Source of the DNA: an uncultured Desulfobacteraceae bacterium
Lineage (GTDB): Bacteria > Desulfobacterota > Desulfobacteria > Desulfobacterales > UBA5852
Assembly: GCA_913060875.1 (NCBI GenBank)
Contig: CAJXSL010000001.1
Coordinates: forward strand, 124,001 to 188,000
DNA: 64,000 bases
Reading direction: 5' to 3'
Every line of letters starts with the position of its first letter. The first letter of the stretch is position 1. The notes under the pieces were generated by a model. That model did not search any database. It had not been told where the DNA came from and saw nothing but the letters and a program-made list of their open reading frames with translations. Of the stretch, positions 1 to 64,000 are shown piece by piece. The translations under genes and the position numbers were made by a program.

Positions 1-174
1 TATGCCAACACGGTCCGTTTCGCCTCCGCCATGGCTGGCGGAGGGGACTACGGGGTTTTTGCCGATGGTCGCTACCAGCTGTCCCGCGCCGTGGCGGAAC
101 TGCATGAATGGCTCGAAAGGCGCCGGGAACTGGAATCATTGGCGACCAGGGTAGGGCCTGGAAAAAAGGAATGA
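1..174 (+). CDS. C-terminal end of an unidentified protein (cut by window edge)
   Basis: Frame 1 is open from the first base to a TGA at 172-174 and encodes 57 residues, ending in a charged helix-like stretch (VAELHEWLERRRELE). The stop overlaps the start of the photolyase gene as ATGA, the usual sign of translational coupling, so this is very likely the 3' end of a real gene in the same operon. The fragment has no motif I recognise, so no function is offered. Confidence 0.55.
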   Translation, partial: YANTVRFASAMAGGGDYGVFADGRYQLSRAVAELHEWLERRRELESLATRVGPGKKE

Positions 175-1550
175 CCGAACCGGACACCCGTATAACCGTA
201 CTGAATGACGGCGAGATCCGCAAAGGGCGCTATGTCCTCTACTGGATGCAGCAATCCCAGCGGGCCGAACACAACGCGGCCCTCGATGTCGCCATCCGGG
301 AAGCCAACCGGGCCGGGCTGCCCCTCCTGGTGGCGTTCGGCCTGACAGATGCCTATCCCGAGGCCAATCAGCGCCACTTTCAGTTCATGCTGGAAGGGCT
401 GCAGGAGGTTGCCGCCTCGCTCCGGCAGCGGGGCATTCCCATGGTGGTGCGACTGGGCAGCCCCCCGGATGTCGCCTTGAACCTGGGGCACGATGCCGCC
501 CTGATCGTATGTGATCTGGGCTACACCCGCCTCCAGCGAGATTGGCGCACCAAGGTGGCCATGGGGGCGGGATGCCGGGTGCTGCAGGTAGAAGCCGACG
601 CCGTCGTCCCGGTGGCGGTGGCATCCGCCAAGGCCGAGTATGCGGCCCGTACCATCCGCCCCCGCATCACCCGCCACCTGGAACGCTACCTGGTCCTGAA
701 GCGCTCGCCTCCACTCCGGCACAAGGCCCCGGATTTGCCGATTCCCGGACTGGATCTGACGGATACGGCCCGCATCCTGCGCCGTCTGGACATCGACCGC
801 CAGTTGCCCCCGGTGGACCGTTTTTTTACGGGCGGTACCCGCCAGGCCAAAAAGCGGCTCCAGCGGTTTATTCGCAAACACCTGGCCCACTACAACGATA
901 ACCGCAACCAGCCCCAGACCGATGATATCTCCCACATGAGCCCCTACCTGCACTTCGGCCAGATCTCCCCGGTATTCCTGGCGTTGAAGATCCGGGAGGC
1001 CAAAGAAGGGCAGGGGATCGACCGGGCGGCCTACCTGGAAGAACTGATCGTGCGGCGGGAACTGGCGCTCAATTTCGTGTGGTACACACCGGATTATGAC
1101 CGCTACACCTGCCTGCCCGACTGGGCCCGCAAGACCCTGGCCGAGCATGCGGCGGATCCGCGGCCGCACGGCTACGACCGGGAAACACTGGAAGCGGGCG
1201 CCACCCATGACCCTTACTGGAATGCGGCCATGGGGGAGATGCGCGCTACCGGGTTCATGCACAACTACATGCGCATGTACTGGGGCAAGAAAATTCTGGA
1301 GTGGTCGCCATCGCCCGAGGAAGCCTTTGCAACAGCCCTGTATCTCAACAATAAATACTTTCTCGACGGGCGCGACCCGAATTCCTATGCCGGGGTGGCC
1401 TGGATTTTCGGCAAGCATGACCGGGCCTGGTTCGAGCGGCCCATTTTCGGGAAAATTCGCTATATGGCGGCGTCCGGGCTGGAGCGCAAGTGCGATATCA
1501 AGGCCTATGTGGCCAAGGTCGAGGCGCTTATGAAAGAGGCTGCCGCCTGA
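171..1550 (+). CDS. phrB: Class II deoxyribodipyrimidine photolyase
   Basis: A 459-residue FAD-dependent DNA repair enzyme that splits cyclobutane pyrimidine dimers in light. The class II signature is clear: an N-terminal photolyase Rossmann domain beginning RYVLYWMQQSQR and a C-terminal FAD-binding block with NKYFLDGRDPNSYAG, WIFGKHDRAW and RPIFGKIRYM. The length is normal for class II. An open frame extends upstream to 108, but ATG 171 overlaps the stop of the preceding gene and places the family N-terminus correctly (MTEPDTRITVLNDG). A photolyase in a presumed strict anaerobe implies occasional exposure to light, for example in surface sediment. Confidence 0.93.
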   Translation: MTEPDTRITVLNDGEIRKGRYVLYWMQQSQRAEHNAALDVAIREANRAGLPLLVAFGLTDAYPEANQRHFQFMLEGLQEVAASLRQRGIPMVVRLGSPPDVALNLGHDAALIVCDLGYTRLQRDWRTKVAMGAGCRVLQVEADAVVPVAVASAKAEYAARTIRPRITRHLERYLVLKRSPPLRHKAPDLPIPGLDLTDTARILRRLDIDRQLPPVDRFFTGGTRQAKKRLQRFIRKHLAHYNDNRNQPQTDDISHMSPYLHFGQISPVFLALKIREAKEGQGIDRAAYLEELIVRRELALNFVWYTPDYDRYTCLPDWARKTLAEHAADPRPHGYDRETLEAGATHDPYWNAAMGEMRATGFMHNYMRMYWGKKILEWSPSPEEAFATALYLNNKYFLDGRDPNSYAGVAWIFGKHDRAWFERPIFGKIRYMAASGLERKCDIKAYVAKVEALMKEAAA

Positions 1551-1739
1551 ATTCTGTGGATGGCCACGCGGAGTCGAGGATCCAGGGGGGACAAGGTTTC
1601 CAGTGAACGCCAACATCATAAATTCCGGCTGCCGAAAGGTTCTGCAAACGGGTTTGCCGCCGTCAGTCAAACACTTGACCCCCGGAATCCTTGGACGCTT
1701 TTTTAATAACCCTATTTGAAGAAAAACGACGGGATAGTT

Positions 1740-2291
1740 ATGGCTCCACCGGAAGAAAAACAACCCCCCATCCAGCAGGCCGCGGAAGACCTGTTCAATT
1801 TCGCCATCGAGCGGGACGATACCAAATGGCTGATGGCCCGGCTGCCGGCCGAGGCCGATGTCAAACCCACGACGGTGGAATACGAGCTGCAGATCCTTAA
1901 GATTATCAGTGTGGGTTGGAGCATTTCCTTTTTCCTGGAAGAATGGCCGGAGAAGAAGCAGCTGGTTGAATTTTTTTGGGAGGCGCTGCGGGAATTTTCC
2001 CAGAGCCTGTCCTCGACCACCGAAATGATGACCGGCCAGGACATCGACTACTTCCAGGTCCTGAAAGATCGCCTGGACAGCTATGTCCAGGCCCTGCAAG
2101 AGAATCCGGACGCCAGCAACCCGGAGGCCGTGATCGGACCGGAATTCGCCCGCCACTGCGGCAACGAAAAAGATTTGTTTGCCGTTTATACCGGCGGCCG
2201 CATGTTCAGCGGGGTGACGGGCCGGGTAAAGGAATATCTGGAAGCGGCCAATTTGCAGGCGGCGGGTGCGGACACGTCCACGCACCATTGA
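1740..2291 (+). CDS. Conserved-type hypothetical protein, soluble, acidic
   Basis: A 183-residue acidic protein with no signal peptide or membrane segment. It looks helical, with several aromatic-rich stretches (ISVGWSISFFLEEW, FFWEALREFSQ). I do not recognise the family. ATG 1740 follows a weak GGGAT ribosome site; a TTG eight codons upstream (1716) is the alternative. It is followed closely (15 bp) by the TfoX-like gene, so the two are probably co-transcribed. Confidence 0.6.
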   Translation: MAPPEEKQPPIQQAAEDLFNFAIERDDTKWLMARLPAEADVKPTTVEYELQILKIISVGWSISFFLEEWPEKKQLVEFFWEALREFSQSLSSTTEMMTGQDIDYFQVLKDRLDSYVQALQENPDASNPEAVIGPEFARHCGNEKDLFAVYTGGRMFSGVTGRVKEYLEAANLQAAGADTSTHH

Positions 2292-2306
2292 CGGAGAAAA
2301 TACACC

Positions 2307-2645
2307 ATGGCCTATGACACCGAGCTGGAAAAGGTTCTCGATGCGACCACCCGCACCTGGGACGGGGTTGCAAAGAAGAAGATGTTCGGCGGGGTGGTCT
2401 ACATGGCCCACGGGAATATCTGTATCGGCATCTGGCAGGACCATCTCATCATTCGTGCGGGCGATGCGGTCGAGACAATAATGACCGCTGATAATCGTTT
2501 TCGACCCTTTGATGTGACGGGCCGGGCCATGAAGGGCTGGACCATGCTGGGACCCGATGGGTGGCGAGATCCGGCCGTGCGCCAAGCCGCCATCGAAAAG
2601 GCCCGTGCTTTCTGCAAGAACCTTCCCCAAAAAAGCCCGAAGTAA
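2307..2645 (+). CDS. TfoX N-terminal domain protein
   Basis: A 112-residue protein that is essentially a stand-alone TfoX/Sxy N-terminal domain: KKMFGGVVYMAHGNICIGIW near residue 23, then the characteristic PFDVTGRAMKGWTML segment. These small proteins are widespread; the full-length Sxy/TfoX of gammaproteobacteria regulates competence, but the lone N-domain has no established role. A GGAGAA ribosome site lies 8 bases before the ATG. The 15-bp gap from the upstream hypothetical gene suggests a shared transcript. Confidence 0.85.
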   Translation: MAYDTELEKVLDATTRTWDGVAKKKMFGGVVYMAHGNICIGIWQDHLIIRAGDAVETIMTADNRFRPFDVTGRAMKGWTMLGPDGWRDPAVRQAAIEKARAFCKNLPQKSPK

Positions 2646-2838
2646 ATCCGCAGCGCTGCCGGCCATCCCGAAACCGGCCATACTGGGCTGAATGGTATAC
2701 ACCCGGTTTCTTCTTTGTTTCCACCCTGCGACATGCCCACGCTCTATACATTTTCATTTCATAAGGAAGGACTGGACGTCATGCTAAACATGATTACATT
2801 GGTCGTGGCTTTGCCGGCCCTTGTTTTGGAGAATCATC

Positions 2839-4056
2839 ATGTTGGGAATCAATGCGGATAGTCTGGCCAGCGTCGAGTTTCGTTTAAGCTGGAAGAAAAA
2901 CAATGTCAATCATACCGATACCCTATATGTCCACCGGGTCAATTTCTGGCGGGACCTTTTCCCGGAAATCCTGCGCCGGGAGCTTATGGGATCCTACAAA
3001 GGCGATACGGTTTCGCAGGATTATCAACCCGGTGATCTTGTTCCGTTGCCGGACAATCAACGGACTTTCAGGGTGCCGCACCGGAATGTGACTGGGCAGC
3101 GCCTGGACGGAAGCACCTTTGTGCCCCAATACGGGCGGTTTTACCCCCGGGGCATCCTAGGCGGTGTACCGGATGTTTTCCGCGGCAATATCGAACCGTT
3201 TCGTTGCACGGATACGGACGATGACGGTATTCGCGCCGATTTCAACCATCCCATGGCGGGGCTCGATGTGCGCGTGGACGCCCAAGTGCTGGACGTCCGG
3301 GAAAAATTCGAGGAGCATGGCGGTACGGCCAACGACTGGGTCGAACAGGCCCTGACCGGACCCGGCATGCAGTCGCGCTGCAACGGGGCGCCGACGTCCT
3401 TTTTTGGCGACCGGGCCTTTGAAAGGGACGATGCCGGTGACGATCGGGGCTTTTACGAGCGGCCCCGGCTGGTGCAGCATATCGACGACCGGGCCATCGA
3501 GACGATTACCGGATTGTACGGCCGCATCATTACCCCCGGCAGCCGTGTGCTGGATCTCATGAGCAGCTGGACCTCACACCTGCCGGACCAGCTGGAAACC
3601 GCATCCGTGACCGGCCTGGGGATGAATGCCGAGGAACTGGCCGCCAATACCCGGCTGACAACCTTTGACATCCATGACCTCAACCGACGGCCGCAACTGC
3701 CTTACCCGGATGCGGTTTTCGATGCCGTCATCTGCACGGTTTCGGTGGAATATCTGACGCAGCCCTTCGAGGTCTTTGCCGAGGTGGCCCGTGTGCTGGC
3801 CCCCGGCGGGATTTTTGCGGTGACGTTTTCCGATCGCTGGTTCCCCACCAAGGCCATTCGCATCTGGAAGGAGCTGCACCCCTTTGAGCGCATGGGGATG
3901 GTCCTGGAGTTTTTCCGACGATCCGGGCGTTTTCAGGCGCTGGAGACCTTCTCCAGTCAGGGGTGGCCGCGACCCGAAGGGGATAAATACGCCGATCGTA
4001 TGGCGTTTTCCGACCCGGTCTTCGGGGTCTGGGGGCGCCGCCGTCCAGACGCCTGA
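2839..4056 (+). CDS. FKBP-like N-domain fused to class I SAM-dependent methyltransferase
   Basis: A 405-residue two-part protein. Residues about 1-150 contain YGRFYPRGIL and ADFNHPMAGLD, which match the flap/core of SlyD-type FKBP proteins (DLNHPLAG in that family). Residues about 215-400 form a methyltransferase-11-like Rossmann fold: RVLDLMSSWTSHLP at motif I, FDAVICTVSVEYL at motif IV/post-motif, VLAPGGIFAVTFSDR at the later strands. Motif I lacks the usual glycine run (normally DxGxG). ATG 2839 is chosen because TTGGAGA sits 7 bases upstream; an in-frame TTG at 2821 is the alternative. The substrate is unknown. Confidence 0.8.
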   Translation: MLGINADSLASVEFRLSWKKNNVNHTDTLYVHRVNFWRDLFPEILRRELMGSYKGDTVSQDYQPGDLVPLPDNQRTFRVPHRNVTGQRLDGSTFVPQYGRFYPRGILGGVPDVFRGNIEPFRCTDTDDDGIRADFNHPMAGLDVRVDAQVLDVREKFEEHGGTANDWVEQALTGPGMQSRCNGAPTSFFGDRAFERDDAGDDRGFYERPRLVQHIDDRAIETITGLYGRIITPGSRVLDLMSSWTSHLPDQLETASVTGLGMNAEELAANTRLTTFDIHDLNRRPQLPYPDAVFDAVICTVSVEYLTQPFEVFAEVARVLAPGGIFAVTFSDRWFPTKAIRIWKELHPFERMGMVLEFFRRSGRFQALETFSSQGWPRPEGDKYADRMAFSDPVFGVWGRRRPDA

Positions 4057-4095
4057 CCCGGGACGCAAGGGGTGGAGGCCAACCTTCTGGAAGTC

Positions 4096-4128
4096 TTCGC
4101 CCCGCCGATGCTCGGTAAGGGACAAAGG
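4096..4128. repeat. Repeat family B, core copy
   Basis: This 33-bp segment contains CGCCCCGCCGATGCTCGG and GGGACAAAGG. It is shared with the longer copies at 8386-8500 and 19017-19136. It lies between genes and appears truncated relative to them. Confidence 0.6.
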
Positions 4129-4202
4129 TAGCTGCCAAACTGAAAACTTTTCAACGGTTTTCAAACCTTCCTTGGGTGTTAGCAGGGGCCTCTCGCTCTG
4201 CG

Positions 4203-4221
4203 GGAGGAACCTCATTCCTCC
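4203..4221. terminator. Possible hairpin terminator
   Basis: A 7-bp perfect stem (GGAGGAA at 4203-4209, TTCCTCC at 4215-4221) with a 5-base loop, followed by a moderately T-rich stretch. It lies 147 bp after the methyltransferase stop. The T tract is poor, so the call is tentative. Confidence 0.3.
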
Positions 4222-4304
4222 TGTCATTAATTTTGAGCATTTCCTTGCTTGCAATTCCACCGGCCTCCTTTTAGGTTAAGCCCAGTCAACAACTGATGAT
4301 GTTT

Positions 4305-4334
4305 AGCCCGATCATTTCATGAAATATTCGGGTT
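4305..4334. repeat. Repeat family A, short palindromic copy
   Basis: A 30-bp near-perfect palindrome centred on ATTTCATGAAAT (4314-4325) with CCCGA/TCGGG arms. Read on the minus strand it matches the copy at 45423-45442 except at a few positions. Its outer ends match the ends of the longer copies at 41417-41678 and 47355-47517. Confidence 0.75.
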
Positions 4335-4357
4335 CATTGCCGACCAGGAGAGCAAGC

Positions 4358-4945
4358 ATGGAGCGGTTGTCACAGCAGATCAATTTCATTCGTGAACTGG
4401 ACAAACTCAAGCAGGTTCAACGGCAGACCTGGCTGATGGATGGCTGCCGCCAGGAAAATTCCGCTGAGCACTCCTGGCACATTGCCGTCATGGCCTTGGT
4501 GCTGGCGGAATACGCCCCGGCGAGGACGCTAAATCTGGCACGGGTGGTCCAGATGCTCCTGGTCCACGATATTGTCGAGATCGACGCGGGCGACACCTTT
4601 TGCTACGACAACGCTGCCGTGGCCCACCAGACGGCTGACGAAGAGCGCGCGGCCGAACGCCTTTTCGGGTTGTTGCCGGAAGACCAGGCCGAATACTTTC
4701 GGAGCCTCTGGGATGAGTTCGAAAAACGTGAGACCTCGGAGGCGCTGCTGGCCAATGCCCTGGATCGGATGCAACCGATCCTGAACAATTACGACTCGGG
4801 CGGGAAATCCTGGCAGGTTCACGGCATCGCGAAGGACCAGGTGCGGCAGCGCAATCGCATCATGGGGGATGGGGCGCCTGAACTATGGGCCTTTATCGAA
4901 GATCTGCTGAAGCAGGCGGTGGAAAAGGGGATGCTTAAGGCTTGA
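4358..4945 (+). CDS. HD-domain phosphohydrolase (YfbR/HDDC2-like 5'-nucleotidase)
   Basis: A 195-residue protein with the metal-binding HD pattern: H in AEHSWH, the HD pair in LLVHDIVEIDAGD, and a later conserved D in ALDRMQPILNNY. This is the HDDC2/YfbR type, whose members dephosphorylate deoxynucleoside monophosphates. ATG 4358 is preferred because AGGAGAG lies just upstream; an earlier in-frame ATG at 4319 falls inside repeat family A. The stop overlaps the TTG start of the following ABC ATPase gene, which suggests coupling without any obvious functional link. Confidence 0.85.
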   Translation: MERLSQQINFIRELDKLKQVQRQTWLMDGCRQENSAEHSWHIAVMALVLAEYAPARTLNLARVVQMLLVHDIVEIDAGDTFCYDNAAVAHQTADEERAAERLFGLLPEDQAEYFRSLWDEFEKRETSEALLANALDRMQPILNNYDSGGKSWQVHGIAKDQVRQRNRIMGDGAPELWAFIEDLLKQAVEKGMLKA

Positions 4946-5646
4946 GCTTGTCTACTACAACACCGATTGTCGACGCCCGGGATCTCACCCGCATCTATCC
5001 CCTGGGAGACAGTGAGGTGGTGGGTTTGAACCGCGTGTCGCTCACCATTGCGCCGGGTGAGCTCGTGGTCCTGAAAGGCAACAGCGGTTCGGGCAAGAGC
5101 ACCCTGCTGTCCCTGCTGGCCGGTCTGGATGAACCCTCCGCCGGCACGCTGACGGTGGCAGGCTACGACCTGCTGAATGTGTCGGAATCTGAGAAGAATA
5201 GCTACCGGCGCGAGGTGGTGGGCATGATCTTCCAGGCCTTCAACCTGCTGCCCACCATGACCGTCATGGAGAATGTGTGCCTCCCGGCCCTTCTGGCCGG
5301 TAAGGCCTGCGCCCCGACGGCCGATCGGGCGCGGGAACTGCTGGACTGGCTGGATATGGATACCCGCCGGGATCATCGCCCGGCCCAGCTGTCCGGCGGC
5401 GAGATGCAGCGCACCGCCATCGCCCGCGCCCTGATCAACGACCCGGCCCTGATCCTGGCGGACGAACCCACCGGCAACCTGGACAGCCGCAACGGCGGCC
5501 GTGTGATCGAGCTTTTGCAGGAGTTGAACCGGCGCTGGCGGCGCACGGTGATCATCGCGACCCACAGCAACCTGGCCGATCCCTGCGCCACGCATCAGGT
5601 CTGCCTCAAAGACGGTGCCATAAACGATTCGACATGCGCCCCCTGA
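4942..5646 (+). CDS. ABC transporter ATP-binding protein (LolD/MacB-type, AttE-like)
   Basis: A 234-residue ATPase. Walker A is GNSGSGKST (about residue 46), the signature is LSGGEMQR, Walker B is LILADEP, and the H-loop is in IIATHS. This is the family that partners with FtsX-type permeases, which drive extraction or efflux by mechanotransmission rather than solute import. The start is a TTG overlapping the stop of the HD gene. The 3' end overlaps the permease gene by 13 bp, so the two surely form one complex. Confidence 0.93.
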
Positions 5647-8210
5647 TTTTCTTCATACGCCTTTTTTACTGGTTCAGCCTGCGCCAGATCCGCCAGCACC
5701 CCTGGCGGGCGGTGACCGTTCTGGTGGGGGTGGCCTTGGGGGCGGCCGTGTTTGCCAGCGTGCGCATCGCGGTGCACGCATCCCTGGATTCTTTCACCCG
5801 CAGCATGGATCTTGTCACCGGACGTGCCGACCACACGATCACCCGTCCGGGCGGACGGGTGCCCGAAGATTTAATCGCGCCGTTGCTGCAAAACCCTTCC
5901 GTACAGGCAGCCTCTCCGTTTTTGTCCACCTACACCAGAACCCGGGAGGGATCGCGTCCTTTTCTCTTGATCGGCCTTGATCCGATTCTCGATCGCCCTT
6001 TGCGGGACTGGCAGGCCAGGGAGGAAAACGACCTGGACCCGAATTGGGTGCGCCTGCTGTCCGAACCCGGCACGTTGATCATCGGATCGGATCTGGCCCG
6101 CACCGAAGGGTGGACGGCCGGCCGGACCCTGACCCTGGTGCACCGGCAGGGCGCCGCAGCGTTTACGGTGTTGGGGCAGCTAACGGCGGAGGGACTGGGG
6201 CTGACCGAAAACGGACGGGTGGCCATTACCGATATCGCCACTTTCCAGGAGTTCACCGGAACGCATGGTGGCGTCGACCGGATCGATCTGGTTTTGAAGA
6301 CCACCCATGCGGATCGATTGTCCGCCCTGCAGACCGTTCTGCCGGCGGGTACCTATTTGCAGGGTCCCGGCGAGGCGAAAAGAGGGGGGCGGAACATGAT
6401 TCGGTCCTATGCCCTGAACCTGTCGATTCTCAGTTTTGCGGCCCTGTTCGTGGGCATGTTCCTGGTTTACAGCCTGGTGGCGCTGAATGCCGCTTCCCGA
6501 CGGCGGGAAGTGGCCATCCTGCGGTCGCTGGGGGCGTCTTCACGGGTGGTTTTCTGGCTTTTTATGGCGGAAGGCGCATTCTACGGATTGGTGGGCTGGC
6601 TCATGGCCCTGCCCCTGGGAATCGTCCTGGCTCGTTTTCTGTTGGAGGGGGTCAGCCGCACCATTTCCAGCCTGTTCGTGCGGGTCAATGTGGCTGGCAT
6701 GACCCTCAGTCCCCTGGAAATTTTCTTTTCCTTGGGCGTGACCCTGGGCGTGGCTGTCCTGGCCGCGATCCAGCCGGCCCGGGAGGCCATGGGCATCGCC
6801 CCCAAGGAAGTCATGGCGGAAGGGACCGCTGCCCGGGGAGGGGGATACCGAATACGTCACCTGGCGGTGGCCGGCCTGTTGTGTGTCCTGTCCGTGGTGC
6901 CCCTGGCCGGTATGCCCGGCTACCGGAGCATACCCCTTCCGGGGTATCTGGCGACCCTGCTGCTGTTCGTGGGTTTCGCTTTGATGGCGCCCTGGGCTCT
7001 GCAAGGCGCCGGACGGCGCTTCCAGCCCCTTCTACGACGACGGGCAGGGTTGCCGGCCCACCTGGCGGCCGGTTATATCCAGGACAGCGGCAGCCGGACG
7101 GCCGTATCCGTCGGGGCCCTGGTGACGGCGGTGGCCTTGTTCACCGCGCTGGTGATCATGGTGCAGAGCTTTCGCCACACGGTGGAGATCTGGGTCCATC
7201 AGACCATCAGCGGCGATCTTTTCGTCACCACCCGCATGGCCGAGATCAACCGCACCTGGGAGCCTTTTCCGGAGGGCGTTGAAGACTACCTGAAAGGGCT
7301 GCCGGACGTGGCCTTGGTGCCGAACCGACGCTTCACCCTGTCCTATGGCGGGTTTCCCTTTCAGCTGGAGGCCATGGATTTCGACACGTTTGACCGCTAC
7401 GGGGCCTTTTTCTGGCTGGAGGGGGATGGCCGGAGACTCACGGATCCATTGGACGCCGGGGAAGGCGTGATCGTATCCGAAGTTTTTGCCAACCGGACCG
7501 GCCTGGGGGTCGGCGACCGGTTCCGCACCGAGGTGCAGGGGATATCACTGGACTGGCCGATCCTGGGCATCGTGCGGGACTACCGCACCCGGGGCGGGGT
7601 GGTGTTCTGCTCCCTCGATGATCTGCGGCAACGCAGCGGCGGCATGGCCTGGGGCGGTGTCCGCATTTTTTTCAGGGAACGATTCATGGCGCGCGGTGAC
7701 GCCGTCGTGGCCCTTCAGGACGATCTCCGGCTTCGCTTCGGCGACCGGTTGGAAATGCTGCCCGGAAAGGATTTGCGGGCCGCCGTGCTGAAAATTTTCG
7801 ATGAGACCTTTGCCATCACCACCGTGCTGCTGATCATCGCTCTGGTGGTGGCCGCCCTGGGCATTACCACCACATTGACCGTCCTGGTGCTGGAGCGGGC
7901 GCGGGAACTCAACACGGTTTACGCGGTTGGGGGGAGTCTTAAACAGATTCGCAAAATGATTCTATGGGAGGCGGTTTTCATGGTCGCGGTGGGGGAGATC
8001 GGCGGATTGCTGTGCGGCTTCGTCCTCTCCTATCTCCTGGTGTTCGTGATCAACCGGCAGTCCTTCGGCTGGACGTTTCTTTACGGCGTGGACTGGGGGG
8101 CCCTGGCGTTTTCGCTGCCCCTGATCGTGGCCACCGCCCTGATGGCGGCGCTGCCGGCCATGCGGGTGGTGTACCGGTCGCCGCCGGCGACGCTGCTGCG
8201 GGAGCGATGA
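5634..8210 (+). CDS. FtsX-family ABC permease, double-length (AttF/AttG-like)
   Basis: An 858-residue inner-membrane protein. An N-terminal membrane anchor (about residues 20-45) is followed by a periplasmic domain, then an FtsX block of three helices (about 265-385). Further helices near 405-500 are followed by a second periplasmic domain and a terminal FtsX block (about 720-850). The two FtsX halves in one chain mean it probably supplies the whole membrane part with the upstream ATPase. The gene overlaps the ATPase by 13 bp. The secreted AttH-like protein downstream supports an AttEFGH-type assignment; the substrate is unknown, perhaps a lipid or hydrophobic compound. Confidence 0.9.
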   Translation: MRPLIFFIRLFYWFSLRQIRQHPWRAVTVLVGVALGAAVFASVRIAVHASLDSFTRSMDLVTGRADHTITRPGGRVPEDLIAPLLQNPSVQAASPFLSTYTRTREGSRPFLLIGLDPILDRPLRDWQAREENDLDPNWVRLLSEPGTLIIGSDLARTEGWTAGRTLTLVHRQGAAAFTVLGQLTAEGLGLTENGRVAITDIATFQEFTGTHGGVDRIDLVLKTTHADRLSALQTVLPAGTYLQGPGEAKRGGRNMIRSYALNLSILSFAALFVGMFLVYSLVALNAASRRREVAILRSLGASSRVVFWLFMAEGAFYGLVGWLMALPLGIVLARFLLEGVSRTISSLFVRVNVAGMTLSPLEIFFSLGVTLGVAVLAAIQPAREAMGIAPKEVMAEGTAARGGGYRIRHLAVAGLLCVLSVVPLAGMPGYRSIPLPGYLATLLLFVGFALMAPWALQGAGRRFQPLLRRRAGLPAHLAAGYIQDSGSRTAVSVGALVTAVALFTALVIMVQSFRHTVEIWVHQTISGDLFVTTRMAEINRTWEPFPEGVEDYLKGLPDVALVPNRRFTLSYGGFPFQLEAMDFDTFDRYGAFFWLEGDGRRLTDPLDAGEGVIVSEVFANRTGLGVGDRFRTEVQGISLDWPILGIVRDYRTRGGVVFCSLDDLRQRSGGMAWGGVRIFFRERFMARGDAVVALQDDLRLRFGDRLEMLPGKDLRAAVLKIFDETFAITTVLLIIALVVAALGITTTLTVLVLERARELNTVYAVGGSLKQIRKMILWEAVFMVAVGEIGGLLCGFVLSYLLVFVINRQSFGWTFLYGVDWGALAFSLPLIVATALMAALPAMRVVYRSPPATLLRER

Positions 8211-8256
8211 TAGTGGTGAAACTGGGATATAGGCGTTTCATTTTAGCAACCGCGCG

Positions 8257-8277
8257 AACCTGGATATTTCATGAAAA
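8257..8277 (+). repeat. Repeat family A, left end (partial copy)
   Basis: AACCTGGATATTTCATGAAA matches the left end of the other family A copies (compare 41417 and 47355). A weak right-end-like TGAAATAGTTC occurs at 8304-8314, so a degenerate copy of about 60 bp is possible. Confidence 0.5.
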
Positions 8278-8385
8278 CTTTTGTGTTAGCGTTCGAGTTG
8301 CTCTGAAATAGTTCATTTTCTTGCGCGCGCAAGAAAACGGAACCAAAAGAAAGCGCCCGTGCCCCGCTTAATCCTGCGCGTCGTC

Positions 8386-8500
8386 GGTGCGGCCGGAGCA
8401 CGCGGAAACTCACCCGCCTTCGCCAAGGCTACGGCGGGCTCAGACAGTCCGCGCGCTTTAATCCGTCCGCCCCGCCGATGCTCGGCGCGGGACAATGGGA
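8386..8500 (+). repeat. Repeat family B, long copy
   Basis: A segment of about 115 bp sharing a diverged but colinear order of blocks with 19017-19136: GTGCGGCCGGAGCACGCGGA, CAGTCCGCGCGCTTTAATCC, CCCGCCGATGCTCGGCG, and GGGACAATGGGAA. It is noncoding on both strands as far as I can judge. Confidence 0.6.
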
Positions 8501-8631
8501 AAACCAAAAACCAAAAAACCCAAAACCGTGTACAAACCTAATGAGAAGAGGTATCTGAGTCCTCTGCTCTACGGTAAAAGCTTCATATTTTTTCACGCGC
8601 AAGAAAACAAAGCCATGATATCATATCGATC

Positions 8632-9771
8632 ATGAATTCTATCCGTGTCCTATTGCTATGTGCCGGCATGCTGCTTCTCCTCATCTTTTTGGCAGGAGGG
8701 ATACAAGGGGAGGAAGCAGACGGTTTTAAAGCGGTCACGGGGCCGTGTGGATTTCGTTTTCCCGCCGATCACGGCGCGCACCCGGGCTATCGTACGGAAT
8801 GGTGGTACTATACCGGCAACCTGACCGCCGAATCCGGGGAGCGTTTCGGTTTCCAGTTGACGTTTTTCCGCCGCCAACTACGGCCGTCCGATGCCCTCCG
8901 GACGTGGCCCCAGCCCCCGTCGGCCTGGCGCACCCACCAGATCTATCTGGCCCACGCTGCCCTGACCGATATCTCCGGTCGGCGGCACATCATGGCCGAA
9001 AAGGTGAGCCGCGAGGTGCTCGGCATGGCCGGCGCCGTTCAGAGCCCCAGGGATGTGAGGGTCTTTTTACATGATTGGGAGACGGCGATCACGCCTGCCG
9101 GTCATTTCCTGCGTGTGCGCGCCCCTGCGTTCACCCTGGAACTGAGCCTTGTGCCCACCAAAGGACCGGTGCCCCACGGTGATGCGGGCTACAGCCGCAA
9201 AGGCAGCCTGCCGGAGCAGGCCAGCTGCTATTATTCCTTTCCGCGCATGAAAGCCCGCGGCCGGATCGTCTCAGGCAAGACCCCTTACAGGGTGACCGGG
9301 TCAGCCTGGATGGATCATGAATTCAGCACAGCCCCGCTGGCCGAAGGGGTCACCGGATGGGACTGGTTCAGCATTCAGCTCGACGACCAGCGGGAACTCA
9401 TGATGTTTCTCCTGCGGCTCAAAACGGGCGGCCTTCACCCTGCTTCGGCCGGTACCCTTATCCATCCGGGCGGGGAGACCATTCACCTGCGCCATACGGA
9501 CTTCCAGGCTCAGGTGCAGCGCCGCTGGACCAGCCCAACCACCGGTGCGACCTATCCCCTGGGCTGGTCCATCCGCCTGCCCGGACATGGGATGACCCTG
9601 GCCCTGGCGGCTGCATTGGACGACCAGGAAATGGTCACCACCGGCAGCACCGGTGTCACCTATTGGGAGGGGAGTTTGTCGGTTAAGGGGCAGGCCGGAG
9701 GCAATCCCCTGTCCGGACAAGGATATATGGAACTGACCGGTTATGCTGATCCGGAGGCACCGCCATTGTGA
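8632..9771 (+). CDS. Secreted AttH/CrtC-type lipocalin-like protein
   Basis: A 379-residue exported protein: a hydrophobic signal segment (LLLCAGMLLLLIFLAGG) at residues 7-24 and then the family landmarks HPGYRTEWWYYTGNL, FGFQLTFFRR, and MDHEFSTAPL with GWDWFSIQL. This is the COG5621 predicted secreted hydrolase family, related to carotenoid 1,2-hydratase CrtC. Family members sit with ABC ATPase/FtsX permease genes, as here. The protein may bind or hydrate a hydrophobic ligand delivered by the transporter; that role is inference. No strong ribosome site precedes the ATG. Confidence 0.88.
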   Translation: MNSIRVLLLCAGMLLLLIFLAGGIQGEEADGFKAVTGPCGFRFPADHGAHPGYRTEWWYYTGNLTAESGERFGFQLTFFRRQLRPSDALRTWPQPPSAWRTHQIYLAHAALTDISGRRHIMAEKVSREVLGMAGAVQSPRDVRVFLHDWETAITPAGHFLRVRAPAFTLELSLVPTKGPVPHGDAGYSRKGSLPEQASCYYSFPRMKARGRIVSGKTPYRVTGSAWMDHEFSTAPLAEGVTGWDWFSIQLDDQRELMMFLLRLKTGGLHPASAGTLIHPGGETIHLRHTDFQAQVQRRWTSPTTGATYPLGWSIRLPGHGMTLALAAALDDQEMVTTGSTGVTYWEGSLSVKGQAGGNPLSGQGYMELTGYADPEAPPL

Positions 9772-9784
9772 GCCAAATTTGCGC

Positions 9785-9813
9785 TTGACAGCTTTAAGGT
9801 ATTTCTTTAAAGT
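9785..9813 (+). promoter_or_regulatory. Predicted sigma-70 promoter
   Basis: TTGACA (9785-9790) and TAAAGT (9808-9813) are separated by 17 bp. They lie directly upstream of the Fur-like palindrome and 35 bp before the start of the Cys/Met-rich secreted protein. Confidence 0.55.
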
Positions 9814-9815
9814 TT

Positions 9816-9832
9816 TTAAGAATAATTCTTAA
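9816..9832. promoter_or_regulatory. Fur-family operator (7-1-7 palindrome)
   Basis: TTAAGAATAATTCTTAA is a 17-bp palindrome with one central unpaired base. Its inner part, TAAGAAT-A-ATTCTTA, has the 7-1-7 layout and AAT-N-ATT core of the Fur box consensus TGATAAT-N-ATTATCA. It lies just after the -10 element, where a bound repressor would block transcription. Fur itself is not in the window. Confidence 0.55.
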
Positions 9833-9847
9833 TAAGGATCATTCCCG

Positions 9848-10255
9848 GTGAAGAATCGCACGCATCTATCCATTTTTTTGGCCATTTTTTTGGTCATAAC
9901 CGTGGCCAGTCAGGCGGCATTGGCATTCAGCATGCCCTGCCGGGGGACATCCGACTGTTGCTGCGTGACCCCGGCCATGGACATGTCGGCTGCCATGCCC
10001 ACCGGCATGGGCCAGAACTGCTGCGAGACCACGCCTGAAAAATCCTGCGACATCGAAACGACCATGCCTGGTTCGGCGGCACCCTACCTTTCCAGTACCG
10101 TTGCCGGCAGTGTGGATCTATACGGGGCCTTCCAACCGGCCGCGTTTGCTGTAGATTCAGCGGATAGCGCCCTGAATTCGGTCTTTCGCTCCAGGGATTT
10201 ACCCGATCGCGGCAGGCCCCCCATCTATCTCCAGAAGCAATCCTTCCTGTGTTGA
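9848..10255 (+). CDS. Secreted Cys/Met-rich protein, possible metal binding
   Basis: A 135-residue protein starting at GTG. A signal peptide (FLAIFLVITVASQAALA) is followed by a mature region with CRGTSDCCCV, MDMSAAMPTGM, CCETTPEKSC and a C-terminal Cys (PPIYLQKQSFLC). The many Cys and Met residues suggest metal or redox function in the periplasm; this is inference, as I do not recognise a named family. Promoter and Fur-like box lie immediately upstream. It may belong to the same iron-responsive set as the DUF2318 operon that begins 431 bp downstream. Confidence 0.7.
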   Translation: MKNRTHLSIFLAIFLVITVASQAALAFSMPCRGTSDCCCVTPAMDMSAAMPTGMGQNCCETTPEKSCDIETTMPGSAAPYLSSTVAGSVDLYGAFQPAAFAVDSADSALNSVFRSRDLPDRGRPPIYLQKQSFLC

Positions 10256-10686
10256 AGCCCCCTGCGGGCATCCTGATGTAAAAATGGTCTCTTGTGACGG
10301 ATCATGGCGGACGCGATTGTGCTTTTGCCGGATTCAGGACGACCTTCGGGCAATCCATCAGGATTTCTTCGGCCTTTTAAGCTAAACCGCAATCATCGTA
10401 CGGTGCGCCTCCAAGGGAGGATGCCTACGGATTTGTTATCACTCAGGCAATTCATTCCCTCATGGTATTCATTCCGGCGCAGGGCGGAATCTTTTGGTAA
10501 GGGACGGGTCGCAATGAGATCCCGGCTTTCGCCGGGATGACCGGAGGGCAATTGCTTTGCCAGATCAATCATGCCGTACATGTCCTGAAAGGGACGAGCG
10601 CAAGTACAAACGACCGTCTGCGCAGCTAGGTTCTCCTGGCAGCAATTTAGGACGATAACAGTTTGATATATTAGGAGATAAAACTC
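10256..10686 (+). other. Intergenic stretch with REP-like hairpin
   Basis: A 431-bp gap. Around 10470-10550 it carries a REP-like sequence with a perfect hairpin (ATCCCGGC / GCCGGGAT, 10519-10538). The last 20 bases provide the TAGGAGA ribosome site of the DUF2318 gene. No gene is supported. Confidence 0.55.
10519..10538. repeat. REP-like hairpin
   Basis: ATCCCGGC, loop TTTC, GCCGGGAT forms a perfect 8-bp stem. Sequences of the form CCCGGCTTTCGCCGGGATGA are a common dispersed intergenic repeat in proteobacteria. It could also act as a transcript end or stabiliser. Confidence 0.55.
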
Positions 10687-11292
10687 ATGGGAAAGCATAA
10701 AAAGAAAGCAAAACATCAGCATACCCCGAACACCCAGCAGGACCTGCGGGACCGGAAAAAAGCGGCTGTCATGGGCAGTGACACCAACAAGAGCAAGATG
10801 ATGCCGATCATCCTGGGGGTGGTCCTCGTGGCGGCAGTTGCCGGCGGCTATACTGTTTACACGCAACTGTCGGCCACGACAGCCCCCACCAAGATTGCCG
10901 CGGCCCCGATTCTCAGCCCGGCCATTGCAGAGGCCAGCCTGGTGTCCTATCCGGTTAGTCTCTTTGACGACGGCAAGGCCCGACACTTTGATTTCCGGGA
11001 TGGTGATAAGACCATCCGCTATTTCGTGATCAAAAGCGCCGACGGCGTCATCCGGGCGGCTTTCGATGCCTGCGATGTCTGCTGGCCGGCCGGCAAGGGC
11101 TACTACCAGGAAGGCGACGTCATGGTCTGCCGCAACTGCGGCCGCAAGTTTGCCTCCCATCTCGTGAACGAAGTCCAGGGGGGCTGCAACCCCGCACCCC
11201 TGAAGCGTAAGGTGGAAAACGGTATGCTGGTGATCCGCCCGGATGATATCCGCAGCGGTGCCGGCTACTTCAACTTCAAGGGGAAGGCCTGA
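10687..11292 (+). CDS. DUF2318 membrane-anchored protein (Cj1660/FtrD-like)
   Basis: A 201-residue protein with one N-terminal membrane anchor (about residues 38-58). The DUF2318 domain follows: FDACDVCWPAGKGYYQEGD, then CRNCGRKFASH, a later Cys in GGCNP, and a terminal GAGYF. The CxxC pairs are typical of the family and likely bind metal or act in redox. It starts a tight cluster with an FtsX permease (2-bp gap) and an ABC ATPase (10-bp gap), the same set found next to Campylobacter p19 (cj1660-cj1663) and in Ftr iron systems. A role in ferrous iron handling is inferred from this synteny. Confidence 0.85.
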   Translation: MGKHKKKAKHQHTPNTQQDLRDRKKAAVMGSDTNKSKMMPIILGVVLVAAVAGGYTVYTQLSATTAPTKIAAAPILSPAIAEASLVSYPVSLFDDGKARHFDFRDGDKTIRYFVIKSADGVIRAAFDACDVCWPAGKGYYQEGDVMVCRNCGRKFASHLVNEVQGGCNPAPLKRKVENGMLVIRPDDIRSGAGYFNFKGKA

Positions 11293-11294
11293 TC

Positions 11295-12452
11295 ATGACA
11301 CTGAAACAAATTGCCATCCAGAATCTTCTGCGGCGCAAAGGCAAGGCCCTGCTGATCCTGGTGGGCCTGGTGCTGGGTATCGGGACGGTGGTCACGGTCA
11401 TCAGCTTCTCCGACGCCGTCACGGGCGATATCAATCATAAGCTCGAGAAATACGGCGCCAACATCCTGGTGGTGCCGCGCACCGAAAACCTTTCGCTGAG
11501 CTACGGCGGCATCCAGATGGGCGGCATCTCCTTTGACATGCAGGAACTGCGGGAGACCGACCTGGAAGCGGTGAAGCACATCAAGAACTACCGCAACATT
11601 GCCGCCATGGGGCCCATGGCCCTCGGGGCCGTGCGTGTGAACGACCGGCCTGTCATGCTGGCGGGTGTGGATTTCGAAGAGGCCCGCATCCTCAAACCCT
11701 GGTGGAAGGTCGAGGGCGGGCAGCCGGGGGCCGGCGGCATTCTGGCGGGGGCCGAGGCGGCCCGCGTGCTCGGTCTGGCGGTCGGGAATTCCCTGGACCT
11801 GGGGGGGCATCCCCTGGTTGTGACCGGCATCCTGATGCCCACCGGTTCCCAGGACGACCAACTGCTTTTCACCACCCTGCCCACGGCCCAGAACGTGTTA
11901 AATATGCCTGGACGGGTTTCCATGGTGGAGGTGGCCGCGCTTTGCACGGGCTGCCCCATCGAAGACATGGTCAGACAGATCAGCGCAGCCCTGCCGGGCG
12001 CCAAGGTCATGGCCATTCAGCAGGTGGTCAAAGGGCGCATGGAGACACTGGCCCAGTTCAAGAAACTGTCCTTCGGGGTGTCGGTGATCATCGTTCTCAT
12101 CGGCAGCCTGGTGGTGCTGGTCACCATGACCGGCAGTGTGCGGGAACGCAAAGAGGAAATCGGCGTTTTCCGCGCCATAGGATTCCGCAAGGCCCACGTC
12201 ATGCGGATTATCCTGATGGAAGCCACCCTGATCGCACTGGCGGCCGGCATCGTCGGCTATCTCGGATCCATGGGGGCCACCCGGCTGGCGTTGATGCTGT
12301 TTGCCGACAATCCCCACGTGGCCTTGCCCTGGAACGTGCCGTTGGCTGCGGGTGCTCTGGGCATGTCGCTGGTGGTGGGGGTTCTGGCCTCCGTATACCC
12401 GGCCCTGACGGCCGCCCGCATGGACCCCAACGATGCGCTGCGCGCACTATGA
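11295..12452 (+). CDS. FtsX-family ABC permease (Cj1661/1662-like)
   Basis: A 385-residue MacB-type permease: an N-terminal helix (about 17-38), a periplasmic MacB-PCD domain, then an FtsX block of three helices from about residue 260 to the C-terminus (SVIIVLIGSLVVLVTM; RKAHVMRIILMEATLIALAAG; AAGALGMSLVVGVLASVYP). It lies between the DUF2318 gene and the ATPase with almost no spacing. The Campylobacter counterpart has two permease genes; only one is present here, so it may work as a homodimer. Confidence 0.9.
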   Translation: MTLKQIAIQNLLRRKGKALLILVGLVLGIGTVVTVISFSDAVTGDINHKLEKYGANILVVPRTENLSLSYGGIQMGGISFDMQELRETDLEAVKHIKNYRNIAAMGPMALGAVRVNDRPVMLAGVDFEEARILKPWWKVEGGQPGAGGILAGAEAARVLGLAVGNSLDLGGHPLVVTGILMPTGSQDDQLLFTTLPTAQNVLNMPGRVSMVEVAALCTGCPIEDMVRQISAALPGAKVMAIQQVVKGRMETLAQFKKLSFGVSVIIVLIGSLVVLVTMTGSVRERKEEIGVFRAIGFRKAHVMRIILMEATLIALAAGIVGYLGSMGATRLALMLFADNPHVALPWNVPLAAGALGMSLVVGVLASVYPALTAARMDPNDALRAL

Positions 12453-12462
12453 GAGGTGAAAC

Positions 12463-13170
12463 ATGAGCACGATGAAGGGTGAAAACCTGACCAAACAATA
12501 CGGTTACGGCGAAGCGGCCGTGACCGCCATCGACGGTATGACCTTCATGATCGGATCGGGAGAGTTCGTGGGCATCATGGGGGAATCCGGCGCCGGCAAA
12601 TCGACCCTGTTGTCGATCATGGGCGCCATGAACGCGCCCAGTGCCGGGACCCTGACGGTGGAAGGCATCGACGTTTACAGTCTGGGGCAGGAGCAGCGGG
12701 CCGATTTCCGCCGGGAGTTTCTGGGGTTCGTCTTCCAGAGTTTTCATCTGATCGCCTACCTGACCCTGGAAGAGAACGTGATGCTGCCCCTGGCGACCAT
12801 CCGCATGCCGCGCCGCCGCAAACTGGAAATGGCCCGGTACGCCCTTGCGGCCGTGGGCCTGGACGGCAAAGGACGACGCCTGCCGAGCCAGATATCCGGC
12901 GGAGAAAAAGAGCGTACGGCCATTGCGCGGGCCATCGTCAACCAGCCGCCGATCCTCCTGGCGGACGAACCCACCGGGAACCTGGACTCCCGCACTTCCC
13001 GTGAGATCATGGAACTGCTCCAGGGGCTCAAGAACGACGGGACCACGGTTGTCATGGTGACCCACAGCCGGGAATGCGCCCGATTTGCGGACCGGATCCT
13101 CCAGGTGGCCGACGGCCACCTGAAGGGGGATGCCTGCCCCACGGACGATGTTCGGGTAAAGGCCGCCTGA
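12463..13170 (+). CDS. ABC transporter ATP-binding protein (Cj1663-like)
   Basis: A 235-residue MacB/LolD-type ATPase: Walker A GESGAGKST, signature ISGGEKERT, Walker B ILLADEP, H-loop VMVTHS. A GAGAGGTGAAAC ribosome site precedes the ATG. It completes the DUF2318-permease-ATPase operon. The signature has KERT where QQR is usual, which does not argue against function. Confidence 0.92.
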   Translation: MSTMKGENLTKQYGYGEAAVTAIDGMTFMIGSGEFVGIMGESGAGKSTLLSIMGAMNAPSAGTLTVEGIDVYSLGQEQRADFRREFLGFVFQSFHLIAYLTLEENVMLPLATIRMPRRRKLEMARYALAAVGLDGKGRRLPSQISGGEKERTAIARAIVNQPPILLADEPTGNLDSRTSREIMELLQGLKNDGTTVVMVTHSRECARFADRILQVADGHLKGDACPTDDVRVKAA

Positions 13171-13280
13171 GGGAACAATCGGGAGGCGGCCTGACGGCGG
13201 TCCGCTTCCCGGTTTCTACATCTTTTGCAAAACCGTTGTTTTTCTTGCTTCCCAAGAGGCCCTGGGGCATAAACCGAGGC

Positions 13281-13598
13281 ATGACAGATCATGAACCCAT
13301 CTGGTCGGTTTACATGGTGCGAACCGAGGACGACCGCCTGTATTCCGGCGTGAGCACCGATGTGCGCCGCCGCTACAAAGAACACCAGGCCGGCGGCGCC
13401 CGAGCCGCTAAATATCTGAAGGCGCACCATCCCCATTCTCTGGTTTTTGTGATGCCGGTCGGATCGCGTTCCTTAGCCCAGAAGGTCGAATATTATTTGA
13501 AACGCCTGCCGCGGGGCTGCAAAGAAGCTGTCATCAAACGACAAAAGCTCGTGTTCGATCCCTATAGCGGTAAGATTTCGATTGAGCGTATCGCATGA
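13281..13598 (+). CDS. GIY-YIG nuclease superfamily protein (YhbQ-like)
   Basis: A 105-residue single-domain protein. The GIY-YIG motif is WSVYMVRTEDDRLYSGVST with the conserved Arg in VRRRYKEHQ and the later Glu in KVEYYLKRLPR. Stand-alone proteins of this kind (YhbQ/URI family) are common; the cellular role is poorly defined. Open frame continues upstream to 13074 but ATG 13281 (MTDHEPIWSVYMV) fits the family N-terminus. Confidence 0.85.
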   Translation: MTDHEPIWSVYMVRTEDDRLYSGVSTDVRRRYKEHQAGGARAAKYLKAHHPHSLVFVMPVGSRSLAQKVEYYLKRLPRGCKEAVIKRQKLVFDPYSGKISIERIA

Positions 13599-13731
13599 AG
13601 AAATGAATTTTGTCGAATGCGGTGCTATGGTCGATTGGCGACCGACCGGTCGTCTGCAACAATCCCATCACGAAGGCTGTCTGGGGCGATACCCGCGATG
13701 ATGGCGACGGCAAAATGGCTTCGCAAATGGA

Positions 13732-14958
13732 GTGGCTGTCATAGAAACATCAAAAGAAAAAAAGGGTTTACCAACGTATGGAACGTTGATGCTGATCATA
13801 TGCAGCATCACGTTCGGATGCTATCTGGCCGCTTTTATGCGGCTCCCGGTGGTCCCCCTTCTGGCCCGTTCCCTTGGCATCGATACGGCCCGCATCGGTA
13901 TAATCAACGCCGCCTTTTTCCTGATGGCGGGCCTGCTGTCCTTTCCTCTCGGCGTGCTGACGGACCGCTGGGGGCGCAAGCCCATGGCGGCGACCGGATT
14001 ACTGGCACTGGCTGTCGCTTCTTTGGCGCTATATGTCTGCCGCGATTTTAACCATTTCGTCACAGCCTATTTGATCTTGGGTGTCGGCATCGCCGCCTTC
14101 GGTCCCACCATGATGACGCTGGTATCCGTGATATCGCCCCGTTCGCATCTCGGGCGTTCTTACGGTTGGTATACGACAGCACTTTTTTGCGGCATGAGCC
14201 TGGGACCGGCTGCCGGCGGTTATCTGGCGCGCTCGGTCGGCGCGCCGAAGGTGTTCCTTGCGGCCGGCACGCTTCTGCTCCTGGATCTGGGGCTTATGGT
14301 CTGGTTTTTGCCCGGCCGTTTTCAGCCTGCGCAAAGTGCCGGGTTGCCCGGTGAGAGGCCTGTGAACTTACGGAAATTTTTTCACAACCGCCCCCTCCTG
14401 GGGTGCTGGCTCATTACCTTGGGGGCCTGTTTCGGGCTGGGCATGTTCACCAGTTTCATGCCGCTGCATGCCCAGGAAAGGGGGCTGGAGGTCAACCAGA
14501 TCGGCATGGTGTTTCTGGCCCAGGGGCTCTGCAACGGCGCTTCCCGAATACCTTTCGGGCAACTGAGCGACAAGGTCTCCCGGCGGAGCACCCTGGTCAT
14601 CCTTGGCATTCTCCTCTACATCCTGGCCTTGTCGGGTTGCGGCCTTGCCCGGACGTTGGTGCATTTTATGCTGGCGGCCAGTCTGTTGGGGATCAGCATG
14701 GGGCTGGCTTTCACCTCGGTGGGCGCCCTGATTGCCGAAGCCGTTCCGGCGGCTCACCGGGGCAGTGCCATGGGAGGCTACAACACCTGCATCTACATTG
14801 GCATGATGATGAGTTCGTGGACCATGGGCATGGTCTGTGCGACCATCGGTTTTGTCTGGGGCTTTTATCTGACGGCGGCCGTCAATCTGATTTTTTTGGG
14901 AGGGTTCGGTATTTTGGTCAGGGGCTTTCAGTCGCCCCGGGGTGTATTGTCGCCCTGA
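13732..14958 (+). CDS. Major facilitator superfamily transporter
   Basis: A 408-residue inner-membrane protein with about 12 hydrophobic helices. The MFS loop 2-3 motif is GVLTDRWGRKPM and the equivalent second-half loop is GQLSDKVSRRSTL. The substrate is not evident. The start is uncertain: GTG 13732 or ATG 13789, which would begin directly at the first helix (MLIICSITFG). A strong hairpin terminator follows the stop. Confidence 0.85.
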   Translation: MAVIETSKEKKGLPTYGTLMLIICSITFGCYLAAFMRLPVVPLLARSLGIDTARIGIINAAFFLMAGLLSFPLGVLTDRWGRKPMAATGLLALAVASLALYVCRDFNHFVTAYLILGVGIAAFGPTMMTLVSVISPRSHLGRSYGWYTTALFCGMSLGPAAGGYLARSVGAPKVFLAAGTLLLLDLGLMVWFLPGRFQPAQSAGLPGERPVNLRKFFHNRPLLGCWLITLGACFGLGMFTSFMPLHAQERGLEVNQIGMVFLAQGLCNGASRIPFGQLSDKVSRRSTLVILGILLYILALSGCGLARTLVHFMLAASLLGISMGLAFTSVGALIAEAVPAAHRGSAMGGYNTCIYIGMMMSSWTMGMVCATIGFVWGFYLTAAVNLIFLGGFGILVRGFQSPRGVLSP

Positions 14959-14967
14959 GCCTTAAAA

Positions 14968-15004
14968 AAAAGGCACGCCCCCGTGGCAGGAGGGCGTGCC
15001 TTTT
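14968..15004. terminator. Bidirectional intrinsic terminator
   Basis: AAAAGGCACGCCC (14968-14980) pairs perfectly with GGGCGTGCCTTTT (14992-15004) over 13 bp, with an A run before and a T run after. It sits between the convergent MFS and cold-shock genes and can terminate both. Confidence 0.9.
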
Positions 15005-15021
15005 AGAATCGTGAAGGGCTT

Positions 15022-15222
15022 TTAAACGACGGTAACGTTGGCAGCGGCGGGGCCTTTCTGGCCCTGCTCGATGTCGAAGGTTACCTTGTCGCCTTCATTG
15101 AGGGATTTGAAACCGGTCGCATTTATTGCAGAAAAATGCACAAATACATCCGGACCGTCTTCTTGCTCGATGAAGCCGAAGCCTTTATCGCTGTTAAACC
15201 ATTTTACAACTCCATTCGCCAT
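15022..15222 (-). CDS. cspA: Cold-shock domain protein (CspA family)
   Basis: A 66-residue single-stranded nucleic-acid-binding protein. RNP1 is KGFGFIEQE and RNP2 is VFVHFSAI; the C-terminus is [11 protein letters not shown]. These proteins melt RNA secondary structure and are often growth- or cold-regulated. A near-perfect AAAGGAGGA ribosome site precedes the ATG. A long leader of about 120 nt is predicted, as is usual for csp mRNAs. Confidence 0.96.
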
Positions 15223-15859
15223 GGTGCCATCCTCCTTTCATAATTTTTTTCTCAAAGTTCCACACTGGAGGTTGCCACTTTGACACATGGAGCAGTCCTT
15301 CAGAACGAAACCGGCCTGCCAAGCCGAAACAGGCCTTTATTGATTACTTTAACAATAAAGAAATTCCCTAAAAAATCAAGTGAAAAAAGAAGAGATCGCT
15401 TCTGCAGGGACCACGACAGAGATGCGCTGGGGTTTTGTGTCGAGAAAAATCAAAAAAAAACAATGGGATATGAAGTTGGTGGCGGTGCGTGCCTGCAGGT
15501 GGGCCGTTTGCGCAGATCAGGTGGCAAAGTCCAATTCGTGGTGTTATTGAACGGTTGGAAGACCTTTGGGGACACTTTAAGCTATCTCAAAATCTGGATT
15601 TTGGTCGTGAGCGAGCATAAAGCCGCATAGGCGCCCCGAAGGAAGTGCCCTCGGGGTACATTCTCAAGTCGTTTGAGGACTTGAGGCGGGGGCACAACGG
15701 TCATATCGGGCGAAAAGACTTTTTTGAAATAGCTTCTATGGAGCGGTCGGAAGATCGCTTTCCGGGAGGAGAAAGTGGATCCGGAGGGACGGTGCATTCC
15801 TGTTTGATCGTATGTGTATATTGCGATAAACAGAATTGCCGATATTGAACGATAGATGC
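15223..15859 (-). other. Intergenic stretch including the cold-shock leader
   Basis: A 637-bp gap between the divergent cspA and mtgA genes. The part nearest cspA (15223-15345) is its likely 5' leader and has a small GGCCTG/CAGGCC hairpin (15314-15336). From about 15380 to 15859 I see only short open frames with poor composition and no ribosome sites. Confidence 0.5.
15352..15379 (-). promoter_or_regulatory. Predicted promoter of the cold-shock gene
   Basis: On the minus strand TTGATT (15379-15374) and TATTGT (15357-15352) are 16 bp apart. This would start the transcript near 15345 and give a leader of roughly 120 nt. Confidence 0.35.
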
Positions 15860-16687
15860 ATGAAAAATAAAAAAAGAAAGGTCACAGAGAGAAGTTTGTC
15901 TACCACACGTAACACCAAAGGTCGTGGGACCCGTCGGAAGATCGCTACGACCAGGACCCTGCGACGGAAGATAGCGGGGACCGGTCGGTCAACCGCTCGT
16001 CAGCCTTCGGGGATCGAAGCTCGATTGGTTTTCCGAATTGTAGCGGGCGCCGGTTCCGCTTTGCTTCTGTTGACCATCCTGATGGTGTTGCCTTGGCGCT
16101 GGCTGGCGCCGCCGACCAGTGCTTTTATGCTGCGCGAGCAGGTTTTCAATGCTAAAGCCATCCAATATCGCTGGGTTTCCTGGGACCGAATATCCCCTTA
16201 TCTATCCATTGCGGTGGTGGCTTCGGAAGATCAGAAATTTCCAGTTCATCACGGGTTTGATTTTGAATCCATTCTGCAGGCTATGGAAGAGAAGAAAAAC
16301 CGTCGCCGCGGGGCCAGCACGATTTCACAGCAGGTTGCCAAAAACCTTTTTCTATGGCCGGGAAGAAGTTATGTCCGCAAGGGAATTGAAGCCTATTATA
16401 CGTTTTTGATTGAAAGCCTGTGGCCCAAACGCCGGATACTGGAGATTTATTTGAATGTGGCGGAGTTCGGGCCGGGTACGTTCGGTGCGGAGGCGGCCAG
16501 CCGGCGGTTTTTCCACAAACCGGCAAGCCGTTTGTCGCTCTGGGAAGCATCGCTGATGGCGGCGGTATTGCCCAATCCCAAAAAAATGTCGGCCGGGCGG
16601 CCATCGACCTATGTGTCGGGCCGGGCAATGGAAATCCGAACATGGGTTCGTAAGCTGGGTGGTGCGCGTTACCTGTCCGGCCTGTGA
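15860..16687 (+). CDS. mtgA: Monofunctional peptidoglycan glycosyltransferase
   Basis: A 275-residue GT51 enzyme that polymerises lipid II glycan strands at the inner membrane. The catalytic block is AVVASEDQKFPVHHGFD (first Glu) with RRGASTISQQVAKNLFLW, and YLNVAEFGPGTFGAEAA follows. One membrane helix (about residues 65-82) precedes it. The cytoplasmic N-terminus of about 55 residues is unusually rich in Arg, Lys and Thr. ATG 15860 is used; ribosome site poor. The gene converges with the sensor kinase and their 3' ends overlap by 19 bp. Confidence 0.92.
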   Translation: MKNKKRKVTERSLSTTRNTKGRGTRRKIATTRTLRRKIAGTGRSTARQPSGIEARLVFRIVAGAGSALLLLTILMVLPWRWLAPPTSAFMLREQVFNAKAIQYRWVSWDRISPYLSIAVVASEDQKFPVHHGFDFESILQAMEEKKNRRRGASTISQQVAKNLFLWPGRSYVRKGIEAYYTFLIESLWPKRRILEIYLNVAEFGPGTFGAEAASRRFFHKPASRLSLWEASLMAAVLPNPKKMSAGRPSTYVSGRAMEIRTWVRKLGGARYLSGL

Positions 16688-18954
16688 CCGGTATCGATGG
16701 CTTTTCGGACTACTGTGGCCAGGGCCTGCATGTTGATAGGCTTCATGAGGACGTCGTGCACGCCCAACATCTGCGCACTTTCAGGGGTGAGGCCGGCCGC
16801 GTAGCCGGTGCACAGTACAATAGGGATATCCGGACGAATCGAAAGGATGGCGCGGGCAAACTCCATGCCGTTCATCTTGGGCATGGACATGTCGGTTACC
16901 ACTAGCGAAAAGGCTTCCGGTTGGGCGCGGAAGAGTTCAAGGGCCTGCAGGCTGTCTTCACTGGTGGCCACCTGATAGCCCAGGCGGGTCAACATCTGTT
17001 TCCCGATGGTCACCAGTTGGGCTTCGTCGTCCACCAGTAGAATTTTTTCGGTTCCGGATGGAAGAGGGGCTGGTTTCTCAGCGCTTCTTCCCCCGGCCGG
17101 GGGTTGCAGGGCCAGGTAAACCTCGACAGTGGTTCCCTGACCCTCAATGCTGGTGACATTGATGCTGCCCTGGTAGCGCTTTACAATGCCATGCACAACG
17201 GCCATACCCAGTCCGCTGCCTTCGCCTTTGGGCTTGGTGGTGTAGTAGGGGTCGAAAAGCCGTTCGACGACTTCAGGCGGCATACCACAGCCTGTGTCCT
17301 TTACGGTCAGTAGAATATACGTTCCCGGCGCTAACTCGATTTTTCTGTCGGCCCTATCGACAGTGATGTCCGTAAGGCTAACTTCCAGTGTTCCTCCCTG
17401 GACTCCCATGGCATAGGCGGCATTGGTGCAGAGGTTCATGATGATTTGCTGGAGTTGGGTCGCGTTGGCCAGGGTAAAGGCTTCGCTGGTGACGTTTTGT
17501 CGGATGTCGATGGATTTTGATATTGAAGCTCGCAGGAGTTTGAGGGATTCCTTGACGATGACACCGGCCTGGACGGATTTGATTTCAGTGTCGTGCTGTC
17601 GCGAAAACGTCAGGATCTGCTGGATCAAATCCTTAGCCCGTTTTCCGGCGGTGAGGACCTGGCTAAGATTGTCATCAAGATAACTGCCGGGCGGTACTTC
17701 CATCCGCGAGAGTTCGGTATAGCCAATGATGGCCGACAAAATATTGTTAAAGTCGTGGGCAATGCCGCCGGCCAGGGTCCCAACGGCTTCCATTTTTTGG
17801 GCCTGGGCCAGTTGCTTCTCCAGTTGTGCACGGGCCCGAGCTTGGGTTTTCTGTTCGGTAACATCCCGGATCATGATCAGGATGCAGTTCTGGTTGTTTA
17901 CGGCGACAGGGTGGGATCTTACTTCAACGGTGGCCGGTTCGCCGTTTTTGCGCCTGATTTCCAACTCCTCCGGCCCCCAGGGAGAACCTTGCAGGCTTTT
18001 TTGTCGCAAAGTACGGATTTGTGCAGGCGGATGGGGTGCTATCAGATTCAGATCGTAGATATTTTCCCCAATGAGTTCCTCCCGGGAATAGCCGGCGATG
18101 ATTTCGGCCGCTCGGTTGCTCTCGAGGATTTCGCCCTTCAGGCTAAGCATGCAATAGCCCTCCGGAGCAAAGTCGAAAATGCTTTTCAAACGTGCGCGTC
18201 CTTCCCGCAGGGCGGCTTCGATCTTCTCGCGCTCCTTGATTTCGTGCTGGAGATCCTGGTTGGCGGTGGTCAGTGCCCGGGTCCGCCGGGCGACCGTTTC
18301 CTCCAGGCGTGCATTGAGCTGTTTGACCTTTCCCTTTTCGGCATTGAGCATATAGTCCAAGAAGAAGTCCCGTCGGGCGGAAAATTCCAAAAAGTAGGCG
18401 ATGAGCATGCCCAGTAGATTCGTGATGAATAGAAAAAGTCCGTTGTGGAAGAGCAGATTGTGGGGGATCGGGGTGGCCAGAAGGGAAACGGCAATATAAA
18501 TGGTCAGAAGGGTAGTGCCGGCTAGGGCGGCATAGACGAAGCGCTCCCGTATCAGGGTATAGCCGAACATCATGGAGATGATGATGCCGACGTAATAGCC
18601 ATAGCTGGCCGGTGGCGCGGCGATGGCGATCATCCAGATGAAACCGCCGCCGGTCAAAAGGATGTATCCCAGGGAAATCAACTGCCACCATCGCCGGTAG
18701 AAGGAGGTGTAGGTGATGCCTAAGCCCAGCAGAAAAATAGGGCACACCACCAGATAGCGTATGGCCCACAGATTGGTTTTCACCTCCGGGAAAAAGCCGG
18801 CATCCAGCAGGCCGGGAATGCTGTAAAAAATGATGCTTAGCCAGTGGCAGAGACGCAGGTGAGACAGGCTTTTATCGAAGTAACTGTTGGCAAAATGCGC
18901 TTCCAAATGGCTTTGGGGCCCCTTGAACGACAGCGTGAGCTGATGAAGGTCCAT
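16669..18954 (-). CDS. Hybrid sensor histidine kinase (membrane-PAS-HisKA-HATPase-REC)
   Basis: A 761-residue protein. The first 200 residues have about six hydrophobic helices forming a membrane sensor, then a coiled coil (about 210-250), a PAS domain (about 255-370), HisKA with the phospho-acceptor in [14 protein letters not shown], an HATPase ([30 protein letters not shown]) and a C-terminal receiver ([32 protein letters not shown]). The receiver on the same chain with no DNA-binding output implies a phosphorelay to another protein. The start at ATG 18954 avoids the repeat-derived sequence upstream, although the frame stays open to 19161. Confidence 0.9.
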
Positions 18955-19550
18955 TTTGCCGCTAGGTGTTATGGGATTGAAAATGAGCAAATAGTTGATT
19001 CCTTCAATCGATTGATGTGGCCGGAGCGCACGGATTTTTCCCCGCCTGGTGTTCGGCTCGAACTTGCTTGAGGCGGATAATCTGTCCGCACGCTTTATGC
19101 CGTCCACCCCGATGTCTGGCGTGGGACAAAGGGAACTACAAGACCATGAGCCAAATTTCAAGCCCCTTCTATGGGGTGGACAAAAATCGCTGGCCGCGTG
19201 GGAATATCCTCACTGCCGATGGCGGAACACCGGGGGCTGCGTGTCACCAGATCCGGTTTTAAGCAAAAAAAGACGGAGACGAAGGATCCTCATGCCAACC
19301 AGAGGGGTGTATGGGGTGGGGTTGCCGGCTGTGGCCTGGTAGCGGCCGAAACCCGTGGTGGCCTGGTCCTCCGGACCAAAAAAGATATGACCAGCAATAA
19401 CCGTAAGGAATGATTTGGATTATGTCAATTTGGACCGTCGGAGTGCAGGCGTTTCCGATCAGTACGGATAGTTTTCATTCGTGAAGCCTGGGTTGTCGGG
19501 CTAAACTTCGAAAGATCGGGAGCACCGCCGGTGTTTCCCTGAAGTCCAAA
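18955..19550 (-). other. Intergenic stretch with family B repeat
   Basis: About 600 bp between two minus-strand genes. It includes the long family B copy at 19017-19136. The rest (19140-19550) shows no convincing gene, promoter or terminator. Confidence 0.5.
19017..19136 (+). repeat. Repeat family B, long diverged copy
   Basis: Colinear with 8386-8500: GTGGCCGGAGCGCACGGA, CTGTCCGCACGCTTTATGCC, CCCCGATGTCTGGCG, GGGACAAAGGGAA. The two copies differ in the middle but keep block order. Confidence 0.6.
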
Positions 19551-19838
19551 CTAGCCTTTTGTTGCCTGGTTGTTGCATTGCAGTCGGTTTTCCAGTTTTG
19601 CCTTGGTGGTCTCCAGTTCATCCACGGCCTGTTTGAGGCTGAATTCGCGGGCTTCCACCTTGACCATCATCATGCCGAAGGATTCGGCCAGGTCCGCCAG
19701 CAGGCTGGGATAGCGTTCCCTTTTGGCCAGTTCGAAGAGCCGCTCCGAATCCTTTTGGTCGTAGTGGCCCGAGGCGATTTTCTTGCAGGCCTGGTTCAGC
19801 ATTTCGAAAAGCTCCAAGTAGTAACTTGCAAAATCCAT
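19551..19838 (-). CDS. Small coiled-coil protein, unknown function
   Basis: A 95-residue soluble protein, highly charged and helical, with a C-terminal coiled coil (FSLKQAVDELETTKAKLENR). The segment FELAKRERYPSLLADLAESFGMM resembles the linker region found before PAS or kinase modules in Desulfobacterota signalling proteins, but I cannot name the family. ATG 19838 follows CAGGAGGGC, an excellent ribosome site, so the gene is likely real. It lies between two hybrid kinases on the same strand, so a signalling role is possible. Confidence 0.7.
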   Translation of the reverse strand: MDFASYYLELFEMLNQACKKIASGHYDQKDSERLFELAKRERYPSLLADLAESFGMMMVKVEAREFSLKQAVDELETTKAKLENRLQCNNQATKG

Positions 19839-20151
19839 GTTTGTGCCCTCCTGAAAATGGCCGGTTCCTGCGGCTGTGGTCATAGATTAAATCGACGATA
19901 CCAGATGCCGGTATTATTATTTTTCATATTATGTAAGACTTTTTAAACTGTTTTCAAATGCTGCTTTTTCAAGTTTTCCAAAGTTTGTTCGGAGTTGCCT
20001 TCCAGCCGCAGGAGCTTTTCGGAGCGCTGAAAACGCGCGGGATTAAGATTCTGCAAACCATCCAACCCCGTTCACTCGCCGAAGCGACACCCTGAACCAA
20101 AACGACCGGCATCGCTACCATCCACTTCGCAATGCGGGCCCTGAGCCTTTT
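19839..20151 (-). other. Intergenic stretch
   Basis: About 310 bp. The portion 19905-19985 is AT-rich and probably contains the promoter of the small coiled-coil gene; no clear -35/-10 pair with good spacing was found. Nothing else is evident. Confidence 0.4.
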
Positions 20152-23100
20152 TCAGCGATCAAGGGACTGTCGTACGGCGTTTGCCAGGTTCTCCAGGATG
20201 ATGGGTTTGGTGATATTACCGGCCAGGGCGGTATGTCCATCGAGATGTTTGGCATAACCGGAACACAGCAAAATGGGGATATCCGGCCGAAGGCTGGCTA
20301 GTTTTTCGGCCAAACGATCCCCTGTGATACCCGGCATGGTCAGGTCGGTGATGACCATGTCAAACTGAGATGGATCCTGCTGAAAGCGAGCCAGGGCGGC
20401 ATTCGGATCCGTCAGGCCGGTGACCTGATACCCCAGTTTGGACAACATGGATTTGCCGATATCCACCAGCATGGGTTCGTCATCGATAAAAAGGATTCGC
20501 TCGGTTCCAACGGGGTTCGCCACTCTGGGCTTGGCTGGGTCAGGCGAGGATTCGGCTGCGACGGGAAAATAAATGGTGAATTGGGTCCCCTGGCCGGGAG
20601 AACTGGATACCGCGATGGTGCCGTCGTGGCTTTCCACAATTCCATGCACTACCGCCAGCCCGAGGCCGGTTCCCTTGCCTTTGGTTTTGGTGGTGAAATA
20701 GGGATCGAAAATGCGGTCCATTGTTCGCGGGTCCATACCGCAGCCGTCATCGGCCACGGTCAGCATGACGTATCGGCCGGGGCGGAGGGCTTTTGGGGGG
20801 CGGTGGTTTTCCGAGGGCAGCTCGACCTGTTCGAGGCCGACATCAAGCGTTCGCCCTTTGCTCTCCATGGCATGCAGGGCGTTGGTGCAAAGATTCATGA
20901 CGATTTGATGGATCTGGGTGGGATCCGCCATGACCGGCAATGGGGTGTCGTCGATAGCCTTGCGGATTTCGATGCTGGACGGCATGGAAGCGCGAAGCAG
21001 TTTAAGGGCCTCTTTGACGACGCTGCTGATTTGGATGGGCAGTTTTTTATTTTCCGATTGGCGACTGAAGGCCAGGATTTGACGTACCAGGTCGGTGGCA
21101 CGACCTGCCGCGGATTTGACGTTGGTCAGGTTTTCACGAATGGCCGCGTCGTCCGGCAGATTTAAAAGGGTAAGTTCGGTAAAACCGCTGATGGCCGACA
21201 GGATATTGTTGAAGTCGTGGGCGATGCCGCCGGCCAGGGTGCCCATGGCCTCCATTTTTTGGGCTTGGCGGAGTTGGTTTTCCAGGTGATGTTTGTTTTC
21301 TTCCTGGGATTTTTCCGTGGTCAGGTCCTGGATGTGGAAAATAAATTGCAGCGGGGCGCTGTGTTTGTGCCGCATCAGCGAGGCGTTGATACGGACCCAG
21401 ACCGCATCACCGTTTTTTCGCCGATAGCGGTTTTCGTATTGGGCTAAAGTCAGTTCTCCTTTGAGCATCCGTTGGAGAATTTTACGGCCGACCGCCCGGT
21501 CTTCGGAAACGGTGATATCGTCCAGGTCTTTGCCGGCCAGTTCGCTTTCGGTATAGCCCAGCAAATCCTGCAGGTAGCGGTTGGATGCCAGGATCTTGAA
21601 ATCCCGATGCACCAGGGTAATGCCGGTGGCGGCATGGTCGAAGGCCTGGCGGAAGCGTGCTTCGCTTTCTTCCAGCCGGCGGAAGGAGACAATGCTGTTC
21701 ACGGCCATGGTCGTCTGGGATGCGATGCTCACCAGAAGATCCTTGTCACTGTCCTGCAGCGGTTCCTTGTCCCCGGTCTTTCCCACGGCGAACGCCCCCA
21801 TGTGTCGGGTTTCGAACATCATCGGGACACAAAGCAGCGCCTGGCAATTGAGGGTGCCGAGAAACGTCATGCTGGCAGCCGGCAGTATGGCCGCCAGTTC
21901 ACGGGGGTTATTGGAGTAAATAGGCGTACGATGCGCGATTGCCGCCGCCACCAGTTGCCCCAGCGCGGGAATTTCATCCAGTACAATTTTTTCCAGGCTT
22001 TTGGGCGGCAGGTGGGGGAGAAGACCATAACCCGCCACAACGTCATCACCCCCCAGGGCCTTCCCTTCGATCATCACCAGGCCCCAGTCGAAGTCCAGCT
22101 TTGCGGCCATAAGCTGGAGCTCGGCTCGCACCAGATCTGCCACTTCAGGCCGGGTCGTGCCATACTGGCCCATTTCGGCCATCACCGAAAGTTCTCCGAA
22201 GATCTGGGCCAGTCGGTGCATCATCAGGTTGAAGGATTCGGCCAGATCTTCGAATTCGTCGCGGCTTTCGACCTCGACGGTTTGGCTGAAATCGCCGTCG
22301 TGAATGCGCCGGGTGCCTTCCTGCAGCGTTTCGAGGGGAATCAGGCTTTTGCGGATAAACCGGATGCTGACCAGCAAAATCACCCAGAACATGAACAATA
22401 GTGCCAGGGGAAAGTCGTATTTGAAATTCCGGATAATGGCAAAGGCATCGTCCCGGGTTTGACTGAGAACGATGGTCCACTGCCCCGCCTCGAAATGGGA
22501 TTTCAGGAAAAGATCCCAATAGCTGGCCAGATAAATTTCTTCCTCGTTCTGCCAGGCGAAATGACGGGTCGTCTGGTCCCGTTCCACGGATGCCGACTTA
22601 TGGGCCAATTCGGTGATGTCCGCCAGGGAACTGATCAGTACGTTGCCCTTGTCGTCGATGATGGTCAATTCAGTGGCCGGCGGCAGGTTGTACTGTTGGC
22701 CGATGCCCCAAAGATAGGTCGTGTCCACTTCCCCTACGAGAATGCCGGGGGAGCCGCTGCCGATCAAGGTGCGCAGGCCGAGTTGGATACGGGGAATCCC
22801 GGTTTCTTGTGAGATGATGCGGATGACGCTCCGTCCCGTGTGAAACTGTCGCTTTTCGTCAGGCGTCAAAGGAGGGACCGTCTCCAGGCGGCCTACCAGC
22901 GGTACCTGGCGGTCGTCTTCGGCAATGAGGACGAAACCTTGGAAGCGAGGGGTGCTTTTATCCGAACGCTCGAATAGGATCTGGCCCAGGGCGGTGCCGT
23001 TTTCCTCCAAAAGGTTGGGGGATACGAGACGCAGTTCGCTTTCCAAAAGTTCCAGGCGTTCATAGACCGACATGCCGATGGATTTGGTCAGTTGGCGTAG

Positions 23101-23259
23101 TCGGACCACGGTCTGGTCTTTGAGTTGGCTCTGAATATGGATGTAGGAAAGGGCAGACAGGACGGTAAGGGGGACAAACGAACAACCGATGAACATCCAG
23201 AAGATGCGTTTGCCGATACGGCTCTGGAAAACGGCGTGACTGATTTTCGGAAGTTTCAT
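20152..23259 (-). CDS. Hybrid sensor histidine kinase (sensor-HAMP-GAF-PAS-HisKA-HATPase-REC)
   Basis: A 1035-residue membrane kinase. TM1 is near residues 18-38, a Cache-like periplasmic sensor spans about 40-280, TM2 is near 285-305, and HAMP is near 307-358 ([19 protein letters not shown]). GAF (about 370-530), PAS (about 545-665), HisKA ([17 protein letters not shown]), HATPase ([30 protein letters not shown]) and REC ([34 protein letters not shown]) follow. The start overlaps the stop of the upstream gene by 4 bp, tying it to the small membrane protein and the pseudopilin. No separate response regulator is adjacent. Confidence 0.93.
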
Positions 23260-23714
23260 GGGGCGATACCTCGCGGTTTCGCATGGTCCCGTCTGTCATC
23301 GGATTCCGGATACCAGACAATGTTATCCTGGTTTTTGAGTCGAATGCGGCGGCCGTTGGAATGGTGCTGAAAAAAGAAGGTCATGGTCTGCAGAGGGGCG
23401 CTGTCCCTCTCCTGATCGAGATAGTGAAGGGTGTAGCGGGCCCAGTCTCCGGCCGGGGCGGTTTCCACGCGCCGGACAAACAGCACCTGCAATTTCTCTC
23501 CGCCCTGGCCGATAGTGAAAATCGCCTCGCTGATGTCGAGATAACGGTCGGCATAGCGGTCATGGTTTGTTTTCCAGACACCCCACAGCGGCTTGGGGAC
23601 AAAGCTCTGCTTTTCGGGCCAGTTTATGCAGAACATGGCGGTCAGGACGAGCAGCGTAATAAAGATGATCGTGTATTTTGGCACCACCCGCACTGGCTTA
23701 CGATCCTTGCTCAA
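23256..23714 (-). CDS. Single-pass membrane-anchored protein, unknown
   Basis: A 152-residue protein with one N-terminal helix (IIFITLLVLTAMFCI, about 15-30) and a periplasmic domain of about 120 residues containing PLWGVWKTNHDRYADRYLDI and LQVLFVRRVETAPAGDWARY. I do not recognise the domain. Both ends overlap neighbours by 4 bp (pseudopilin before, sensor kinase after), so it is translationally coupled and probably part of the same apparatus or pathway. Confidence 0.8.
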   Translation of the reverse strand: MSKDRKPVRVVPKYTIIFITLLVLTAMFCINWPEKQSFVPKPLWGVWKTNHDRYADRYLDISEAIFTIGQGGEKLQVLFVRRVETAPAGDWARYTLHYLDQERDSAPLQTMTFFFQHHSNGRRIRLKNQDNIVWYPESDDRRDHAKPRGIAP

Positions 23715-24193
23715 TAGTATTCGGCCAGGCCCACATAGGCGCCGTCGCCGGCCCGGACGATATCGTCCCGGCCCTGGCTGGTCGAGAAAGGAGGCCTGCT
23801 GCTGCGGTCCTGTCCCATGCTGTAGAGATCGTAGTCCGAGTTGACCGGCACCAGGAAGCGGTCCTTGCGCAGGCTCCCTGTTGGTGTGCCTTCCACCCGG
23901 GTATATTGATAAGGCGTTCCCCAGGGGTCCAGGCGGCCGCCCATGCCGATTTCAGCCAGGGATGCCGGGAAACGATCGTTCTCGAGGGCGAAGTTGGCAA
24001 TTGGTTTTTCCATGGCGCGAATGTCCGCGATGGCGGCGGCGATTTTGGCTTTTTCACGATTTTCGATATAGTTGGGGATCGCTATGGCGGCCAGGGTGCC
24101 GATGATGGCGATGACAATCATGATCTCGGGCAGGGAAAAACCCTCCTGGCGCAAACATGAGTGAGCCTGATAGCCGTCAGAGCGTGCTGCCAT
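23711..24193 (-). CDS. Type II secretion/type IV pilin-like pseudopilin (GspG-like)
   Basis: A 160-residue protein with a prepilin cleavage site QEG|FSLPEIMIVIAIIGTLA and the conserved Glu at position 5 of the mature chain, followed by a hydrophobic helix and NYIENREKAK. The C-terminal DPWGTPYQY and SMGQDR are hallmarks of major pseudopilins (GspG). Position 4 is Pro instead of Ile/Leu, a variant. The gene stands outside any gsp operon and leads a three-gene overlapping set ending in a hybrid kinase. ATG 24193 is chosen; a TTG at 24199 is possible. Confidence 0.85.
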   Translation of the reverse strand: MAARSDGYQAHSCLRQEGFSLPEIMIVIAIIGTLAAIAIPNYIENREKAKIAAAIADIRAMEKPIANFALENDRFPASLAEIGMGGRLDPWGTPYQYTRVEGTPTGSLRKDRFLVPVNSDYDLYSMGQDRSSRPPFSTSQGRDDIVRAGDGAYVGLAEYY

Positions 24194-24442
24194 GATCAAT
24201 CGGTCTCGATTTGTGGGGTTGCCCGGTTAAAGGAAAAACGGTGCCTGCATTTCCCGAGACACCGTGCACGCCTCTTGGTTTACTTATCGGACACTAAATG
24301 ACAAACTTAACAAAATTCTAACATTGCGAATGGGAATTGTGACTTTTGGGGATATGGTTGGCTGCTGGTAGGCCACATGCAGGCGCTCCTGGTGTTCTCT
24401 ATCCGGTGAGAATGATACCTGTAACCTTTGATACGATAACAA

Positions 24443-24865
24443 ATGCAGATGCGAGATCGGATTGCCGGCCTGTTATCAAGGCATCTCAAGACCAGATGGT
24501 TGTTGCTCTTGGGTGCTATAGGGGTATGGGTGTTGGTAGCTTGTGCCACCCCGCCTGCTCCGACTCCGGGAGTGTCGGTCGAAACCGGGCTGGCCAGCTA
24601 TTACGCTGATCGGTTCCACGGCCGCAAAACAGCGAGCGGGGAGCTCTACGACCGCCATGCGTTCACTGCCGCCCATCGCCATTATGCCTTCGGCACGCGG
24701 GTGCGAGTGACGCGGGTGGACAACGGCAGGGCCGTGGAGGTGCGCATCAACGACCGGGGACCTTTCGTGAAGGGACGGATTATCGACCTGTCCTATGCCG
24801 CGGCCCGGAAGATCGGCATGCTGCGGGAAGGCGTTGTGGCGGTGCATGTCCTACCCATCGATTGA
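24443..24865 (+). CDS. rlpA: RlpA-like septal lytic transglycosylase lipoprotein
   Basis: A 140-residue lipoprotein: signal helix, lipobox LVAC near residues 31-34, then a double-psi beta-barrel domain with [52 protein letters not shown]. RlpA cleaves denuded glycan at the septum or is a rare-lipoprotein structural factor. It lacks a SPOR domain, so this is a minimal version. Start may be ATG 24443 or 24449. Confidence 0.9.
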
Positions 24866-24893
24866 CATCGCGGCGTGGTTTTTTGAGGAATCT

Positions 24894-25454
24894 TTATTTG
24901 ACGGCTTTGTGGCAGGCGGCTTTCAATCGCCCCAAGGCGGCATAGCAGGATTTGACGGCATCCACGTCCTGGGATGCGTAGGCTTCGGACAACCGGCGGC
25001 AGGCTTCGCGAAACTGCGGGTAGTACGAACCCCCGAATGCCTCACCCTCGAAGGTCATCATCATTTCGGCATCGGCCAGGAATGCGCTCAGGGTTTCCGC
25101 ATCGGGTAATGACCGGGCGGTCAGGGAAACGCCGATTTCCTTAAAGGATGCCTTCATTCCTTTTTTCAGCGTTTTGTACGCAGGATCCTGCCCGTCAGCT
25201 GGTCTATCGTTTTTCGCTGTCGTTTTGGCGGGTGGCGTCGGACCGGCCGCCGTTTTTATCCTCAGTTTGAATTCCCAGGCATCCTTGCGCGCTTTGCCCT
25301 TCAGTTTCAGTTGGGAGACGGTATCGGGCAGGTCGGCCAGCTCAGCCGGAAGATTGGCGGTTTTGTGCTCCAGGGCATCGGCCAGATGCCGCAGATAGGC
25401 CGGCACTTCCTCAAAGGGCAGCAATTGGTCGTTTTTGTATTCCCTGTCTTTCAT
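24894..25454 (-). CDS. XXXCH-type small protein (GAK-system-like)
   Basis: A 186-residue soluble protein. The C-terminus reads LGRLKAACHKAVK, with a Cys-His pair near the end, which resembles the GAK-system XXXCH family. The N-terminal part has a charged MKDREYKNDQLLPFEEVPAYL block with a long linker rich in Pro, Thr and Ala near 75-95. The usual partners of that family (a CofD-like protein and an ATP-grasp enzyme) are not adjacent. ATG 25454 follows CAGGAATCCGC. The Cys-His could be half of a haem- or metal-binding site, but with no CxxCH this is not a c-type cytochrome. Confidence 0.6.
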   Translation of the reverse strand: MKDREYKNDQLLPFEEVPAYLRHLADALEHKTANLPAELADLPDTVSQLKLKGKARKDAWEFKLRIKTAAGPTPPAKTTAKNDRPADGQDPAYKTLKKGMKASFKEIGVSLTARSLPDAETLSAFLADAEMMMTFEGEAFGGSYYPQFREACRRLSEAYASQDVDAVKSCYAALGRLKAACHKAVK

Positions 25455-25735
25455 GCGGATTCCTGGTGTTCGATGTCGCTGGCGGCCAAGCAGGACCCAG
25501 CGGTCAGCGCGGTCCATATTTTACAACCCTAACAATTGCGCCGCCCTTTGCAAGGGGAGGACACCTGACAACGATTTGCCGGGCGTCCCGGTCGGCTCCA
25601 TTGGGTGGCAAGTTGATTTCGAAGGCGCCTCAGCGATTGCCAGGAGTCCTGCAAAACGTTATGATACCGGCCGATCTCCAAATCGGCTGGAAATTGCCGA
25701 CACGGCTGGAAATTTCACCAGGAGGTGTTTTTTTG

Positions 25736-27103
25736 ATGGATGCGATCGACGTCAAGACAGCTGAAGATGTGGAAGCGGTTATTGCGGAAAGGAATCCCCG
25801 TTACGTCAAAGTCGGGGTCTTCGATATCGACGGCATCATGCGGGGTAAGTATATGTCCCGGGCCAAGTTTCTCTCCGCACTCAAGAAAGGCTTTGGCTTT
25901 TGCGACGTCGTTCTGGGATGGGATTCGAATGACCAGCTCTATGATAACGTTTCCTACACGGGTTGGCACACCGGCTATCCGGATGCGCCGGTGCGTATTC
26001 TGCCCGCAAGCTGCCGGGACCTCGTTTTCGAAGACGACACGCTTTTTTTCCTGGGCGAATTCGCCGAACCGGCCGAAGCGGTCTGTCCCCGCGGGGTGCT
26101 GCGCCGGGTTATCGAGCGAGCCGGACGCATGGGGGTCGAAGCCCTGGCCGGTTTCGAGTACGAATTTTTCGTCTTCGAGGAAGACGCCCATTCGATTCGT
26201 GAAAAACGGTACCAGGGCCTCAAGCCCATGGCACCGGGCTTTTTCGGCTATTCGGTCCTGCGCAACTCGGTCCAAAGCGAATTTTACCGAGAGTTGCTCG
26301 ATACCTGCGAAGAAATGGATTTCGGCCTGGAAGGACTTCATGAAGAAACCGGTCCCGGTGTCCTGGAAGGGGCCATCACGGTGGATACGGCGCTGGCCGC
26401 GGCCGACAAGGCATCCCTTTTTAAAACGTTCACCAAAATCGTGGCTCAGCGGTGCGGTCTTCTGGCGACCTTCATGGCCAAGTGGTCGCCGGACTGGCCG
26501 GGGCAAAGCGGTCACATCCACATGTCCCTCAAGGATGCCGAAGGCCGGGCCATTTTCCATGACCCCGATGCCCCCCACGCCATGAGTGCGACCATGCGCC
26601 ACTTCGCGGGCGGACAACAGCGTCTGATGCCCGAACTCCTGGCCATGATCGCGCCCACCGTAAATTCTTTCACGCGGTTGATCCCGGGCTTCTGGGCGCC
26701 CACCGAGGCCAGCTGGGGCATTGACAACCGTACCTGCGCCCTGCGCGCCATCCCGGGCGGGCCGTCATCCCAGAGAGTGGAGTTTCGCGTAGCCGCCGCC
26801 GACGCCAACCCCTATGTGGTTCTGGCGGCCGCCCTGGCGTCGGGGTTGTGGGGGATTGAAAACCGGACCGAACCATACGAACCGATCGTCGGCAATGCAT
26901 ACGACCAGGCGTTTCCCGAAGAACTGCAGTTTCCCCGAACCCTGTGGGATGCCGCTCAGCGGCTGAAAGCGTCCGAAGTGGCCCGGGACTGGTTCGGCGA
27001 TGCCTTTGTCGATCACTTCGCCGCCACCCGCGAATGGGAAGAACGGGAATTTCGCAAGCACATTACGGATTGGGAGTTGGAGCGCTACTTTGAAATCATA
27101 TAG
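25736..27103 (+). CDS. Glutamine-synthetase-family ligase (gamma-glutamylamide synthetase type)
   Basis: A 455-residue GlnA-fold protein. Metal and ATP motifs are visible: AGFEYEFFVFEE (Glu ligands), GLHEETGPGVLEGAI, SGHIHMSLKD (His), and RAIPGGPSSQRVEFR near the C-terminal active site. The N-terminal VKVGVFDIDGIMRGKYM is typical of the PuuA/GlnT-like branch, which glutamylates amines rather than ammonia. ATG 25736 follows CAGGAGGTG. It heads a set with an Fe-alcohol dehydrogenase and an aldehyde:ferredoxin oxidoreductase, which suggests amine or amino-alcohol catabolism; that is inference. Confidence 0.88.
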   Translation: MDAIDVKTAEDVEAVIAERNPRYVKVGVFDIDGIMRGKYMSRAKFLSALKKGFGFCDVVLGWDSNDQLYDNVSYTGWHTGYPDAPVRILPASCRDLVFEDDTLFFLGEFAEPAEAVCPRGVLRRVIERAGRMGVEALAGFEYEFFVFEEDAHSIREKRYQGLKPMAPGFFGYSVLRNSVQSEFYRELLDTCEEMDFGLEGLHEETGPGVLEGAITVDTALAAADKASLFKTFTKIVAQRCGLLATFMAKWSPDWPGQSGHIHMSLKDAEGRAIFHDPDAPHAMSATMRHFAGGQQRLMPELLAMIAPTVNSFTRLIPGFWAPTEASWGIDNRTCALRAIPGGPSSQRVEFRVAAADANPYVVLAAALASGLWGIENRTEPYEPIVGNAYDQAFPEELQFPRTLWDAAQRLKASEVARDWFGDAFVDHFAATREWEEREFRKHITDWELERYFEII

Positions 27104-27205
27104 GCCCTGACCAGAAAAAGTTTTTTTCCCTCTGATGGGCCGGTCGAAGCGCGGTTGCGGCTTACAAAAGTACGCCTTACCACAAACGCTTGTGTGGCCT
27201 TGATC

Positions 27206-27221
27206 AGAGAAAAAAATCTCT
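27206..27221 (+). terminator. Weak hairpin after the ligase gene
   Basis: AGAGA (27206-27210) pairs with TCTCT (27217-27221) within a longer ATCAGA...TCTGAT symmetry, followed by T-rich sequence. A CACAA/TTGTG stem precedes it (27181-27194). The stems are short, so termination would be partial. Confidence 0.3.
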
Positions 27222-27275
27222 TTTCTGATTCAGGATCTTATTGGATACCAATTGAAAACATAAGGAAGGAAATCA

Positions 27276-28451
27276 ATGTCGAATGAGATGGAACTTGTTG
27301 GCAATTGGAATTATCCGACGGCCATTCGCTTCGGGGCCGGACGCATCAGCGAACTGCCGGACGCCTGCCGGGAGCTGGGCATGGCGCGCCCCCTTCTGGT
27401 CACGGATCCCGGACTGGCGGAACTGCCCATGGTGCCGGCGGTTTTGGATCGCTGCCGCAGCGAGGGGCTGGGCTGCGAACTGTTTGCCGATGTCCAGGGC
27501 AACCCGGTGGAAGCCAATGTCACGGCCGGGGTGGCGGCCTTCCGTGCCGGCAAACATGACGGGGTCATCGCTTTGGGCGGCGGCAGCGCTCTGGATGTGG
27601 GCAAAGCCGTGGCCCTGATGGTGGGCCAGACACGCCCCCTCTGGGATTTTGAAGACCGTGAAGACTGGTACACCCGGGTCAATGTCGACGGCATGGCCCC
27701 GGTGGTGGCCGTGCCCACAACCGCCGGTACGGGGTCCGAAGTCGGGCGCGCCTCGGTCATTACCGATGAACGGGACCACACCAAGAAGATCATTTTTCAC
27801 CCCCGTATGCTGCCGGCTTTAGTGATTGCCGATCCGGAACTGACGCTGGGGCTGCCGCCGAAGATAACGGCCGCGGTGGGAATGGATGCCCTGTCCCATA
27901 ACCTGGAAGCCTTCTGCAGCCCGTTTTATCACCCCATGGCCCAGGGTATGGCCCTGGAAGGCATGCGGCTGGTCAAAGCGTGGCTGCCGACGGCCTGCCG
28001 ACAGGGTGACCATATCACCGCCCGGGCCCACATGCTGGTGGCCTCCACCATGGGGGCGGCCGCCTTCCAGAAAGGGCTCGGCGCCATGCATGCCATGAGC
28101 CATCCCTGCGGTGCCGTCCTGAATACCCACCACGGCTTGACCAACGCCGTGGTCATGCCCTATGTGCTGGTGTTCAATCGCCCGGCCATCGAAGAGAGGA
28201 TCACGGCCCTGGCCCGGTATCTGGACCTGCCGAAACCCTCCTTCCAGGCCGTCCTGGAGTGGATCATGGATCTGCGCGAAGAAATCGGCATTCCGGCTGA
28301 CCTGGCCGCCCTCGGGGTGACCGAGGACCAAATCGGACAACTGGCGGCCATGGCCGTGGCCGACCCATCGGCCGGAAGTAATCCGATTCCGCTCACCGTG
28401 GAAAACCTGACGGCCCTTTTTCAAAATGCCGTCCGGGGGCGGATCCATTGA
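27276..28451 (+). CDS. Iron-containing alcohol dehydrogenase
   Basis: A 391-residue group III alcohol dehydrogenase. NAD-binding GGGSALDVGKA near residue 98 and PTTAGTGSEV near 147 are present. Metal ligands are visible as Asp and His in GMDALSHNLE and two His in AMSHPCGAVLNTHHGLTN. It oxidises a primary alcohol or reduces an aldehyde. The tungsten-type aldehyde oxidoreductase next door could take the aldehyde on to the acid. An AAGGAAGGAA ribosome site precedes the ATG. Confidence 0.93.
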   Translation: MSNEMELVGNWNYPTAIRFGAGRISELPDACRELGMARPLLVTDPGLAELPMVPAVLDRCRSEGLGCELFADVQGNPVEANVTAGVAAFRAGKHDGVIALGGGSALDVGKAVALMVGQTRPLWDFEDREDWYTRVNVDGMAPVVAVPTTAGTGSEVGRASVITDERDHTKKIIFHPRMLPALVIADPELTLGLPPKITAAVGMDALSHNLEAFCSPFYHPMAQGMALEGMRLVKAWLPTACRQGDHITARAHMLVASTMGAAAFQKGLGAMHAMSHPCGAVLNTHHGLTNAVVMPYVLVFNRPAIEERITALARYLDLPKPSFQAVLEWIMDLREEIGIPADLAALGVTEDQIGQLAAMAVADPSAGSNPIPLTVENLTALFQNAVRGRIH

Positions 28452-28519
28452 TGATGCCGCCTGTCACCTTTCGTTCGGTATTGCCACCGACCGACAGGAT
28501 GCGTCCTATCATCGGGTTA

Positions 28520-28595
28520 GCGCATCGCCCATAGCGAGGGGACCAAACGTCCGGGCGCGTAGGTGCTGGCGATCCTCGGGTCCGGGGGTATGCGC
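28520..28595 (+). ncRNA. Possible structured leader before the aldehyde oxidoreductase gene
   Basis: GCGCAT (28520-28525) pairs with ATGCGC (28590-28595), enclosing a hairpin with GGAC/GTCC (28540-28543/28549-28552) extended by GCG/CGC (28534-28536/28556-28558). It lies 80-160 bp before a pterin-enzyme gene. I could not match it to the Moco riboswitch consensus, so this is a candidate structure only. Confidence 0.25.
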
Positions 28596-28677
28596 CTCCT
28601 GCTGACGGCGGCGATATCGATCCGGCCGCCTTGGGTGCCAGGTCCAGGACATCATTTATCTATAGAGGAGAAACGCC

Positions 28678-30510
28678 ATGCACGGCTTCATGGGAAAAAT
28701 ACTGGTTGTTGATCTTACCGGGCGCAAGACAACGATGCTGGCGAAAGACGCGGCGTATTACCGGGCCCATTTGGGGGGGGCCTTCTTGGCGGCCAGATTG
28801 TTCGAAGAATTTATGGCCGGTGAGGACATGCAAGATCCCTTCGGGCCTGGAAACCCCATCGTCTTTGCCACCGGCCCGCTGGCGGGTGTGTCGGTTTGCG
28901 GATCCACGCGGGTCAATGTCCTGTCGCTGTCGCCTGAAACGCCGGGTATTTTTGCCAGCCAGGCCGGTGGTGAATTCGGTCCGGATATCAAACGGGCCGG
29001 TTTCGATGCTCTGGTGGTCACCGGAGCGTCGGAAACGCCGGTTTTCCTGGACATCCGCAACGACCGGGTTATCTTCGAAGATGCCGCGGCATTGTGGGGT
29101 CAGGACCGCCTGAGTGCCTACAATCGCCTGAAGGCGGAGACGACAGGAAACGCTTCCATTGCCACCATCGGGCCGGCGGGCGAGAACCGGGTGCGCCACG
29201 CCAACGTTATGTTCGAACCGGATCACTACGCGGGGCGGGGCGGCCTGGGGGCCGTCATGGGCGCCAAAAACCTCAAAGCCATCCGGATCGGCGGCAACCG
29301 TCCGGTGGCCTTTCACGATGCGGAAACCGTCAAAGCGATCAACAAGGCGGGGGCGGCGTCCTTTGCGGCCTCTTATAAAAAAAATCCCGCCAGCTTTCTG
29401 GGGGTATTGAAAACCTACGGCACTTTCGGCCTGCTAATGCTCAACCAGGACGTCGGCAACCTGCCGGTGAACAATTTCAACCAGGCCCAGGTCGACGACG
29501 ATCGTTTCCAGGCGGATATAGACCACGAAACGATTGGCACGACGGCCGTCGGGCGGCGCAATCCGTGCAAGGGGTGCTACCTGGGATGTAAGAAGAACTC
29601 CGCGACAGACGCCGGGCACACAGCCCTGGCGGAATATGAGAGCATGGCCCTGCTGGGTCCTAACCTGGGCATTACGGATCTGACCCAGGCCATGGAAGCC
29701 AGTGAAATCTGCAACCGGCTCGGCATGGATACCATTTCCACCGGGGCGCTGATCTCCTATCTGATGGACGGTTTCGCGCACGGCGACCTGGATGAAAAGG
29801 AACTGGGATTTACCATCCGTTTCGGCCAGGCCGATGCGGTTTGCGACCTGATCCGGAAGATCGCCCGCCGGGAAGGGAAAATCGGCAACCTGCTGGCCGA
29901 CGGCATCGATACCTGCTGCCGTGAGTTGGGGCCGCAAACCTTTCGGCATCGTCGGTTTGCCAAAGGCATGGGTTTGCCGGCCCACCTGCCGCGGGTCAAA
30001 CCCGGCATTGGTTTCGGCTATCTGCACGGCCCCAACCCGGGCGATCACATGAAGGCCGAGCATGACTGGATCGCATCGAGCCCCGACGACTTGAAGGGTT
30101 TCAACATCGATGTCACCTCCGATGTTTTTGCCCTGGATCCTGCCAAGGTGACCATCTACCGGGCTACGCAGATCTACTACGCCGCCATGGACAGTCTGAG
30201 CGTATGCATGTTCATTTACGGACCGGGCAATATTTTGTCCTTCGACGATATCGTCAGGTTGGTGAATGCCGCCACCGGTTTCGACTTCACCTTCGACGAA
30301 CTCATGGCGGTTGGAGAACGTGCCATCCAGCTGCAGCGAAGGCTTTATACGGCGTTTGGCGGCCGCGATGAAGATTTGCTGCCCTACATGGAAACCCCCA
30401 TTCCCGGCGGCCCGACCAAGGGCAACCGCATTTCCCCGGAAGATTTCGCTGCTGCCCGGGCGCACTATTACAAGATTTGGGGATGGGACACCGGGGGCAT
30501 ACCGGGATAA
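28678..30510 (+). CDS. aor: Aldehyde:ferredoxin oxidoreductase (tungsten/molybdopterin)
   Basis: A 610-residue AOR-family enzyme that oxidises aldehydes to acids with ferredoxin. The N-terminal fold starts MHGFMGKILVVDLTGRK and has STRVNVLSLSPETPG for pterin binding. The 4Fe-4S ligands are Cys297, Cys300 and Cys304 (CKGCYLGC) plus Cys510 (SLSVCMFIYG). GPAGENRVRHANVMF is the typical pterin segment. The ribosome site GAGGAGAA is strong. No ferredoxin or pterin-biosynthesis gene is nearby. It could also detoxify aldehydes produced by the adjacent alcohol dehydrogenase. Confidence 0.95.
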   Translation: MHGFMGKILVVDLTGRKTTMLAKDAAYYRAHLGGAFLAARLFEEFMAGEDMQDPFGPGNPIVFATGPLAGVSVCGSTRVNVLSLSPETPGIFASQAGGEFGPDIKRAGFDALVVTGASETPVFLDIRNDRVIFEDAAALWGQDRLSAYNRLKAETTGNASIATIGPAGENRVRHANVMFEPDHYAGRGGLGAVMGAKNLKAIRIGGNRPVAFHDAETVKAINKAGAASFAASYKKNPASFLGVLKTYGTFGLLMLNQDVGNLPVNNFNQAQVDDDRFQADIDHETIGTTAVGRRNPCKGCYLGCKKNSATDAGHTALAEYESMALLGPNLGITDLTQAMEASEICNRLGMDTISTGALISYLMDGFAHGDLDEKELGFTIRFGQADAVCDLIRKIARREGKIGNLLADGIDTCCRELGPQTFRHRRFAKGMGLPAHLPRVKPGIGFGYLHGPNPGDHMKAEHDWIASSPDDLKGFNIDVTSDVFALDPAKVTIYRATQIYYAAMDSLSVCMFIYGPGNILSFDDIVRLVNAATGFDFTFDELMAVGERAIQLQRRLYTAFGGRDEDLLPYMETPIPGGPTKGNRISPEDFAAARAHYYKIWGWDTGGIPG

Positions 30511-30711
30511 AGGCGGATTGACATATCGTTTACGGAAGTCGGCCGATCGGCCCTGAAAAGGTGTTTTTAAAATCGGTTGCGATTGATTTTTTTTATGGAA
30601 ATACGTACGATCAATCCAGTCTGTATGCGGTAAAACGATCAGCCTCCACCTGAAAATCAAGGTGGGGCTCGGTTAGAAAGAATCGATTGAAACAAAAAAT
30701 CGTCTTTTCTA

Positions 30712-30739
30712 TTGATTTTCCGAAAAAATCCGCTAATAT
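30712..30739 (+). promoter_or_regulatory. Predicted promoter of the HU gene
   Basis: TTGATT (30712-30717) and TAATAT (30734-30739) are 16 bp apart, 57 bp before the GTG start, in an AT-rich stretch as expected for an abundant protein. Confidence 0.4.
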
Positions 30740-30795
30740 TGCAACATTAAAGGCATAGCCTGTTATTTCTCTTTCAACCCCTTAAAGGAGGTCCT

Positions 30796-31059
30796 GTGAC
30801 AAAAGCAGAATTGATTGAAAAAATGGCTAAGGATGCGGGCATCACCAAAGTCGCGGCCAAGGCGTCTCTGGAATCTTTTTTTGACGGCGTGAAGACCGGC
30901 CTGAAAAAACGCAACAGCAAGGTCACGCTGGTTGGCTTTGGTACGTTCCGGAAAGTCTACCGTAAAACCCGCATGGGTCGCAATCCTCAAACCGGAGAAA
31001 AAATCAAGATCAAGGGCAAAAATGCCGTGACCTTCAAAGCCGGTAAAAATTTAGTTTAG
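30796..31059 (+). CDS. hup: HU-family DNA-binding protein
   Basis: An 87-residue histone-like protein: TKAELIEKMAKDAGITK at the N-terminus, GFGTFRKVYRKTRMGRNPQT across the arm, GKNAVTFKAGKNL at the end. It bends and compacts DNA as a dimer. The start is GTG, preceded by AAAGGAGGT, an almost perfect ribosome site, and a strong terminator follows, so it is a single-gene unit with likely high expression. Confidence 0.95.
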   Translation: MTKAELIEKMAKDAGITKVAAKASLESFFDGVKTGLKKRNSKVTLVGFGTFRKVYRKTRMGRNPQTGEKIKIKGKNAVTFKAGKNLV

Positions 31060-31090
31060 CCTGCCGAAGGATTTTTCCTACGATTTTCGA

Positions 31091-31130
31091 GAACAGGGTG
31101 ACGTTTTATTCAAAATGCGTCACCCTGTTC
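31091..31130 (+). terminator. Intrinsic terminator of the HU gene
   Basis: GAACAGGGTGACG (31091-31103) pairs perfectly with CGTCACCCTGTTC (31118-31130), a 13-bp stem, followed by TTGTTT. It lies 32 bp after the stop. Confidence 0.9.
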
Positions 31131-31928
31131 TTGTTTACCCCCCCCCCCATGCGGTTGAACCGCTGGGCCTTTCACGCGTGGCCCCCCTTCTTCCGATACC
31201 TCCCGCCAAGCCCCTGAAGACTGACGTAATTTGTCAGCTGGTCTGACAAAAAATGTCAGGTCGACAACGGAGTGATTGCCTTGCCTCACCGAAGCTATTG
31301 GATTTACAACACTAATAAGCATTGTCTCAAATGGCATTGATTTTGCTAAATTTCACCCTTCGGGCTTTGGCATCCATCTATATCGTCAGGTCAGATTTTA
31401 TCCCTGCCGGTTGTTTTATCCCGTTCTCGTATGGTGTGAATAATCGATGTCGGACGATGTCAAAAGTGTCCGATCCGTTTTTGCCTGTAATTGATAACGG
31501 TCTGTGACAGTTTGCTCTCACCTCTGCATCTATTAGCGATGAATGCATTCGTTAGCGGTCGAAATGATTTGGGAAGCACTGCCGGAGATAAAGGTGCGGT
31601 ACGGTGTTATCTATTGTTCGTTCAGAGGTGGTAGATTTTGGTTCCGAGTAAGGTCTGAGCGATTTTTCCCGCTTCGCGGGATATTATCCCGCTAGACGGG
31701 ACTTCCCGTCTGTCCTATTCTCTGCGGAGGGTGGAAACCGCAGGAATAGTATACTATTTCGAGGATTTCAAAAGAGCGAAAACGCCGCTCGGGGCCAAAA
31801 GATGCCATTTCTGGATGGACACCATCTATATGCGCGGTGGCAGGCCCCTCAGGCCAACCCGTCGGCAGTGGTCTACTGCAAACGGTGATGCCGTAAATGG
31901 TTAACCTAAATTAGTTGGAGATTCTGGC
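31131..31928 (+). other. Long intergenic stretch
   Basis: About 800 bp without a supported gene. It begins with a run of ten C (31139-31148), contains two small hairpins (CCCGCTTCGCGGG near 31669; AGACGGG/CCCGTCT near 31695-31711), a TTCTCTGCGG/CCGCAGGAA pair (31721-31745) and a family C repeat (31800-31824). It must hold the promoter of the sensory operon at 31929, which I could not pin down. Confidence 0.5.
31800..31824 (+). repeat. Repeat family C
   Basis: AGATGCCATTTCTGGATGGACACCA matches 48318-48342 at all but three or four of 25 positions. Both copies are noncoding and lie upstream of operons. Confidence 0.5.
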
Positions 31929-32393
31929 ATGGGTGATCTTTCCGGCGATATCGCCAATTCAATCTACCATAAAACCGTTGCCACCCTTGAAGGCCATGTT
32001 TCGATGAGCGGCAAGATGCTGGAACTGTTGATGCTGATTGACGGGCATACGACACTTCGGGTGATTGCAGCGCGGATGAATATCAGCCTGTCGGATCTAC
32101 GCCCTCTGTTATCCAAACTCATGGCATATGGTTTGGTCGAGGAAGCACAGGAGAGTACCGATTTAATCCCGCCACAATTCTACCGCTACATGGTCAGGCA
32201 ACTTTCCAGCATCACAGGCCCGATCGCGCAGGTGATGGTCGAGGATGCGGTCGCGGAGGTCAGCAACGGATCTGCCCATGTGCCCCTCAACAGAGCGGAT
32301 GCGCTCATTGAAATACTGGGGCGGCAGATTCCGGATGAAAACCAGAAGGCCCTTTTTATAAAAAACATGCTTGAAAAATTACAAGGTGTCTAA
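31929..32393 (+). CDS. Winged-helix-like regulatory protein, unknown
   Basis: A 154-residue soluble protein. LLMLIDGHTTLRVIAARMNIS then SDLRPLLSKLMAYGLVEEA (about residues 34-75) has the pattern of a winged helix: a helix-turn-helix then a helix leading to a beta wing. The C-terminal half (VMVEDAVAEVSN...) is helical, resembling a small sensory or dimerisation domain. TTGGAGA precedes ATG 31929. It is the first gene of a four-gene set with a zinc-ribbon/HAMP protein and two PhnD-like proteins; it may be their cytoplasmic output. Confidence 0.7.
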   Translation: MGDLSGDIANSIYHKTVATLEGHVSMSGKMLELLMLIDGHTTLRVIAARMNISLSDLRPLLSKLMAYGLVEEAQESTDLIPPQFYRYMVRQLSSITGPIAQVMVEDAVAEVSNGSAHVPLNRADALIEILGRQIPDENQKALFIKNMLEKLQGV

Positions 32394-32422
32394 TTCGTGA
32401 AGGACGAAGGGAGATCGGCCAT

Positions 32423-33484
32423 ATGATTATCCACTGCGAAGAGTGTGGAAAACGATACAAAATTGATGACAGCAAAATCGTCAAAGACCGTGCGATTTTC
32501 AACTGTCCCAATTGCAAAAGCAAGATTGAAGTCCTGAAACCGAGACAAAAAGTGGAGTCCATTGATCCGATACCCGACCAGGCGGACCTGATGGATGAAA
32601 AAAGTGCGGCTTCCGGCTCATTCCAGACCGTCGGGCAAGTGGAAAAGGCCGCCCCAAAACGTCCGCGCCAGGATTGGCATGTTGAGCCGGAAACCACTCC
32701 CCAAATACAAAAAACCCCGGGTTTGACAGTCGGGAAAAAGCTTTTATTCGTATTCCTGATGTTTGTTGTGTTGACGGGTGCCATCCTTGCAGCTGTCTAC
32801 ATGAAATTTGTCCCCGCGCTATTGCACGATCAGGTCAATCTGCGCACCTATTCCATTTCGCGATCGTTAGCGGCGGCTATTCAGCAGCCCCTGCTGATCA
32901 AGAACTATCTGCTTGTCAATAAAATGGCCGAAACCAATGCCAATTTGCCGGGTGTCGCCTACGTATCGGTGCTCAATAAGCGGGGGATGGTGATTGCCGG
33001 AATCTTGGGGGATGCGTCACGGTTCGACCCGGATTTTATTGCCCAGATCAAAGCGAATGGTTTCCCCAAAGAAATTTCGACCCGGAACAGAATCCCTGGC
33101 GGTGCCAGTGAAAGTAAGTTGGACTACAGTGTCGGCGGGCATAACATTCACGATGTGGCCGTGGCAATAGGCGACACCGGTGGTGAAGCCCATGTGGGAC
33201 TGTTTACCGAGGATGTTGAAATGGCGGTTCAGCAAAGCTTGATTCCTCTCCTGGTGCTTTTGGGGGTTATTGCCGTTTTAGGTGGCCTCAGCCATCTGCT
33301 GGTTGCCCGTACGATATCCGTCCCGATTCGCTCCCTGACCCGGTCGGCCGAGAAAATCAGTCTGGGCGAAATTGACCTGCCGATCGAAGTCAAGGGCGGC
33401 GGAGAAATCGGGGATTTGGCCGCATCCCTGGAGCGGATGCGCTTTTCCATCAAAGCGGCTATGAATCGATTACGGCGCAATTAA
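32423..33484 (+). CDS. Zinc-ribbon membrane protein with periplasmic sensor and HAMP
   Basis: A 353-residue protein. An N-terminal MJ0042-type zinc ribbon (IIHCEECGKRYKIDD...FNCPNCKSKI, residues 2-36) is followed by a Pro/Lys linker, TM1 (about 105-128), a periplasmic domain of about 140 residues, TM2 (about 273-293) and a HAMP domain (VPIRSLTRSAEKISLGEID) at the C-terminus. There is no kinase, cyclase or methyl-accepting domain after HAMP, which is unusual: the output must be supplied in trans. It precedes two PhnD-like periplasmic proteins, which are good candidates for its ligands. Confidence 0.8.
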   Translation: MIIHCEECGKRYKIDDSKIVKDRAIFNCPNCKSKIEVLKPRQKVESIDPIPDQADLMDEKSAASGSFQTVGQVEKAAPKRPRQDWHVEPETTPQIQKTPGLTVGKKLLFVFLMFVVLTGAILAAVYMKFVPALLHDQVNLRTYSISRSLAAAIQQPLLIKNYLLVNKMAETNANLPGVAYVSVLNKRGMVIAGILGDASRFDPDFIAQIKANGFPKEISTRNRIPGGASESKLDYSVGGHNIHDVAVAIGDTGGEAHVGLFTEDVEMAVQQSLIPLLVLLGVIAVLGGLSHLLVARTISVPIRSLTRSAEKISLGEIDLPIEVKGGGEIGDLAASLERMRFSIKAAMNRLRRN

Positions 33485-33517
33485 TATGGGGGACTCATTT
33501 CGATTGGAGAGATCATA

Positions 33518-34339
33518 ATGCGATGTCTATATGCTGTTCTGATATTGTTGATGAGTTTGTTGCCGGCAACGGCACCGGCCGCCGATTCTTATAAACTTTC
33601 CATGCTGCCGCGCTACTCTTCGGAGGAGATCAACCGGCGGATAAGTCCCCTGGCGGGCTATCTGGCTGAAAAAACAGGTGCCAAAATCGAAGCGGTTCTC
33701 ACCAGCGACTTTGCACAGTATGAAAAGCAGCTTAAGAGTGGATCGATCGCCATGGGGTACGAAAATCCCTATATCTATACGCTGGTATCCGATACCCACG
33801 AAGCCCTTGCCATGGCGGTGAAGGGCAAGGATCGGGACAAGTTTCGTGGGATTATTATTACACGCACGGACAGTGGCATATCGGCCCTGACCGATTTGCG
33901 GGGCAAAAAAGTTTCGATCGTAGGATCCACTTCGGCGGGCGGTTATCTTTCCCAGAAACTGTCCCTGATGGAGGTTGGCATCGATGTCGAAACCGACTGC
34001 GCGATAACCGAGGCGGTGGACAACAAACAGGAGAACGTCATTCTGGCCGTCTATACCGGAGAGGCCGATGCCGGGTTTATTCGAGAGTCGGCCTTGCACC
34101 AGGCGGACAGCTATATCTCGCCGGCGCAAATACGGGTTGTCAGTGACTGTGCCTGGCTTCCCAACTGGGCTTTTTCAGTAGACCGGGCATTGCCGGCCAC
34201 AATGAAAAAAGAGATTCAAACGGCGCTTCTGGGCCTGACACCGGATCATCCCGTCATGCAGGCGCTTAAAATCGAGCGTTTCCGATCGGCTGCGGACCAG
34301 GATTACGATCCTGTGCGGCGGGCTTCGAATCCACATTAG
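33518..34339 (+). CDS. PhnD-like periplasmic substrate-binding protein, copy 1
   Basis: A 273-residue exported protein with a signal peptide (AVLILLMSLLPATAPA). It belongs to the phosphate/phosphite/phosphonate binding family: YKLSMLPRYSSEEI, SIAMGYENPYIYTLVSD, and the ligand-loop-like VGSTSAGGYLSQK. No PhnC/PhnE transporter genes are nearby, so it is unlikely to serve uptake here. Together with the upstream HAMP protein, a periplasmic ligand-sensing role is the better guess. Copy 2 follows after 54 bp and matches it closely throughout. Confidence 0.85.
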   Translation: MRCLYAVLILLMSLLPATAPAADSYKLSMLPRYSSEEINRRISPLAGYLAEKTGAKIEAVLTSDFAQYEKQLKSGSIAMGYENPYIYTLVSDTHEALAMAVKGKDRDKFRGIIITRTDSGISALTDLRGKKVSIVGSTSAGGYLSQKLSLMEVGIDVETDCAITEAVDNKQENVILAVYTGEADAGFIRESALHQADSYISPAQIRVVSDCAWLPNWAFSVDRALPATMKKEIQTALLGLTPDHPVMQALKIERFRSAADQDYDPVRRASNPH

Positions 34340-34393
34340 GGAGCAATCGTCTTGCGAATCACTAGGACAATCTTGCGTAAAACAGGGTGGGTA

Positions 34394-35221
34394 ATGAACA
34401 GAACAGCCATCGTTTTCTATCTTATCATAGGCGTGGTCTTCCTGTCGCCGGCATGGTGCGGTGCTGAGGATGTGTATGAATTTTCCATGTTGCCCAGGTA
34501 TTTCCCCAAGAAAATCAAAAGTATGATCGAGCCCTTGGCCGAGCACTTGTCCGGCGAGATCGGGGTATCCGTGAATCCGGTTCTGACCAAAGATTTCACT
34601 GAATACGAGACGCGTTTAAAAAATGGTGAAATCGAAATTGGCTACGAGAACCCCCTGGTCTATACGAAGGTTTCCGATAGCCATGAAGTCCTGGCCATGG
34701 CCCTCAAAGGCAAGGGCGGCGACCGCTTTCGCGGAATCATCATCGCGCGTCCGGATAGTGAAATCCAGACCATCAGGGATCTCAAACATAAAACGATCAT
34801 GATTGTCGGCCCGACGTCGGCCGGTGGTTTTCTATCCCAAAAACTGACGCTGGCCGAGAACGGAATTGCGGTCGAAAACGACTGCGATCTGGAGGTGGCC
34901 TCCGACAACAAGCAGGAGAATGTGATTATTTCCGTCAGCATTGGCGATGTGGATGCAGGGTTTATCCGGGAGTCCGCTCTGCATAGCGCCGATCAGTATA
35001 TCCAGCCCGGAACCATCAACGTGGTGACGCCCTGTGCCTGGCTGCCGAACTGGGCCTTGTCGGTCAACCGCAATCTGCCGGCGGCCACGAAGGACGCCAT
35101 TCGAACGGCGATGATCGGATTGGAAAAAGACGCGCCCGTTCTCAAGGCGATGGGGGTCACTGGATTCCGGCCGGCGACGGATGACCAATACGATATTGTC
35201 CGGCAGGTTGCCGGACCATGA
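34394..35221 (+). CDS. PhnD-like periplasmic substrate-binding protein, copy 2
   Basis: A 275-residue exported protein, a clear tandem duplicate of the preceding gene: YEFSMLPRYFPKKI, EIEIGYENPLVYTKVSD, VGPTSAGGFLSQK, DAGFIRESALH and CAWLPNWALSVNR align without large gaps. Signal peptide (IVFYLIIGVVFLSPAWCGA). ATG 34394 is preferred over an in-frame TTG at 34352 because it puts the signal peptide at the N-terminus. Differences at SVGS/VGPT and in the middle suggest the two copies may bind different ligands. Confidence 0.85.
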   Translation: MNRTAIVFYLIIGVVFLSPAWCGAEDVYEFSMLPRYFPKKIKSMIEPLAEHLSGEIGVSVNPVLTKDFTEYETRLKNGEIEIGYENPLVYTKVSDSHEVLAMALKGKGGDRFRGIIIARPDSEIQTIRDLKHKTIMIVGPTSAGGFLSQKLTLAENGIAVENDCDLEVASDNKQENVIISVSIGDVDAGFIRESALHSADQYIQPGTINVVTPCAWLPNWALSVNRNLPAATKDAIRTAMIGLEKDAPVLKAMGVTGFRPATDDQYDIVRQVAGP

Positions 35222-35510
35222 TCATTGTCTTAGACGAACAATGCCTTATCCCCCGTTCCGTAGGGCGGTCAGAGGTGTAAAAGCTGGGGGGAGCTGCTGT
35301 GCTGCGGGATGCGTTCAGCCGCTTTCAGGCTAACGATGCACCCGGCAGAGGGCTCTCCCTATCTTTCCTTTTCCGGCACAGATATGTGATTTTTTTGCTG
35401 TTGCCGTTCCATCCCATGGGCAAACCGATTGACGCTAGAGATCCATTCCCCTATAGTCAGCAGCTTTGGTAATTATCGCATTGGAGGAGGCTGCTGCGGC
35501 GCAACCGATC

Positions 35511-36680
35511 ATGACCGAAAGCTCGAAAACCAACATGCGGGTCATTTTTGCTTTGACCCTGGTCCACTTTACGGGCGATTTCTACAGTGCTTTCACCACA
35601 CCGCTGTTTCCGCTGTTTGTGGAGAAGCTGGGGCTATCCTTGACCCAGGTGGGGCTGATTGCCGGGATTAACCGCTTTCTGGCGTTTATTGTCCAGCCGT
35701 CGGTCGGTTATCTGGCCGACCGCTACCCGACCCGGGCCTTTACCATGGTCGGGCTTCTTCTCCCGGTTGTTTTCATCCCCTTGTCCGGCATCGCACAGGG
35801 ATTCTGGACCCTCCTGGCCGTCATTGCCATCGGGTCCATTGGTTCGTCCATGTTCCACCCGGCCGTGACCGGCATGGTGCCGCTTTATGCCGGCAACAAG
35901 GCCGGATTGTCCATGTCTATTTTCAATACCGGCGGAACCCTGGCCTTCGGGGTGGGCCCGTTGTTCATTACCTGGTATGCGGCGCAGTTCGGGTTGGCAG
36001 CTTTACCCGCCACGATGGTGCTCGGGTTGCTGGTGGCCGTATATCTCTACCTCACGCTGCCATCGCCGCCCAATGAAGGCCTGGGAAGGAACGGCTTTCT
36101 GGATGCCATCAGAGAAAGTCTCGGGGACGCCTGGCGGCCCATTGCTCTGATATGGCTGGTCATGGTGCTGCGGGCGGTGGTGGGGCAGTCCTTCATGACC
36201 TTCATGCCGGTGCTGTTTGTGCAGGAGGGATTTTCCCTGATATCGGCAGGCACGCTTTTTTCGCTTTTTACAGTCGCGGGTACGGTCAGCGGCCTGACGG
36301 CCGGTGCTATTTCGGACCGTATCGGTTTCAAGCCGGTTTTCTACCTGACCCACGGGTTAATGACGCCGGTACTGCTTCTCTTTCTGCAACTTTCCGGTGG
36401 ATGGGTTTATGCCGGGGCGGCTCTGGCCGGCGGGATTGTTCTGGCGACGTTGCCCCTCGGGGTGGTCATGGCCCAGTCCCTGGCACCCCGTGGTCGGTCC
36501 ATGGTGGGTAGTCTGATGATGGGGTTTGCCTTTGGCCTGGGCGGACTTGTGGCCCCTCTGGTGGGTAAACTGGCCGATATCTATTCGGTGCGCATCGTGT
36601 TGACTTGGATTTCTTTTATCCCCGTGATCACCTTGTTCCTGATTGCCCGCTTTCCGGCTGTCAAAAACGGCACTACTTGA
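35511..36680 (+). CDS. Major facilitator superfamily transporter
   Basis: A 389-residue membrane protein with about 12 helices. MFS loop motif GYLADRYPTRAFTM after helix 2, and GAISDRIGFKPVF at the equivalent second-half site. It resembles the fosmidomycin-resistance-like (Fsr) branch in FTGDFYSAFTTPLFPLF at helix 1, though this is not certain. ATG 35511 is used. A GGAGGAGG lies about 20 bases upstream, which is far, so a start at TTG 35466 or ATG 35535 cannot be excluded. Confidence 0.85.
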   Translation: MTESSKTNMRVIFALTLVHFTGDFYSAFTTPLFPLFVEKLGLSLTQVGLIAGINRFLAFIVQPSVGYLADRYPTRAFTMVGLLLPVVFIPLSGIAQGFWTLLAVIAIGSIGSSMFHPAVTGMVPLYAGNKAGLSMSIFNTGGTLAFGVGPLFITWYAAQFGLAALPATMVLGLLVAVYLYLTLPSPPNEGLGRNGFLDAIRESLGDAWRPIALIWLVMVLRAVVGQSFMTFMPVLFVQEGFSLISAGTLFSLFTVAGTVSGLTAGAISDRIGFKPVFYLTHGLMTPVLLLFLQLSGGWVYAGAALAGGIVLATLPLGVVMAQSLAPRGRSMVGSLMMGFAFGLGGLVAPLVGKLADIYSVRIVLTWISFIPVITLFLIARFPAVKNGTT

Positions 36681-36823
36681 AACCAAAGAAATTAGGTGTA
36701 TAAGTGAAAGAAGCCTCCTGCGGATGGCGCGCGATACACTTCCGTCGGTGGTAGCAGCTTCTGATCAACCCTTTCGGAGTTGTCTTTTCCAATACCAATA
36801 TCTGTTTTGACAGGAGAATCCCT

Positions 36824-37636
36824 GTGGTGCCCTATCGATTCGGTCAAATAGCTTGGCGCCTGATGATCGTGCTTGGCATGCTGTTGCCGCTTGGGTGTCC
36901 AAAGAGCAAACCGCCCGCACAGGTGTTGACCGGTCCTGACCCGGATGTTGTCGAGGCTCTGGAGGCCGATAACCGGCGGTTACAGCAAACGGTGGCTGAG
37001 CGAGACGGCATGCTCAAGGAAAAGGATGCCTTGATCGGTCGCTTGCAGCTTCAGATCCTGGAGCGTGATGCGCGCTATCAAGCCCTTACCGATCAGATGA
37101 CGACCCAGCAGGACATGCTGGACGAAGCGGTCGTGGAAGTTGTGCGCGCCAAAGCCAAACTCCGCAGCATCGAAAGCAGGGCCGAGGCGGCTTCCACCAT
37201 TGCGGAGGCGGAAATTTCCCTAAAAGGGCTCAAAGAGAGCATTGCTGCGGCCGAAGGCGAACCTGGAGAAGATTACCGGAAAGCCGAAGCCATGCTACGC
37301 ATGAGCACGAACGAATTCAAAAAAGAAAATTACGGCGGTGCACTCTATCTGGCCGGACAGGCCAAGAGTCATATCCGGACCATCCAGGGCAATCTTTCCC
37401 GCCATGGCGACTATGCCCTGACGCCTGGTGAAGTATTGTTCGCTCAGCCATTGCCCCTTAAGGCATTAAAACGGAGCAACCTGCGCCAGGGACCCGGGAC
37501 CCATTTCAAAATTATACGCATTCTCGCGTCAGGAGCCATGATTGTCGGGTATTCCTACAAGGAAGACTGGGTCCGAATTCAAACCGAAGACGGTGAACAG
37601 GGGTGGATATTCCAAGCCCTGGTGGGCGGGCGGTAG
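36824..37636 (+). CDS. Lipoprotein with coiled coil and C-terminal SH3b domain
   Basis: A 270-residue lipoprotein. The signal ends in a lipobox LPLGC (about residues 21-25), followed by a long coiled coil (about 42-145, rich in ERD/EKD/EAA heptads) and a C-terminal bacterial SH3 domain (SNLRQGPGTHFKIIRILASG...EDWVRIQTEDGEQGWI). SH3b domains often bind peptidoglycan. GTG start with CAGGAGAAT ribosome site. It converges with the diguanylate cyclase with only 12 bp between stops. Its exact role is unknown. Confidence 0.8.
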   Translation: MVPYRFGQIAWRLMIVLGMLLPLGCPKSKPPAQVLTGPDPDVVEALEADNRRLQQTVAERDGMLKEKDALIGRLQLQILERDARYQALTDQMTTQQDMLDEAVVEVVRAKAKLRSIESRAEAASTIAEAEISLKGLKESIAAAEGEPGEDYRKAEAMLRMSTNEFKKENYGGALYLAGQAKSHIRTIQGNLSRHGDYALTPGEVLFAQPLPLKALKRSNLRQGPGTHFKIIRILASGAMIVGYSYKEDWVRIQTEDGEQGWIFQALVGGR

Positions 37637-37648
37637 TATCGTTTATAG

Positions 37649-39421
37649 TCAATGGGAGGTTTTGCGCTTTTCCATTGAGACCACGCGAACCGGGCCCTTT
37701 GGGGGGTGCGGATCGACGTGTCCGGTGGCCGTAACGACCCGGTTGCGGCCGGTTGTCTTGGCGGCATACAATGCCTGATCAGCCTGCTGGAACAACGCTT
37801 CCGGCGTTTCACCGTGTTCCGCAAACATGGCCATGCCGAGGCTGACGGTGATCCGATCGCCCTTGGGATTAATGCGTTCCCGGGCCACGCGTTGGCGGAT
37901 GCGCTCGGCGACTTCCTGCCCACCGGCTTTTCCGACCTCGGGCAGCATGATAATAAACTCTTCGCCACCATAACGGGCTACGTAATCACAGCTGCGGACC
38001 GTTTCACGGAAAATTTCCCCCAACCGGAAGAGAACTTCGTCACCCTTTTGGTGGCCATACGTATCGTTAACAAGTTTGAAATGGTCGATATCGACCACCA
38101 AAAGCGCAAAGGTGTGGTCATTGCGTTTGGAACGGGTAACTTCAGCGGTCAGGGTTTCCATGAGGTGTTTGCGGTTGTAAAGGCCGGTCAATTCGTCGGT
38201 GATGGACAGCTGATGCAATTCGCGGTTTTTCGCCTGCAGTTCGGCATTGACACTGTCCAACTCATCCCGGCTGCGCCGCAGACGCGCCACCATGTGATTG
38301 AAGACCCGGGTGAGATAGCCGACTTCGGATTGTGTGTTGACCGGCAGGTCAACGTCCAGATTCCCGGCCGCAACTTGATCGGCTCCCCGTGTCAGGCGGC
38401 GCAAGGGGCGCACGATGGTCAACCCCAGCAGATAAGCGCACAGGCCGATGCCTACCAGCAGGCCGCCTACCAGTAGCAGGGTCATGTGCCGGAGTTTAGT
38501 GATTTGCGCAAACGCCTTGACTTTGTCCATTTCGGCGACGACCCCCCATTCCAGTGACGGGATGATTTTGAGGGTTCCAATCACTGTGGTGCCGTTGTAA
38601 CTGGCATAGGTGACAGGGCGCTCCTTATGATCGTAGAGTTTGGTCACCTTGGCATGGTCAAGGTAGATATCTCGGGCGGCGGACGTGAAAAGGTGAGAGC
38701 TTGCCAGAATTTTACCCTGGCCGTTGACCAGGTAGGTTTCACGGGTTTCCGTCTGGGTGTAGTCGGTCAACACCCGGTCAATAGCGTTGAGGGAAAGTTT
38801 GGCGCACAGGACACCGGTAATCTTACCATCCAGGGTGCGGATGGTGTCGGCAATGAGGACAACCCGGGTTTTGAGACCTTTGTCAAAGAAAACCTCACTG
38901 ATTACGGCCTTGCCGCGGTCAATTCGCTCCCGCCAGCCGGCCGGCAGGGTGGGGGGCTCCCGTGTCGCTGCGCTGGTGGCCACGGTACGGCCGTCGAGAT
39001 CGATGATCATCAGTTCGCCATAATCTGAAAATTTGGCCCGCACCGATTGGAGATATTCCTGAATAAGACTCATGGCCACCAGGTTTTCGATGGTGGTGCC
39101 TTCCGAACGAAGGATTTTGACCAGATTCTCCGAAACAATATAGGAACTGGCAAAGACCCGGACGTCGTAGAGTTTTTCCTTGACGAGAAGCTCGATTTCA
39201 CGGGCTACCTGGGATGCCGAATCGCGGAGTTCCTGGGAAATCTTTTCGTTTAGAAAACGGGTGTTTTGAATATAGGACAAACTGCCCAGCGTGATGGCCG
39301 GGATGATGGTGGCGGCCAGGGCAAACACCATGATGCGTATTTTGAGGCTGGCCAGCCATGGTGGTTTACGATAAGTGGGGTGTGCTTCGAGGCCGGAGGT
39401 TGTGGGATGATCGGATAGCAT
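37649..39421 (-). CDS. Membrane diguanylate cyclase (Cache-HAMP-GGDEF)
   Basis: A 590-residue protein that makes cyclic di-GMP. TM1 near residues 28-48, a double-Cache-like periplasmic sensor, TM2 near 335-355 (MTLLLVGGLLVGIGLCAYLL), HAMP (RPLRRLTRGADQVAAGNLD), coiled coil, and GGDEF. The active site is GGEEF and an RxxD inhibitory I-site (RSCD) lies exactly five residues before it, so product feedback is expected. ATG 39421 follows GGGAGAG; an earlier ATG at 39508 has no ribosome site. Confidence 0.93.
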   Translation of the reverse strand: MLSDHPTTSGLEAHPTYRKPPWLASLKIRIMVFALAATIIPAITLGSLSYIQNTRFLNEKISQELRDSASQVAREIELLVKEKLYDVRVFASSYIVSENLVKILRSEGTTIENLVAMSLIQEYLQSVRAKFSDYGELMIIDLDGRTVATSAATREPPTLPAGWRERIDRGKAVISEVFFDKGLKTRVVLIADTIRTLDGKITGVLCAKLSLNAIDRVLTDYTQTETRETYLVNGQGKILASSHLFTSAARDIYLDHAKVTKLYDHKERPVTYASYNGTTVIGTLKIIPSLEWGVVAEMDKVKAFAQITKLRHMTLLLVGGLLVGIGLCAYLLGLTIVRPLRRLTRGADQVAAGNLDVDLPVNTQSEVGYLTRVFNHMVARLRRSRDELDSVNAELQAKNRELHQLSITDELTGLYNRKHLMETLTAEVTRSKRNDHTFALLVVDIDHFKLVNDTYGHQKGDEVLFRLGEIFRETVRSCDYVARYGGEEFIIMLPEVGKAGGQEVAERIRQRVARERINPKGDRITVSLGMAMFAEHGETPEALFQQADQALYAAKTTGRNRVVTATGHVDPHPPKGPVRVVSMEKRKTSH

Positions 39422-39695
39422 GCCTGCATCTCTCCCGTTTTGATGCGGCGGTAGATTCGTTTCGTGTCGGCCGGCATCGGCCTCTGAAGAGCGCGCCGGA
39501 CAGGTCATTCATACAAAAATTATAGCAAATATCTGAAACAATTGTCAATCTGTTGCCAAAGGATCCACTGTCGGCCGGCCGCTATCGGTTGACAATTGCC
39601 CCGGTGCGTGGTTTGACCGGGGACATTTCCGGTTGGCAGGCGCTGCCTTGGCCTGCGGCGATAAAGATTGATTTTCAAGAAAGAGGGTTTACGGC

Positions 39696-40766
39696 ATGGA
39701 ATTGCTGATCCTGTTTTTTCTACTGTCGATAGGGTTCTCCTTCCTGTGTTCCATATGGGAGGCGGTTCTGTTGAGCATTCCGCCTTCCTTCGTGGCTGCC
39801 CGGGTCAAGGAAGGGCGCCCGTTAGGAAAGCAGCTGGAGCGGTTCAAAGAAGACATCGACCGGCCGCTGGCGGCGATTTTAACCCTCAACACGATCGCTC
39901 ACACGGTTGGCGCCATCGGTGTGGGTGCCCAGGCGGCCCGCTTGTTCAGCGACAGCCGGTTGTGGGGGCTGAATGTGGCGGCAGTGGTGGTGCCGACGCT
40001 CATGACCCTGGCAATCCTTATTCTTTCGGAAATTATTCCCAAAACCCTGGGCGCCAACTATTGGCGCCTGCTGGTGGGGTTTACAGTGCGTGCGGTGAAT
40101 TTGATCATTGTTTTGCTTTATCCGCTGGTGGTGCTCAGCCAGGGGATTACCCGGATGCTGAAAAGCGACAAGGAACGGAGTGTGCTGAGCCGTTCGGAAT
40201 TTTCGGCCATGGCCGAGACCATTGCGGAACAGGGGGTCCTGCAGAAGCATGAATTCGGCTTTATCAAGAACCTGCTGCGTTTCGAATCTGTTCGCGCCCA
40301 GGACGTGATGACACCCCGCACCGTGATGGTCGCAGCCGAAGAGAACCAGAGCATTGCCGATTTCAATGCTCACAATCCCTCCCTGCGCGTTTCCCGGATA
40401 CCGGTTTTCGATAGGACGATCGACCACATCACCGGTTTTGTCATCCGGTCGGAATTTCTGGCTCGTTTGGTTTCAGGGGAAGGGGACATGTTGTTGCGGG
40501 ATCTCAAGCGCCCGATCGTCGTGGTGGACGAAAACGACCTGTTGCCGGACATCTTCAATACCCTGCTTGAGAAGAGGGCCCACATTGCCCTGGTGGTCAG
40601 CGAATATGGCGGTACCTCCGGTGTCCTGTCCATGGAAGACGTGGTGGAAACCCTGCTGGGGCTGGAAATCGTCGACGAGTTCGACCGCACGGCCGACATG
40701 CAGCGCCTGGCCCGGGAGAACTGGGAGGCACGGGCCACGGCCCTCGGGCTGATTGAGACCAAATAG
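39696..40766 (+). CDS. CNNM/CBS-pair transporter-like protein
   Basis: A 356-residue membrane protein: a CNNM (DUF21) domain with four helices (about 1-180), then a CBS pair (MTPRTVMVAAEENQSIADF and LKRPIVVVDENDLLPDIF, EYGGTSGVLSMEDVVETLLG). It is of the hemolysin-like/magnesium-cobalt efflux type but lacks the C-terminal CorC/HlyC domain. The GAGGG ribosome site precedes the ATG. Its exact ion is unknown. Confidence 0.9.
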   Translation: MELLILFFLLSIGFSFLCSIWEAVLLSIPPSFVAARVKEGRPLGKQLERFKEDIDRPLAAILTLNTIAHTVGAIGVGAQAARLFSDSRLWGLNVAAVVVPTLMTLAILILSEIIPKTLGANYWRLLVGFTVRAVNLIIVLLYPLVVLSQGITRMLKSDKERSVLSRSEFSAMAETIAEQGVLQKHEFGFIKNLLRFESVRAQDVMTPRTVMVAAEENQSIADFNAHNPSLRVSRIPVFDRTIDHITGFVIRSEFLARLVSGEGDMLLRDLKRPIVVVDENDLLPDIFNTLLEKRAHIALVVSEYGGTSGVLSMEDVVETLLGLEIVDEFDRTADMQRLARENWEARATALGLIETK

Positions 40767-40920
40767 GCTGGCTGACGCCAATTGAGCCTTATTGACGCGC
40801 ACGGGATTCGAGCATGCTCGGGTTGTCGTCCTGCCGGGGATCGGGTCGTAAACCGGATGGCCATTGTCGGTCGGCCCTATTTATCCACCAGCCGGAATGA
40901 AGGAAAGCACATTTGTAATT

Positions 40921-41265
40921 ATGGACGATAAGCAAAAAAATATTTTGGCCCGTCACATCCGTGAGACCATTGCGGCACTCAAAGAAGACATCGAAGCCTA
41001 TCGGGAACTCACCAAGCCCATTGCCCCGGATGCTGCCATCGGGCGGTTGACCCGTATGGAGGCCATTGGCAGCAAGAGCATCAACGAGGCGGCCCTGCGC
41101 AAAGCCGAGGGCAAACGCACCCGGCTGGAAAGGGCCCTGCGCGACCTGGACGATCCGGATTTCGGGCTGTGCCGGGAGTGCGAAGAACCGATTCCCTTCG
41201 CCCGTCTGATGGCCATGCCGGAAAGCGATCTTTGCGTCAGGTGTGCCGAAGAGCAGGCGCATTGA
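40921..41265 (+). CDS. DksA/TraR-family zinc-finger protein
   Basis: A 114-residue protein: N-terminal coiled coil (about 1-75) and C-terminal zinc finger CRECEEPIPFARLMAMPES...CVRCAEE with the C-x2-C-x17-C-x2-C spacing of the DksA/TraR family. Members bind the secondary channel of RNA polymerase; the family-typical acidic coiled-coil tip (DDPD) is present just before the finger. Start may be ATG 40921 or 40897; neither has a strong ribosome site. Confidence 0.85.
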   Translation: MDDKQKNILARHIRETIAALKEDIEAYRELTKPIAPDAAIGRLTRMEAIGSKSINEAALRKAEGKRTRLERALRDLDDPDFGLCRECEEPIPFARLMAMPESDLCVRCAEEQAH

Positions 41266-41737
41266 CACCCGGCCCTGGACCGCTTGGCCGTATAAATGCG
41301 GCTTATCCCCCCATGAGCACTTCTAACGACGATCGGCTGCTGTTTGCTTGAATTCGTCCTCTCCGATGACCATTCATTACATGATCGGATGCGTCTGATC
41401 GATCGGGCGGCAGGCTAACCCTGATATTTCACGCGCTTGAGATGTTCATGGGCAAGACATCAGGGGCGCCGCTGTACTTCTTGATACCGCAAGTCCCTGA
41501 TAACGCAGCCAATGGGCATCTCAGGCGCGCCTGTAAGGTGAAATTTTTGCTGCCTTTTTGGAAATCGGCGCGGGTTACAAACTTGTCACCCAAAAGTCAC
41601 ACCTCGGATAGCACTTAGATGGTCGATATATGGACCTATATTTTATTGTGTAGAAAAATTTCATGCAATATTCGGGCTGATGCCTCCCGCTTGGCGGCGT
41701 TAAACGCCCGCCTCAACGCGCACAAGGAGACCTCACC
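41266..41737 (+). other. Intergenic stretch occupied by long family A repeat
   Basis: About 470 bp. More than half is the long family A element (41417-41678). The remainder has no recognised feature apart from the AAGGAGACC ribosome site of the rhodanese gene. Confidence 0.6.
41417..41678 (+). repeat. Repeat family A, long copy (about 262 bp)
   Basis: The left end AACCCTGATATTTCACGCGC and right end TTTCATGCAATATTCGGGCT correspond to the two halves of the short palindromic copies. The inner part from about 41543 (GTGAAATTTTTGCTGCC, then GGAAATCGGCGCGGGTTACA) matches the copy at 47355-47517. An extra segment of about 100 bp near the left end is bounded by GCGCTTGAGAT / ATCTCAGGCGC inverted sequences. 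No transposase is encoded. Confidence 0.7.
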
Positions 41738-42055
41738 ATGACGGATTCTATTTCTATCGAAGAACTTACAACGCTGTTGGCTGAAAATCGCAGGACCGTG
41801 CTTCTGGATGTCCGACGCAAAATCGATTTTGAGCAGTCGCCGCAGATGATCGGCGGCGCCGACTGGCACGACCCGGAAGAGATTGAAGCATGGATCGACG
41901 CTGTGCCAAAGGACCAGGACGTGGTTGTCTATTGCGTCAAAGGCGGCATGGTCAGCCAGTCCGTGACGGAGAAACTTGCGGCGCGTTCCTGCCGGGCGAA
42001 ATTCCTGGAAGGCGGTATTCTGGCATGGCAGGCAAGCGGGAAGGATGTAACGTGA
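41738..42055 (+). CDS. Rhodanese-like domain protein
   Basis: A 105-residue single rhodanese domain: LLDVRRKIDFEQSPQMIGG with the catalytic Cys in VVVYCVKGGMVSQ and the C-terminal EGGILAWQASGKDV. Such small rhodaneses carry or transfer persulfide sulfur. It starts after AAGGAGACC and ends 70 bp before the promoter of the TetR gene. Confidence 0.9.
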   Translation: MTDSISIEELTTLLAENRRTVLLDVRRKIDFEQSPQMIGGADWHDPEEIEAWIDAVPKDQDVVVYCVKGGMVSQSVTEKLAARSCRAKFLEGGILAWQASGKDVT

Positions 42056-42124
42056 AGCGCACCGGCCATGTGGCGACAATACATGGGCTTTCCCTTCAAG
42101 GATTCTCTATGTGGTGGGCATGAC

Positions 42125-42151
42125 TTGACAGGAAGGCTTATAAATTATAAT
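42125..42151 (+). promoter_or_regulatory. Strong predicted promoter of the TetR gene
   Basis: TTGACA (42125-42130) and TATAAT (42146-42151) are exact consensus hexamers, 15 bp apart. The short spacing is the only flaw. Confidence 0.6.
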
Positions 42152-42154
42152 TGG

Positions 42155-42166
42155 TTGGTTGACCAA
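42155..42166. promoter_or_regulatory. Likely TetR operator
   Basis: TTGGTTGACCAA is a 12-bp palindrome (5-2-5) overlapping the predicted transcription start, 20 bp before the TetR start codon. A repressor bound here would block the promoter, the usual autoregulation of TetR proteins. Confidence 0.5.
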
Positions 42167-42185
42167 ACAAAAAAAAGGATTGTCC

Positions 42186-42764
42186 ATGGGGCGTAAAAGC
42201 AATGCCGACCAGCGCCGTCGCGAAATCGTCCAGGCGCTCTACGATTGTCTGGCCGAACAGGGCCACGAAAAAGTCACCATCAAAACCATCGCGGCCCGGG
42301 CCGGGCTGCCGCCCGGCGTGATTCACTATTATTTCAAGAGCAAGGATGCCATTATCGCCGACCTGGCCCGGATACTGGTGGAACGCTACAGCCAGGGGAT
42401 CGCGAAACGCCTGGCTGCGGCGCGTACCGATCAGGCGGAAATAGCCATCGCCCTGGACTATATCGTCGACGAGCTGATTTTCGACGATCCCCTGAACCGC
42501 GTTTTTTTCAACCTGATCCAGATGGCTTACGAGAGAAAAACACTTCACAGCGTAATGACCGCGACATTTCGCACCTACCGGCAGCGGATGGCGGATGTAC
42601 TGGCCGCGGCCGGTAGGGGGACGGCGAGCCGGCCCCTTGGTGCCAGCCTGGTGGCCATGGCCGAAGGGTTTTCCCTTCAACGCATGGTCGAGCCGGAAGC
42701 GTTTACCAAGGCGGAGGTCAAAGACGCCCTCAAACGGGTCATAGGCCCTGTTTCCGCATCGTGA
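42186..42764 (+). CDS. TetR-family transcriptional regulator
   Basis: A 192-residue regulator. The N-terminal HTH is RRREIVQALYDCLAEQG...VTIKTIAARAGLPPGVIHYYFKSKDAII, typical of the family; the C-terminal ligand domain is variable. ATG 42186 follows AAAAGGATT. It is followed 111 bp later by an FAD oxidase and then an amidohydrolase on the same strand, its likely targets along with itself. Confidence 0.92.
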   Translation: MGRKSNADQRRREIVQALYDCLAEQGHEKVTIKTIAARAGLPPGVIHYYFKSKDAIIADLARILVERYSQGIAKRLAAARTDQAEIAIALDYIVDELIFDDPLNRVFFNLIQMAYERKTLHSVMTATFRTYRQRMADVLAAAGRGTASRPLGASLVAMAEGFSLQRMVEPEAFTKAEVKDALKRVIGPVSAS

Positions 42765-42875
42765 AATGGTCCGCGGTCATTGAGTCGCCACCGGGTCCGG
42801 GTCCGATGTGGTTTGGGCTGACGACGGTCGTGCCGCTGATAATGCCAACCATCCAAAATGGGGAGGGTCTTGTCG

Positions 42876-44216
42876 ATGCAAAGTGAAACCTTCAGGAAAA
42901 AAAGCTTTTGGTTGACCACCCGGAACTATTCGCCGGGAAACCCCTTATCCGGAGACATGGCGGTCGATGTGGCCATTGTCGGCGGCGGCTTCACCGGATT
43001 GTCGACGGCCTATCACCTTAAAAAGGCAGATCCCAACCTGCGGGTGGCCATTCTGGAAAGCGAGGTGATCGGCTTTGGCGCCAGCGGGCGCAACGGGGGG
43101 TTCAACATGACGCTTTTCGGATTGACCCTGGGCATCACGGCCCTGCGCTTCGGACGCCAGAAGGCCCGGGAGGCCCATCTCTATATGGAGAAGGCCGTGG
43201 ACCTGCTTCGGGACCTGGTGGCGGAACTGGGGTTGGATTGTGACTACGAGCATCCAGGCTTTTTGCGGGTGGCCACTTCGGAAAAATACAAGGCCCGGAT
43301 CCAGGAGGAAATCGAGCTGGCCCACAAACTCGGCCTTGACGGTATCGAGTGGCTTAACAAAGACCGGCTGGAAGAGGAGGTCCGCAGCCCCATGTACCTC
43401 GGTGCCTGGTGGGAGCCCCGCTGCGGCATCCTGAACCCGGCCAAACTGGCCTGGAGTTGGAAGGACATCCTGATTCCCATGGGCGTCGATGTCTATGAAA
43501 ACAGCCCGGTGGCTGAAATCTCACGGCAATCCGGAAAAGTCGTGCTGGCGACACCCGGCGGCCGGGTGCGGGCCGACAAAGTGGTCATGGCCACCAATGC
43601 CTGGTCCCATTTCTTCCCCCAGCTGCGTCGCAAGCAGATCCCGGTCTGGACGCACATTGTACTGACCGAGCCGCTTACCGCCAAGCAGTTCGACGCCATC
43701 GGCTGGCAGAACCGCCAGGGCATCGAGGATGCCCGCAACCTGGTCCATTATTACCGCCTGACGGCCGACAACCGGCTGCTCATGGGGGGGCGGGACGTGT
43801 CCCTTTCCTCCGGGTACGACATGGATCGGGATTTGAACCCGCCCACCTTCGAAGGGCTGAGAACCGATGTGCGGCAGCTTTTTCCGGCAGTTAACGATAT
43901 CCGTTTCACCCACGAATGGGGCGGGCCGGTATCCGTACCGGTGGATATGGCGCCGGCCCTGGGAACCCTGGGAGACAAGAATGTGGTCTACAGCCTGGGC
44001 TGCGTGGGTCACGGGGTCAGCCTCACCCACCTCAACGGTCAAACCCTTTGTGACATGGTGCTCGAACGCCGGACCGAGTTGACGGATGTCTTCTTTGTCA
44101 ACCGACGGACCATCCCCTGGCCGCCGGGGGTGCTGCGCAACATGGCCATCAAGGTCATCAAGGGATACATGGACTGGGAGGACCGGCGTTTCGATGCGCC
44201 GGCCCCCACCCATTGA
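42876..44216 (+). CDS. FAD-dependent oxidoreductase (DAO family, PuuB-like)
   Basis: A 446-residue flavoprotein. Near the N-terminus is the dinucleotide motif [19 protein letters not shown] (about 32-50), followed by [12 protein letters not shown]; the C-terminal part has [17 protein letters not shown]. This matches the gamma-glutamylputrescine oxidase/glycine-oxidase branch. It would oxidise an amine or amino acid to an imine with flavin reduction. ATG 42876 follows GGGAGGG. Together with the glutamine-synthetase-like ligase at 25.7 kb it may point to a glutamylated-amine route, but the genes are 16 kb apart. Confidence 0.87.
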
Positions 44217-44252
44217 TATGGTTTTCAGGGATATCGACAGGGAGGTAAGGTC

Positions 44253-44297
44253 ATGTCTGGTATAGGGAAAAAACCGGTCATCACCGCCAAGCATTAG
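44253..44297 (+). CDS. Very short open frame with strong ribosome site (gene remnant?)
   Basis: ATG 44253 follows a CAGGGAGGTAAGG ribosome site and gives 14 residues (MSGIGKKPVITAKH) before a stop. KKPVITAKH looks like the beginning of a normal protein rather than a leader. It may be the stub of a decayed gene between the oxidase and the amidohydrolase. Confidence 0.25.
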   Translation: MSGIGKKPVITAKH

Positions 44298-44437
44298 GGA
44301 AAAGCCATCGCGCATTTTCGCTGCCCACAGATGATTCTTTTTCCTGGAATGAACGCGTGTCTGGCCTGACAGTGAGATGGCCGGTGGAAATTGGCCTTCG
44401 CGAATTCCTCGCAGCCATTGCTTGAAAGGAAGGTGTC

Positions 44438-45424
44438 ATGATTATCGACGCCCATTGCCATCTGGGTGATATTCTCTACCCCGAGGGTGGTAAACTGATC
44501 GGGAAAAGAGGTGTCCGCAAGGCGGGCGGACTGGACCTGATCAGCATTTCCGAGGCCAGTCTGCACAATGGCGCGGGGGGGATGACCGCGCTGGTGCACA
44601 AAATGCTGGCCAACCTGGTGACCCGGGCGGAGCGCAAGCGCAATGCCGCCGCGACTTACGAAAACATGCGTGCTTCGATGGACGCGAATGGTGTGTCCTA
44701 TGCCGCTTGCATGCCGATACCCCCTTACGTAACTTTTGACGACCTGGCGCGGACTGCGCAGTTTGATGAATCGATCCTGCCTTTCACGGGGGTGGATTTT
44801 GGCAGCGCCAACGATGTGGATGTTTTGCTGCAGCGCGATGTGACCCGTGGTGCCAGGGGGCTCAAGCTGCACCCCATCATTCAGCAAATGCCCCTGGACG
44901 GTCCGGAGGTGATGGGTGTTGTCGAGGCCTTCGCCCCACATGATCTTCCCGTCCTGTTTCACTGCGGCATGTCGTCCTACTACCTTGGGTCGGAGAAAAC
45001 GCATCGTCAGAGGCCTGAACTGGGCCGCATTGAGGACGCCAGGCGTCTGGCCGCTGCCTTCCCAGGGGTTGCCTTTATTGCCGGTCATGCCGGTCTGTTC
45101 GAGGTGCAGAAGACCATGGATTTTTTAGGACCCTTGAAAAATGTGGCCGTGGACATTTCATTCCAGTCGCCAGCCACGATCCGAAAGTTGCTGCAAGTCT
45201 TCGGTCCCGAGCGTGTCCTGTATGCATCGGATTGGCCCTACGGAAATCACCGGCCTGCCATCAAGGCGGTTCGAAAGGCCTGTCGCGGTGATGATCACAT
45301 GGCCCATATGCTGCTGGCTGACAATGCTGCTCGCCTGCTGAATATTCACGATTCTCTGCCCATGGCAACCGGGCGCAAGCGAGCACCTTCGGCCCCAAAG
45401 AGCAAAAGCGGCGGGAGCCTCTAA
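44438..45424 (+). CDS. Amidohydrolase-2 family TIM-barrel protein
   Basis: A 328-residue metal-dependent hydrolase or decarboxylase. Metal ligands are visible: IIDAHCHLGD at the N-terminus (HxH), VLFHCGMSSYY, AFIAGHAG, and Asp in LYASDWPYG. The family includes hydrolases and non-oxidative decarboxylases of aromatic or lactone-like acids; the exact substrate is unknown. GAAAGGAAGG precedes the ATG. Its stop codon lies inside the left end of the family A palindrome that separates it from the convergent aldo/keto reductase gene. Confidence 0.85.
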   Translation: MIIDAHCHLGDILYPEGGKLIGKRGVRKAGGLDLISISEASLHNGAGGMTALVHKMLANLVTRAERKRNAAATYENMRASMDANGVSYAACMPIPPYVTFDDLARTAQFDESILPFTGVDFGSANDVDVLLQRDVTRGARGLKLHPIIQQMPLDGPEVMGVVEAFAPHDLPVLFHCGMSSYYLGSEKTHRQRPELGRIEDARRLAAAFPGVAFIAGHAGLFEVQKTMDFLGPLKNVAVDISFQSPATIRKLLQVFGPERVLYASDWPYGNHRPAIKAVRKACRGDDHMAHMLLADNAARLLNIHDSLPMATGRKRAPSAPKSKSGGSL

Positions 45425-45442
45425 CCCTAATATTTCATGAAA
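45423..45442. repeat. Repeat family A, short palindromic copy between convergent genes
   Basis: AACCCTAATATTTCATGAAATGTTCGGGCT-like palindrome of 20-30 bp filling the 26-bp space between the stop codons of two convergent genes. It is nearly identical to 4305-4334 read on the other strand. Confidence 0.7.
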
Positions 45443-45450
45443 TGTTCGGG

Positions 45451-46239
45451 CTAGAAGAAAGACCGCTGGCGGTGGACATGATCGCCGATGGTGCGCATGC
45501 GTGCCTGTTCGTCATCATCCATCGGTGGGCTGTCCAGGGTTTTCAGGGCGGCGTCCATCTGGGCCATATCCCGCGGGCCGCAGAGGCAGGCATGGATGCC
45601 CGGTTGGGACAGGACGAAGCGGTAGCAATCCGTGCTGGAGGGCGGCTTTTCGCCCGGCGGCATTTTTTTGGGGTTCAGCAGATGCCCCCAGCGTGTCGCC
45701 GTGTAGGAGACGACGCCGGCATCGCCGAGATGGGGAAAGGCCTCGGTGGCCGCCCCCCGGTGGGCGGCATTGTAGCGGATGTGAAACAGATCGAAGTCGC
45801 CGGTTGCGGCCATCCGGGGAAAAAGCGGCCGCTGGTGGCCGCTCATACCGATAAAACGGACCATGCCCCGGCGTTTCATATCGAGCGCCCGGTCGATCAG
45901 CCGTTGCGCAGGCGCCTTGTTATGCCAGCCCAGCAGGAAAACATCGGCATGGTCGATCGCGAGGCTTTTCAGGGCCCGGGCAAGGGAAATCTCCATCAGG
46001 GCGGCCGAGCGGGCATAGCTCTGGACGGCCACCACCAGGTTGTCCCGCTGCCCGCGACCGCAGATGCTGCGGATCGCTTCCCGCATACCGGATTTGCGCG
46101 ACGTCCAGTAGAAATAGTTGCAGCCGCGCTCGAAAGCTTTTTCAAAGGCAGCCGCCGGGGCGCCGTAGCCGGCACCGAGGCCCAGCCGACCGACGGAAAG
46201 ACCGGTGCGGCCAAGTGTCCGGGGTTCGGTAAACGTCAT
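45451..46239 (-). CDS. Aldo/keto reductase-like protein with degenerate active site
   Basis: A 262-residue protein with an AKR N-terminus (RTLGRTGLSVGRLGLGAGYG) and barrel pattern. The usual catalytic positions look altered: the FDTAxxYG motif reads YFYWTSRKSG, and the strand that normally carries the catalytic Lys (ATK) reads VAVQS. The HADVFLLGWHNKAP segment with its His is kept. It may have a different chemistry or be a non-enzymatic relative. ATG 46239 follows GGGGGAAAGGA. The frame is open further upstream, over the divergent hydrolase gene, but this is not used. Confidence 0.75.
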   Translation of the reverse strand: MTFTEPRTLGRTGLSVGRLGLGAGYGAPAAAFEKAFERGCNYFYWTSRKSGMREAIRSICGRGQRDNLVVAVQSYARSAALMEISLARALKSLAIDHADVFLLGWHNKAPAQRLIDRALDMKRRGMVRFIGMSGHQRPLFPRMAATGDFDLFHIRYNAAHRGAATEAFPHLGDAGVVSYTATRWGHLLNPKKMPPGEKPPSSTDCYRFVLSQPGIHACLCGPRDMAQMDAALKTLDSPPMDDDEQARMRTIGDHVHRQRSFF

Positions 46240-46350
46240 GTCCTTTCCCCCTTTTTTCGTATTGACTTTAAAATTGATCCGAATGGCGGTAAGAGATGGT
46301 TCGGTTTGCGTTGCAGACCCAACGTCCCCATCCCGAGCACAGAGGTAATG

Positions 46351-47322
46351 ATGGTTCAGGAAATAGCGCAGGATTTGTACCGAATCAAGGTGCCGCTGCC
46401 CGAAACCCCGTTGAAGTATCTCAATGCCTATGCCGTGCGATCCCCGGAGCGAAGCCTGGTGATCGACACCGGTTTGAATCACGACACTTGCTTCGAGGCC
46501 CTGACGGGTGGGCTCAAGGAGCTCGGGATCGACCCGGCCCGGGCTGACTATTTCATCACCCATTTGCATTCGGATCATTTCGGGCTCATCACCCGGCTGG
46601 CCACCGCCGACACGCGCGTCTTCTTCAACCGGCCGGATGCCGAAATCATCGAGAACTGGCAGGGGTTCGGCCCCATGCTGGCCTATGTTGAAAAAAACGG
46701 GTTCCCGGTCGAGCGGTTGAAGGCGGTTCTGAAGGCCCATCCGGGCAGCAAATTCGGCACGGACTGGGTGCCGCCCCTGCAGATGCTGGGGGAAGGGGAT
46801 GAGATCCGGTGCGGGGACTACACGTTCCAGTGCATCGAGACCCCGGGCCACACCCTGGGCCATACCTGTCTCTATGAACCCGCCCGTCAGCTATTCATCG
46901 CCGGCGACCACATCCTGGCCGGTATTACCCCGAACATCCAGTGCCTGGCGGAAGGGCGCAATCCCCTGAAGCAATATCTCGCGAGCCTGGAAAAAATTCG
47001 TCCCTATGATGTCGATCTCGTGCTGCCCGGGCACCGGCGGCTGTTTTCCGATTTCAGGGGGCGCATCCAGGAGTTGATCAGCCACCATAAGGAGCGTCTG
47101 GACGAGGTGCTGGCGATTCTCGAAGACGGCCCGCAGACGGGTTATGATGTGGCCGCACGCATGTCCTGGGATATTGTCGCCTCCGATTGGGACCATTTCC
47201 CGGTGGCCCAGCAATGGTTCGCCACCGGTGAAGCCCTGGCTCACCTGCGTTATCTGGAAGCGGCGGGCCGGATCCAACGCCAGAACCTCCAGGACGTTGT
47301 CCGTTTCTACCGCGACAACTGA
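46351..47322 (+). CDS. Metallo-beta-lactamase-fold hydrolase (LACTB2-like)
   Basis: A 323-residue MBL-fold protein. The metal motif is FITHLHSDHFG, with later His in ETPGHTLGHT and GDHILAG and PGHRR near the end of the fold. The C-terminal 70 residues (YDVAARMSWDIVASDW...AHLRYLEAAGRIQR) form a winged-helix-like tail as in LACTB2-type hydrolases. Substrates in this group range from thioesters to nucleic acid. The AGAGG ribosome site favours ATG 46351 over 46348. It is divergent from the aldo/keto reductase gene. Confidence 0.87.
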   Translation: MVQEIAQDLYRIKVPLPETPLKYLNAYAVRSPERSLVIDTGLNHDTCFEALTGGLKELGIDPARADYFITHLHSDHFGLITRLATADTRVFFNRPDAEIIENWQGFGPMLAYVEKNGFPVERLKAVLKAHPGSKFGTDWVPPLQMLGEGDEIRCGDYTFQCIETPGHTLGHTCLYEPARQLFIAGDHILAGITPNIQCLAEGRNPLKQYLASLEKIRPYDVDLVLPGHRRLFSDFRGRIQELISHHKERLDEVLAILEDGPQTGYDVAARMSWDIVASDWDHFPVAQQWFATGEALAHLRYLEAAGRIQRQNLQDVVRFYRDN

Positions 47323-47354
47323 TTCAACTTCGCGCTATCGTCGCGACTGCCCCT

Positions 47355-47517
47355 AACCTGGATATTTCACGCGCCCGCAGGGTGAAATATTTTCTGCGTT
47401 TCTGGAAATCGGCGCAGGTCACAAACCGTCACCGGCAAATCGCGCCTCGAACAGTGTTCGATACCACCGATATATTTACATGAAATTTATTTCGCAGAAA
47501 GATGAAATATTGGGGCC
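47355..47517 (+). repeat. Repeat family A, medium copy (about 163 bp)
   Basis: Starts AACCTGGATATTTCACGCGC and ends GATGAAATATTGGGGCC. The inner TTTCAC...GTGAAA inverted pair (about 47364-47398) and GGAAATCGGCGCAGGTCACA match the copy at 41417. It sits between the MBL hydrolase and the second TetR gene. Confidence 0.7.
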
Positions 47518-47537
47518 GAGATCATTTGATTTAGCAC

Positions 47538-47578
47538 TTGACTTTTTAAAGGTAACGGCGTTACGGTAATAGCGTTAC
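47538..47578 (+). promoter_or_regulatory. Promoter and tandem TetR operator of the glycyl-radical locus
   Basis: TTGACT (47538-47543) is a likely -35. Two palindromes follow at a 14-bp period: GTAACGGCGTTAC (47552-47564, perfect) and GTAATAGCGTTAC (47566-47578, two mismatches). They cover the expected -10 region and the transcription start, 22 bp before the TetR start codon. This is a typical two-site TetR operator. Confidence 0.6.
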
Positions 47579-47599
47579 TTTAAATAGGGGATGAATGTC

Positions 47600-48250
47600 A
47601 TGCCAAAACCCCAGCGCAGCCCCCAGGAAATCGAGGCCGTTCGCGAAGACATCCTGCACCATGCCCTGGATATGATCGCCACGGACGGGTTCCAGACCTT
47701 CAGCATGCGCAAACTGGCCGCCCGCCTGGGGATTGCCGCCAAGACCATCTACAACTACTACCGCAACCAGGACGAACTGTACCTCTGCATCCTGATCAAG
47801 GGATTTGAACAGCTCTATAGCGTTTTTGCGAAGGCGGTTCGAACTTCTTCCGACCCCATGACCCAACTGGAGGCCGCCATCGAGGCCTATGTGGATTTTG
47901 GTCTTGATAATGCCAATATCTACAACCTGATGTTCACCTGGCACGTGCCCAAATACAACGACTACGTCGGCACCCCCATGGAAAAAGCAGCCTATCGCGA
48001 ACTGGAAGTCGCCCTCCGGTGTGCCGATCTGTTTCTGGATGTCCTTGCGGCCTGCCTGGGAAAAGGGCGGGAAGAGATCGAAGACGTGTTGCGTTTTGAA
48101 ATGATCGCCGTCTGGTCGCAGATGCATGGCTATATCGCCGGGGTCAACAACACCCTGCTGGACTATATGCACGCAAAACCGATGGACCTGAAGCGCCGCC
48201 TCGTGGAACGGCTGGTCGCGAATACACGACAGGCCCTCAAGGTTCTATGA
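47600..48250 (+). CDS. TetR-family transcriptional regulator of the glycyl-radical locus
   Basis: A 216-residue regulator. HTH: REDILHHALDMIATDG...FSMRKLAARLGIAAKTIYNYYRNQDELY. The C-terminal domain is helical and probably binds a small ligand. ATG 47600 is better spaced from GGGGAT than ATG 47591. It begins the plus-strand set that continues with the activase, two reductases and the glycyl-radical enzyme, so it probably controls all of them through the tandem palindromes just upstream. Confidence 0.92.
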   Translation: MPKPQRSPQEIEAVREDILHHALDMIATDGFQTFSMRKLAARLGIAAKTIYNYYRNQDELYLCILIKGFEQLYSVFAKAVRTSSDPMTQLEAAIEAYVDFGLDNANIYNLMFTWHVPKYNDYVGTPMEKAAYRELEVALRCADLFLDVLAACLGKGREEIEDVLRFEMIAVWSQMHGYIAGVNNTLLDYMHAKPMDLKRRLVERLVANTRQALKVL

Positions 48251-48305
48251 GGAACAGGCGGCAGGTGACTGGCGGTTTTAAGGATTTGGCATTACCATTT
48301 AACCC

Positions 48306-48344
48306 GTGTTCGTCCAGAGATGCCATTTAGGGATGGACACGAAC
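48306..48344. repeat. Repeat family C copy inside an inverted repeat
   Basis: AGATGCCATTTAGGGATGGACACGA (48318-48342) matches 31800-31824. It is flanked by GTGTTCGTCCA (48306-48316) and TGGACACGAAC (48334-48344), which form an imperfect stem. It lies between the TetR and activase genes and could attenuate or end transcription. Confidence 0.5.
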
Positions 48345-48360
48345 TAAAAAGGGTTTCGCT

Positions 48361-49320
48361 ATGACGGCCCCCCCTCCCCATGGCGAGCGGAACGCTTCGG
48401 AAGAAGCCGCCCCCCTGATTCTGGATGTCAAAGGCAATTCACTGGATGACGGGCCGGGTATTCGTTCGGTGGTGTTTTTCAAGGGTTGCCCGCTGACCTG
48501 CGTCTGGTGCCACAATCCCGAGAGTAAAAAAGCGGCCGCGGAACTGGCATACGATGCGGGCGCCTGCACGGGATGTGAAACCTGCCTGACGGCATGCGAA
48601 AAAGGGGCCCTTGACCGCAATCTTCCGGGATATGTCGACCGACAAGCCTGCGATCGGTGTTTTGCCTGCGCGGCGGTTTGCCCTTCGGGCGCCCTGGAGC
48701 GGGTGGGGCTGGAAAGGTCGGTCGATGAGATTACGGCGAGCATCCTCAAAGACAAACCGTTTTTCGACACCTCCGGCGGCGGGGTGACCTTTTCGGGGGG
48801 TGAGCCGACCCTGTTTCCGTCTTTTCTTGGGCGTCTGGCCGAATCGATCAAGAGGGCCGGGGTACATACCCTGTTGGAAACCTGCGGATTTTTCGACGGG
48901 GAGCGCTTTGCCGCGCTTGTCCTGCCCCACCTGGATACCATCTACTTCGATCTGAAATTGTTCGACCGGGCCGCCCACCGACGATTTTGTGGCCTGCCCA
49001 ACGATGTCCTTATTGATAATTTTCTTACCCTGGCCGACCTTGCGCACCGGGGCGCTATTGAACTCCTGCCCCGAATCCCCCTGGTCCCCGAAATTACGGC
49101 CACCGAAGCCAATATAGCGGCCTGGGCGGAATTTCTAGCGCGCCATCACTGGGGCGAAGTGAAGTTGCTGGCCTACAATCCGCTTTGGCCTGAAAAGGTT
49201 GCCAAAATAGGAGAGGACAATTCTCTTGCCGGCCAGGACGGCATGCAGACCTGGATGCCTGCGGAGGAGGTTGCCCGACTGGAAGACGTTTTCCACCGGG
49301 CCGGGATTGCAACCCTTTAA
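48361..49320 (+). CDS. Glycyl-radical enzyme activase (radical SAM)
   Basis: A 319-residue radical SAM protein. The SAM-cluster Cys motif is CPLTCVWC (C-x3-C-x2-C) after GIRSVVFFKG. Between this and the rest of the barrel lies a ferredoxin-like insert with two 4Fe-4S motifs (CTGCETCLTAC; CDRCFACAAVC), typical of activases for dehydratase/lyase-type glycyl-radical enzymes rather than PflA of pyruvate formate-lyase. SGGGVTFSGGEPTL binds SAM. It makes the glycyl radical on the large enzyme encoded 1.8 kb downstream. The ribosome site is weak. Confidence 0.94.
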   Translation: MTAPPPHGERNASEEAAPLILDVKGNSLDDGPGIRSVVFFKGCPLTCVWCHNPESKKAAAELAYDAGACTGCETCLTACEKGALDRNLPGYVDRQACDRCFACAAVCPSGALERVGLERSVDEITASILKDKPFFDTSGGGVTFSGGEPTLFPSFLGRLAESIKRAGVHTLLETCGFFDGERFAALVLPHLDTIYFDLKLFDRAAHRRFCGLPNDVLIDNFLTLADLAHRGAIELLPRIPLVPEITATEANIAAWAEFLARHHWGEVKLLAYNPLWPEKVAKIGEDNSLAGQDGMQTWMPAEEVARLEDVFHRAGIATL

Positions 49321-49344
49321 CCCTATCTGAAACGGGAGGTTTCC

Positions 49345-50349
49345 ATGAAAGCGGTTGTCACCGGGGCCACGGGATTCATCGGGTCCGTGCTTTGCCGGGA
49401 TCTCCACGACCGCGGCTGGAACATCCGTGCCCTGGTATTGCCGGGCGAAGACTACGGTCACATCGCTCCCCAGATCACCGAGGCCGTCAGCGGCAATATC
49501 ATGCGGCCGGATAGCTTGGCGGATTTTGCCGAGGGTGCGGATGTGGTTTTCCACCTGGCGGCGCGCGTTCTCGACTATGGATCGAGGAAACAATTCTACG
49601 ACCCCATTTTAGGCGGCACCCGCAATGTGCTGGCGGCCTGCGCCGGCAAGGCCATACGGTTTGTCCAGGTAAGTTCCATGGCGGCCTGCGGGCTGGGCCG
49701 TCATCTCAAGGGGCAGACCGAAAACGATCCCTGCTGCAAGTCGGGTGTGCCCTATAACGATGCCAAGCTCGATGCCGAGGCGGAAGTCCGGCGATATCAT
49801 GACCGTTTCGAACAGGGCACCACGATCGTCCGTCCGGCCAATGTGGTGGGGCCCCGAAGCGCATGGGTGGACGAGGTCTGTCGCCAACTCTGGAAAGTGA
49901 CAGGGCTGCCATTGATCGACGGCGGCCGTCACAGCGCCAGCCTGGTTTACGTCGACAACCTGGTGGACGGTATCATTCGGGCCGGAACCTGTGCGGAGGC
50001 GTCCGGTCAGATTTACCATTTGAGGGACGACTGGCAAGTGACCTGGGAGCGCTATCTGAACGATATTGCGGCCCTGGTTGGGAAGAAGCCCCGGGGGCAG
50101 GTACCTTTTCGCGTGGCTTGGCATGTGGGCGGGATGGTGGAACGCCTGTGCATACCCCTGGGCCTCCGGCCGCCGCTGACCCGCCTGGCGGCCGGTGTAA
50201 TGGGACGTGACAACGACGTCTGCAACACCAAGGCGAAAGCCGAACTGGGATGGAAGACGCGGGTCACATACGAGACCGGTATGGCTTGCATTGCCAGCCA
50301 TGTCACAAATACGATTCTGCCGGAACTGGTTGGGGAGACATCACCATGA
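49345..50349 (+). CDS. NAD-dependent epimerase/dehydratase-like (extended SDR)
   Basis: A 334-residue extended short-chain dehydrogenase. VTGATGFIGSVLCRDL is the NAD-binding glycine motif. The usual YxxxK is visible as YNDAKLDAE, and RPANVVGPRS is the downstream motif. The family includes sugar-nucleotide epimerases and 3-beta-hydroxysteroid dehydrogenases; the latter is the better match in style. ATG follows AACGGGAGG. It overlaps the next SDR by 4 bp. Confidence 0.88.
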   Translation: MKAVVTGATGFIGSVLCRDLHDRGWNIRALVLPGEDYGHIAPQITEAVSGNIMRPDSLADFAEGADVVFHLAARVLDYGSRKQFYDPILGGTRNVLAACAGKAIRFVQVSSMAACGLGRHLKGQTENDPCCKSGVPYNDAKLDAEAEVRRYHDRFEQGTTIVRPANVVGPRSAWVDEVCRQLWKVTGLPLIDGGRHSASLVYVDNLVDGIIRAGTCAEASGQIYHLRDDWQVTWERYLNDIAALVGKKPRGQVPFRVAWHVGGMVERLCIPLGLRPPLTRLAAGVMGRDNDVCNTKAKAELGWKTRVTYETGMACIASHVTNTILPELVGETSP

Positions 50350-51122
50350 CGTTTGATCTTAAGGGAAAGGCCGTCGTCTTGACCGGCGGCAGCCGCGGGA
50401 TCGGGCGCAGTACCGCCTTGGCACTGGCCCGCGAAGGGGCCCGTCTGGCCGTGATGGCACGCAGCGAAGGCGGGTTGGCGAAAACTGTCCGTGCTGTGGC
50501 GCGCGAGGGGGGGCAGGCCGCACCGATGGCCTGCGACATCACCGACGATGCATCCGTTCACAACGCCGTCGACCGGGCGGCGCAGGTCCTGGGCGGTATC
50601 GACGTTTTTTTGAACGTCGCCGGCATTACCCTGCAGAAACCATTGCTGGAGGCGGAACCGGAAGACTTTATGCCGGTGATGAACACGAATCTTCTGGGGG
50701 CCGTGCGCTGCACCCGATGTGCCATACCCTACCTGCGCGATCGCCGGGGGGTGGTGGTGAACGTGGCCAGCATTATCGTCAGCAATCCCTTTCCGCACAT
50801 GGGGGTCTATGCCTGTTCCAAATGGGCCCTGGCGGCCTATAGTCACACCCTGCGCCAGGAGCTTCATGGCACGGGCGTTCGCGTGCTGACCGTCTATCCT
50901 TCTATCGTGCGCACCGACATGCTGGAAGAAGAACCCGTACTGGCCCGCGCACCGTCCCAATCGCCGGATGCCTGCGCCCGGGCCATTGTGAAAGCGATAA
51001 AAAGGGGGAAGCAGGAGGCCGGAACGGCCTGGCTGCCGAAAATTTCCGGAGCACTGTTCAAACTGTACCCGCCCTGGGGCGACCGGATCAACCGGTTGTT
51101 TTTGCCCCGAGGCTACAAATGA
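50346..51122 (+). CDS. Short-chain dehydrogenase/reductase
   Basis: A 258-residue classical SDR: TGGSRGIGRSTALALAREG for NAD(P), NVAG, a catalytic Ser in VNVASIIVSN, and YxxxK in YACSKWALAAYS. The C-terminal tail (FKLYPPWGDRINRLFLPRG) is longer and more hydrophobic than usual. It overlaps the preceding gene by 4 bp and is 24 bp from the glycyl-radical enzyme gene, so all are on one transcript. A keto-reductase or alcohol oxidation step in the same pathway is likely. Confidence 0.93.
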   Translation: MTFDLKGKAVVLTGGSRGIGRSTALALAREGARLAVMARSEGGLAKTVRAVAREGGQAAPMACDITDDASVHNAVDRAAQVLGGIDVFLNVAGITLQKPLLEAEPEDFMPVMNTNLLGAVRCTRCAIPYLRDRRGVVVNVASIIVSNPFPHMGVYACSKWALAAYSHTLRQELHGTGVRVLTVYPSIVRTDMLEEEPVLARAPSQSPDACARAIVKAIKRGKQEAGTAWLPKISGALFKLYPPWGDRINRLFLPRGYK

Positions 51123-51146
51123 AGACTACAGGATAAAAGGGGAGGT

Positions 51147-54100
51147 ATGGCCATGGTGTTTTTTCAGACGACACCGGCGGGCGAGGCGTCTTCGGATCGG
51201 GCGCACGGCAAATCGGCCATCCAATGGGTGGTCAAACTGCTGCTGCGGCTCATGGCGGCCAGCTTCAATTACCGGCCGACCCTCCGCAAAAATTTGAAAA
51301 GCGATCAGGGCTGGATCAACTTTACGGTCGGAATTTGCACCCGGTCACGATCGGTGGAGGCGGCCATTCAATTCAAGCAGGGACGCCTATCGGTATTGCA
51401 CACCATTCCGACCGATGCGGAAATCGTCCTGGTGTTCAAATCGGATGCGGCCGTGCGCAAATTCCTGACCGCCACGCCCACCGAGCAGGTCCACATGATT
51501 CTGCAAAATGATTTCTATACGGTCGGTAACGCATCCTATCTGAACCTGTTCGTCTACTGCCTTTCGCTTCTTTTGAACAAAAAACAGATCCGGATGATGC
51601 AGAAGGAGCGCCGGCAGGATCGCAAAAAACTGGCCCGGGCCGCGCCGGAAGCAAAACCCCACCTCTCCGAGGAACTGCAGGCCCGCCGTGAAACCCGCCT
51701 GACCGGCGCCAGGGTCGATCCCGGGGTTCTTTTTTTGGAAGATCCCTATCTGTCCGCGTACGGTCTTGAAAATTTTCCCCGTGTCGCCGCCTTCCTGGAC
51801 GCGCATTTCGAAACCCGGGCGGAAGTCTGCCCGGAACTGCCGAAACTGGTGACGGACTGGCACAAAATCCATGGCTATGAAACGGATGCCGAGGGCCGGC
51901 CGTGGCATCCGGTCCTGCGCAAAGCCCATTGCTACAAGCACACCATGGAAAACCGCCATCCCATCATCCACGCCAATGATTTGATTGCCGGAACCACCAC
52001 CACCAAAGATATCGGCGTGGTGGTCTACCCGGAAGGGCATGGCACCATGATCTGGGGGGAACTGCTGACCGTACCCCACCGATCCCTGAATCCTTATGAT
52101 GTCGCTGCGGAAACCCGGCAGTTGCTTCATCACGAGGTATTCCCCTACTGGGCCAACCGCAATTTCAAGGAATGGGTCCGCCGGAAATACGACAACCCCC
52201 TGGGCCAGCAAATCGACGAACGCTGGGCCGTTTACTTCAATTGGAAGTCGGTCACCATATCCCACACCATCCCGGACTTCCCGAAGATATTGCGGCTTGG
52301 TGCCAAGGGGATCATCGCGGAGATCGAGGCTGAACTGACGGCCGATGTCGATGACCCTGACAAAACCGCCACCCGCCGGGCCATGATCCTGTGTCTGGAG
52401 GGCCTGATGGCCTATGCCGCCAACCTGGCCCGCCAGGCGGCGGCCGAGGCGCTGGAAACGGAAGACCCTGTGCGTCGAGAGGAGCTCGAACACCTGGCCC
52501 GGGTCTGTGAACAAGTGGTGGCCAGACCGGCCCGCACCCTGGATGAAGCGGTCAATGCCGTCTGGATCACCTGGGTCGGATTGCACATGGAAAGCACCAA
52601 TGCTGGGCTGTCCCTGGGGCGCCTGGACCAGTGGCTGCAACCTTATTTCGAGGCGGACATGGCGTGCCTGGACGGCCTGGAAGACCGGGAGGCCTACGTT
52701 AAACATGCGATCGAACTGATCGGCTGTTTCATGATGCGCTGTACCGACCACCTGCCCCTGACACCTGACTTTGCCAACTATTACTTCGGCGGCAGCTCGT
52801 CGGACCAGGCCATCACTCTCGGTGGTGTCACCCCGGAAGGAGAAGACGCGGTCAATGACATGACCTACATCTTTCTCAAGGTGACCGAGATGCTCAGCAT
52901 CCGGGACCCCAATGTCAACGCACGCTGCCACCTGGGCAAGAACAGCGACACCTACCTCAAACGTCTCTGCGAAGTCAATTTGACCACTGCGGCCACACCC
53001 TCCATGCACAACGACGAGACCATTTGGGCGTCGCTGGCCGAGTTCGACTACGCCACGGAGGATCTACGCAACTGGTCGGCCACCGGCTGTGTCGAGCCGA
53101 CGTTGTCGGGCAAGCACATGGGGCACACCAACTTTCAGATGATCAGCCTGGTGGCGGCCCTGGAGATGGCCCTGAACGATGGACGGCACCCGCTGATGGA
53201 CTGGAAGATCGGTCCGGACACCGGGCGTGTAGAGGACAGCACCTTTCAAACCTTTGATCAGTTCTTCGATGCTTTCGAAAAACAAATGGGGTTTCTCATC
53301 AAGCAGTCCATCGCCTATAACGAGATGCTGGCCCGGGCCCATCAGGAGATTCGCCCCACTCCCATGCTTTCCACCCTGATTGATGATTGCATCCGGGACG
53401 GTCAAGATGTCACCCGCGGCGGGGCCCGGTATAACAGTTCCGGGGCGGCCTGCATCGGTCTGGCGGATGTCACCGATTCACTTCTGGTGGTCAAGAAACT
53501 GGTATTCGAGGAAGGCAAGGTGTCTTTCGCCGATCTGAAACAGGCCATCGATACCAACTTTGAAAACGATCCCGCTTTGCACGCCATGATTACCCGCAAG
53601 ATTCCTTTTTTCGGATCTGGCCGTACCGAGGCGGTAGCCATGGCCAACCGGGTCACCCGCTTCGTGCATGACAGCTATGGCCGACACCCCCATTACCGCG
53701 GCGGTCGTTATACGGCTGGCTTTTGGTCCATGTCCAACCACGTGGCCTATGGCACGTTGAGTGGCGCCCTGCCGTCCGGACGTCTCAAAGGCAAGCCGTT
53801 TACGCCGGGGTTGACGCCCCAGCCGGCCGCATCCAACAATTTACTGGACAATCTAAGAGACGTGGCCGCTCTGGACCCAGGCAACATGAACAACAACATT
53901 GCCTTTAATGTAAAGGTGGTCCCCGGGGCGGGCGAACCACGGGATAAAACCGTGAACACCATGTTTTCCTATGTCAAAACCTATTTTCAACTGGGGGGCA
54001 TGCAGATGCAGATGAATGTCGTTACCTCGGCCATGCTGCGCGATGCCATGGCCCACCCGGAGAACTACCGCAATCTGCTGGTGCGCATCTCGGGCTACAA

Positions 54101-54170
54101 CGCCTATTTCGTGACCCTCAATCGGGATATGCAGCTGGAGTTGATCGAGCGGGCGGAATACGGGCTTTGA
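51147..54170 (+). CDS. Glycyl-radical enzyme with N-terminal SCP2-like extension
   Basis: A 1007-residue enzyme. The C-terminal glycyl-radical site is RISGYNAYF (Gly983) and the active-site thiyl residue is Cys648 in ATGCVEP, followed by Glu650. The C-x-E pattern groups it with diol dehydratases and C-N/C-S lyases rather than pyruvate formate-lyase or benzylsuccinate synthase. The usual enzymes of the family have about 790-850 residues. The extra 170 or so at the N-terminus (for example FTVGICTRSRSVEAAIQF and DAEIVLVFKSDAAVRKF) resemble an SCP2 sterol-carrier domain, which binds lipids. A hydrophobic substrate is therefore suggested. Neither a microcompartment shell gene nor an aldehyde dehydrogenase is adjacent. 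Confidence 0.9.
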   Translation: MAMVFFQTTPAGEASSDRAHGKSAIQWVVKLLLRLMAASFNYRPTLRKNLKSDQGWINFTVGICTRSRSVEAAIQFKQGRLSVLHTIPTDAEIVLVFKSDAAVRKFLTATPTEQVHMILQNDFYTVGNASYLNLFVYCLSLLLNKKQIRMMQKERRQDRKKLARAAPEAKPHLSEELQARRETRLTGARVDPGVLFLEDPYLSAYGLENFPRVAAFLDAHFETRAEVCPELPKLVTDWHKIHGYETDAEGRPWHPVLRKAHCYKHTMENRHPIIHANDLIAGTTTTKDIGVVVYPEGHGTMIWGELLTVPHRSLNPYDVAAETRQLLHHEVFPYWANRNFKEWVRRKYDNPLGQQIDERWAVYFNWKSVTISHTIPDFPKILRLGAKGIIAEIEAELTADVDDPDKTATRRAMILCLEGLMAYAANLARQAAAEALETEDPVRREELEHLARVCEQVVARPARTLDEAVNAVWITWVGLHMESTNAGLSLGRLDQWLQPYFEADMACLDGLEDREAYVKHAIELIGCFMMRCTDHLPLTPDFANYYFGGSSSDQAITLGGVTPEGEDAVNDMTYIFLKVTEMLSIRDPNVNARCHLGKNSDTYLKRLCEVNLTTAATPSMHNDETIWASLAEFDYATEDLRNWSATGCVEPTLSGKHMGHTNFQMISLVAALEMALNDGRHPLMDWKIGPDTGRVEDSTFQTFDQFFDAFEKQMGFLIKQSIAYNEMLARAHQEIRPTPMLSTLIDDCIRDGQDVTRGGARYNSSGAACIGLADVTDSLLVVKKLVFEEGKVSFADLKQAIDTNFENDPALHAMITRKIPFFGSGRTEAVAMANRVTRFVHDSYGRHPHYRGGRYTAGFWSMSNHVAYGTLSGALPSGRLKGKPFTPGLTPQPAASNNLLDNLRDVAALDPGNMNNNIAFNVKVVPGAGEPRDKTVNTMFSYVKTYFQLGGMQMQMNVVTSAMLRDAMAHPENYRNLLVRISGYNAYFVTLNRDMQLELIERAEYGL

Positions 54171-54289
54171 CGATATCGAAATAGGTTGTTCGCGAGGATC
54201 GTCATAAATTTAGATTATCTCGATGTGGTTCTTCATCAGGCGTTCTTTTTCGTGCGAAAAAAATTCGTGATCCACTGGGAGAGGTCAGC

Positions 54290-55774
54290 ATGGAAATTCG
54301 GATGGGAAAACGATTTTTCGTCTCGATAACCGCGGCACTCTTCATGGCCGTGATTGATCCGGCGATTTTAACGGTGAAGGCTGCAGAAACGTCTACGGAA
54401 ACCGACGCACCGCGTCCCAACGTCATCATCGTCTACTGTGACGATTTGGGCTATGGCGACCTGGGGTGCTACGGCAGCCGGGCCATTGCCACTCCGAATG
54501 TCGATCGGCTGGCCCGGGAAGGGGTGCGGATGACCGACTACTATGCCTGCAACGCCATTTGTGCGCCTTCGCGGGCCGGACTACTGACGGGCCGCTATCC
54601 GTTCCGCTCCGGAGTGATCGGCAATGTCTACCCCCAGGATGAACCGTTTACGCGCAAAGCCGCCCGTGAGTATGTCGGGGGCTCCATGCGAGGCTTGGGG
54701 GTTCTCGATTTGCGGGAAGGAGAGGTGGTCACCGGCATTCCCGCCAGGGAGCTTCTTTTGAGCGAAGCCCTGAAAACCGCCGGCTACCGCACCGCCATGA
54801 TGGGTAAATGGCATCTCGGGGACTACAGCCTCGACCCGGCTTACAACCCACGGCGCAACGGGTTCGACTTCTACCTCGGGGTGCCGCACAGCAACGACAT
54901 GCTGCCCTGTCCCCTGTTCCGCAACGAGGAGATGCTCCAGGCGAATATCGGGACCGACCAGGCCAAGCTGACCGGCCTGTATACCCGGGAGGCCGTGCGG
55001 TTTATCAAGGAGGCCAAGGACAGCGCTTTTTTCCTCTACCTCGCCCATACCTTTCCGCACCAACCCCTGTATGCTTCGGCTGCGTTTGCCGGCAAATCCA
55101 ATGCGGGCAAATTCGGGGATGCCGTGGAGGAGATCGACTGGAGCCTCGGCCGCATCTTGGCGACCCTGCGCGAAACGGGCGCCGAAGACAACACGCTGAT
55201 CTTTTTCACCAGCGACAACGGCCCCTGGTTCGAGGGCAGCGCCGGCCCTTTTCGGGGGCGCAAGGGCCAGAGCTACGAAGGCGGTTTTCACGTTCCCATG
55301 ATCGCCCACTGGCCGGCCGCGCTCCCGGCCGGGACCGATTGCCGGGCACTCTGGATGAACATCGACATCTACCCGACGGTGCTTGCTCTGGCAGGCGTGT
55401 CGCTGCCGGAAGACCGCATCATCGACGGCCGCAACGTTATCGATCTGCTGACCGGTCGCCAGATGCAATCGCCTCACGAATCCATCGTTTTCTGCCATTA
55501 CGACCAACTGGAAGGCATCCGGATGGGGCAATGGAAATATTTCCGCCGGCTGAACCGTTATGTCTGGCCGATTCCGCTGGATGCGGCCCCCATTCCCGAC
55601 AAGCTCGGGCGCAGCCAACTGGGAAACCGCTGGCCGCTGCTGTATGACTTGGCTCTGGACCCCGGTGAGAATTACAATGTTATCGATACCTACCCGGACG
55701 TCGCCGCCAGACTGGAAAAACGTATGCGGCAGTGGGAGAAGGCGGTGGCGGAAAATCCAGGCGGCTGGCTTTAA
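54290..55774 (+). CDS. Secreted sulfatase (arylsulfatase family)
   Basis: A 494-residue exported sulfatase. Signal region near residues 4-32. NVIIVYCDDLGYGDLGCYG has the first metal Asp residues. The formylglycine motif is CAPSRAGLLTGRYP (Cys91, C-x-P-S-R). GKWHLGD and TSDNGPW are further family motifs. It removes sulfate esters in the periplasm. GGGAGAGG ribosome site. It is 119 bp from the glycyl-radical enzyme gene on the same strand and could supply that pathway's substrate, but the link is only positional. Confidence 0.93.
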   Translation: MEIRMGKRFFVSITAALFMAVIDPAILTVKAAETSTETDAPRPNVIIVYCDDLGYGDLGCYGSRAIATPNVDRLAREGVRMTDYYACNAICAPSRAGLLTGRYPFRSGVIGNVYPQDEPFTRKAAREYVGGSMRGLGVLDLREGEVVTGIPARELLLSEALKTAGYRTAMMGKWHLGDYSLDPAYNPRRNGFDFYLGVPHSNDMLPCPLFRNEEMLQANIGTDQAKLTGLYTREAVRFIKEAKDSAFFLYLAHTFPHQPLYASAAFAGKSNAGKFGDAVEEIDWSLGRILATLRETGAEDNTLIFFTSDNGPWFEGSAGPFRGRKGQSYEGGFHVPMIAHWPAALPAGTDCRALWMNIDIYPTVLALAGVSLPEDRIIDGRNVIDLLTGRQMQSPHESIVFCHYDQLEGIRMGQWKYFRRLNRYVWPIPLDAAPIPDKLGRSQLGNRWPLLYDLALDPGENYNVIDTYPDVAARLEKRMRQWEKAVAENPGGWL

Positions 55775-55780
55775 AAAGAA

Positions 55781-55833
55781 CCGGCCCGGAATCCCCGCGC
55801 GCTTGTCGAGGGGCGCAGAGACATCCGGGCCGG
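55781..55833. terminator. Intrinsic terminator between convergent genes
   Basis: CCGGCCCGGA (55781-55790) pairs perfectly with TCCGGGCCGG (55824-55833). On the minus strand it is followed by TTCTTTTTAAA, so it mainly ends the catabolic operon on that strand; it may also stop read-through from the sulfatase gene. Confidence 0.75.
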
Positions 55834-55856
55834 TGTACTGAACCGTTGATTTCGAT

Positions 55857-56999
55857 CTAAGCGGCCATTGCCAATCCCAGCGCTTCGGCGTTGATGATGC
55901 TCGGTGCGGCCTGGGGCGGCGCGTCTCCCAGAAAGGGCAGGATGTCCGGCTTGTTCCAGGCGGGATAGCCCATCAGCAGGCCCGCCACATTGGAAGCCGC
56001 CAGGGTCGCCATGCCCTGGCGCGTCCAACTGGTGGCCGAAGCGATGTGCGGGACGATGATGACGTTGTCGAGTGCATCCAATCCGGCGGCCATCTCCGGT
56101 TCATTCTCGAACACATCCAAACCCGCACGGAAGTCGGGATGGGTGCGGCAGTGGGCCACCAAATCGTCTTCCTTGATGACGGGACCGCGGCTGGTGTTCA
56201 CCAGGATGGCGTTTTTTTTCATCATGCCGAGGCGTTCGGCGTTGATCATGTGGCGGGTGGTGTCATCCAATACGGTGTGGATGCTGACGCAATCCGCCTC
56301 CTGTAGCAGGGCTTCGATGGTGTCCATCCGGCGGCAGGTCACCGGCGTCTGGCCGCGGGTGGTCTGCAATGCGCTGTAGGCGGCCAGATCTTCTTCCAAT
56401 TGCGGGTTCGGGTAGAGATCGTAGTAGATCACGTTCATGTGGTGGCCCTGGGCCATCATGCGGGCATAGGTTGCCCCGATGCGTCCGGCGCCGATGATGC
56501 CCACGGTTTTGCCCATCAACAGTTCCCCGAGAAAGAGGGTCGGCAGCCAGCCTTGGTAGCGGCCGGCCCGCAGGTAGCGCTCGGCTTCACCGATCCGGCG
56601 TGCGGCGGCGAACGTCAGCGTTACCGCCATCTCGGCCGTGGTCTCCGTCAGCACACCCGGAGTGTTGCCCACCGGAATGCCGATCCGGGTGGCCGCCGCC
56701 ACATCCACGTTATTGAATCCGACGGCATAATTACTGTATGCCGTGCCGCCGGCCTCGCGCAACGCGTTGAAGAGCGTCGCGCCCCAATCCTCGGTCAACT
56801 GGCCGATGGCGGCATGGCAGCTTGTGCCGATGGCCGATTGGATGGCCTCGACCGTCAGCACATCCGGCGACGTGCAGATCTCGACCCGGCAGTCGGCCGC
56901 GGTGAGGATCTCCAGCCACCGCTCCCCGGGTAATTCCTTGGTGACCACTACCCGAAAACGTCCTTCCGGGTGATGGACACGCCATTCGTAGGTTCCCAT
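55857..56999 (-). CDS. D-isomer 2-hydroxyacid dehydrogenase
   Basis: A 380-residue NAD(P)H enzyme of the hydroxypyruvate reductase/phosphoglycerate dehydrogenase type. NAD motif MGKTVGIIGAGRIGATYARM. Catalytic Arg in NTSRGPVIKEDDLV, Glu in LDVFENEPEM, His in IIVPHIASAT. The N-terminal part (YEWRVHHPEGRFRVVVT) is a little longer than the norm. ATG 56999 follows GGGGAGGAT; the frame is open further to 57113. Last gene of the minus-strand operon; likely reduces or oxidises a 2-keto/hydroxy acid of the pathway. Confidence 0.9.
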   Translation of the reverse strand: MGTYEWRVHHPEGRFRVVVTKELPGERWLEILTAADCRVEICTSPDVLTVEAIQSAIGTSCHAAIGQLTEDWGATLFNALREAGGTAYSNYAVGFNNVDVAAATRIGIPVGNTPGVLTETTAEMAVTLTFAAARRIGEAERYLRAGRYQGWLPTLFLGELLMGKTVGIIGAGRIGATYARMMAQGHHMNVIYYDLYPNPQLEEDLAAYSALQTTRGQTPVTCRRMDTIEALLQEADCVSIHTVLDDTTRHMINAERLGMMKKNAILVNTSRGPVIKEDDLVAHCRTHPDFRAGLDVFENEPEMAAGLDALDNVIIVPHIASATSWTRQGMATLAASNVAGLLMGYPAWNKPDILPFLGDAPPQAAPSIINAEALGLAMAA

Positions 57000-57211
57000 A
57001 TCATCCTCCCCGGCCGATGCATCCGATTTGGCATGTTGCCGCCCACGCCCGGAGGCATCGGCCGTTCCGGGGGGCTTGGATGGATGAGGAGGGCATCGCG
57101 ATGGAAGAGACAATGCCGTCGGATGTATACGCGAGTGCGGCGATTGGTCTGGCTGCGATATCCCAAGGGAGGAAAGGAGGATGCCTTCCAGGCGATCCCC
57201 TCCCCATACAG

Positions 57212-58231
57212 CTATTTCCGTTTAACGACCTTTTCGGCCGCGGCCGCGATATGCGGCGCCGAAAGTCCGTATTTGTCGAGCAGGTCCAGATAGGGGCCCG
57301 ACTCGGCAAACGTGTCCTGAACGCCGATGCGCTGCATGGGCAGCGGCAGATTTTCCGCCAGGAGTTCCGCCACGGCACTGCCCAGGCCGCCGAAGACAAC
57401 ATTGTTTTCGGCCGTCACGACCGCACCGGTCTCCCGGGCGGCCGCCAGAATCGTTTCGGTATCCAGCGGTTTGAGCGTCGGGCAGTCAATGACCCGGGCG
57501 TCGATGCCTTTGGCCGCCAGACGTTCGGCGGCCACCAGGGCATGGGCGGTCAGATCCCGCATGGCGACGATGGTCACGTCCTGGCCGTCCCGCACGGTGA
57601 CGGCTTTGCCGATCTCAAACGGATAGTCCGCGGTGAAGATCTTGGGAACCGGATCACGCGTGAAGCTGAGGTACACCGGTCCCTCGTAAGCAGCGACGGC
57701 ATGGATGGCCATCGTGGTGGTATCCGGATCGGCCGGGGCGATGACGGTCGAATTGGCGATGGCGCGCATGATGGAGAGATCCTCCTGCCCCTGGTGGGTA
57801 ACCCCGTCCGGACCCGGCGTGATGCCGCTGTGGCTGGCAGCGATTTTAACGTTCAGGCCCGGGTAGTGAATGGCATTGCGGACCATGTCCAGGGCGCGCA
57901 TGCTGGCAAACACCGCATAGGTGCAGGCAAAGGGGATCAGGCCGGTGGTGGCCATCCCGGCTGCGGCGGCAAACATGTTTTGTTCGGCAATGCCGAAGTT
58001 GAAGGCCCTATCCGGATATGCGGCCGCAAACTTGTTGGTGCCGATGGATTTGGAGACATCCGCATCCAGCACGACCACGTTCGGATTGCGGGCACCGATA
58101 TCGATGACGGCCTTGGCAAAGCTGGCCCGGGTGGGGGCTTTGTCTGCCTTGGTGAACAGTTCGCCGGATGACAGCATGGGTAGAACTTCGGGGCGCACAT
58201 AATGATAGGGGGATGGTTGGTTATTGCTCAC
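57212..58231 (-). CDS. Transketolase, C-terminal subunit
   Basis: A 339-residue protein equal to the pyrimidine-binding and C-terminal domains of transketolase: RASFAKAVIDIGARNPNVVVLDADV, NFGIAEQNMFAAAAGMA with the catalytic Glu, and TVRDGQDVTIVAMRDL at the C-terminal domain. The start is GTG 58231 after AGGAGGTG and it overlaps the N-terminal subunit gene by 11 bp. Split transketolases usually serve sugar or sugar-acid catabolism operons, moving a two-carbon ketol group. Confidence 0.93.
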   Translation of the reverse strand: MSNNQPSPYHYVRPEVLPMLSSGELFTKADKAPTRASFAKAVIDIGARNPNVVVLDADVSKSIGTNKFAAAYPDRAFNFGIAEQNMFAAAAGMATTGLIPFACTYAVFASMRALDMVRNAIHYPGLNVKIAASHSGITPGPDGVTHQGQEDLSIMRAIANSTVIAPADPDTTTMAIHAVAAYEGPVYLSFTRDPVPKIFTADYPFEIGKAVTVRDGQDVTIVAMRDLTAHALVAAERLAAKGIDARVIDCPTLKPLDTETILAAARETGAVVTAENNVVFGGLGSAVAELLAENLPLPMQRIGVQDTFAESGPYLDLLDKYGLSAPHIAAAAEKVVKRK

Positions 58232-59063
58232 AGCTGCACCTCCTGATCTCTTCCAGGGCCTGATCGGCTTCTTCCTTGCAGGGCGCCTTGCCGTGCCATT
58301 CACACACGTTTTCCATATAGGAAACGCCCTTACCCTTGACGGTCCGGGCCAGGATCAATGTCGGCCCGCCCTTTCGTTCCTTGGCATCTTCAAGCGCTGC
58401 AACGACGGCCGCCATGTCATGGCCGTCGATGTCCACCACGTGCCAGCCGAAGGCCCGCCATTTGTCGGCCACCGGTTCGATGGGCATGAGTTCGTCCACG
58501 TGCCAGTCGTTCTGGAGGTTGTTGCGGTCGAGAATAGCGGTGATGTTGTCCAGCTTCCACTTGGCGGCCGACATGGCGGCTTCCCAGATGGACCCCTCCT
58601 GGGATTCACCGTCGCCGATGATCACCCAGACGTGATAATCCTTTTTCTGGAGCCGGCCCGCCAGGGCCATGCCGATTCCCACGGAAAGCCCCTGGCCCAG
58701 GGAGCCGGCCGTCATATCGATGCCCGGGACCTTGTTCATGTCCGGATGCCCCTGGAGGATGCTGCCCAGCCGGCGCAGGGTGCCCAAGTGGGATTTTGCG
58801 AAGAAGCCGCGCTCTGCCAGGGCCGCGTACCAGACCGGGCAGGCGTGGCCTTTGGACAGAATAAACCGGTCCCGGTCGGGCCAGCGGGGGTTGGCCGGGT
58901 CGATATTCATCAAACGGAAATAGAGGGCTGTGACAATATCGGTGGCGGAGAGCGATCCGCCCGGATGGCCGGCTTCCGCGGTGCAGATCATTTCAATGAT
59001 GTCACACCGGATGGTGGCCGCCATGGCCTTGAGTTCATCTACCGACATGGGTACCTTAGCCAT
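58221..59063 (-). CDS. Transketolase, N-terminal subunit
   Basis: A 280-residue thiamine-diphosphate-binding half: AGHPGGSLSATDIVTALYF near residue 30 and the TPP motif GDGESQEGSIWEAA...NNLQ (GDG-x26-N). Also PGIDMTAGSLGQGLSVGIGMA. ATG 59063 follows AAAAGGAGG. It overlaps the C-subunit gene and forms an alpha2-beta2 enzyme with it. Confidence 0.94.
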   Translation of the reverse strand: MAKVPMSVDELKAMAATIRCDIIEMICTAEAGHPGGSLSATDIVTALYFRLMNIDPANPRWPDRDRFILSKGHACPVWYAALAERGFFAKSHLGTLRRLGSILQGHPDMNKVPGIDMTAGSLGQGLSVGIGMALAGRLQKKDYHVWVIIGDGESQEGSIWEAAMSAAKWKLDNITAILDRNNLQNDWHVDELMPIEPVADKWRAFGWHVVDIDGHDMAAVVAALEDAKERKGGPTLILARTVKGKGVSYMENVCEWHGKAPCKEEADQALEEIRRCSCEQ

Positions 59064-59121
59064 GATGTGTTTACCTCCTTTTGATCGGTGCCGCTGCTGT
59101 TCACCGGCGGCGGTCGGTCCG

Positions 59122-59982
59122 TTATGCACTGGCGGCACCGAATTCCTTTTCGATGGCTTCCAGAACCTCGTCGGACATTTTGTAGGAATGTTCTTCCCCG
59201 GGGAAGACGCCGGTGCGAACCTCCTCGGCATACCGGGCAAAGGTCTCTTTCATGAGACCGTTGAAATCCTGGTAGCGCTTGGCGAAACCGGGCGTGAAAG
59301 CGTCGAACATGCCCAGGACATCCGGTGTCACCAGGAGTTGGCCGGAGCACCCCGGCCCCCCGCCGATGCTGATGGTGGGGACGCGCAGCTTCCGGGTGAC
59401 ATAGGCCGACAGCTTGGCCGGAACGGCTTCGAAAATGATGGCGAAGACACCGGCCTCCTGCAGGGCCAGGGCTTCGCGGACGACTTTGCGCGCGGTTTCA
59501 ACGGATTTGCCCTGAACGGTGAGGCCCCCCAGGGCGCCGACCGCCTGGGGGTGCAGGCCGACGTGGCCGACCACCGCGATGCCCATCTCCACGATGGCCC
59601 GGGTTTTTTCGATATGCCGGGGCGTGGCTTCGAACTTGACGGCGTCCACTTTGGCTTCGGTGACAAAGCGGGCGGCGTTGCGCATGGTCTCTTCGATACC
59701 GTACTGGAAAGACCCGAAGGGCATGTCCGCCACTACCATAGTGCGATTGCACCCCCGGGCCACGGCGGCACAGTGCAGCACCATCATGTCCATGGTGGCG
59801 GTGAGCGTGTTGGGGTGCCCGTGCACCACCATGGCACAGGAGTCGCCCACCAGAATCATATCGATGCCGGCGTCATTGATCTGTTTGGCCGTGGGGTAGT
59901 CATAAGCGGTCAGCATGGTGATGGTTTCACCGTTGTCGCGCATTTGCTGAATGGTTCGGACCGTGTGCTTCTTCTGGTTCAT
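59122..59982 (-). CDS. PanB-like ketopantoate hydroxymethyltransferase homologue
   Basis: A 286-residue TIM-barrel enzyme with the PanB family blocks: MLTAYDYPTAKQINDAGID, LVGDSCAMVVHGHPNT, VDAVKFEATPRHIEKT and ISIGGGPGCSGQLLVTPDVLG. Classic PanB adds a hydroxymethyl group from methylene-THF to a keto acid. In a catabolic operon with no other pantothenate gene it more likely works in the reverse direction or as an aldolase on a hydroxymethyl-branched keto acid; that is inference. Its start overlaps the preceding kinase gene's stop by 4 bp. Confidence 0.87.
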   Translation of the reverse strand: MNQKKHTVRTIQQMRDNGETITMLTAYDYPTAKQINDAGIDMILVGDSCAMVVHGHPNTLTATMDMMVLHCAAVARGCNRTMVVADMPFGSFQYGIEETMRNAARFVTEAKVDAVKFEATPRHIEKTRAIVEMGIAVVGHVGLHPQAVGALGGLTVQGKSVETARKVVREALALQEAGVFAIIFEAVPAKLSAYVTRKLRVPTISIGGGPGCSGQLLVTPDVLGMFDAFTPGFAKRYQDFNGLMKETFARYAEEVRTGVFPGEEHSYKMSDEVLEAIEKEFGAASA

Positions 59983-61409
59983 TGGGTTCTGTCTCCTATC
60001 CTGAGGGCCAACCGTTTCTGGATTTCGGCCAGGGCATTGTCATCCCCTACGTTGCCGGGGAAGACGATGTAGGCCATGCCGGGATAGCGGGTTTCGTTCC
60101 CCAGTTCCCATACGGGGACACCCGGCAGGACCTGGCCCATTACCATGGCCCGGCGCACCCCCAGGCCCCGGGTGGCAATATCGCTGGCGGTGATACCGCC
60201 CTTGGCCACGAGATAGCGCGGTTGGCAGGTCAGGCCTTGCACGACCCGTATCAGGCTGTCGGACACCTGCTGGCCGATCCTCAGGTTCGCCGCGTCGCCG
60301 GCCGCCGTGACCAGGTCGCGGCTGGTGAAAAGGACGGTGTCGTCACCCTTGCCGATATGGTGGTTGACGGCTTGAAGGGCCTGGGCGATTTCGACTTCCC
60401 TTTGCGTGTCGTCCAGCAGGCTGGCAACCGAAATTTCAATGGCCGCAACGGTTTGGGCAGCCATCAGGGCGGACAGCTGGGCCGTGGTCTTGGGCACGTA
60501 GGACCCGGCGACGAACAGACCGCCGTGGCGGTTGGACGCGGTCACTTCACCCGGCGTGATGGCGTCGCGCGGGGCGATGCCGGCCCGCACGCGTACGAAA
60601 GAAGCCGCCGTGCGGAAGACAAACGGTTGGCCGCCGGCCTCGGCCTGGAGCAGACCCGCCACCAGAACCTCGAGGTCGCGATAGGACGCGGCGTTGACAA
60701 CGCCGTAACCCTGCAGCGGAATGGCCATCAGTTTTTGCGCCGTCCGGGCCGGCCCGCCCACCCGTAAATCCTCCAGGGTGATCGACGTGATGTGTTCGGC
60801 GGTGATGCGGCCGCCGGTTTTCTCGCCGATCCAGCGGCGGAGGTTGGAATGGCGGTAGCCGAACACGGCATCGCGGGCATAGGGTGTCCGGGCGGCCGGA
60901 ACGAGCCGATCCCCTTCGGCGACATAATGGACGTCATCGATGGTAAAGCGCCCGCCCTCCATGAAAAAAGGGATCACCAGGCAGGGGTGTGATACGGCCC
61001 CCAGCCCTTCCTTGAGGGCATCCACTTCGCCGGGGAAATGACCCCGCAACGTGGAGTCGCTGCGACTGATGACGTCAACCGGTATCCCCGTTTGCCGGAC
61101 CGCCCGGGCCAGATTGCCCCCGATTTCTCGGCCCAGGGCATCGGCATCCGCTGCCGCCAGGCTGCGGGAGTTGGTCAGGACATAGAAAACCGTTGCGGGG
61201 CCTTCCAGCTCCCGGGCCATGGCATCCGCCGACCAGGTGGTCAGTACGGGTACGCCGTGGACCGTCTGGGTGCCGGTGGGGTCGTCGTCCAGCACCACGA
61301 TCTTGCGCCCTGCCGAGACAACGCCGGCCTGAATCGCGGGCAGCAGATCCTCCGGCCATTCGGGCGGCAGTCCCTCAAGCGTACCGGTTTTGGCTATATC
61401 GGCGGTCAT
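59979..61409 (-). CDS. Four-carbon acid-sugar kinase family protein (OtnK/DUF1537)
   Basis: A 476-residue kinase of the DUF1537 family. Features are KIVVLDDDPTGTQTVHG near residue 36, FYVLTNSRSLAAADA, and SRSDSTLRGHFPGEVDAL in the substrate domain, and YLVAKGGITASDIATRGLG in the C-terminal ATP-binding domain. Known members phosphorylate threonate, erythronate or oxo-tetronates. It is coupled to the PanB-like gene by a 4-bp overlap and follows the isomerase gene after 12 bp. Confidence 0.93.
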   Translation of the reverse strand: MTADIAKTGTLEGLPPEWPEDLLPAIQAGVVSAGRKIVVLDDDPTGTQTVHGVPVLTTWSADAMARELEGPATVFYVLTNSRSLAAADADALGREIGGNLARAVRQTGIPVDVISRSDSTLRGHFPGEVDALKEGLGAVSHPCLVIPFFMEGGRFTIDDVHYVAEGDRLVPAARTPYARDAVFGYRHSNLRRWIGEKTGGRITAEHITSITLEDLRVGGPARTAQKLMAIPLQGYGVVNAASYRDLEVLVAGLLQAEAGGQPFVFRTAASFVRVRAGIAPRDAITPGEVTASNRHGGLFVAGSYVPKTTAQLSALMAAQTVAAIEISVASLLDDTQREVEIAQALQAVNHHIGKGDDTVLFTSRDLVTAAGDAANLRIGQQVSDSLIRVVQGLTCQPRYLVAKGGITASDIATRGLGVRRAMVMGQVLPGVPVWELGNETRYPGMAYIVFPGNVGDDNALAEIQKRLALRIGDRTQ

Positions 61410-61421
61410 AGGTGATGTTCG

Positions 61422-62387
61422 CTATTTCAGTGCGAAGATATTTTCTTCGATAAATTTCCATGTGGACAGGTAGTCGCCCTGGGCCATCAGGCGGGCGATT
61501 TCGCCGCCATCGATGTCGCCCAGCTTGTCCCATATTTTATTGGTCAGTCGGCTGTTGGCTTCGAACGTGCCGCGGATATCCCAGCGCGTGGGGGAGGTGT
61601 CCGACGTCATGTAGTCGTTGTAGCCGTACTTGCGCAGGTAGTAGAGAAACTCCACATACTCCAGAAAGTGCTTGGTGCCGCAGAAATAGTCCCAGTCCCA
61701 CTTGCCGTCGTTGTCGTTGACATGGATGTAGTATCGGAAAGGGCTCTCGGCCAGCATTGCCACGGCTTCGGCCGGGTGTTCGTTGCCATAGATGGAGTGG
61801 CCGAAATCCAGGGTTACCCCGATATCCCGGTTGCCGATATCGTTCAGCAGGCACAGGGTTTTGGCGGCGGAATCGATGAAACAACGCCCCCGGGTCTCGC
61901 TGGGTTTGTATTCGATAAACAGCGGGATTTCGGGTTTATAGCGGCCCGCTTCCCCGAAACCATCCACCAGGTACGTCCAGGTCGTGGCGTAATCGTACTG
62001 GAAAGAAAATTCATAGCCGTCGCCCAGCGGACAGCAGGTGACCTTGTCGGCGCCGACCCCTTCGGCAAAATCTTTGGCTTCCTTGATGAACCCGACGGCT
62101 TTGGCGCGGACATCCGGGTCGTGGGAAGTTAAACCGCCATTGCGGAATTCGGGTTCGGCTTTGACGTTGACATTGACTGCCGCCACGTTCAGGCTGAACT
62201 TGTCGAGCAGCGTCCGGGTTTGGGCGGGATCCTTGACCTCGTAGGGATAGACGATTTCCACGCCGTCATAGCCTTCGATGGTGCTCATCAGTTTAAATTT
62301 TTCTTCCACGGCCAGGGGTTGGTTGTACTCGTGAAAACGGTCTTTGGTCCGGGAAAGAAATCCGGTAATGATGCCCATTTTGAGCAT
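61422..62387 (-). CDS. TIM-barrel sugar isomerase/epimerase
   Basis: A 321-residue AP-endonuclease-2/xylose-isomerase-like barrel. Metal-site residues are in DGVEIVYPYEV, IPLFIEYKPSETRGRCF (Glu), GVTLDFGHSIYG (Asp, His) and YIHVNDNDGKWDWDYFCG. Members isomerise or epimerise sugars and sugar acids, similar to OtnI or L-rhamnose isomerase-like enzymes. ATG 62387 follows TAAGGAGGACC. Confidence 0.9.
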   Translation of the reverse strand: MLKMGIITGFLSRTKDRFHEYNQPLAVEEKFKLMSTIEGYDGVEIVYPYEVKDPAQTRTLLDKFSLNVAAVNVNVKAEPEFRNGGLTSHDPDVRAKAVGFIKEAKDFAEGVGADKVTCCPLGDGYEFSFQYDYATTWTYLVDGFGEAGRYKPEIPLFIEYKPSETRGRCFIDSAAKTLCLLNDIGNRDIGVTLDFGHSIYGNEHPAEAVAMLAESPFRYYIHVNDNDGKWDWDYFCGTKHFLEYVEFLYYLRKYGYNDYMTSDTSPTRWDIRGTFEANSRLTNKIWDKLGDIDGGEIARLMAQGDYLSTWKFIEENIFALK

Positions 62388-62397
62388 GTGGTCCTCC

Positions 62398-62610
62398 TTA
62401 CTGCGCCGGTATGCCGGCCGCCGCTGTTTCAATATGGATAGCGATGAAATCACGGGTTTGCGCGTATTCTGCCCGACAGTGCTCCGGCGGACAGATGATT
62501 TCAATGTTCTCGAGATCCTCCGTCATCTGTCGGGCCGAAAAGCGGTCGCCGAAGCGGGATATGAAATAGGCCGGTGAAACACCGATCACCGGTGGGGCCA
62601 TTGCGTCCAT
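62398..62610 (-). CDS. Short frame resembling the N-terminus of a second TIM-barrel isomerase
   Basis: A 70-residue frame between TctA and the isomerase gene. VIGVSPAYFISRFGDRFSARQMTEDL looks like the first strand and helix of a TIM-barrel sugar isomerase, but the chain stops after about 70 residues, too short for the fold. Its start touches the stop of TctA (62612-62614) and it ends 11 bp before the next start, so it is probably translated. It may be a truncated gene. Confidence 0.4.
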   Translation of the reverse strand: MDAMAPPVIGVSPAYFISRFGDRFSARQMTEDLENIEIICPPEHCRAEYAQTRDFIAIHIETAAAGIPAQ

Positions 62611-62611
62611 G

Positions 62612-64000
62612 TCATCGTTCCGATTCATTCTCTTCCAGGATCACTTCACAGGTGTTGCCCCGGCTGCGGATTTTGGCCATGGCCCGGTCCTTCAACCTGC
62701 GGTACCAGTCGAACTGGCTGATGATGGTCAGGACGATGATGATAAACAGGATCAGGGATACCGGCCGCTGGAAGATGGGCATGAAACTGCCCTGGGATAC
62801 CATCAGGGCGCGCCGGAGGTTTTCATCGGCCATGGGGCCCAGAATGACGCCGATGACAAGCGGCGCGATGGGGTAGCCCATTTCGGTCAGGAAATAGCAG
62901 ATGATCCCGACGGGCAGCATCAGGTAGAGATTGAAGATATTCAGCCCCAGGGAATAGGAGCCGATGATGCACAGCACGCCGATAATCGGCATGAAGATCT
63001 GGGTCGGGATGCGCAGGACCTTGACCACCTGTTTGGCCAGCAGCAGGCCGGTGACGAACATGGCCATCGAAGCCAGCAACAGGATGGCGGCCACCTCCAT
63101 GATGAAGGTGGGGTGCTCGAAAGTGATCATGGGGCCGGGGGTAACCCCGTGGAGCATGAGGGCCCCCAAAAGCATGGCCGCCGGCGGACTGCCCGGGATC
63201 CCCAGGTTGAGCAGGGGGATCATGGCACCGCCCACGCAGGCATTGTTGGCGGTTTCGCTGGCCAGGACGGCTTTCAGTTCGCCCTTGCCGAAGGTTTCCG
63301 GGTGTTTGGAGGTGTTCTTGGCCGTACCGTAGGAAACCCAGCCGGCAATGTCTTCGCCGATGCCCGGCACAGCGCCGATGCCCACACCGATCAGGGCTGA
63401 ACGGATGATGGCCGGGATATTGCGGACCACCGTGCCGATTTCCGGTATGATGCGTTGAAGCTTCTGGGTCTCCCCGATTTGAAAGCGGTCTTTCAGCACC
63501 TGGATGATCTGGGGGATGCCGAAGGCGCCGATCAGCACCGGCACCACTTCGACCCCGCTGTCCAGCTCGGAGAAGCCGAAGGTAAAACGGGGATAGAACT
63601 GCAGGAGGTCGCGGCCTACGCAGGCCAGGAAGAGCCCCAGAAAGCCCGCGATCCAGCCTTTGATCACCAGGTCCGGGCTGGTGAGGGTGCCGCTGATGAG
63701 AATGCCGAAGAAGGCCAGCAGGAAGAATTCAAAAGATGTAAACTGCAAGGCGAAGTAGGATATGATCGGCGAGATGCTGACCACGAACAACATGCTGATG
63801 GTGGTGCCGATGGCCGAGGATGTCGTGGTGAGGCCGATGGCGCGTCCGCCCTCCCCCTTGCATGCCAGGGGATAGCCGTCCAGGGCCGTGGCGGCGGCCG
63901 CCGCCGTTCCCGGGATGTTGATCAAAATGGAGGCGTAGGAGCCGCCATAGGTGCCCCCCACATAAATGGCCAGCAGGCATACCATGGCCATGGAGGTGTC
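62612..64000 (-). CDS. Tripartite tricarboxylate transporter permease TctA (runs off window)
   Basis: Large TTT permease subunit; 463 residues visible and the frame continues past 64000, so the N-terminal helix or so is missing. TctA features: GGSYASILINIPGTAAAAAT, GRAIGLTTTSSAIGT, VPGIGEDIAGWVSYGTAK, and a long series of helices to residue 430 or so. It imports an organic acid with TctB and a periplasmic TctC, which presumably lie just outside. It heads the catabolic operon and probably brings in its substrate. Confidence 0.92.
   Translation of the reverse strand, partial: DTSMAMVCLLAIYVGGTYGGSYASILINIPGTAAAAATALDGYPLACKGEGGRAIGLTTTSSAIGTTISMLFVVSISPIISYFALQFTSFEFFLLAFFGILISGTLTSPDLVIKGWIAGFLGLFLACVGRDLLQFYPRFTFGFSELDSGVEVVPVLIGAFGIPQIIQVLKDRFQIGETQKLQRIIPEIGTVVRNIPAIIRSALIGVGIGAVPGIGEDIAGWVSYGTAKNTSKHPETFGKGELKAVLASETANNACVGGAMIPLLNLGIPGSPPAAMLLGALMLHGVTPGPMITFEHPTFIMEVAAILLLASMAMFVTGLLLAKQVVKVLRIPTQIFMPIIGVLCIIGSYSLGLNIFNLYLMLPVGIICYFLTEMGYPIAPLVIGVILGPMADENLRRALMVSQGSFMPIFQRPVSLILFIIIVLTIISQFDWYRRLKDRAMAKIRSRGNTCEVILEENESER

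Follow-up and report, generated by a model that had tools for sequence, protein, structure and literature searches.

Why would a glycyl radical enzyme (GRE) carry a domain that resembles a lipid carrier? The question is raised by a gene at positions 51147–54170 (+ strand) of the window, i.e., the 64,000-nucleotide stretch of DNA analysed here, which comes from an uncultured Desulfobacteraceae bacterium. To our knowledge, the substrates assigned so far to GREs with a Cys-x-Glu (C-x-E) active site are all small and polar. No description of a GRE with an SCP2 domain was found among the papers listed by the literature searches, with most subscription journals and preprints lying outside their coverage. 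The evidence assembled below points to an uncharacterised family of oxygen-sensitive GREs in anaerobic bacteria, the members of which probably cleave a head-group bond of some greasy molecule. For the window protein, the reading preferred here, at a probability of roughly 60%, is that it acts as a glycyl radical eliminase on an amphiphile, the tail of which is held by the SCP2-like domain.

Gene and domain architecture

The frame is open throughout and encodes the 1007-residue product given in the preliminary description, with Cys648, Glu650 and Gly983 correctly placed. Two Pfam domains score above their curated cut-offs, namely a PFL-like domain at residues 250–869 (E 5.2e-165; 551 bits against a cut-off of 24.3) and a Gly_radical domain at residues 886–989 (E 5.8e-23; 81.9 bits against 22.2); the protein is thus a member of the GRE superfamily. 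The catalytic domain, as delimited by Pfam and fold comparison, comprises residues 184–1007 (51696–54167, +). It is preceded by an SCP2-like domain (lipid-carrier fold) with a helical linker at residues 1–183 (51147–51695, +; SCP2-like part approximately 22–145), recognised through Pfam matches in homologs, an AF2 model, fold searches and hhalign. Met3 (51153) may be the true start, because the stretch AGGGGAGGT lies immediately 5' of the first ATG of the gene. Promoter and terminator scans found no more than was found in shuffles.

The N-terminal domain

The extra N-terminus, initially put at about 170 residues, is real and closer to 180: the GRE fold begins only near residue 184–211 in the full-length model, and the N-terminal domain recurs in homologs. 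These two observations rule out a chance extension. Among 45 homologs, 43 carry the domain, which is partly to be expected because the domain itself served as the query; it is likewise present in 68 of 70 distinct GREs recovered with catalytic-domain patterns (best 80 full-length matches of 374).

The resemblance to SCP2, at first noticed by eye, is borne out at the level of the family and of the predicted fold; in the window copy, SCP2 is not recognised by Pfam (PF02036). Among the 43 homologous N-terminal domains, 21 match Pfam SCP2 at E values up to 1 (best 2.3e-6), and no other Pfam family matches more than two. When aligned by hhalign with eight SCP2 domains that Pfam recognises elsewhere in this genome, the domain reached a probability of 87% (E 4e-6); a profile search of the PDB reached SCP2 only at E 0.07. 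The AF2 model of the window domain (m3bcfa7ec758f) has a mean pLDDT of 85.6. Foldseek matched it to the SCP2 structure 3bn8 (E 7e-6) and to UbiJ-SCP2 6h6p (E 8e-6), and VIA gave Z scores of 13.6 to 4axh and 12.2 to 1ikt, its top 21 rows lying at Z 11.1–13.6 across 98–118 residues. As modelled, the window domain is SCP2-like in fold, and the fold comparison proposed at the outset did not refute the original reading.

Enzymes with such a domain are known from elsewhere. SdsA1/Pisa1-type alkylsulfatases also combine a catalytic domain with an SCP2-like one, which superimposes on the window N-terminal domain with VIA Z scores of 11.5–13.6. They are metallo-hydrolases in which the SCP2-like domain is C-terminal and no radical chemistry takes place; in SdsA1-type enzymes, this domain is thought to hold the alkyl chain.

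The catalytic domain and its relatives

The preliminary assignment to the C-x-E type of GRE is upheld by the active-site residues. Cys648-Val649-Glu650 (53088–53096, +) would, by homology, provide the thiyl radical site and the acid/base glutamate; the surrounding GCVE motif occurs in 45 of 45 homologs, and both Cys and Glu are kept in all 102 fused proteins. His373 (52263–52265, +), the equivalent of His164 in glycerol dehydratase (GD), is equally invariant (102/102), and Gly983 (54093–54095, +), the glycyl radical site, is found in 101 of 102, with one gap. In this residue table, one HpsG row and the background rows L200 and L201 have a wrong frame, owing to a longest-frame rule; frames were re-picked for the tree. 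The two adjacent active-site Cys residues of pyruvate formate-lyase (PMC8163825) are absent, the window protein having Gly647-Cys648.

No curated functional model is reached by the window GRE: scores are 389 bits against a cut-off of 1050 for CutC (TIGR04394), 381 against 1100 for the hydroxyproline dehydratase HypD (NF043068) and 365 against 1000 for the sulfopropanediol dehydratase HpsG (NF048011). The catalytic fold is nearest to diol dehydratases, with Z scores of 46.9 (9rcp), 46.8 (5i2g) and 46.2 (1r8w); the isethionate sulfite-lyase IslA (7kq3) scores 40.8, and BSS and MASS structures score 35.8–38.4. Another GRE of the same genome (L004) had no PDB match at E 1e-100.

The tree was built with 42 of the 102 fused proteins, 30 of them drawn randomly and the others selected, leaving aside the broken L071 copy. 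In it, the fused proteins and a sister clade with a separate SCP2-like gene (see below) form one group with support 1.0, apart from CutC, HypD, HpsG and the glycerol/diol dehydratases. The catalytic domain thus lies outside every reference clade in this tree, which has no IslA, BSS or MASS sequences, and the clade comparison proposed at the outset leaves the original reading standing. Given the sub-cut-off scores and the separate clades, membership of the sampled dehydratase and lyase clades was set aside.

The B12-independent diol/glycerol dehydratases (R. inulinivorans PDDH and C. butyricum GD) share with the window protein the GRE fold (Z 46–47, 28–30% identity) and the Cys, Glu, Gly and His164 residues. 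The window family differs from them in its added SCP2-like domain, its separate clade and four positions of the substrate pocket. His281, Ser282, Asp447 and Tyr640, which we take to be the diol-binding residues of GD, correspond to Ala486, Gly487, Asn662 and Trp860 in the window protein; across the family, these positions are mostly Ala, Gly, Asn and Trp (78, 94, 82 and 102 of 102). A simple diol reading is insecure because the residues at these positions have been replaced.

This pocket also bears on whether the enzyme might be a radical C–N or C–O lyase rather than a dehydratase. In that case, the leaving group would be the amine of a sphingoid base or an amino-alcohol lipid, or else the alkoxide of an alkylglycerol or alkyl glycol ether, so that ammonia or a fatty alcohol would be released together with a carbonyl product. 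The pocket is unlike that of diol dehydratases, and Gly at GD position 282 (94/102) is shared with three of three CutC sequences. Choline TMA-lyase CutC further resembles the window protein in being a C-x-E lyase with a GLSLGR motif and a Z score of about 45. However, CutC forms its own clade and has Asp at the His164 position, which is His here as in dehydratases, and the CutC model score lies far under its cut-off. Two lineages have a glycerol kinase gene near the GRE gene, accompanied in one of them by a GlpD-like protein, which counts in favour of a lyase, but the kinase genes lie 4–6 genes away and may be unrelated. Such a lyase is, on balance, an unlikely outcome.

The nearest outgroup of the fused and split clades (support 1.0) is Archaeoglobus fulgidus PflD (PDB 2f3o), which has the GCVEI motif found in some family members; its solved chain (776 aa) is without the N-terminal domain and is 30% identical to the window protein. 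Relatives of the window GRE occur in Desulfatibacillum and Smithella, genera that are tied to alkane degradation. Both points would be compatible with a fumarate-adding enzyme of the alkylsuccinate synthase type that activates alkanes or other hydrocarbons. According to PMC8163825, this activity has been suggested for A. fulgidus PflD, and relatives of the latter are being filed as alkylsuccinate synthases. For BSS and MASS, PMC12358834 places a fumarate-binding Arg at Cys+15; this Arg occurs in none of the 102 fused proteins. The name alkylsuccinate synthase is argued against for the window family because this Arg is missing, and that identity has been set aside on the same ground, the tree holding no BSS or MASS sequence. 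In addition, the C-x-E motif and the dehydratase His are invariant, BSS and MASS structures match less well than diol dehydratases (Z 35.8–38.4 versus 46–47), and A. fulgidus PflD itself has C-x-E, the His and Asp447. A fumarate adder is therefore regarded as highly improbable.

Fused and split forms of the family

The fusion first noticed as a single oddity is one member of a large family, and in a sister clade a separate gene encodes the SCP2-like protein. An SCP2-like domain was found in 103 of 107 distinct GREs from 100 loci, many of these having been found through the domain. Fused GREs occur in MAGs that carry the labels of six phylum-level groups, and also in the cultured Desulfatibacillum alkenivorans; among 291 genomes sampled from the class of the window, 69 have a match to the domain, whether as a fusion or as a separate protein. 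By tblastn against 72,556 plasmids (140 records), no close copy was found, because the best match has just 30.5% identity over 77% of the query.

In the sister clade, the SCP2-like domain is a small protein of its own. It is the same domain as the fused one (hhalign 99%, E 3.4e-18), and its gene stands beside a GRE gene in 22 of 22 cases looked at (20 of 20 loci fetched, plus L055 and L074), and in the 17 loci with a called ORF it follows a GRE frame of the same strand at a distance of −23 to +113 bases. The domain matches include 26 short open frames, three of which (41–49% identity) were taken as fragments of fused genes; 22 of the remaining 23 were inspected (G276 was left out). Five separate partners were scanned with Pfam; a single one matches SCP2, with a score slightly under the cut-off. 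A profile of the separate partners found no SCP2 in the PDB, with FtsH as its best match (E 0.06). The split operon also encodes a DUF6765 protein and an unnamed ORF cluster, for which three scanned ORFs gave no Pfam match.

This recurrent pairing is relevant to the possibility that the SCP2-like domain does not bind substrate. It could instead anchor the enzyme to the membrane, serve dimerisation or solubility, or act as a switch that senses lipids, with the catalytic domain working on a small polar substrate such as a diol, polyol or amine; the nearest matches of the catalytic fold are indeed enzymes that act on propanediol, glycerol and choline. Against this, the pairing is kept both as a fusion and as a separate gene, the catalytic domains lie outside the sampled polar-substrate clades, and most polar residues of the GD pocket are not kept. 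Alkylsulfatases, among the best VIA matches, pair an SCP2-like domain with an enzyme for alkyl substrates. Other GREs with a dedicated small partner, namely BSS, MASS and HPAD, give precedents in both directions, as far as the consulted sections of PMC12358834 go: the gamma subunits of BSS and HPAD are reported only to improve solubility on expression, whereas for MASS beta a role in securing the alkane has been proposed. According to the same sections, these partners are HiPIP- or rubredoxin-like, whereas that of the window family is SCP2-like, fused or separate. A domain without a substrate-binding role is accordingly judged doubtful.

Genomic context

The usual neighbours of the GRE gene are a TetR-family regulator and an activase; short-chain dehydrogenases (SDRs) are less common. 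All locus counts refer to 100 loci, some of which have contig ends inside them; ORFs were called by length, so that some small genes are hidden and some runs are cut, that of the window included. In the window, the TetR-family regulator (47591–48250, +; assigned by Pfam) probably controls the GRE operon; its ORF cluster is found in 56 of 100 loci. It is followed by a radical SAM activating enzyme for the GRE (48361–49320, +; TIGR02494, 261 bits against a cut-off of 174), the cluster of which is found in 64.

Two SDRs lie between activase and GRE. The first (49345–50349, +; cluster in 20/100 loci) is an extended SDR, epimerase- or 3-beta-HSD-like, with similarity to OleD and HpnA far under cut-off; the one relative tested is a fusion with a classical SDR. 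The second is a classical SDR (50346–51122, +), its likely start at 50346 lying within a longer frame (50250–51122) that matches adh_short at E 6e-52; an SDR cluster is found in 16/100 loci. SDRs are a minority feature, present in 16 and 10 of 102 same-strand runs, and their PDB neighbours are all generic, giving no pointer to a substrate.

Other clusters near GRE genes are acyl-CoA-ligase-like (15/100 loci), aldehyde:ferredoxin oxidoreductase (AOR; 10/100) and glycerol kinase (8/100), which may reflect one-lineage synteny or chance; none of the three was identified near the window GRE. AOR adjoins the GRE operon or is divergent from it in eight of 100 loci, seven of one lineage plus L105. One Smithella MAG encodes a FadB-like protein and a thiolase upstream. 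A sulfatase downstream of the window GRE (54290–55774) was dropped as part of the system, its ORF cluster (C859) occurring in no other listed run.

Proposed mode of action

A radical eliminase acting on an amphiphile is favoured because of the catalytic residues, the SCP2-like fold, its recurrent pairing with GREs, the diol-dehydratase-like catalytic fold and the neighbouring genes. Going by homology, the activase would place a radical on Gly983, which would oxidise Cys648 to a thiyl radical; this would abstract hydrogen from a hydroxyl-bearing carbon in the head group of the substrate. With Glu650 and His373 as putative base and acid, the adjacent carbon would then lose its leaving group, which would be water or perhaps an alkoxide or an amine, to give an aldehyde or ketone.

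We infer the tail binding, the substrate class and the fate of the product, and a hydrophobic substrate is suggested by the likeness of the fold to lipid carriers, by the repeated association of this domain with GREs and by weak genomic context. By analogy with SdsA1-type alkylsulfatases, the SCP2-like domain may hold the hydrophobic tail, or may collect the substrate from the membrane, so that the head group is presented to the barrel. The carbonyl product could be passed to the SDRs of the operon, or in some relatives to the neighbouring AOR. Candidate substrates would be, in this order, a long-chain 1,2-diol or 1-O-alkylglycerol, and then another polar lipid.

Implications

That a GRE clade is recurrently accompanied by a domain resembling a lipid carrier suggests that lipids, of membrane type or derived from hydrocarbons, are targets of radical chemistry. 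In the broadest form of this proposal, a lipid-handling branch of GREs, fed by a fused or separate SCP2-like carrier, would allow resistant membrane lipids, among them long-chain diols and alkylglycerol ethers, to be opened at their head group in the absence of oxygen; this extension is tentative, and the odds are somewhat against it. We know of no enzyme that serves as the entry point for the anaerobic opening of resistant lipids such as ether lipids. The GRE family described here is a concrete candidate for this step, and one carrier of a fused GRE, D. alkenivorans, is a cultured strain. If the proposal is true, the lipid-handling branch would be an entry point to anaerobic lipid breakdown.

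Domain architecture and catalytic fold

The frame at 51147-54170 on the forward strand is open and encodes 1007 residues, with Cys648, Glu650 and Gly983 where the preliminary description had placed them. Pfam recognises a PFL-like domain (residues 250-869) and a Gly_radical domain (886-989), both far above cut-off, and every NCBIfam match lies under its curated cut-off (best listed, PFL2-3, 485 against 678; CutC, 389 against 1050; HypD, 381 against 1100; HpsG, 365 against 1000). The protein is therefore a glycyl radical enzyme (GRE) outside the curated functional families. The same genome holds three more GRE matches, none covering the N-terminal extension (N-domain), and a trans-4-hydroxyproline dehydratase is encoded at G000:C8:49138-51483 (locus L234; 1231 bits, cut-off 1100). 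In the full-length AlphaFold model (pLDDT 90.6, pTM 0.91), residues 184-1007 match GREs, with 1,2-propanediol and glycerol dehydratases on top (Z 46-47). The high pTM suggests that the placement of the N-domain relative to the catalytic domain may be fixed.

The SCP2-like N-domain

The likeness to SCP2 first noticed in the N-terminus is borne out by fold search, hhalign and 21 of 43 homologues, albeit without a Pfam match in the window copy: a scan of residues 1-175 gave no convincing match. With E allowed up to 1, Pfam finds SCP2 in 21 of the 43 homologous N-domains, most strongly at 2.3e-6, and any other family in two at most. Searched against the PDB with E up to 10, their profile retrieves only SCP2: three sequences, at E ~0.07. 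The AlphaFold model of residues 1-180 (mean pLDDT 85.6) is matched in Foldseek by AF1534, UbiJ-SCP2, alkylsulfatases and SCP2 proteins, and in VIA-align by 4axh (Z 13.6, rmsd 2.2, 105 aligned), 8af3 (Z 12.5) and 1ikt (Z 12.2, rmsd 2.5, 111 aligned), the tail of the matches listed lying at Z ~6-8. Aligned by hhalign with eight Pfam-recognised SCP2 domains of the window's genome, the N-domain scores 87% probability (E 4e-6). Taken together, these homologue, profile, fold and hhalign results make it very likely that the N-domain is a divergent SCP2-like domain. The genome has 11 SCP2 matches (contigs C15 and C18, L159-L163), three of them inside one 1016-aa open frame; another, judged by eye, ends a long protein containing a short-chain dehydrogenase (SDR) and adjoins a thiolase-like protein.

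Distribution of fused and split forms

N-domain matches occur in 69 of 291 genomes of a class-wide sample (at most four per genome) and in 48 of 395 of a phylum-wide one. A GTDB contig scan with catalytic-domain patterns returned 374 relatives, of which the best 80 were kept and the other 294 left out; the alignments of all 80 begin no later than residue 44 and end no earlier than 977, and so include the N-domain, in a ranking by full-length match that favours such hits. Their titles name Desulfobacterota/Deltaproteobacteria, Spirochaetota, Actinomycetota, Chloroflexi, Myxococcota and SAR324; since 79 of the 80 are metagenome-assembled genomes (MAGs), single assignments may be wrong. The one cultured carrier is Desulfatibacillum alkenivorans DSM 16219 (L117), and a genome of the window's order (L049) has the same GRE as the window, which probably places the window in the order that contains Desulfatibacillum. 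Once copies with the same sequence over residues 101-900 had been removed, 107 GREs at 100 loci remained. An HMM of the first 43 N-domains finds the domain in 103 of the 107 (68 of 70 in the contig-scan subset), the other four being second, shorter GREs of loci already counted.

Loci L052, L053 and L054 carry two or three fused paralogues per run, with a single activase for all copies in L052 and L053 and none in L054. L053 and L054 mix GCVEP and GCVEI motifs and L052 has two GCVEI; the paralogues perhaps serve different substrates. At L071:9497-14081 a fused gene appears, by eye, to be broken by an IS256-type transposase frame.

Stand-alone weak N-domain matches in the class-wide sample proved to be small genes adjoining another GRE of ~820 aa. 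Such a gene lies beside the GRE in all 22 cases examined (20 fetched loci, L177-L196, with L055:1552-4465 and L074:2381-7000). It was called as an ORF of 136-177 aa in 17 of the 20, starting -23 to +113 bases past the same-strand GRE frame; in the remaining three the match lies just downstream of the GRE, its ORF masked by a longer frame. The split protein aligns with the fused N-domain at 99% (hhalign, E 3.4e-18). Pfam SCP2 appears in one of five small proteins tested (E 6.5e-4, slightly below cut-off), and a profile of 13 found no SCP2 in the PDB. The common gene order is GRE, SCP2-like gene, activase; an activase is usual, and DUF6765 and one unnamed family are often close by.

In a FastTree (LG) phylogeny of 95 catalytic domains over 747 columns, from which IslA and the fumarate-adding BSS and MASS were left out, 42 fused GREs are sister to 20 split ones (support 1.0 for the two together, stem 0.59), with A. 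fulgidus PflD as the next branch outside (support 1.0). CutC, HypD, HpsG, glycerol dehydratase (GD) with 1,2-propanediol dehydratase (PDDH), E. coli PflD, YbiW and PflB are placed elsewhere, several deeper nodes having support of 0.1 or less. The window enzyme thus stands apart from the sampled CutC, HypD, HpsG and GD clades, the comparison the preliminary description had proposed. On the simplest reading, the SCP2-like partner joined this GRE lineage once and was then fused, or split, once.

Active site

In an alignment on GD numbering, where the GD cysteine falls at 433 as expected, the fused GREs share with GD and PDDH Cys433, Glu435 and His164 (102 of 102) and Gly763 (101, with one gap), but differ at most polar diol-pocket positions. 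The window has Ala486, Gly487, Asp553, Asn662 and Trp860 at GD 281, 282, 339, 447 and 640, positions of the GD substrate pocket. Trp at GD 640 is invariant (fused, 102/102; split, 18/18) and is replaced by Tyr, Leu or Ser in 13 reference GREs, in which Trp303, Arg345, Lys367, Ser372, Asp587, Asn591 and others common to both clades are also rare. Judged from the alignment, the eliminase residues are kept and most of the polar diol pocket is not.

A. fulgidus PflD has been suggested to be an alkylsuccinate synthase, and its relatives are named accordingly (PMC8163825). In BSS and MASS an arginine 15 residues after the catalytic cysteine binds fumarate (Cys493/Arg508 and Cys477/Arg492; excerpt of PMC12358834), whereas none of the 102 fused proteins has Arg there. 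With the eliminase residues kept, this makes fumarate addition by fused GREs unlikely.

Genomic context

Upstream of the window GRE (start 51147, forward strand) lie TetR (47591-48250), activase (48361-49320), extended SDR (49345-50349) and, directly before it, a classical SDR ending at 51122. ORF clusters over 100 loci count activase 64 times, TetR 56, extended SDR 20 and classical SDR 16, and the counts in the strict same-strand runs of 102 GREs are 63, 55, 16 and 10 in the same order; these are lower bounds, since contigs end inside some loci and ORF calling hides genes. One scanned relative has the two SDRs fused (632 aa).

Farther out, raw counts over 100 loci are 15 for an acyl-CoA-ligase-like protein (curated cut-offs not reached on scanning), 10 for aldehyde:ferredoxin oxidoreductase (AOR) and eight for glycerol kinase, identities resting on one or two scanned members per cluster. 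In seven loci, with GREs 75-96% identical, AOR and the TetR-GRE operon are arranged divergently; in L105 AOR sits immediately downstream. Those seven loci also have glycerol kinase, as does a Chloroflexi MAG (L135) that additionally encodes a GlpD-like protein. In a Smithella MAG, genes for a FadB-like protein and a thiolase lie upstream. As evidence on the substrate, this context is weak.

About 120 bases past the window GRE, 54290-55774 encodes a type I sulfatase (Pfam) with CAPSR, the sulfatase signature motif; its cluster is in no other same-strand GRE run compared. The upstream region 42159-47322 encodes another TetR (BetI-like, sub-cut-off), a DAO-type oxidoreductase, an amidohydrolase and a metallo-beta-lactamase-fold protein. 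On the reverse strand, 55860-63991 encodes 2-hydroxyacid dehydrogenase, split transketolase, ketopantoate hydroxymethyltransferase, an SBD_N/NBD_C sugar-kinase-like protein, a xylose-isomerase-like barrel and a TctA transporter, and may serve sugar acid uptake and breakdown.

Proposed mode of action

The analysis itself establishes the component parts, catalytic residues, predicted fold, clade placement and gene neighbours of the window enzyme. Its chemistry would follow established GRE biochemistry: an activase generates the glycyl radical, which gives a thiyl radical, and hydrogen abstraction and elimination then lead to a carbonyl product. A non-exhaustive literature search found no GRE linked with SCP2, and passages of PMC4777399 and PMC8473560 contain nothing on the pairing. 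According to the excerpt of PMC12358834, known GREs typically act without accessory subunits, those described being HiPIP- and rubredoxin-like. By analogy with alkylsulfatases, which have an SCP2-like domain that ranks among the N-domain's best structural matches, the SCP2-like domain of the GRE would hold the tail of the substrate. The preferred candidate would be a long-chain 1,2-diol or alkylglycerol, followed by amino-alcohol or other polar lipids.
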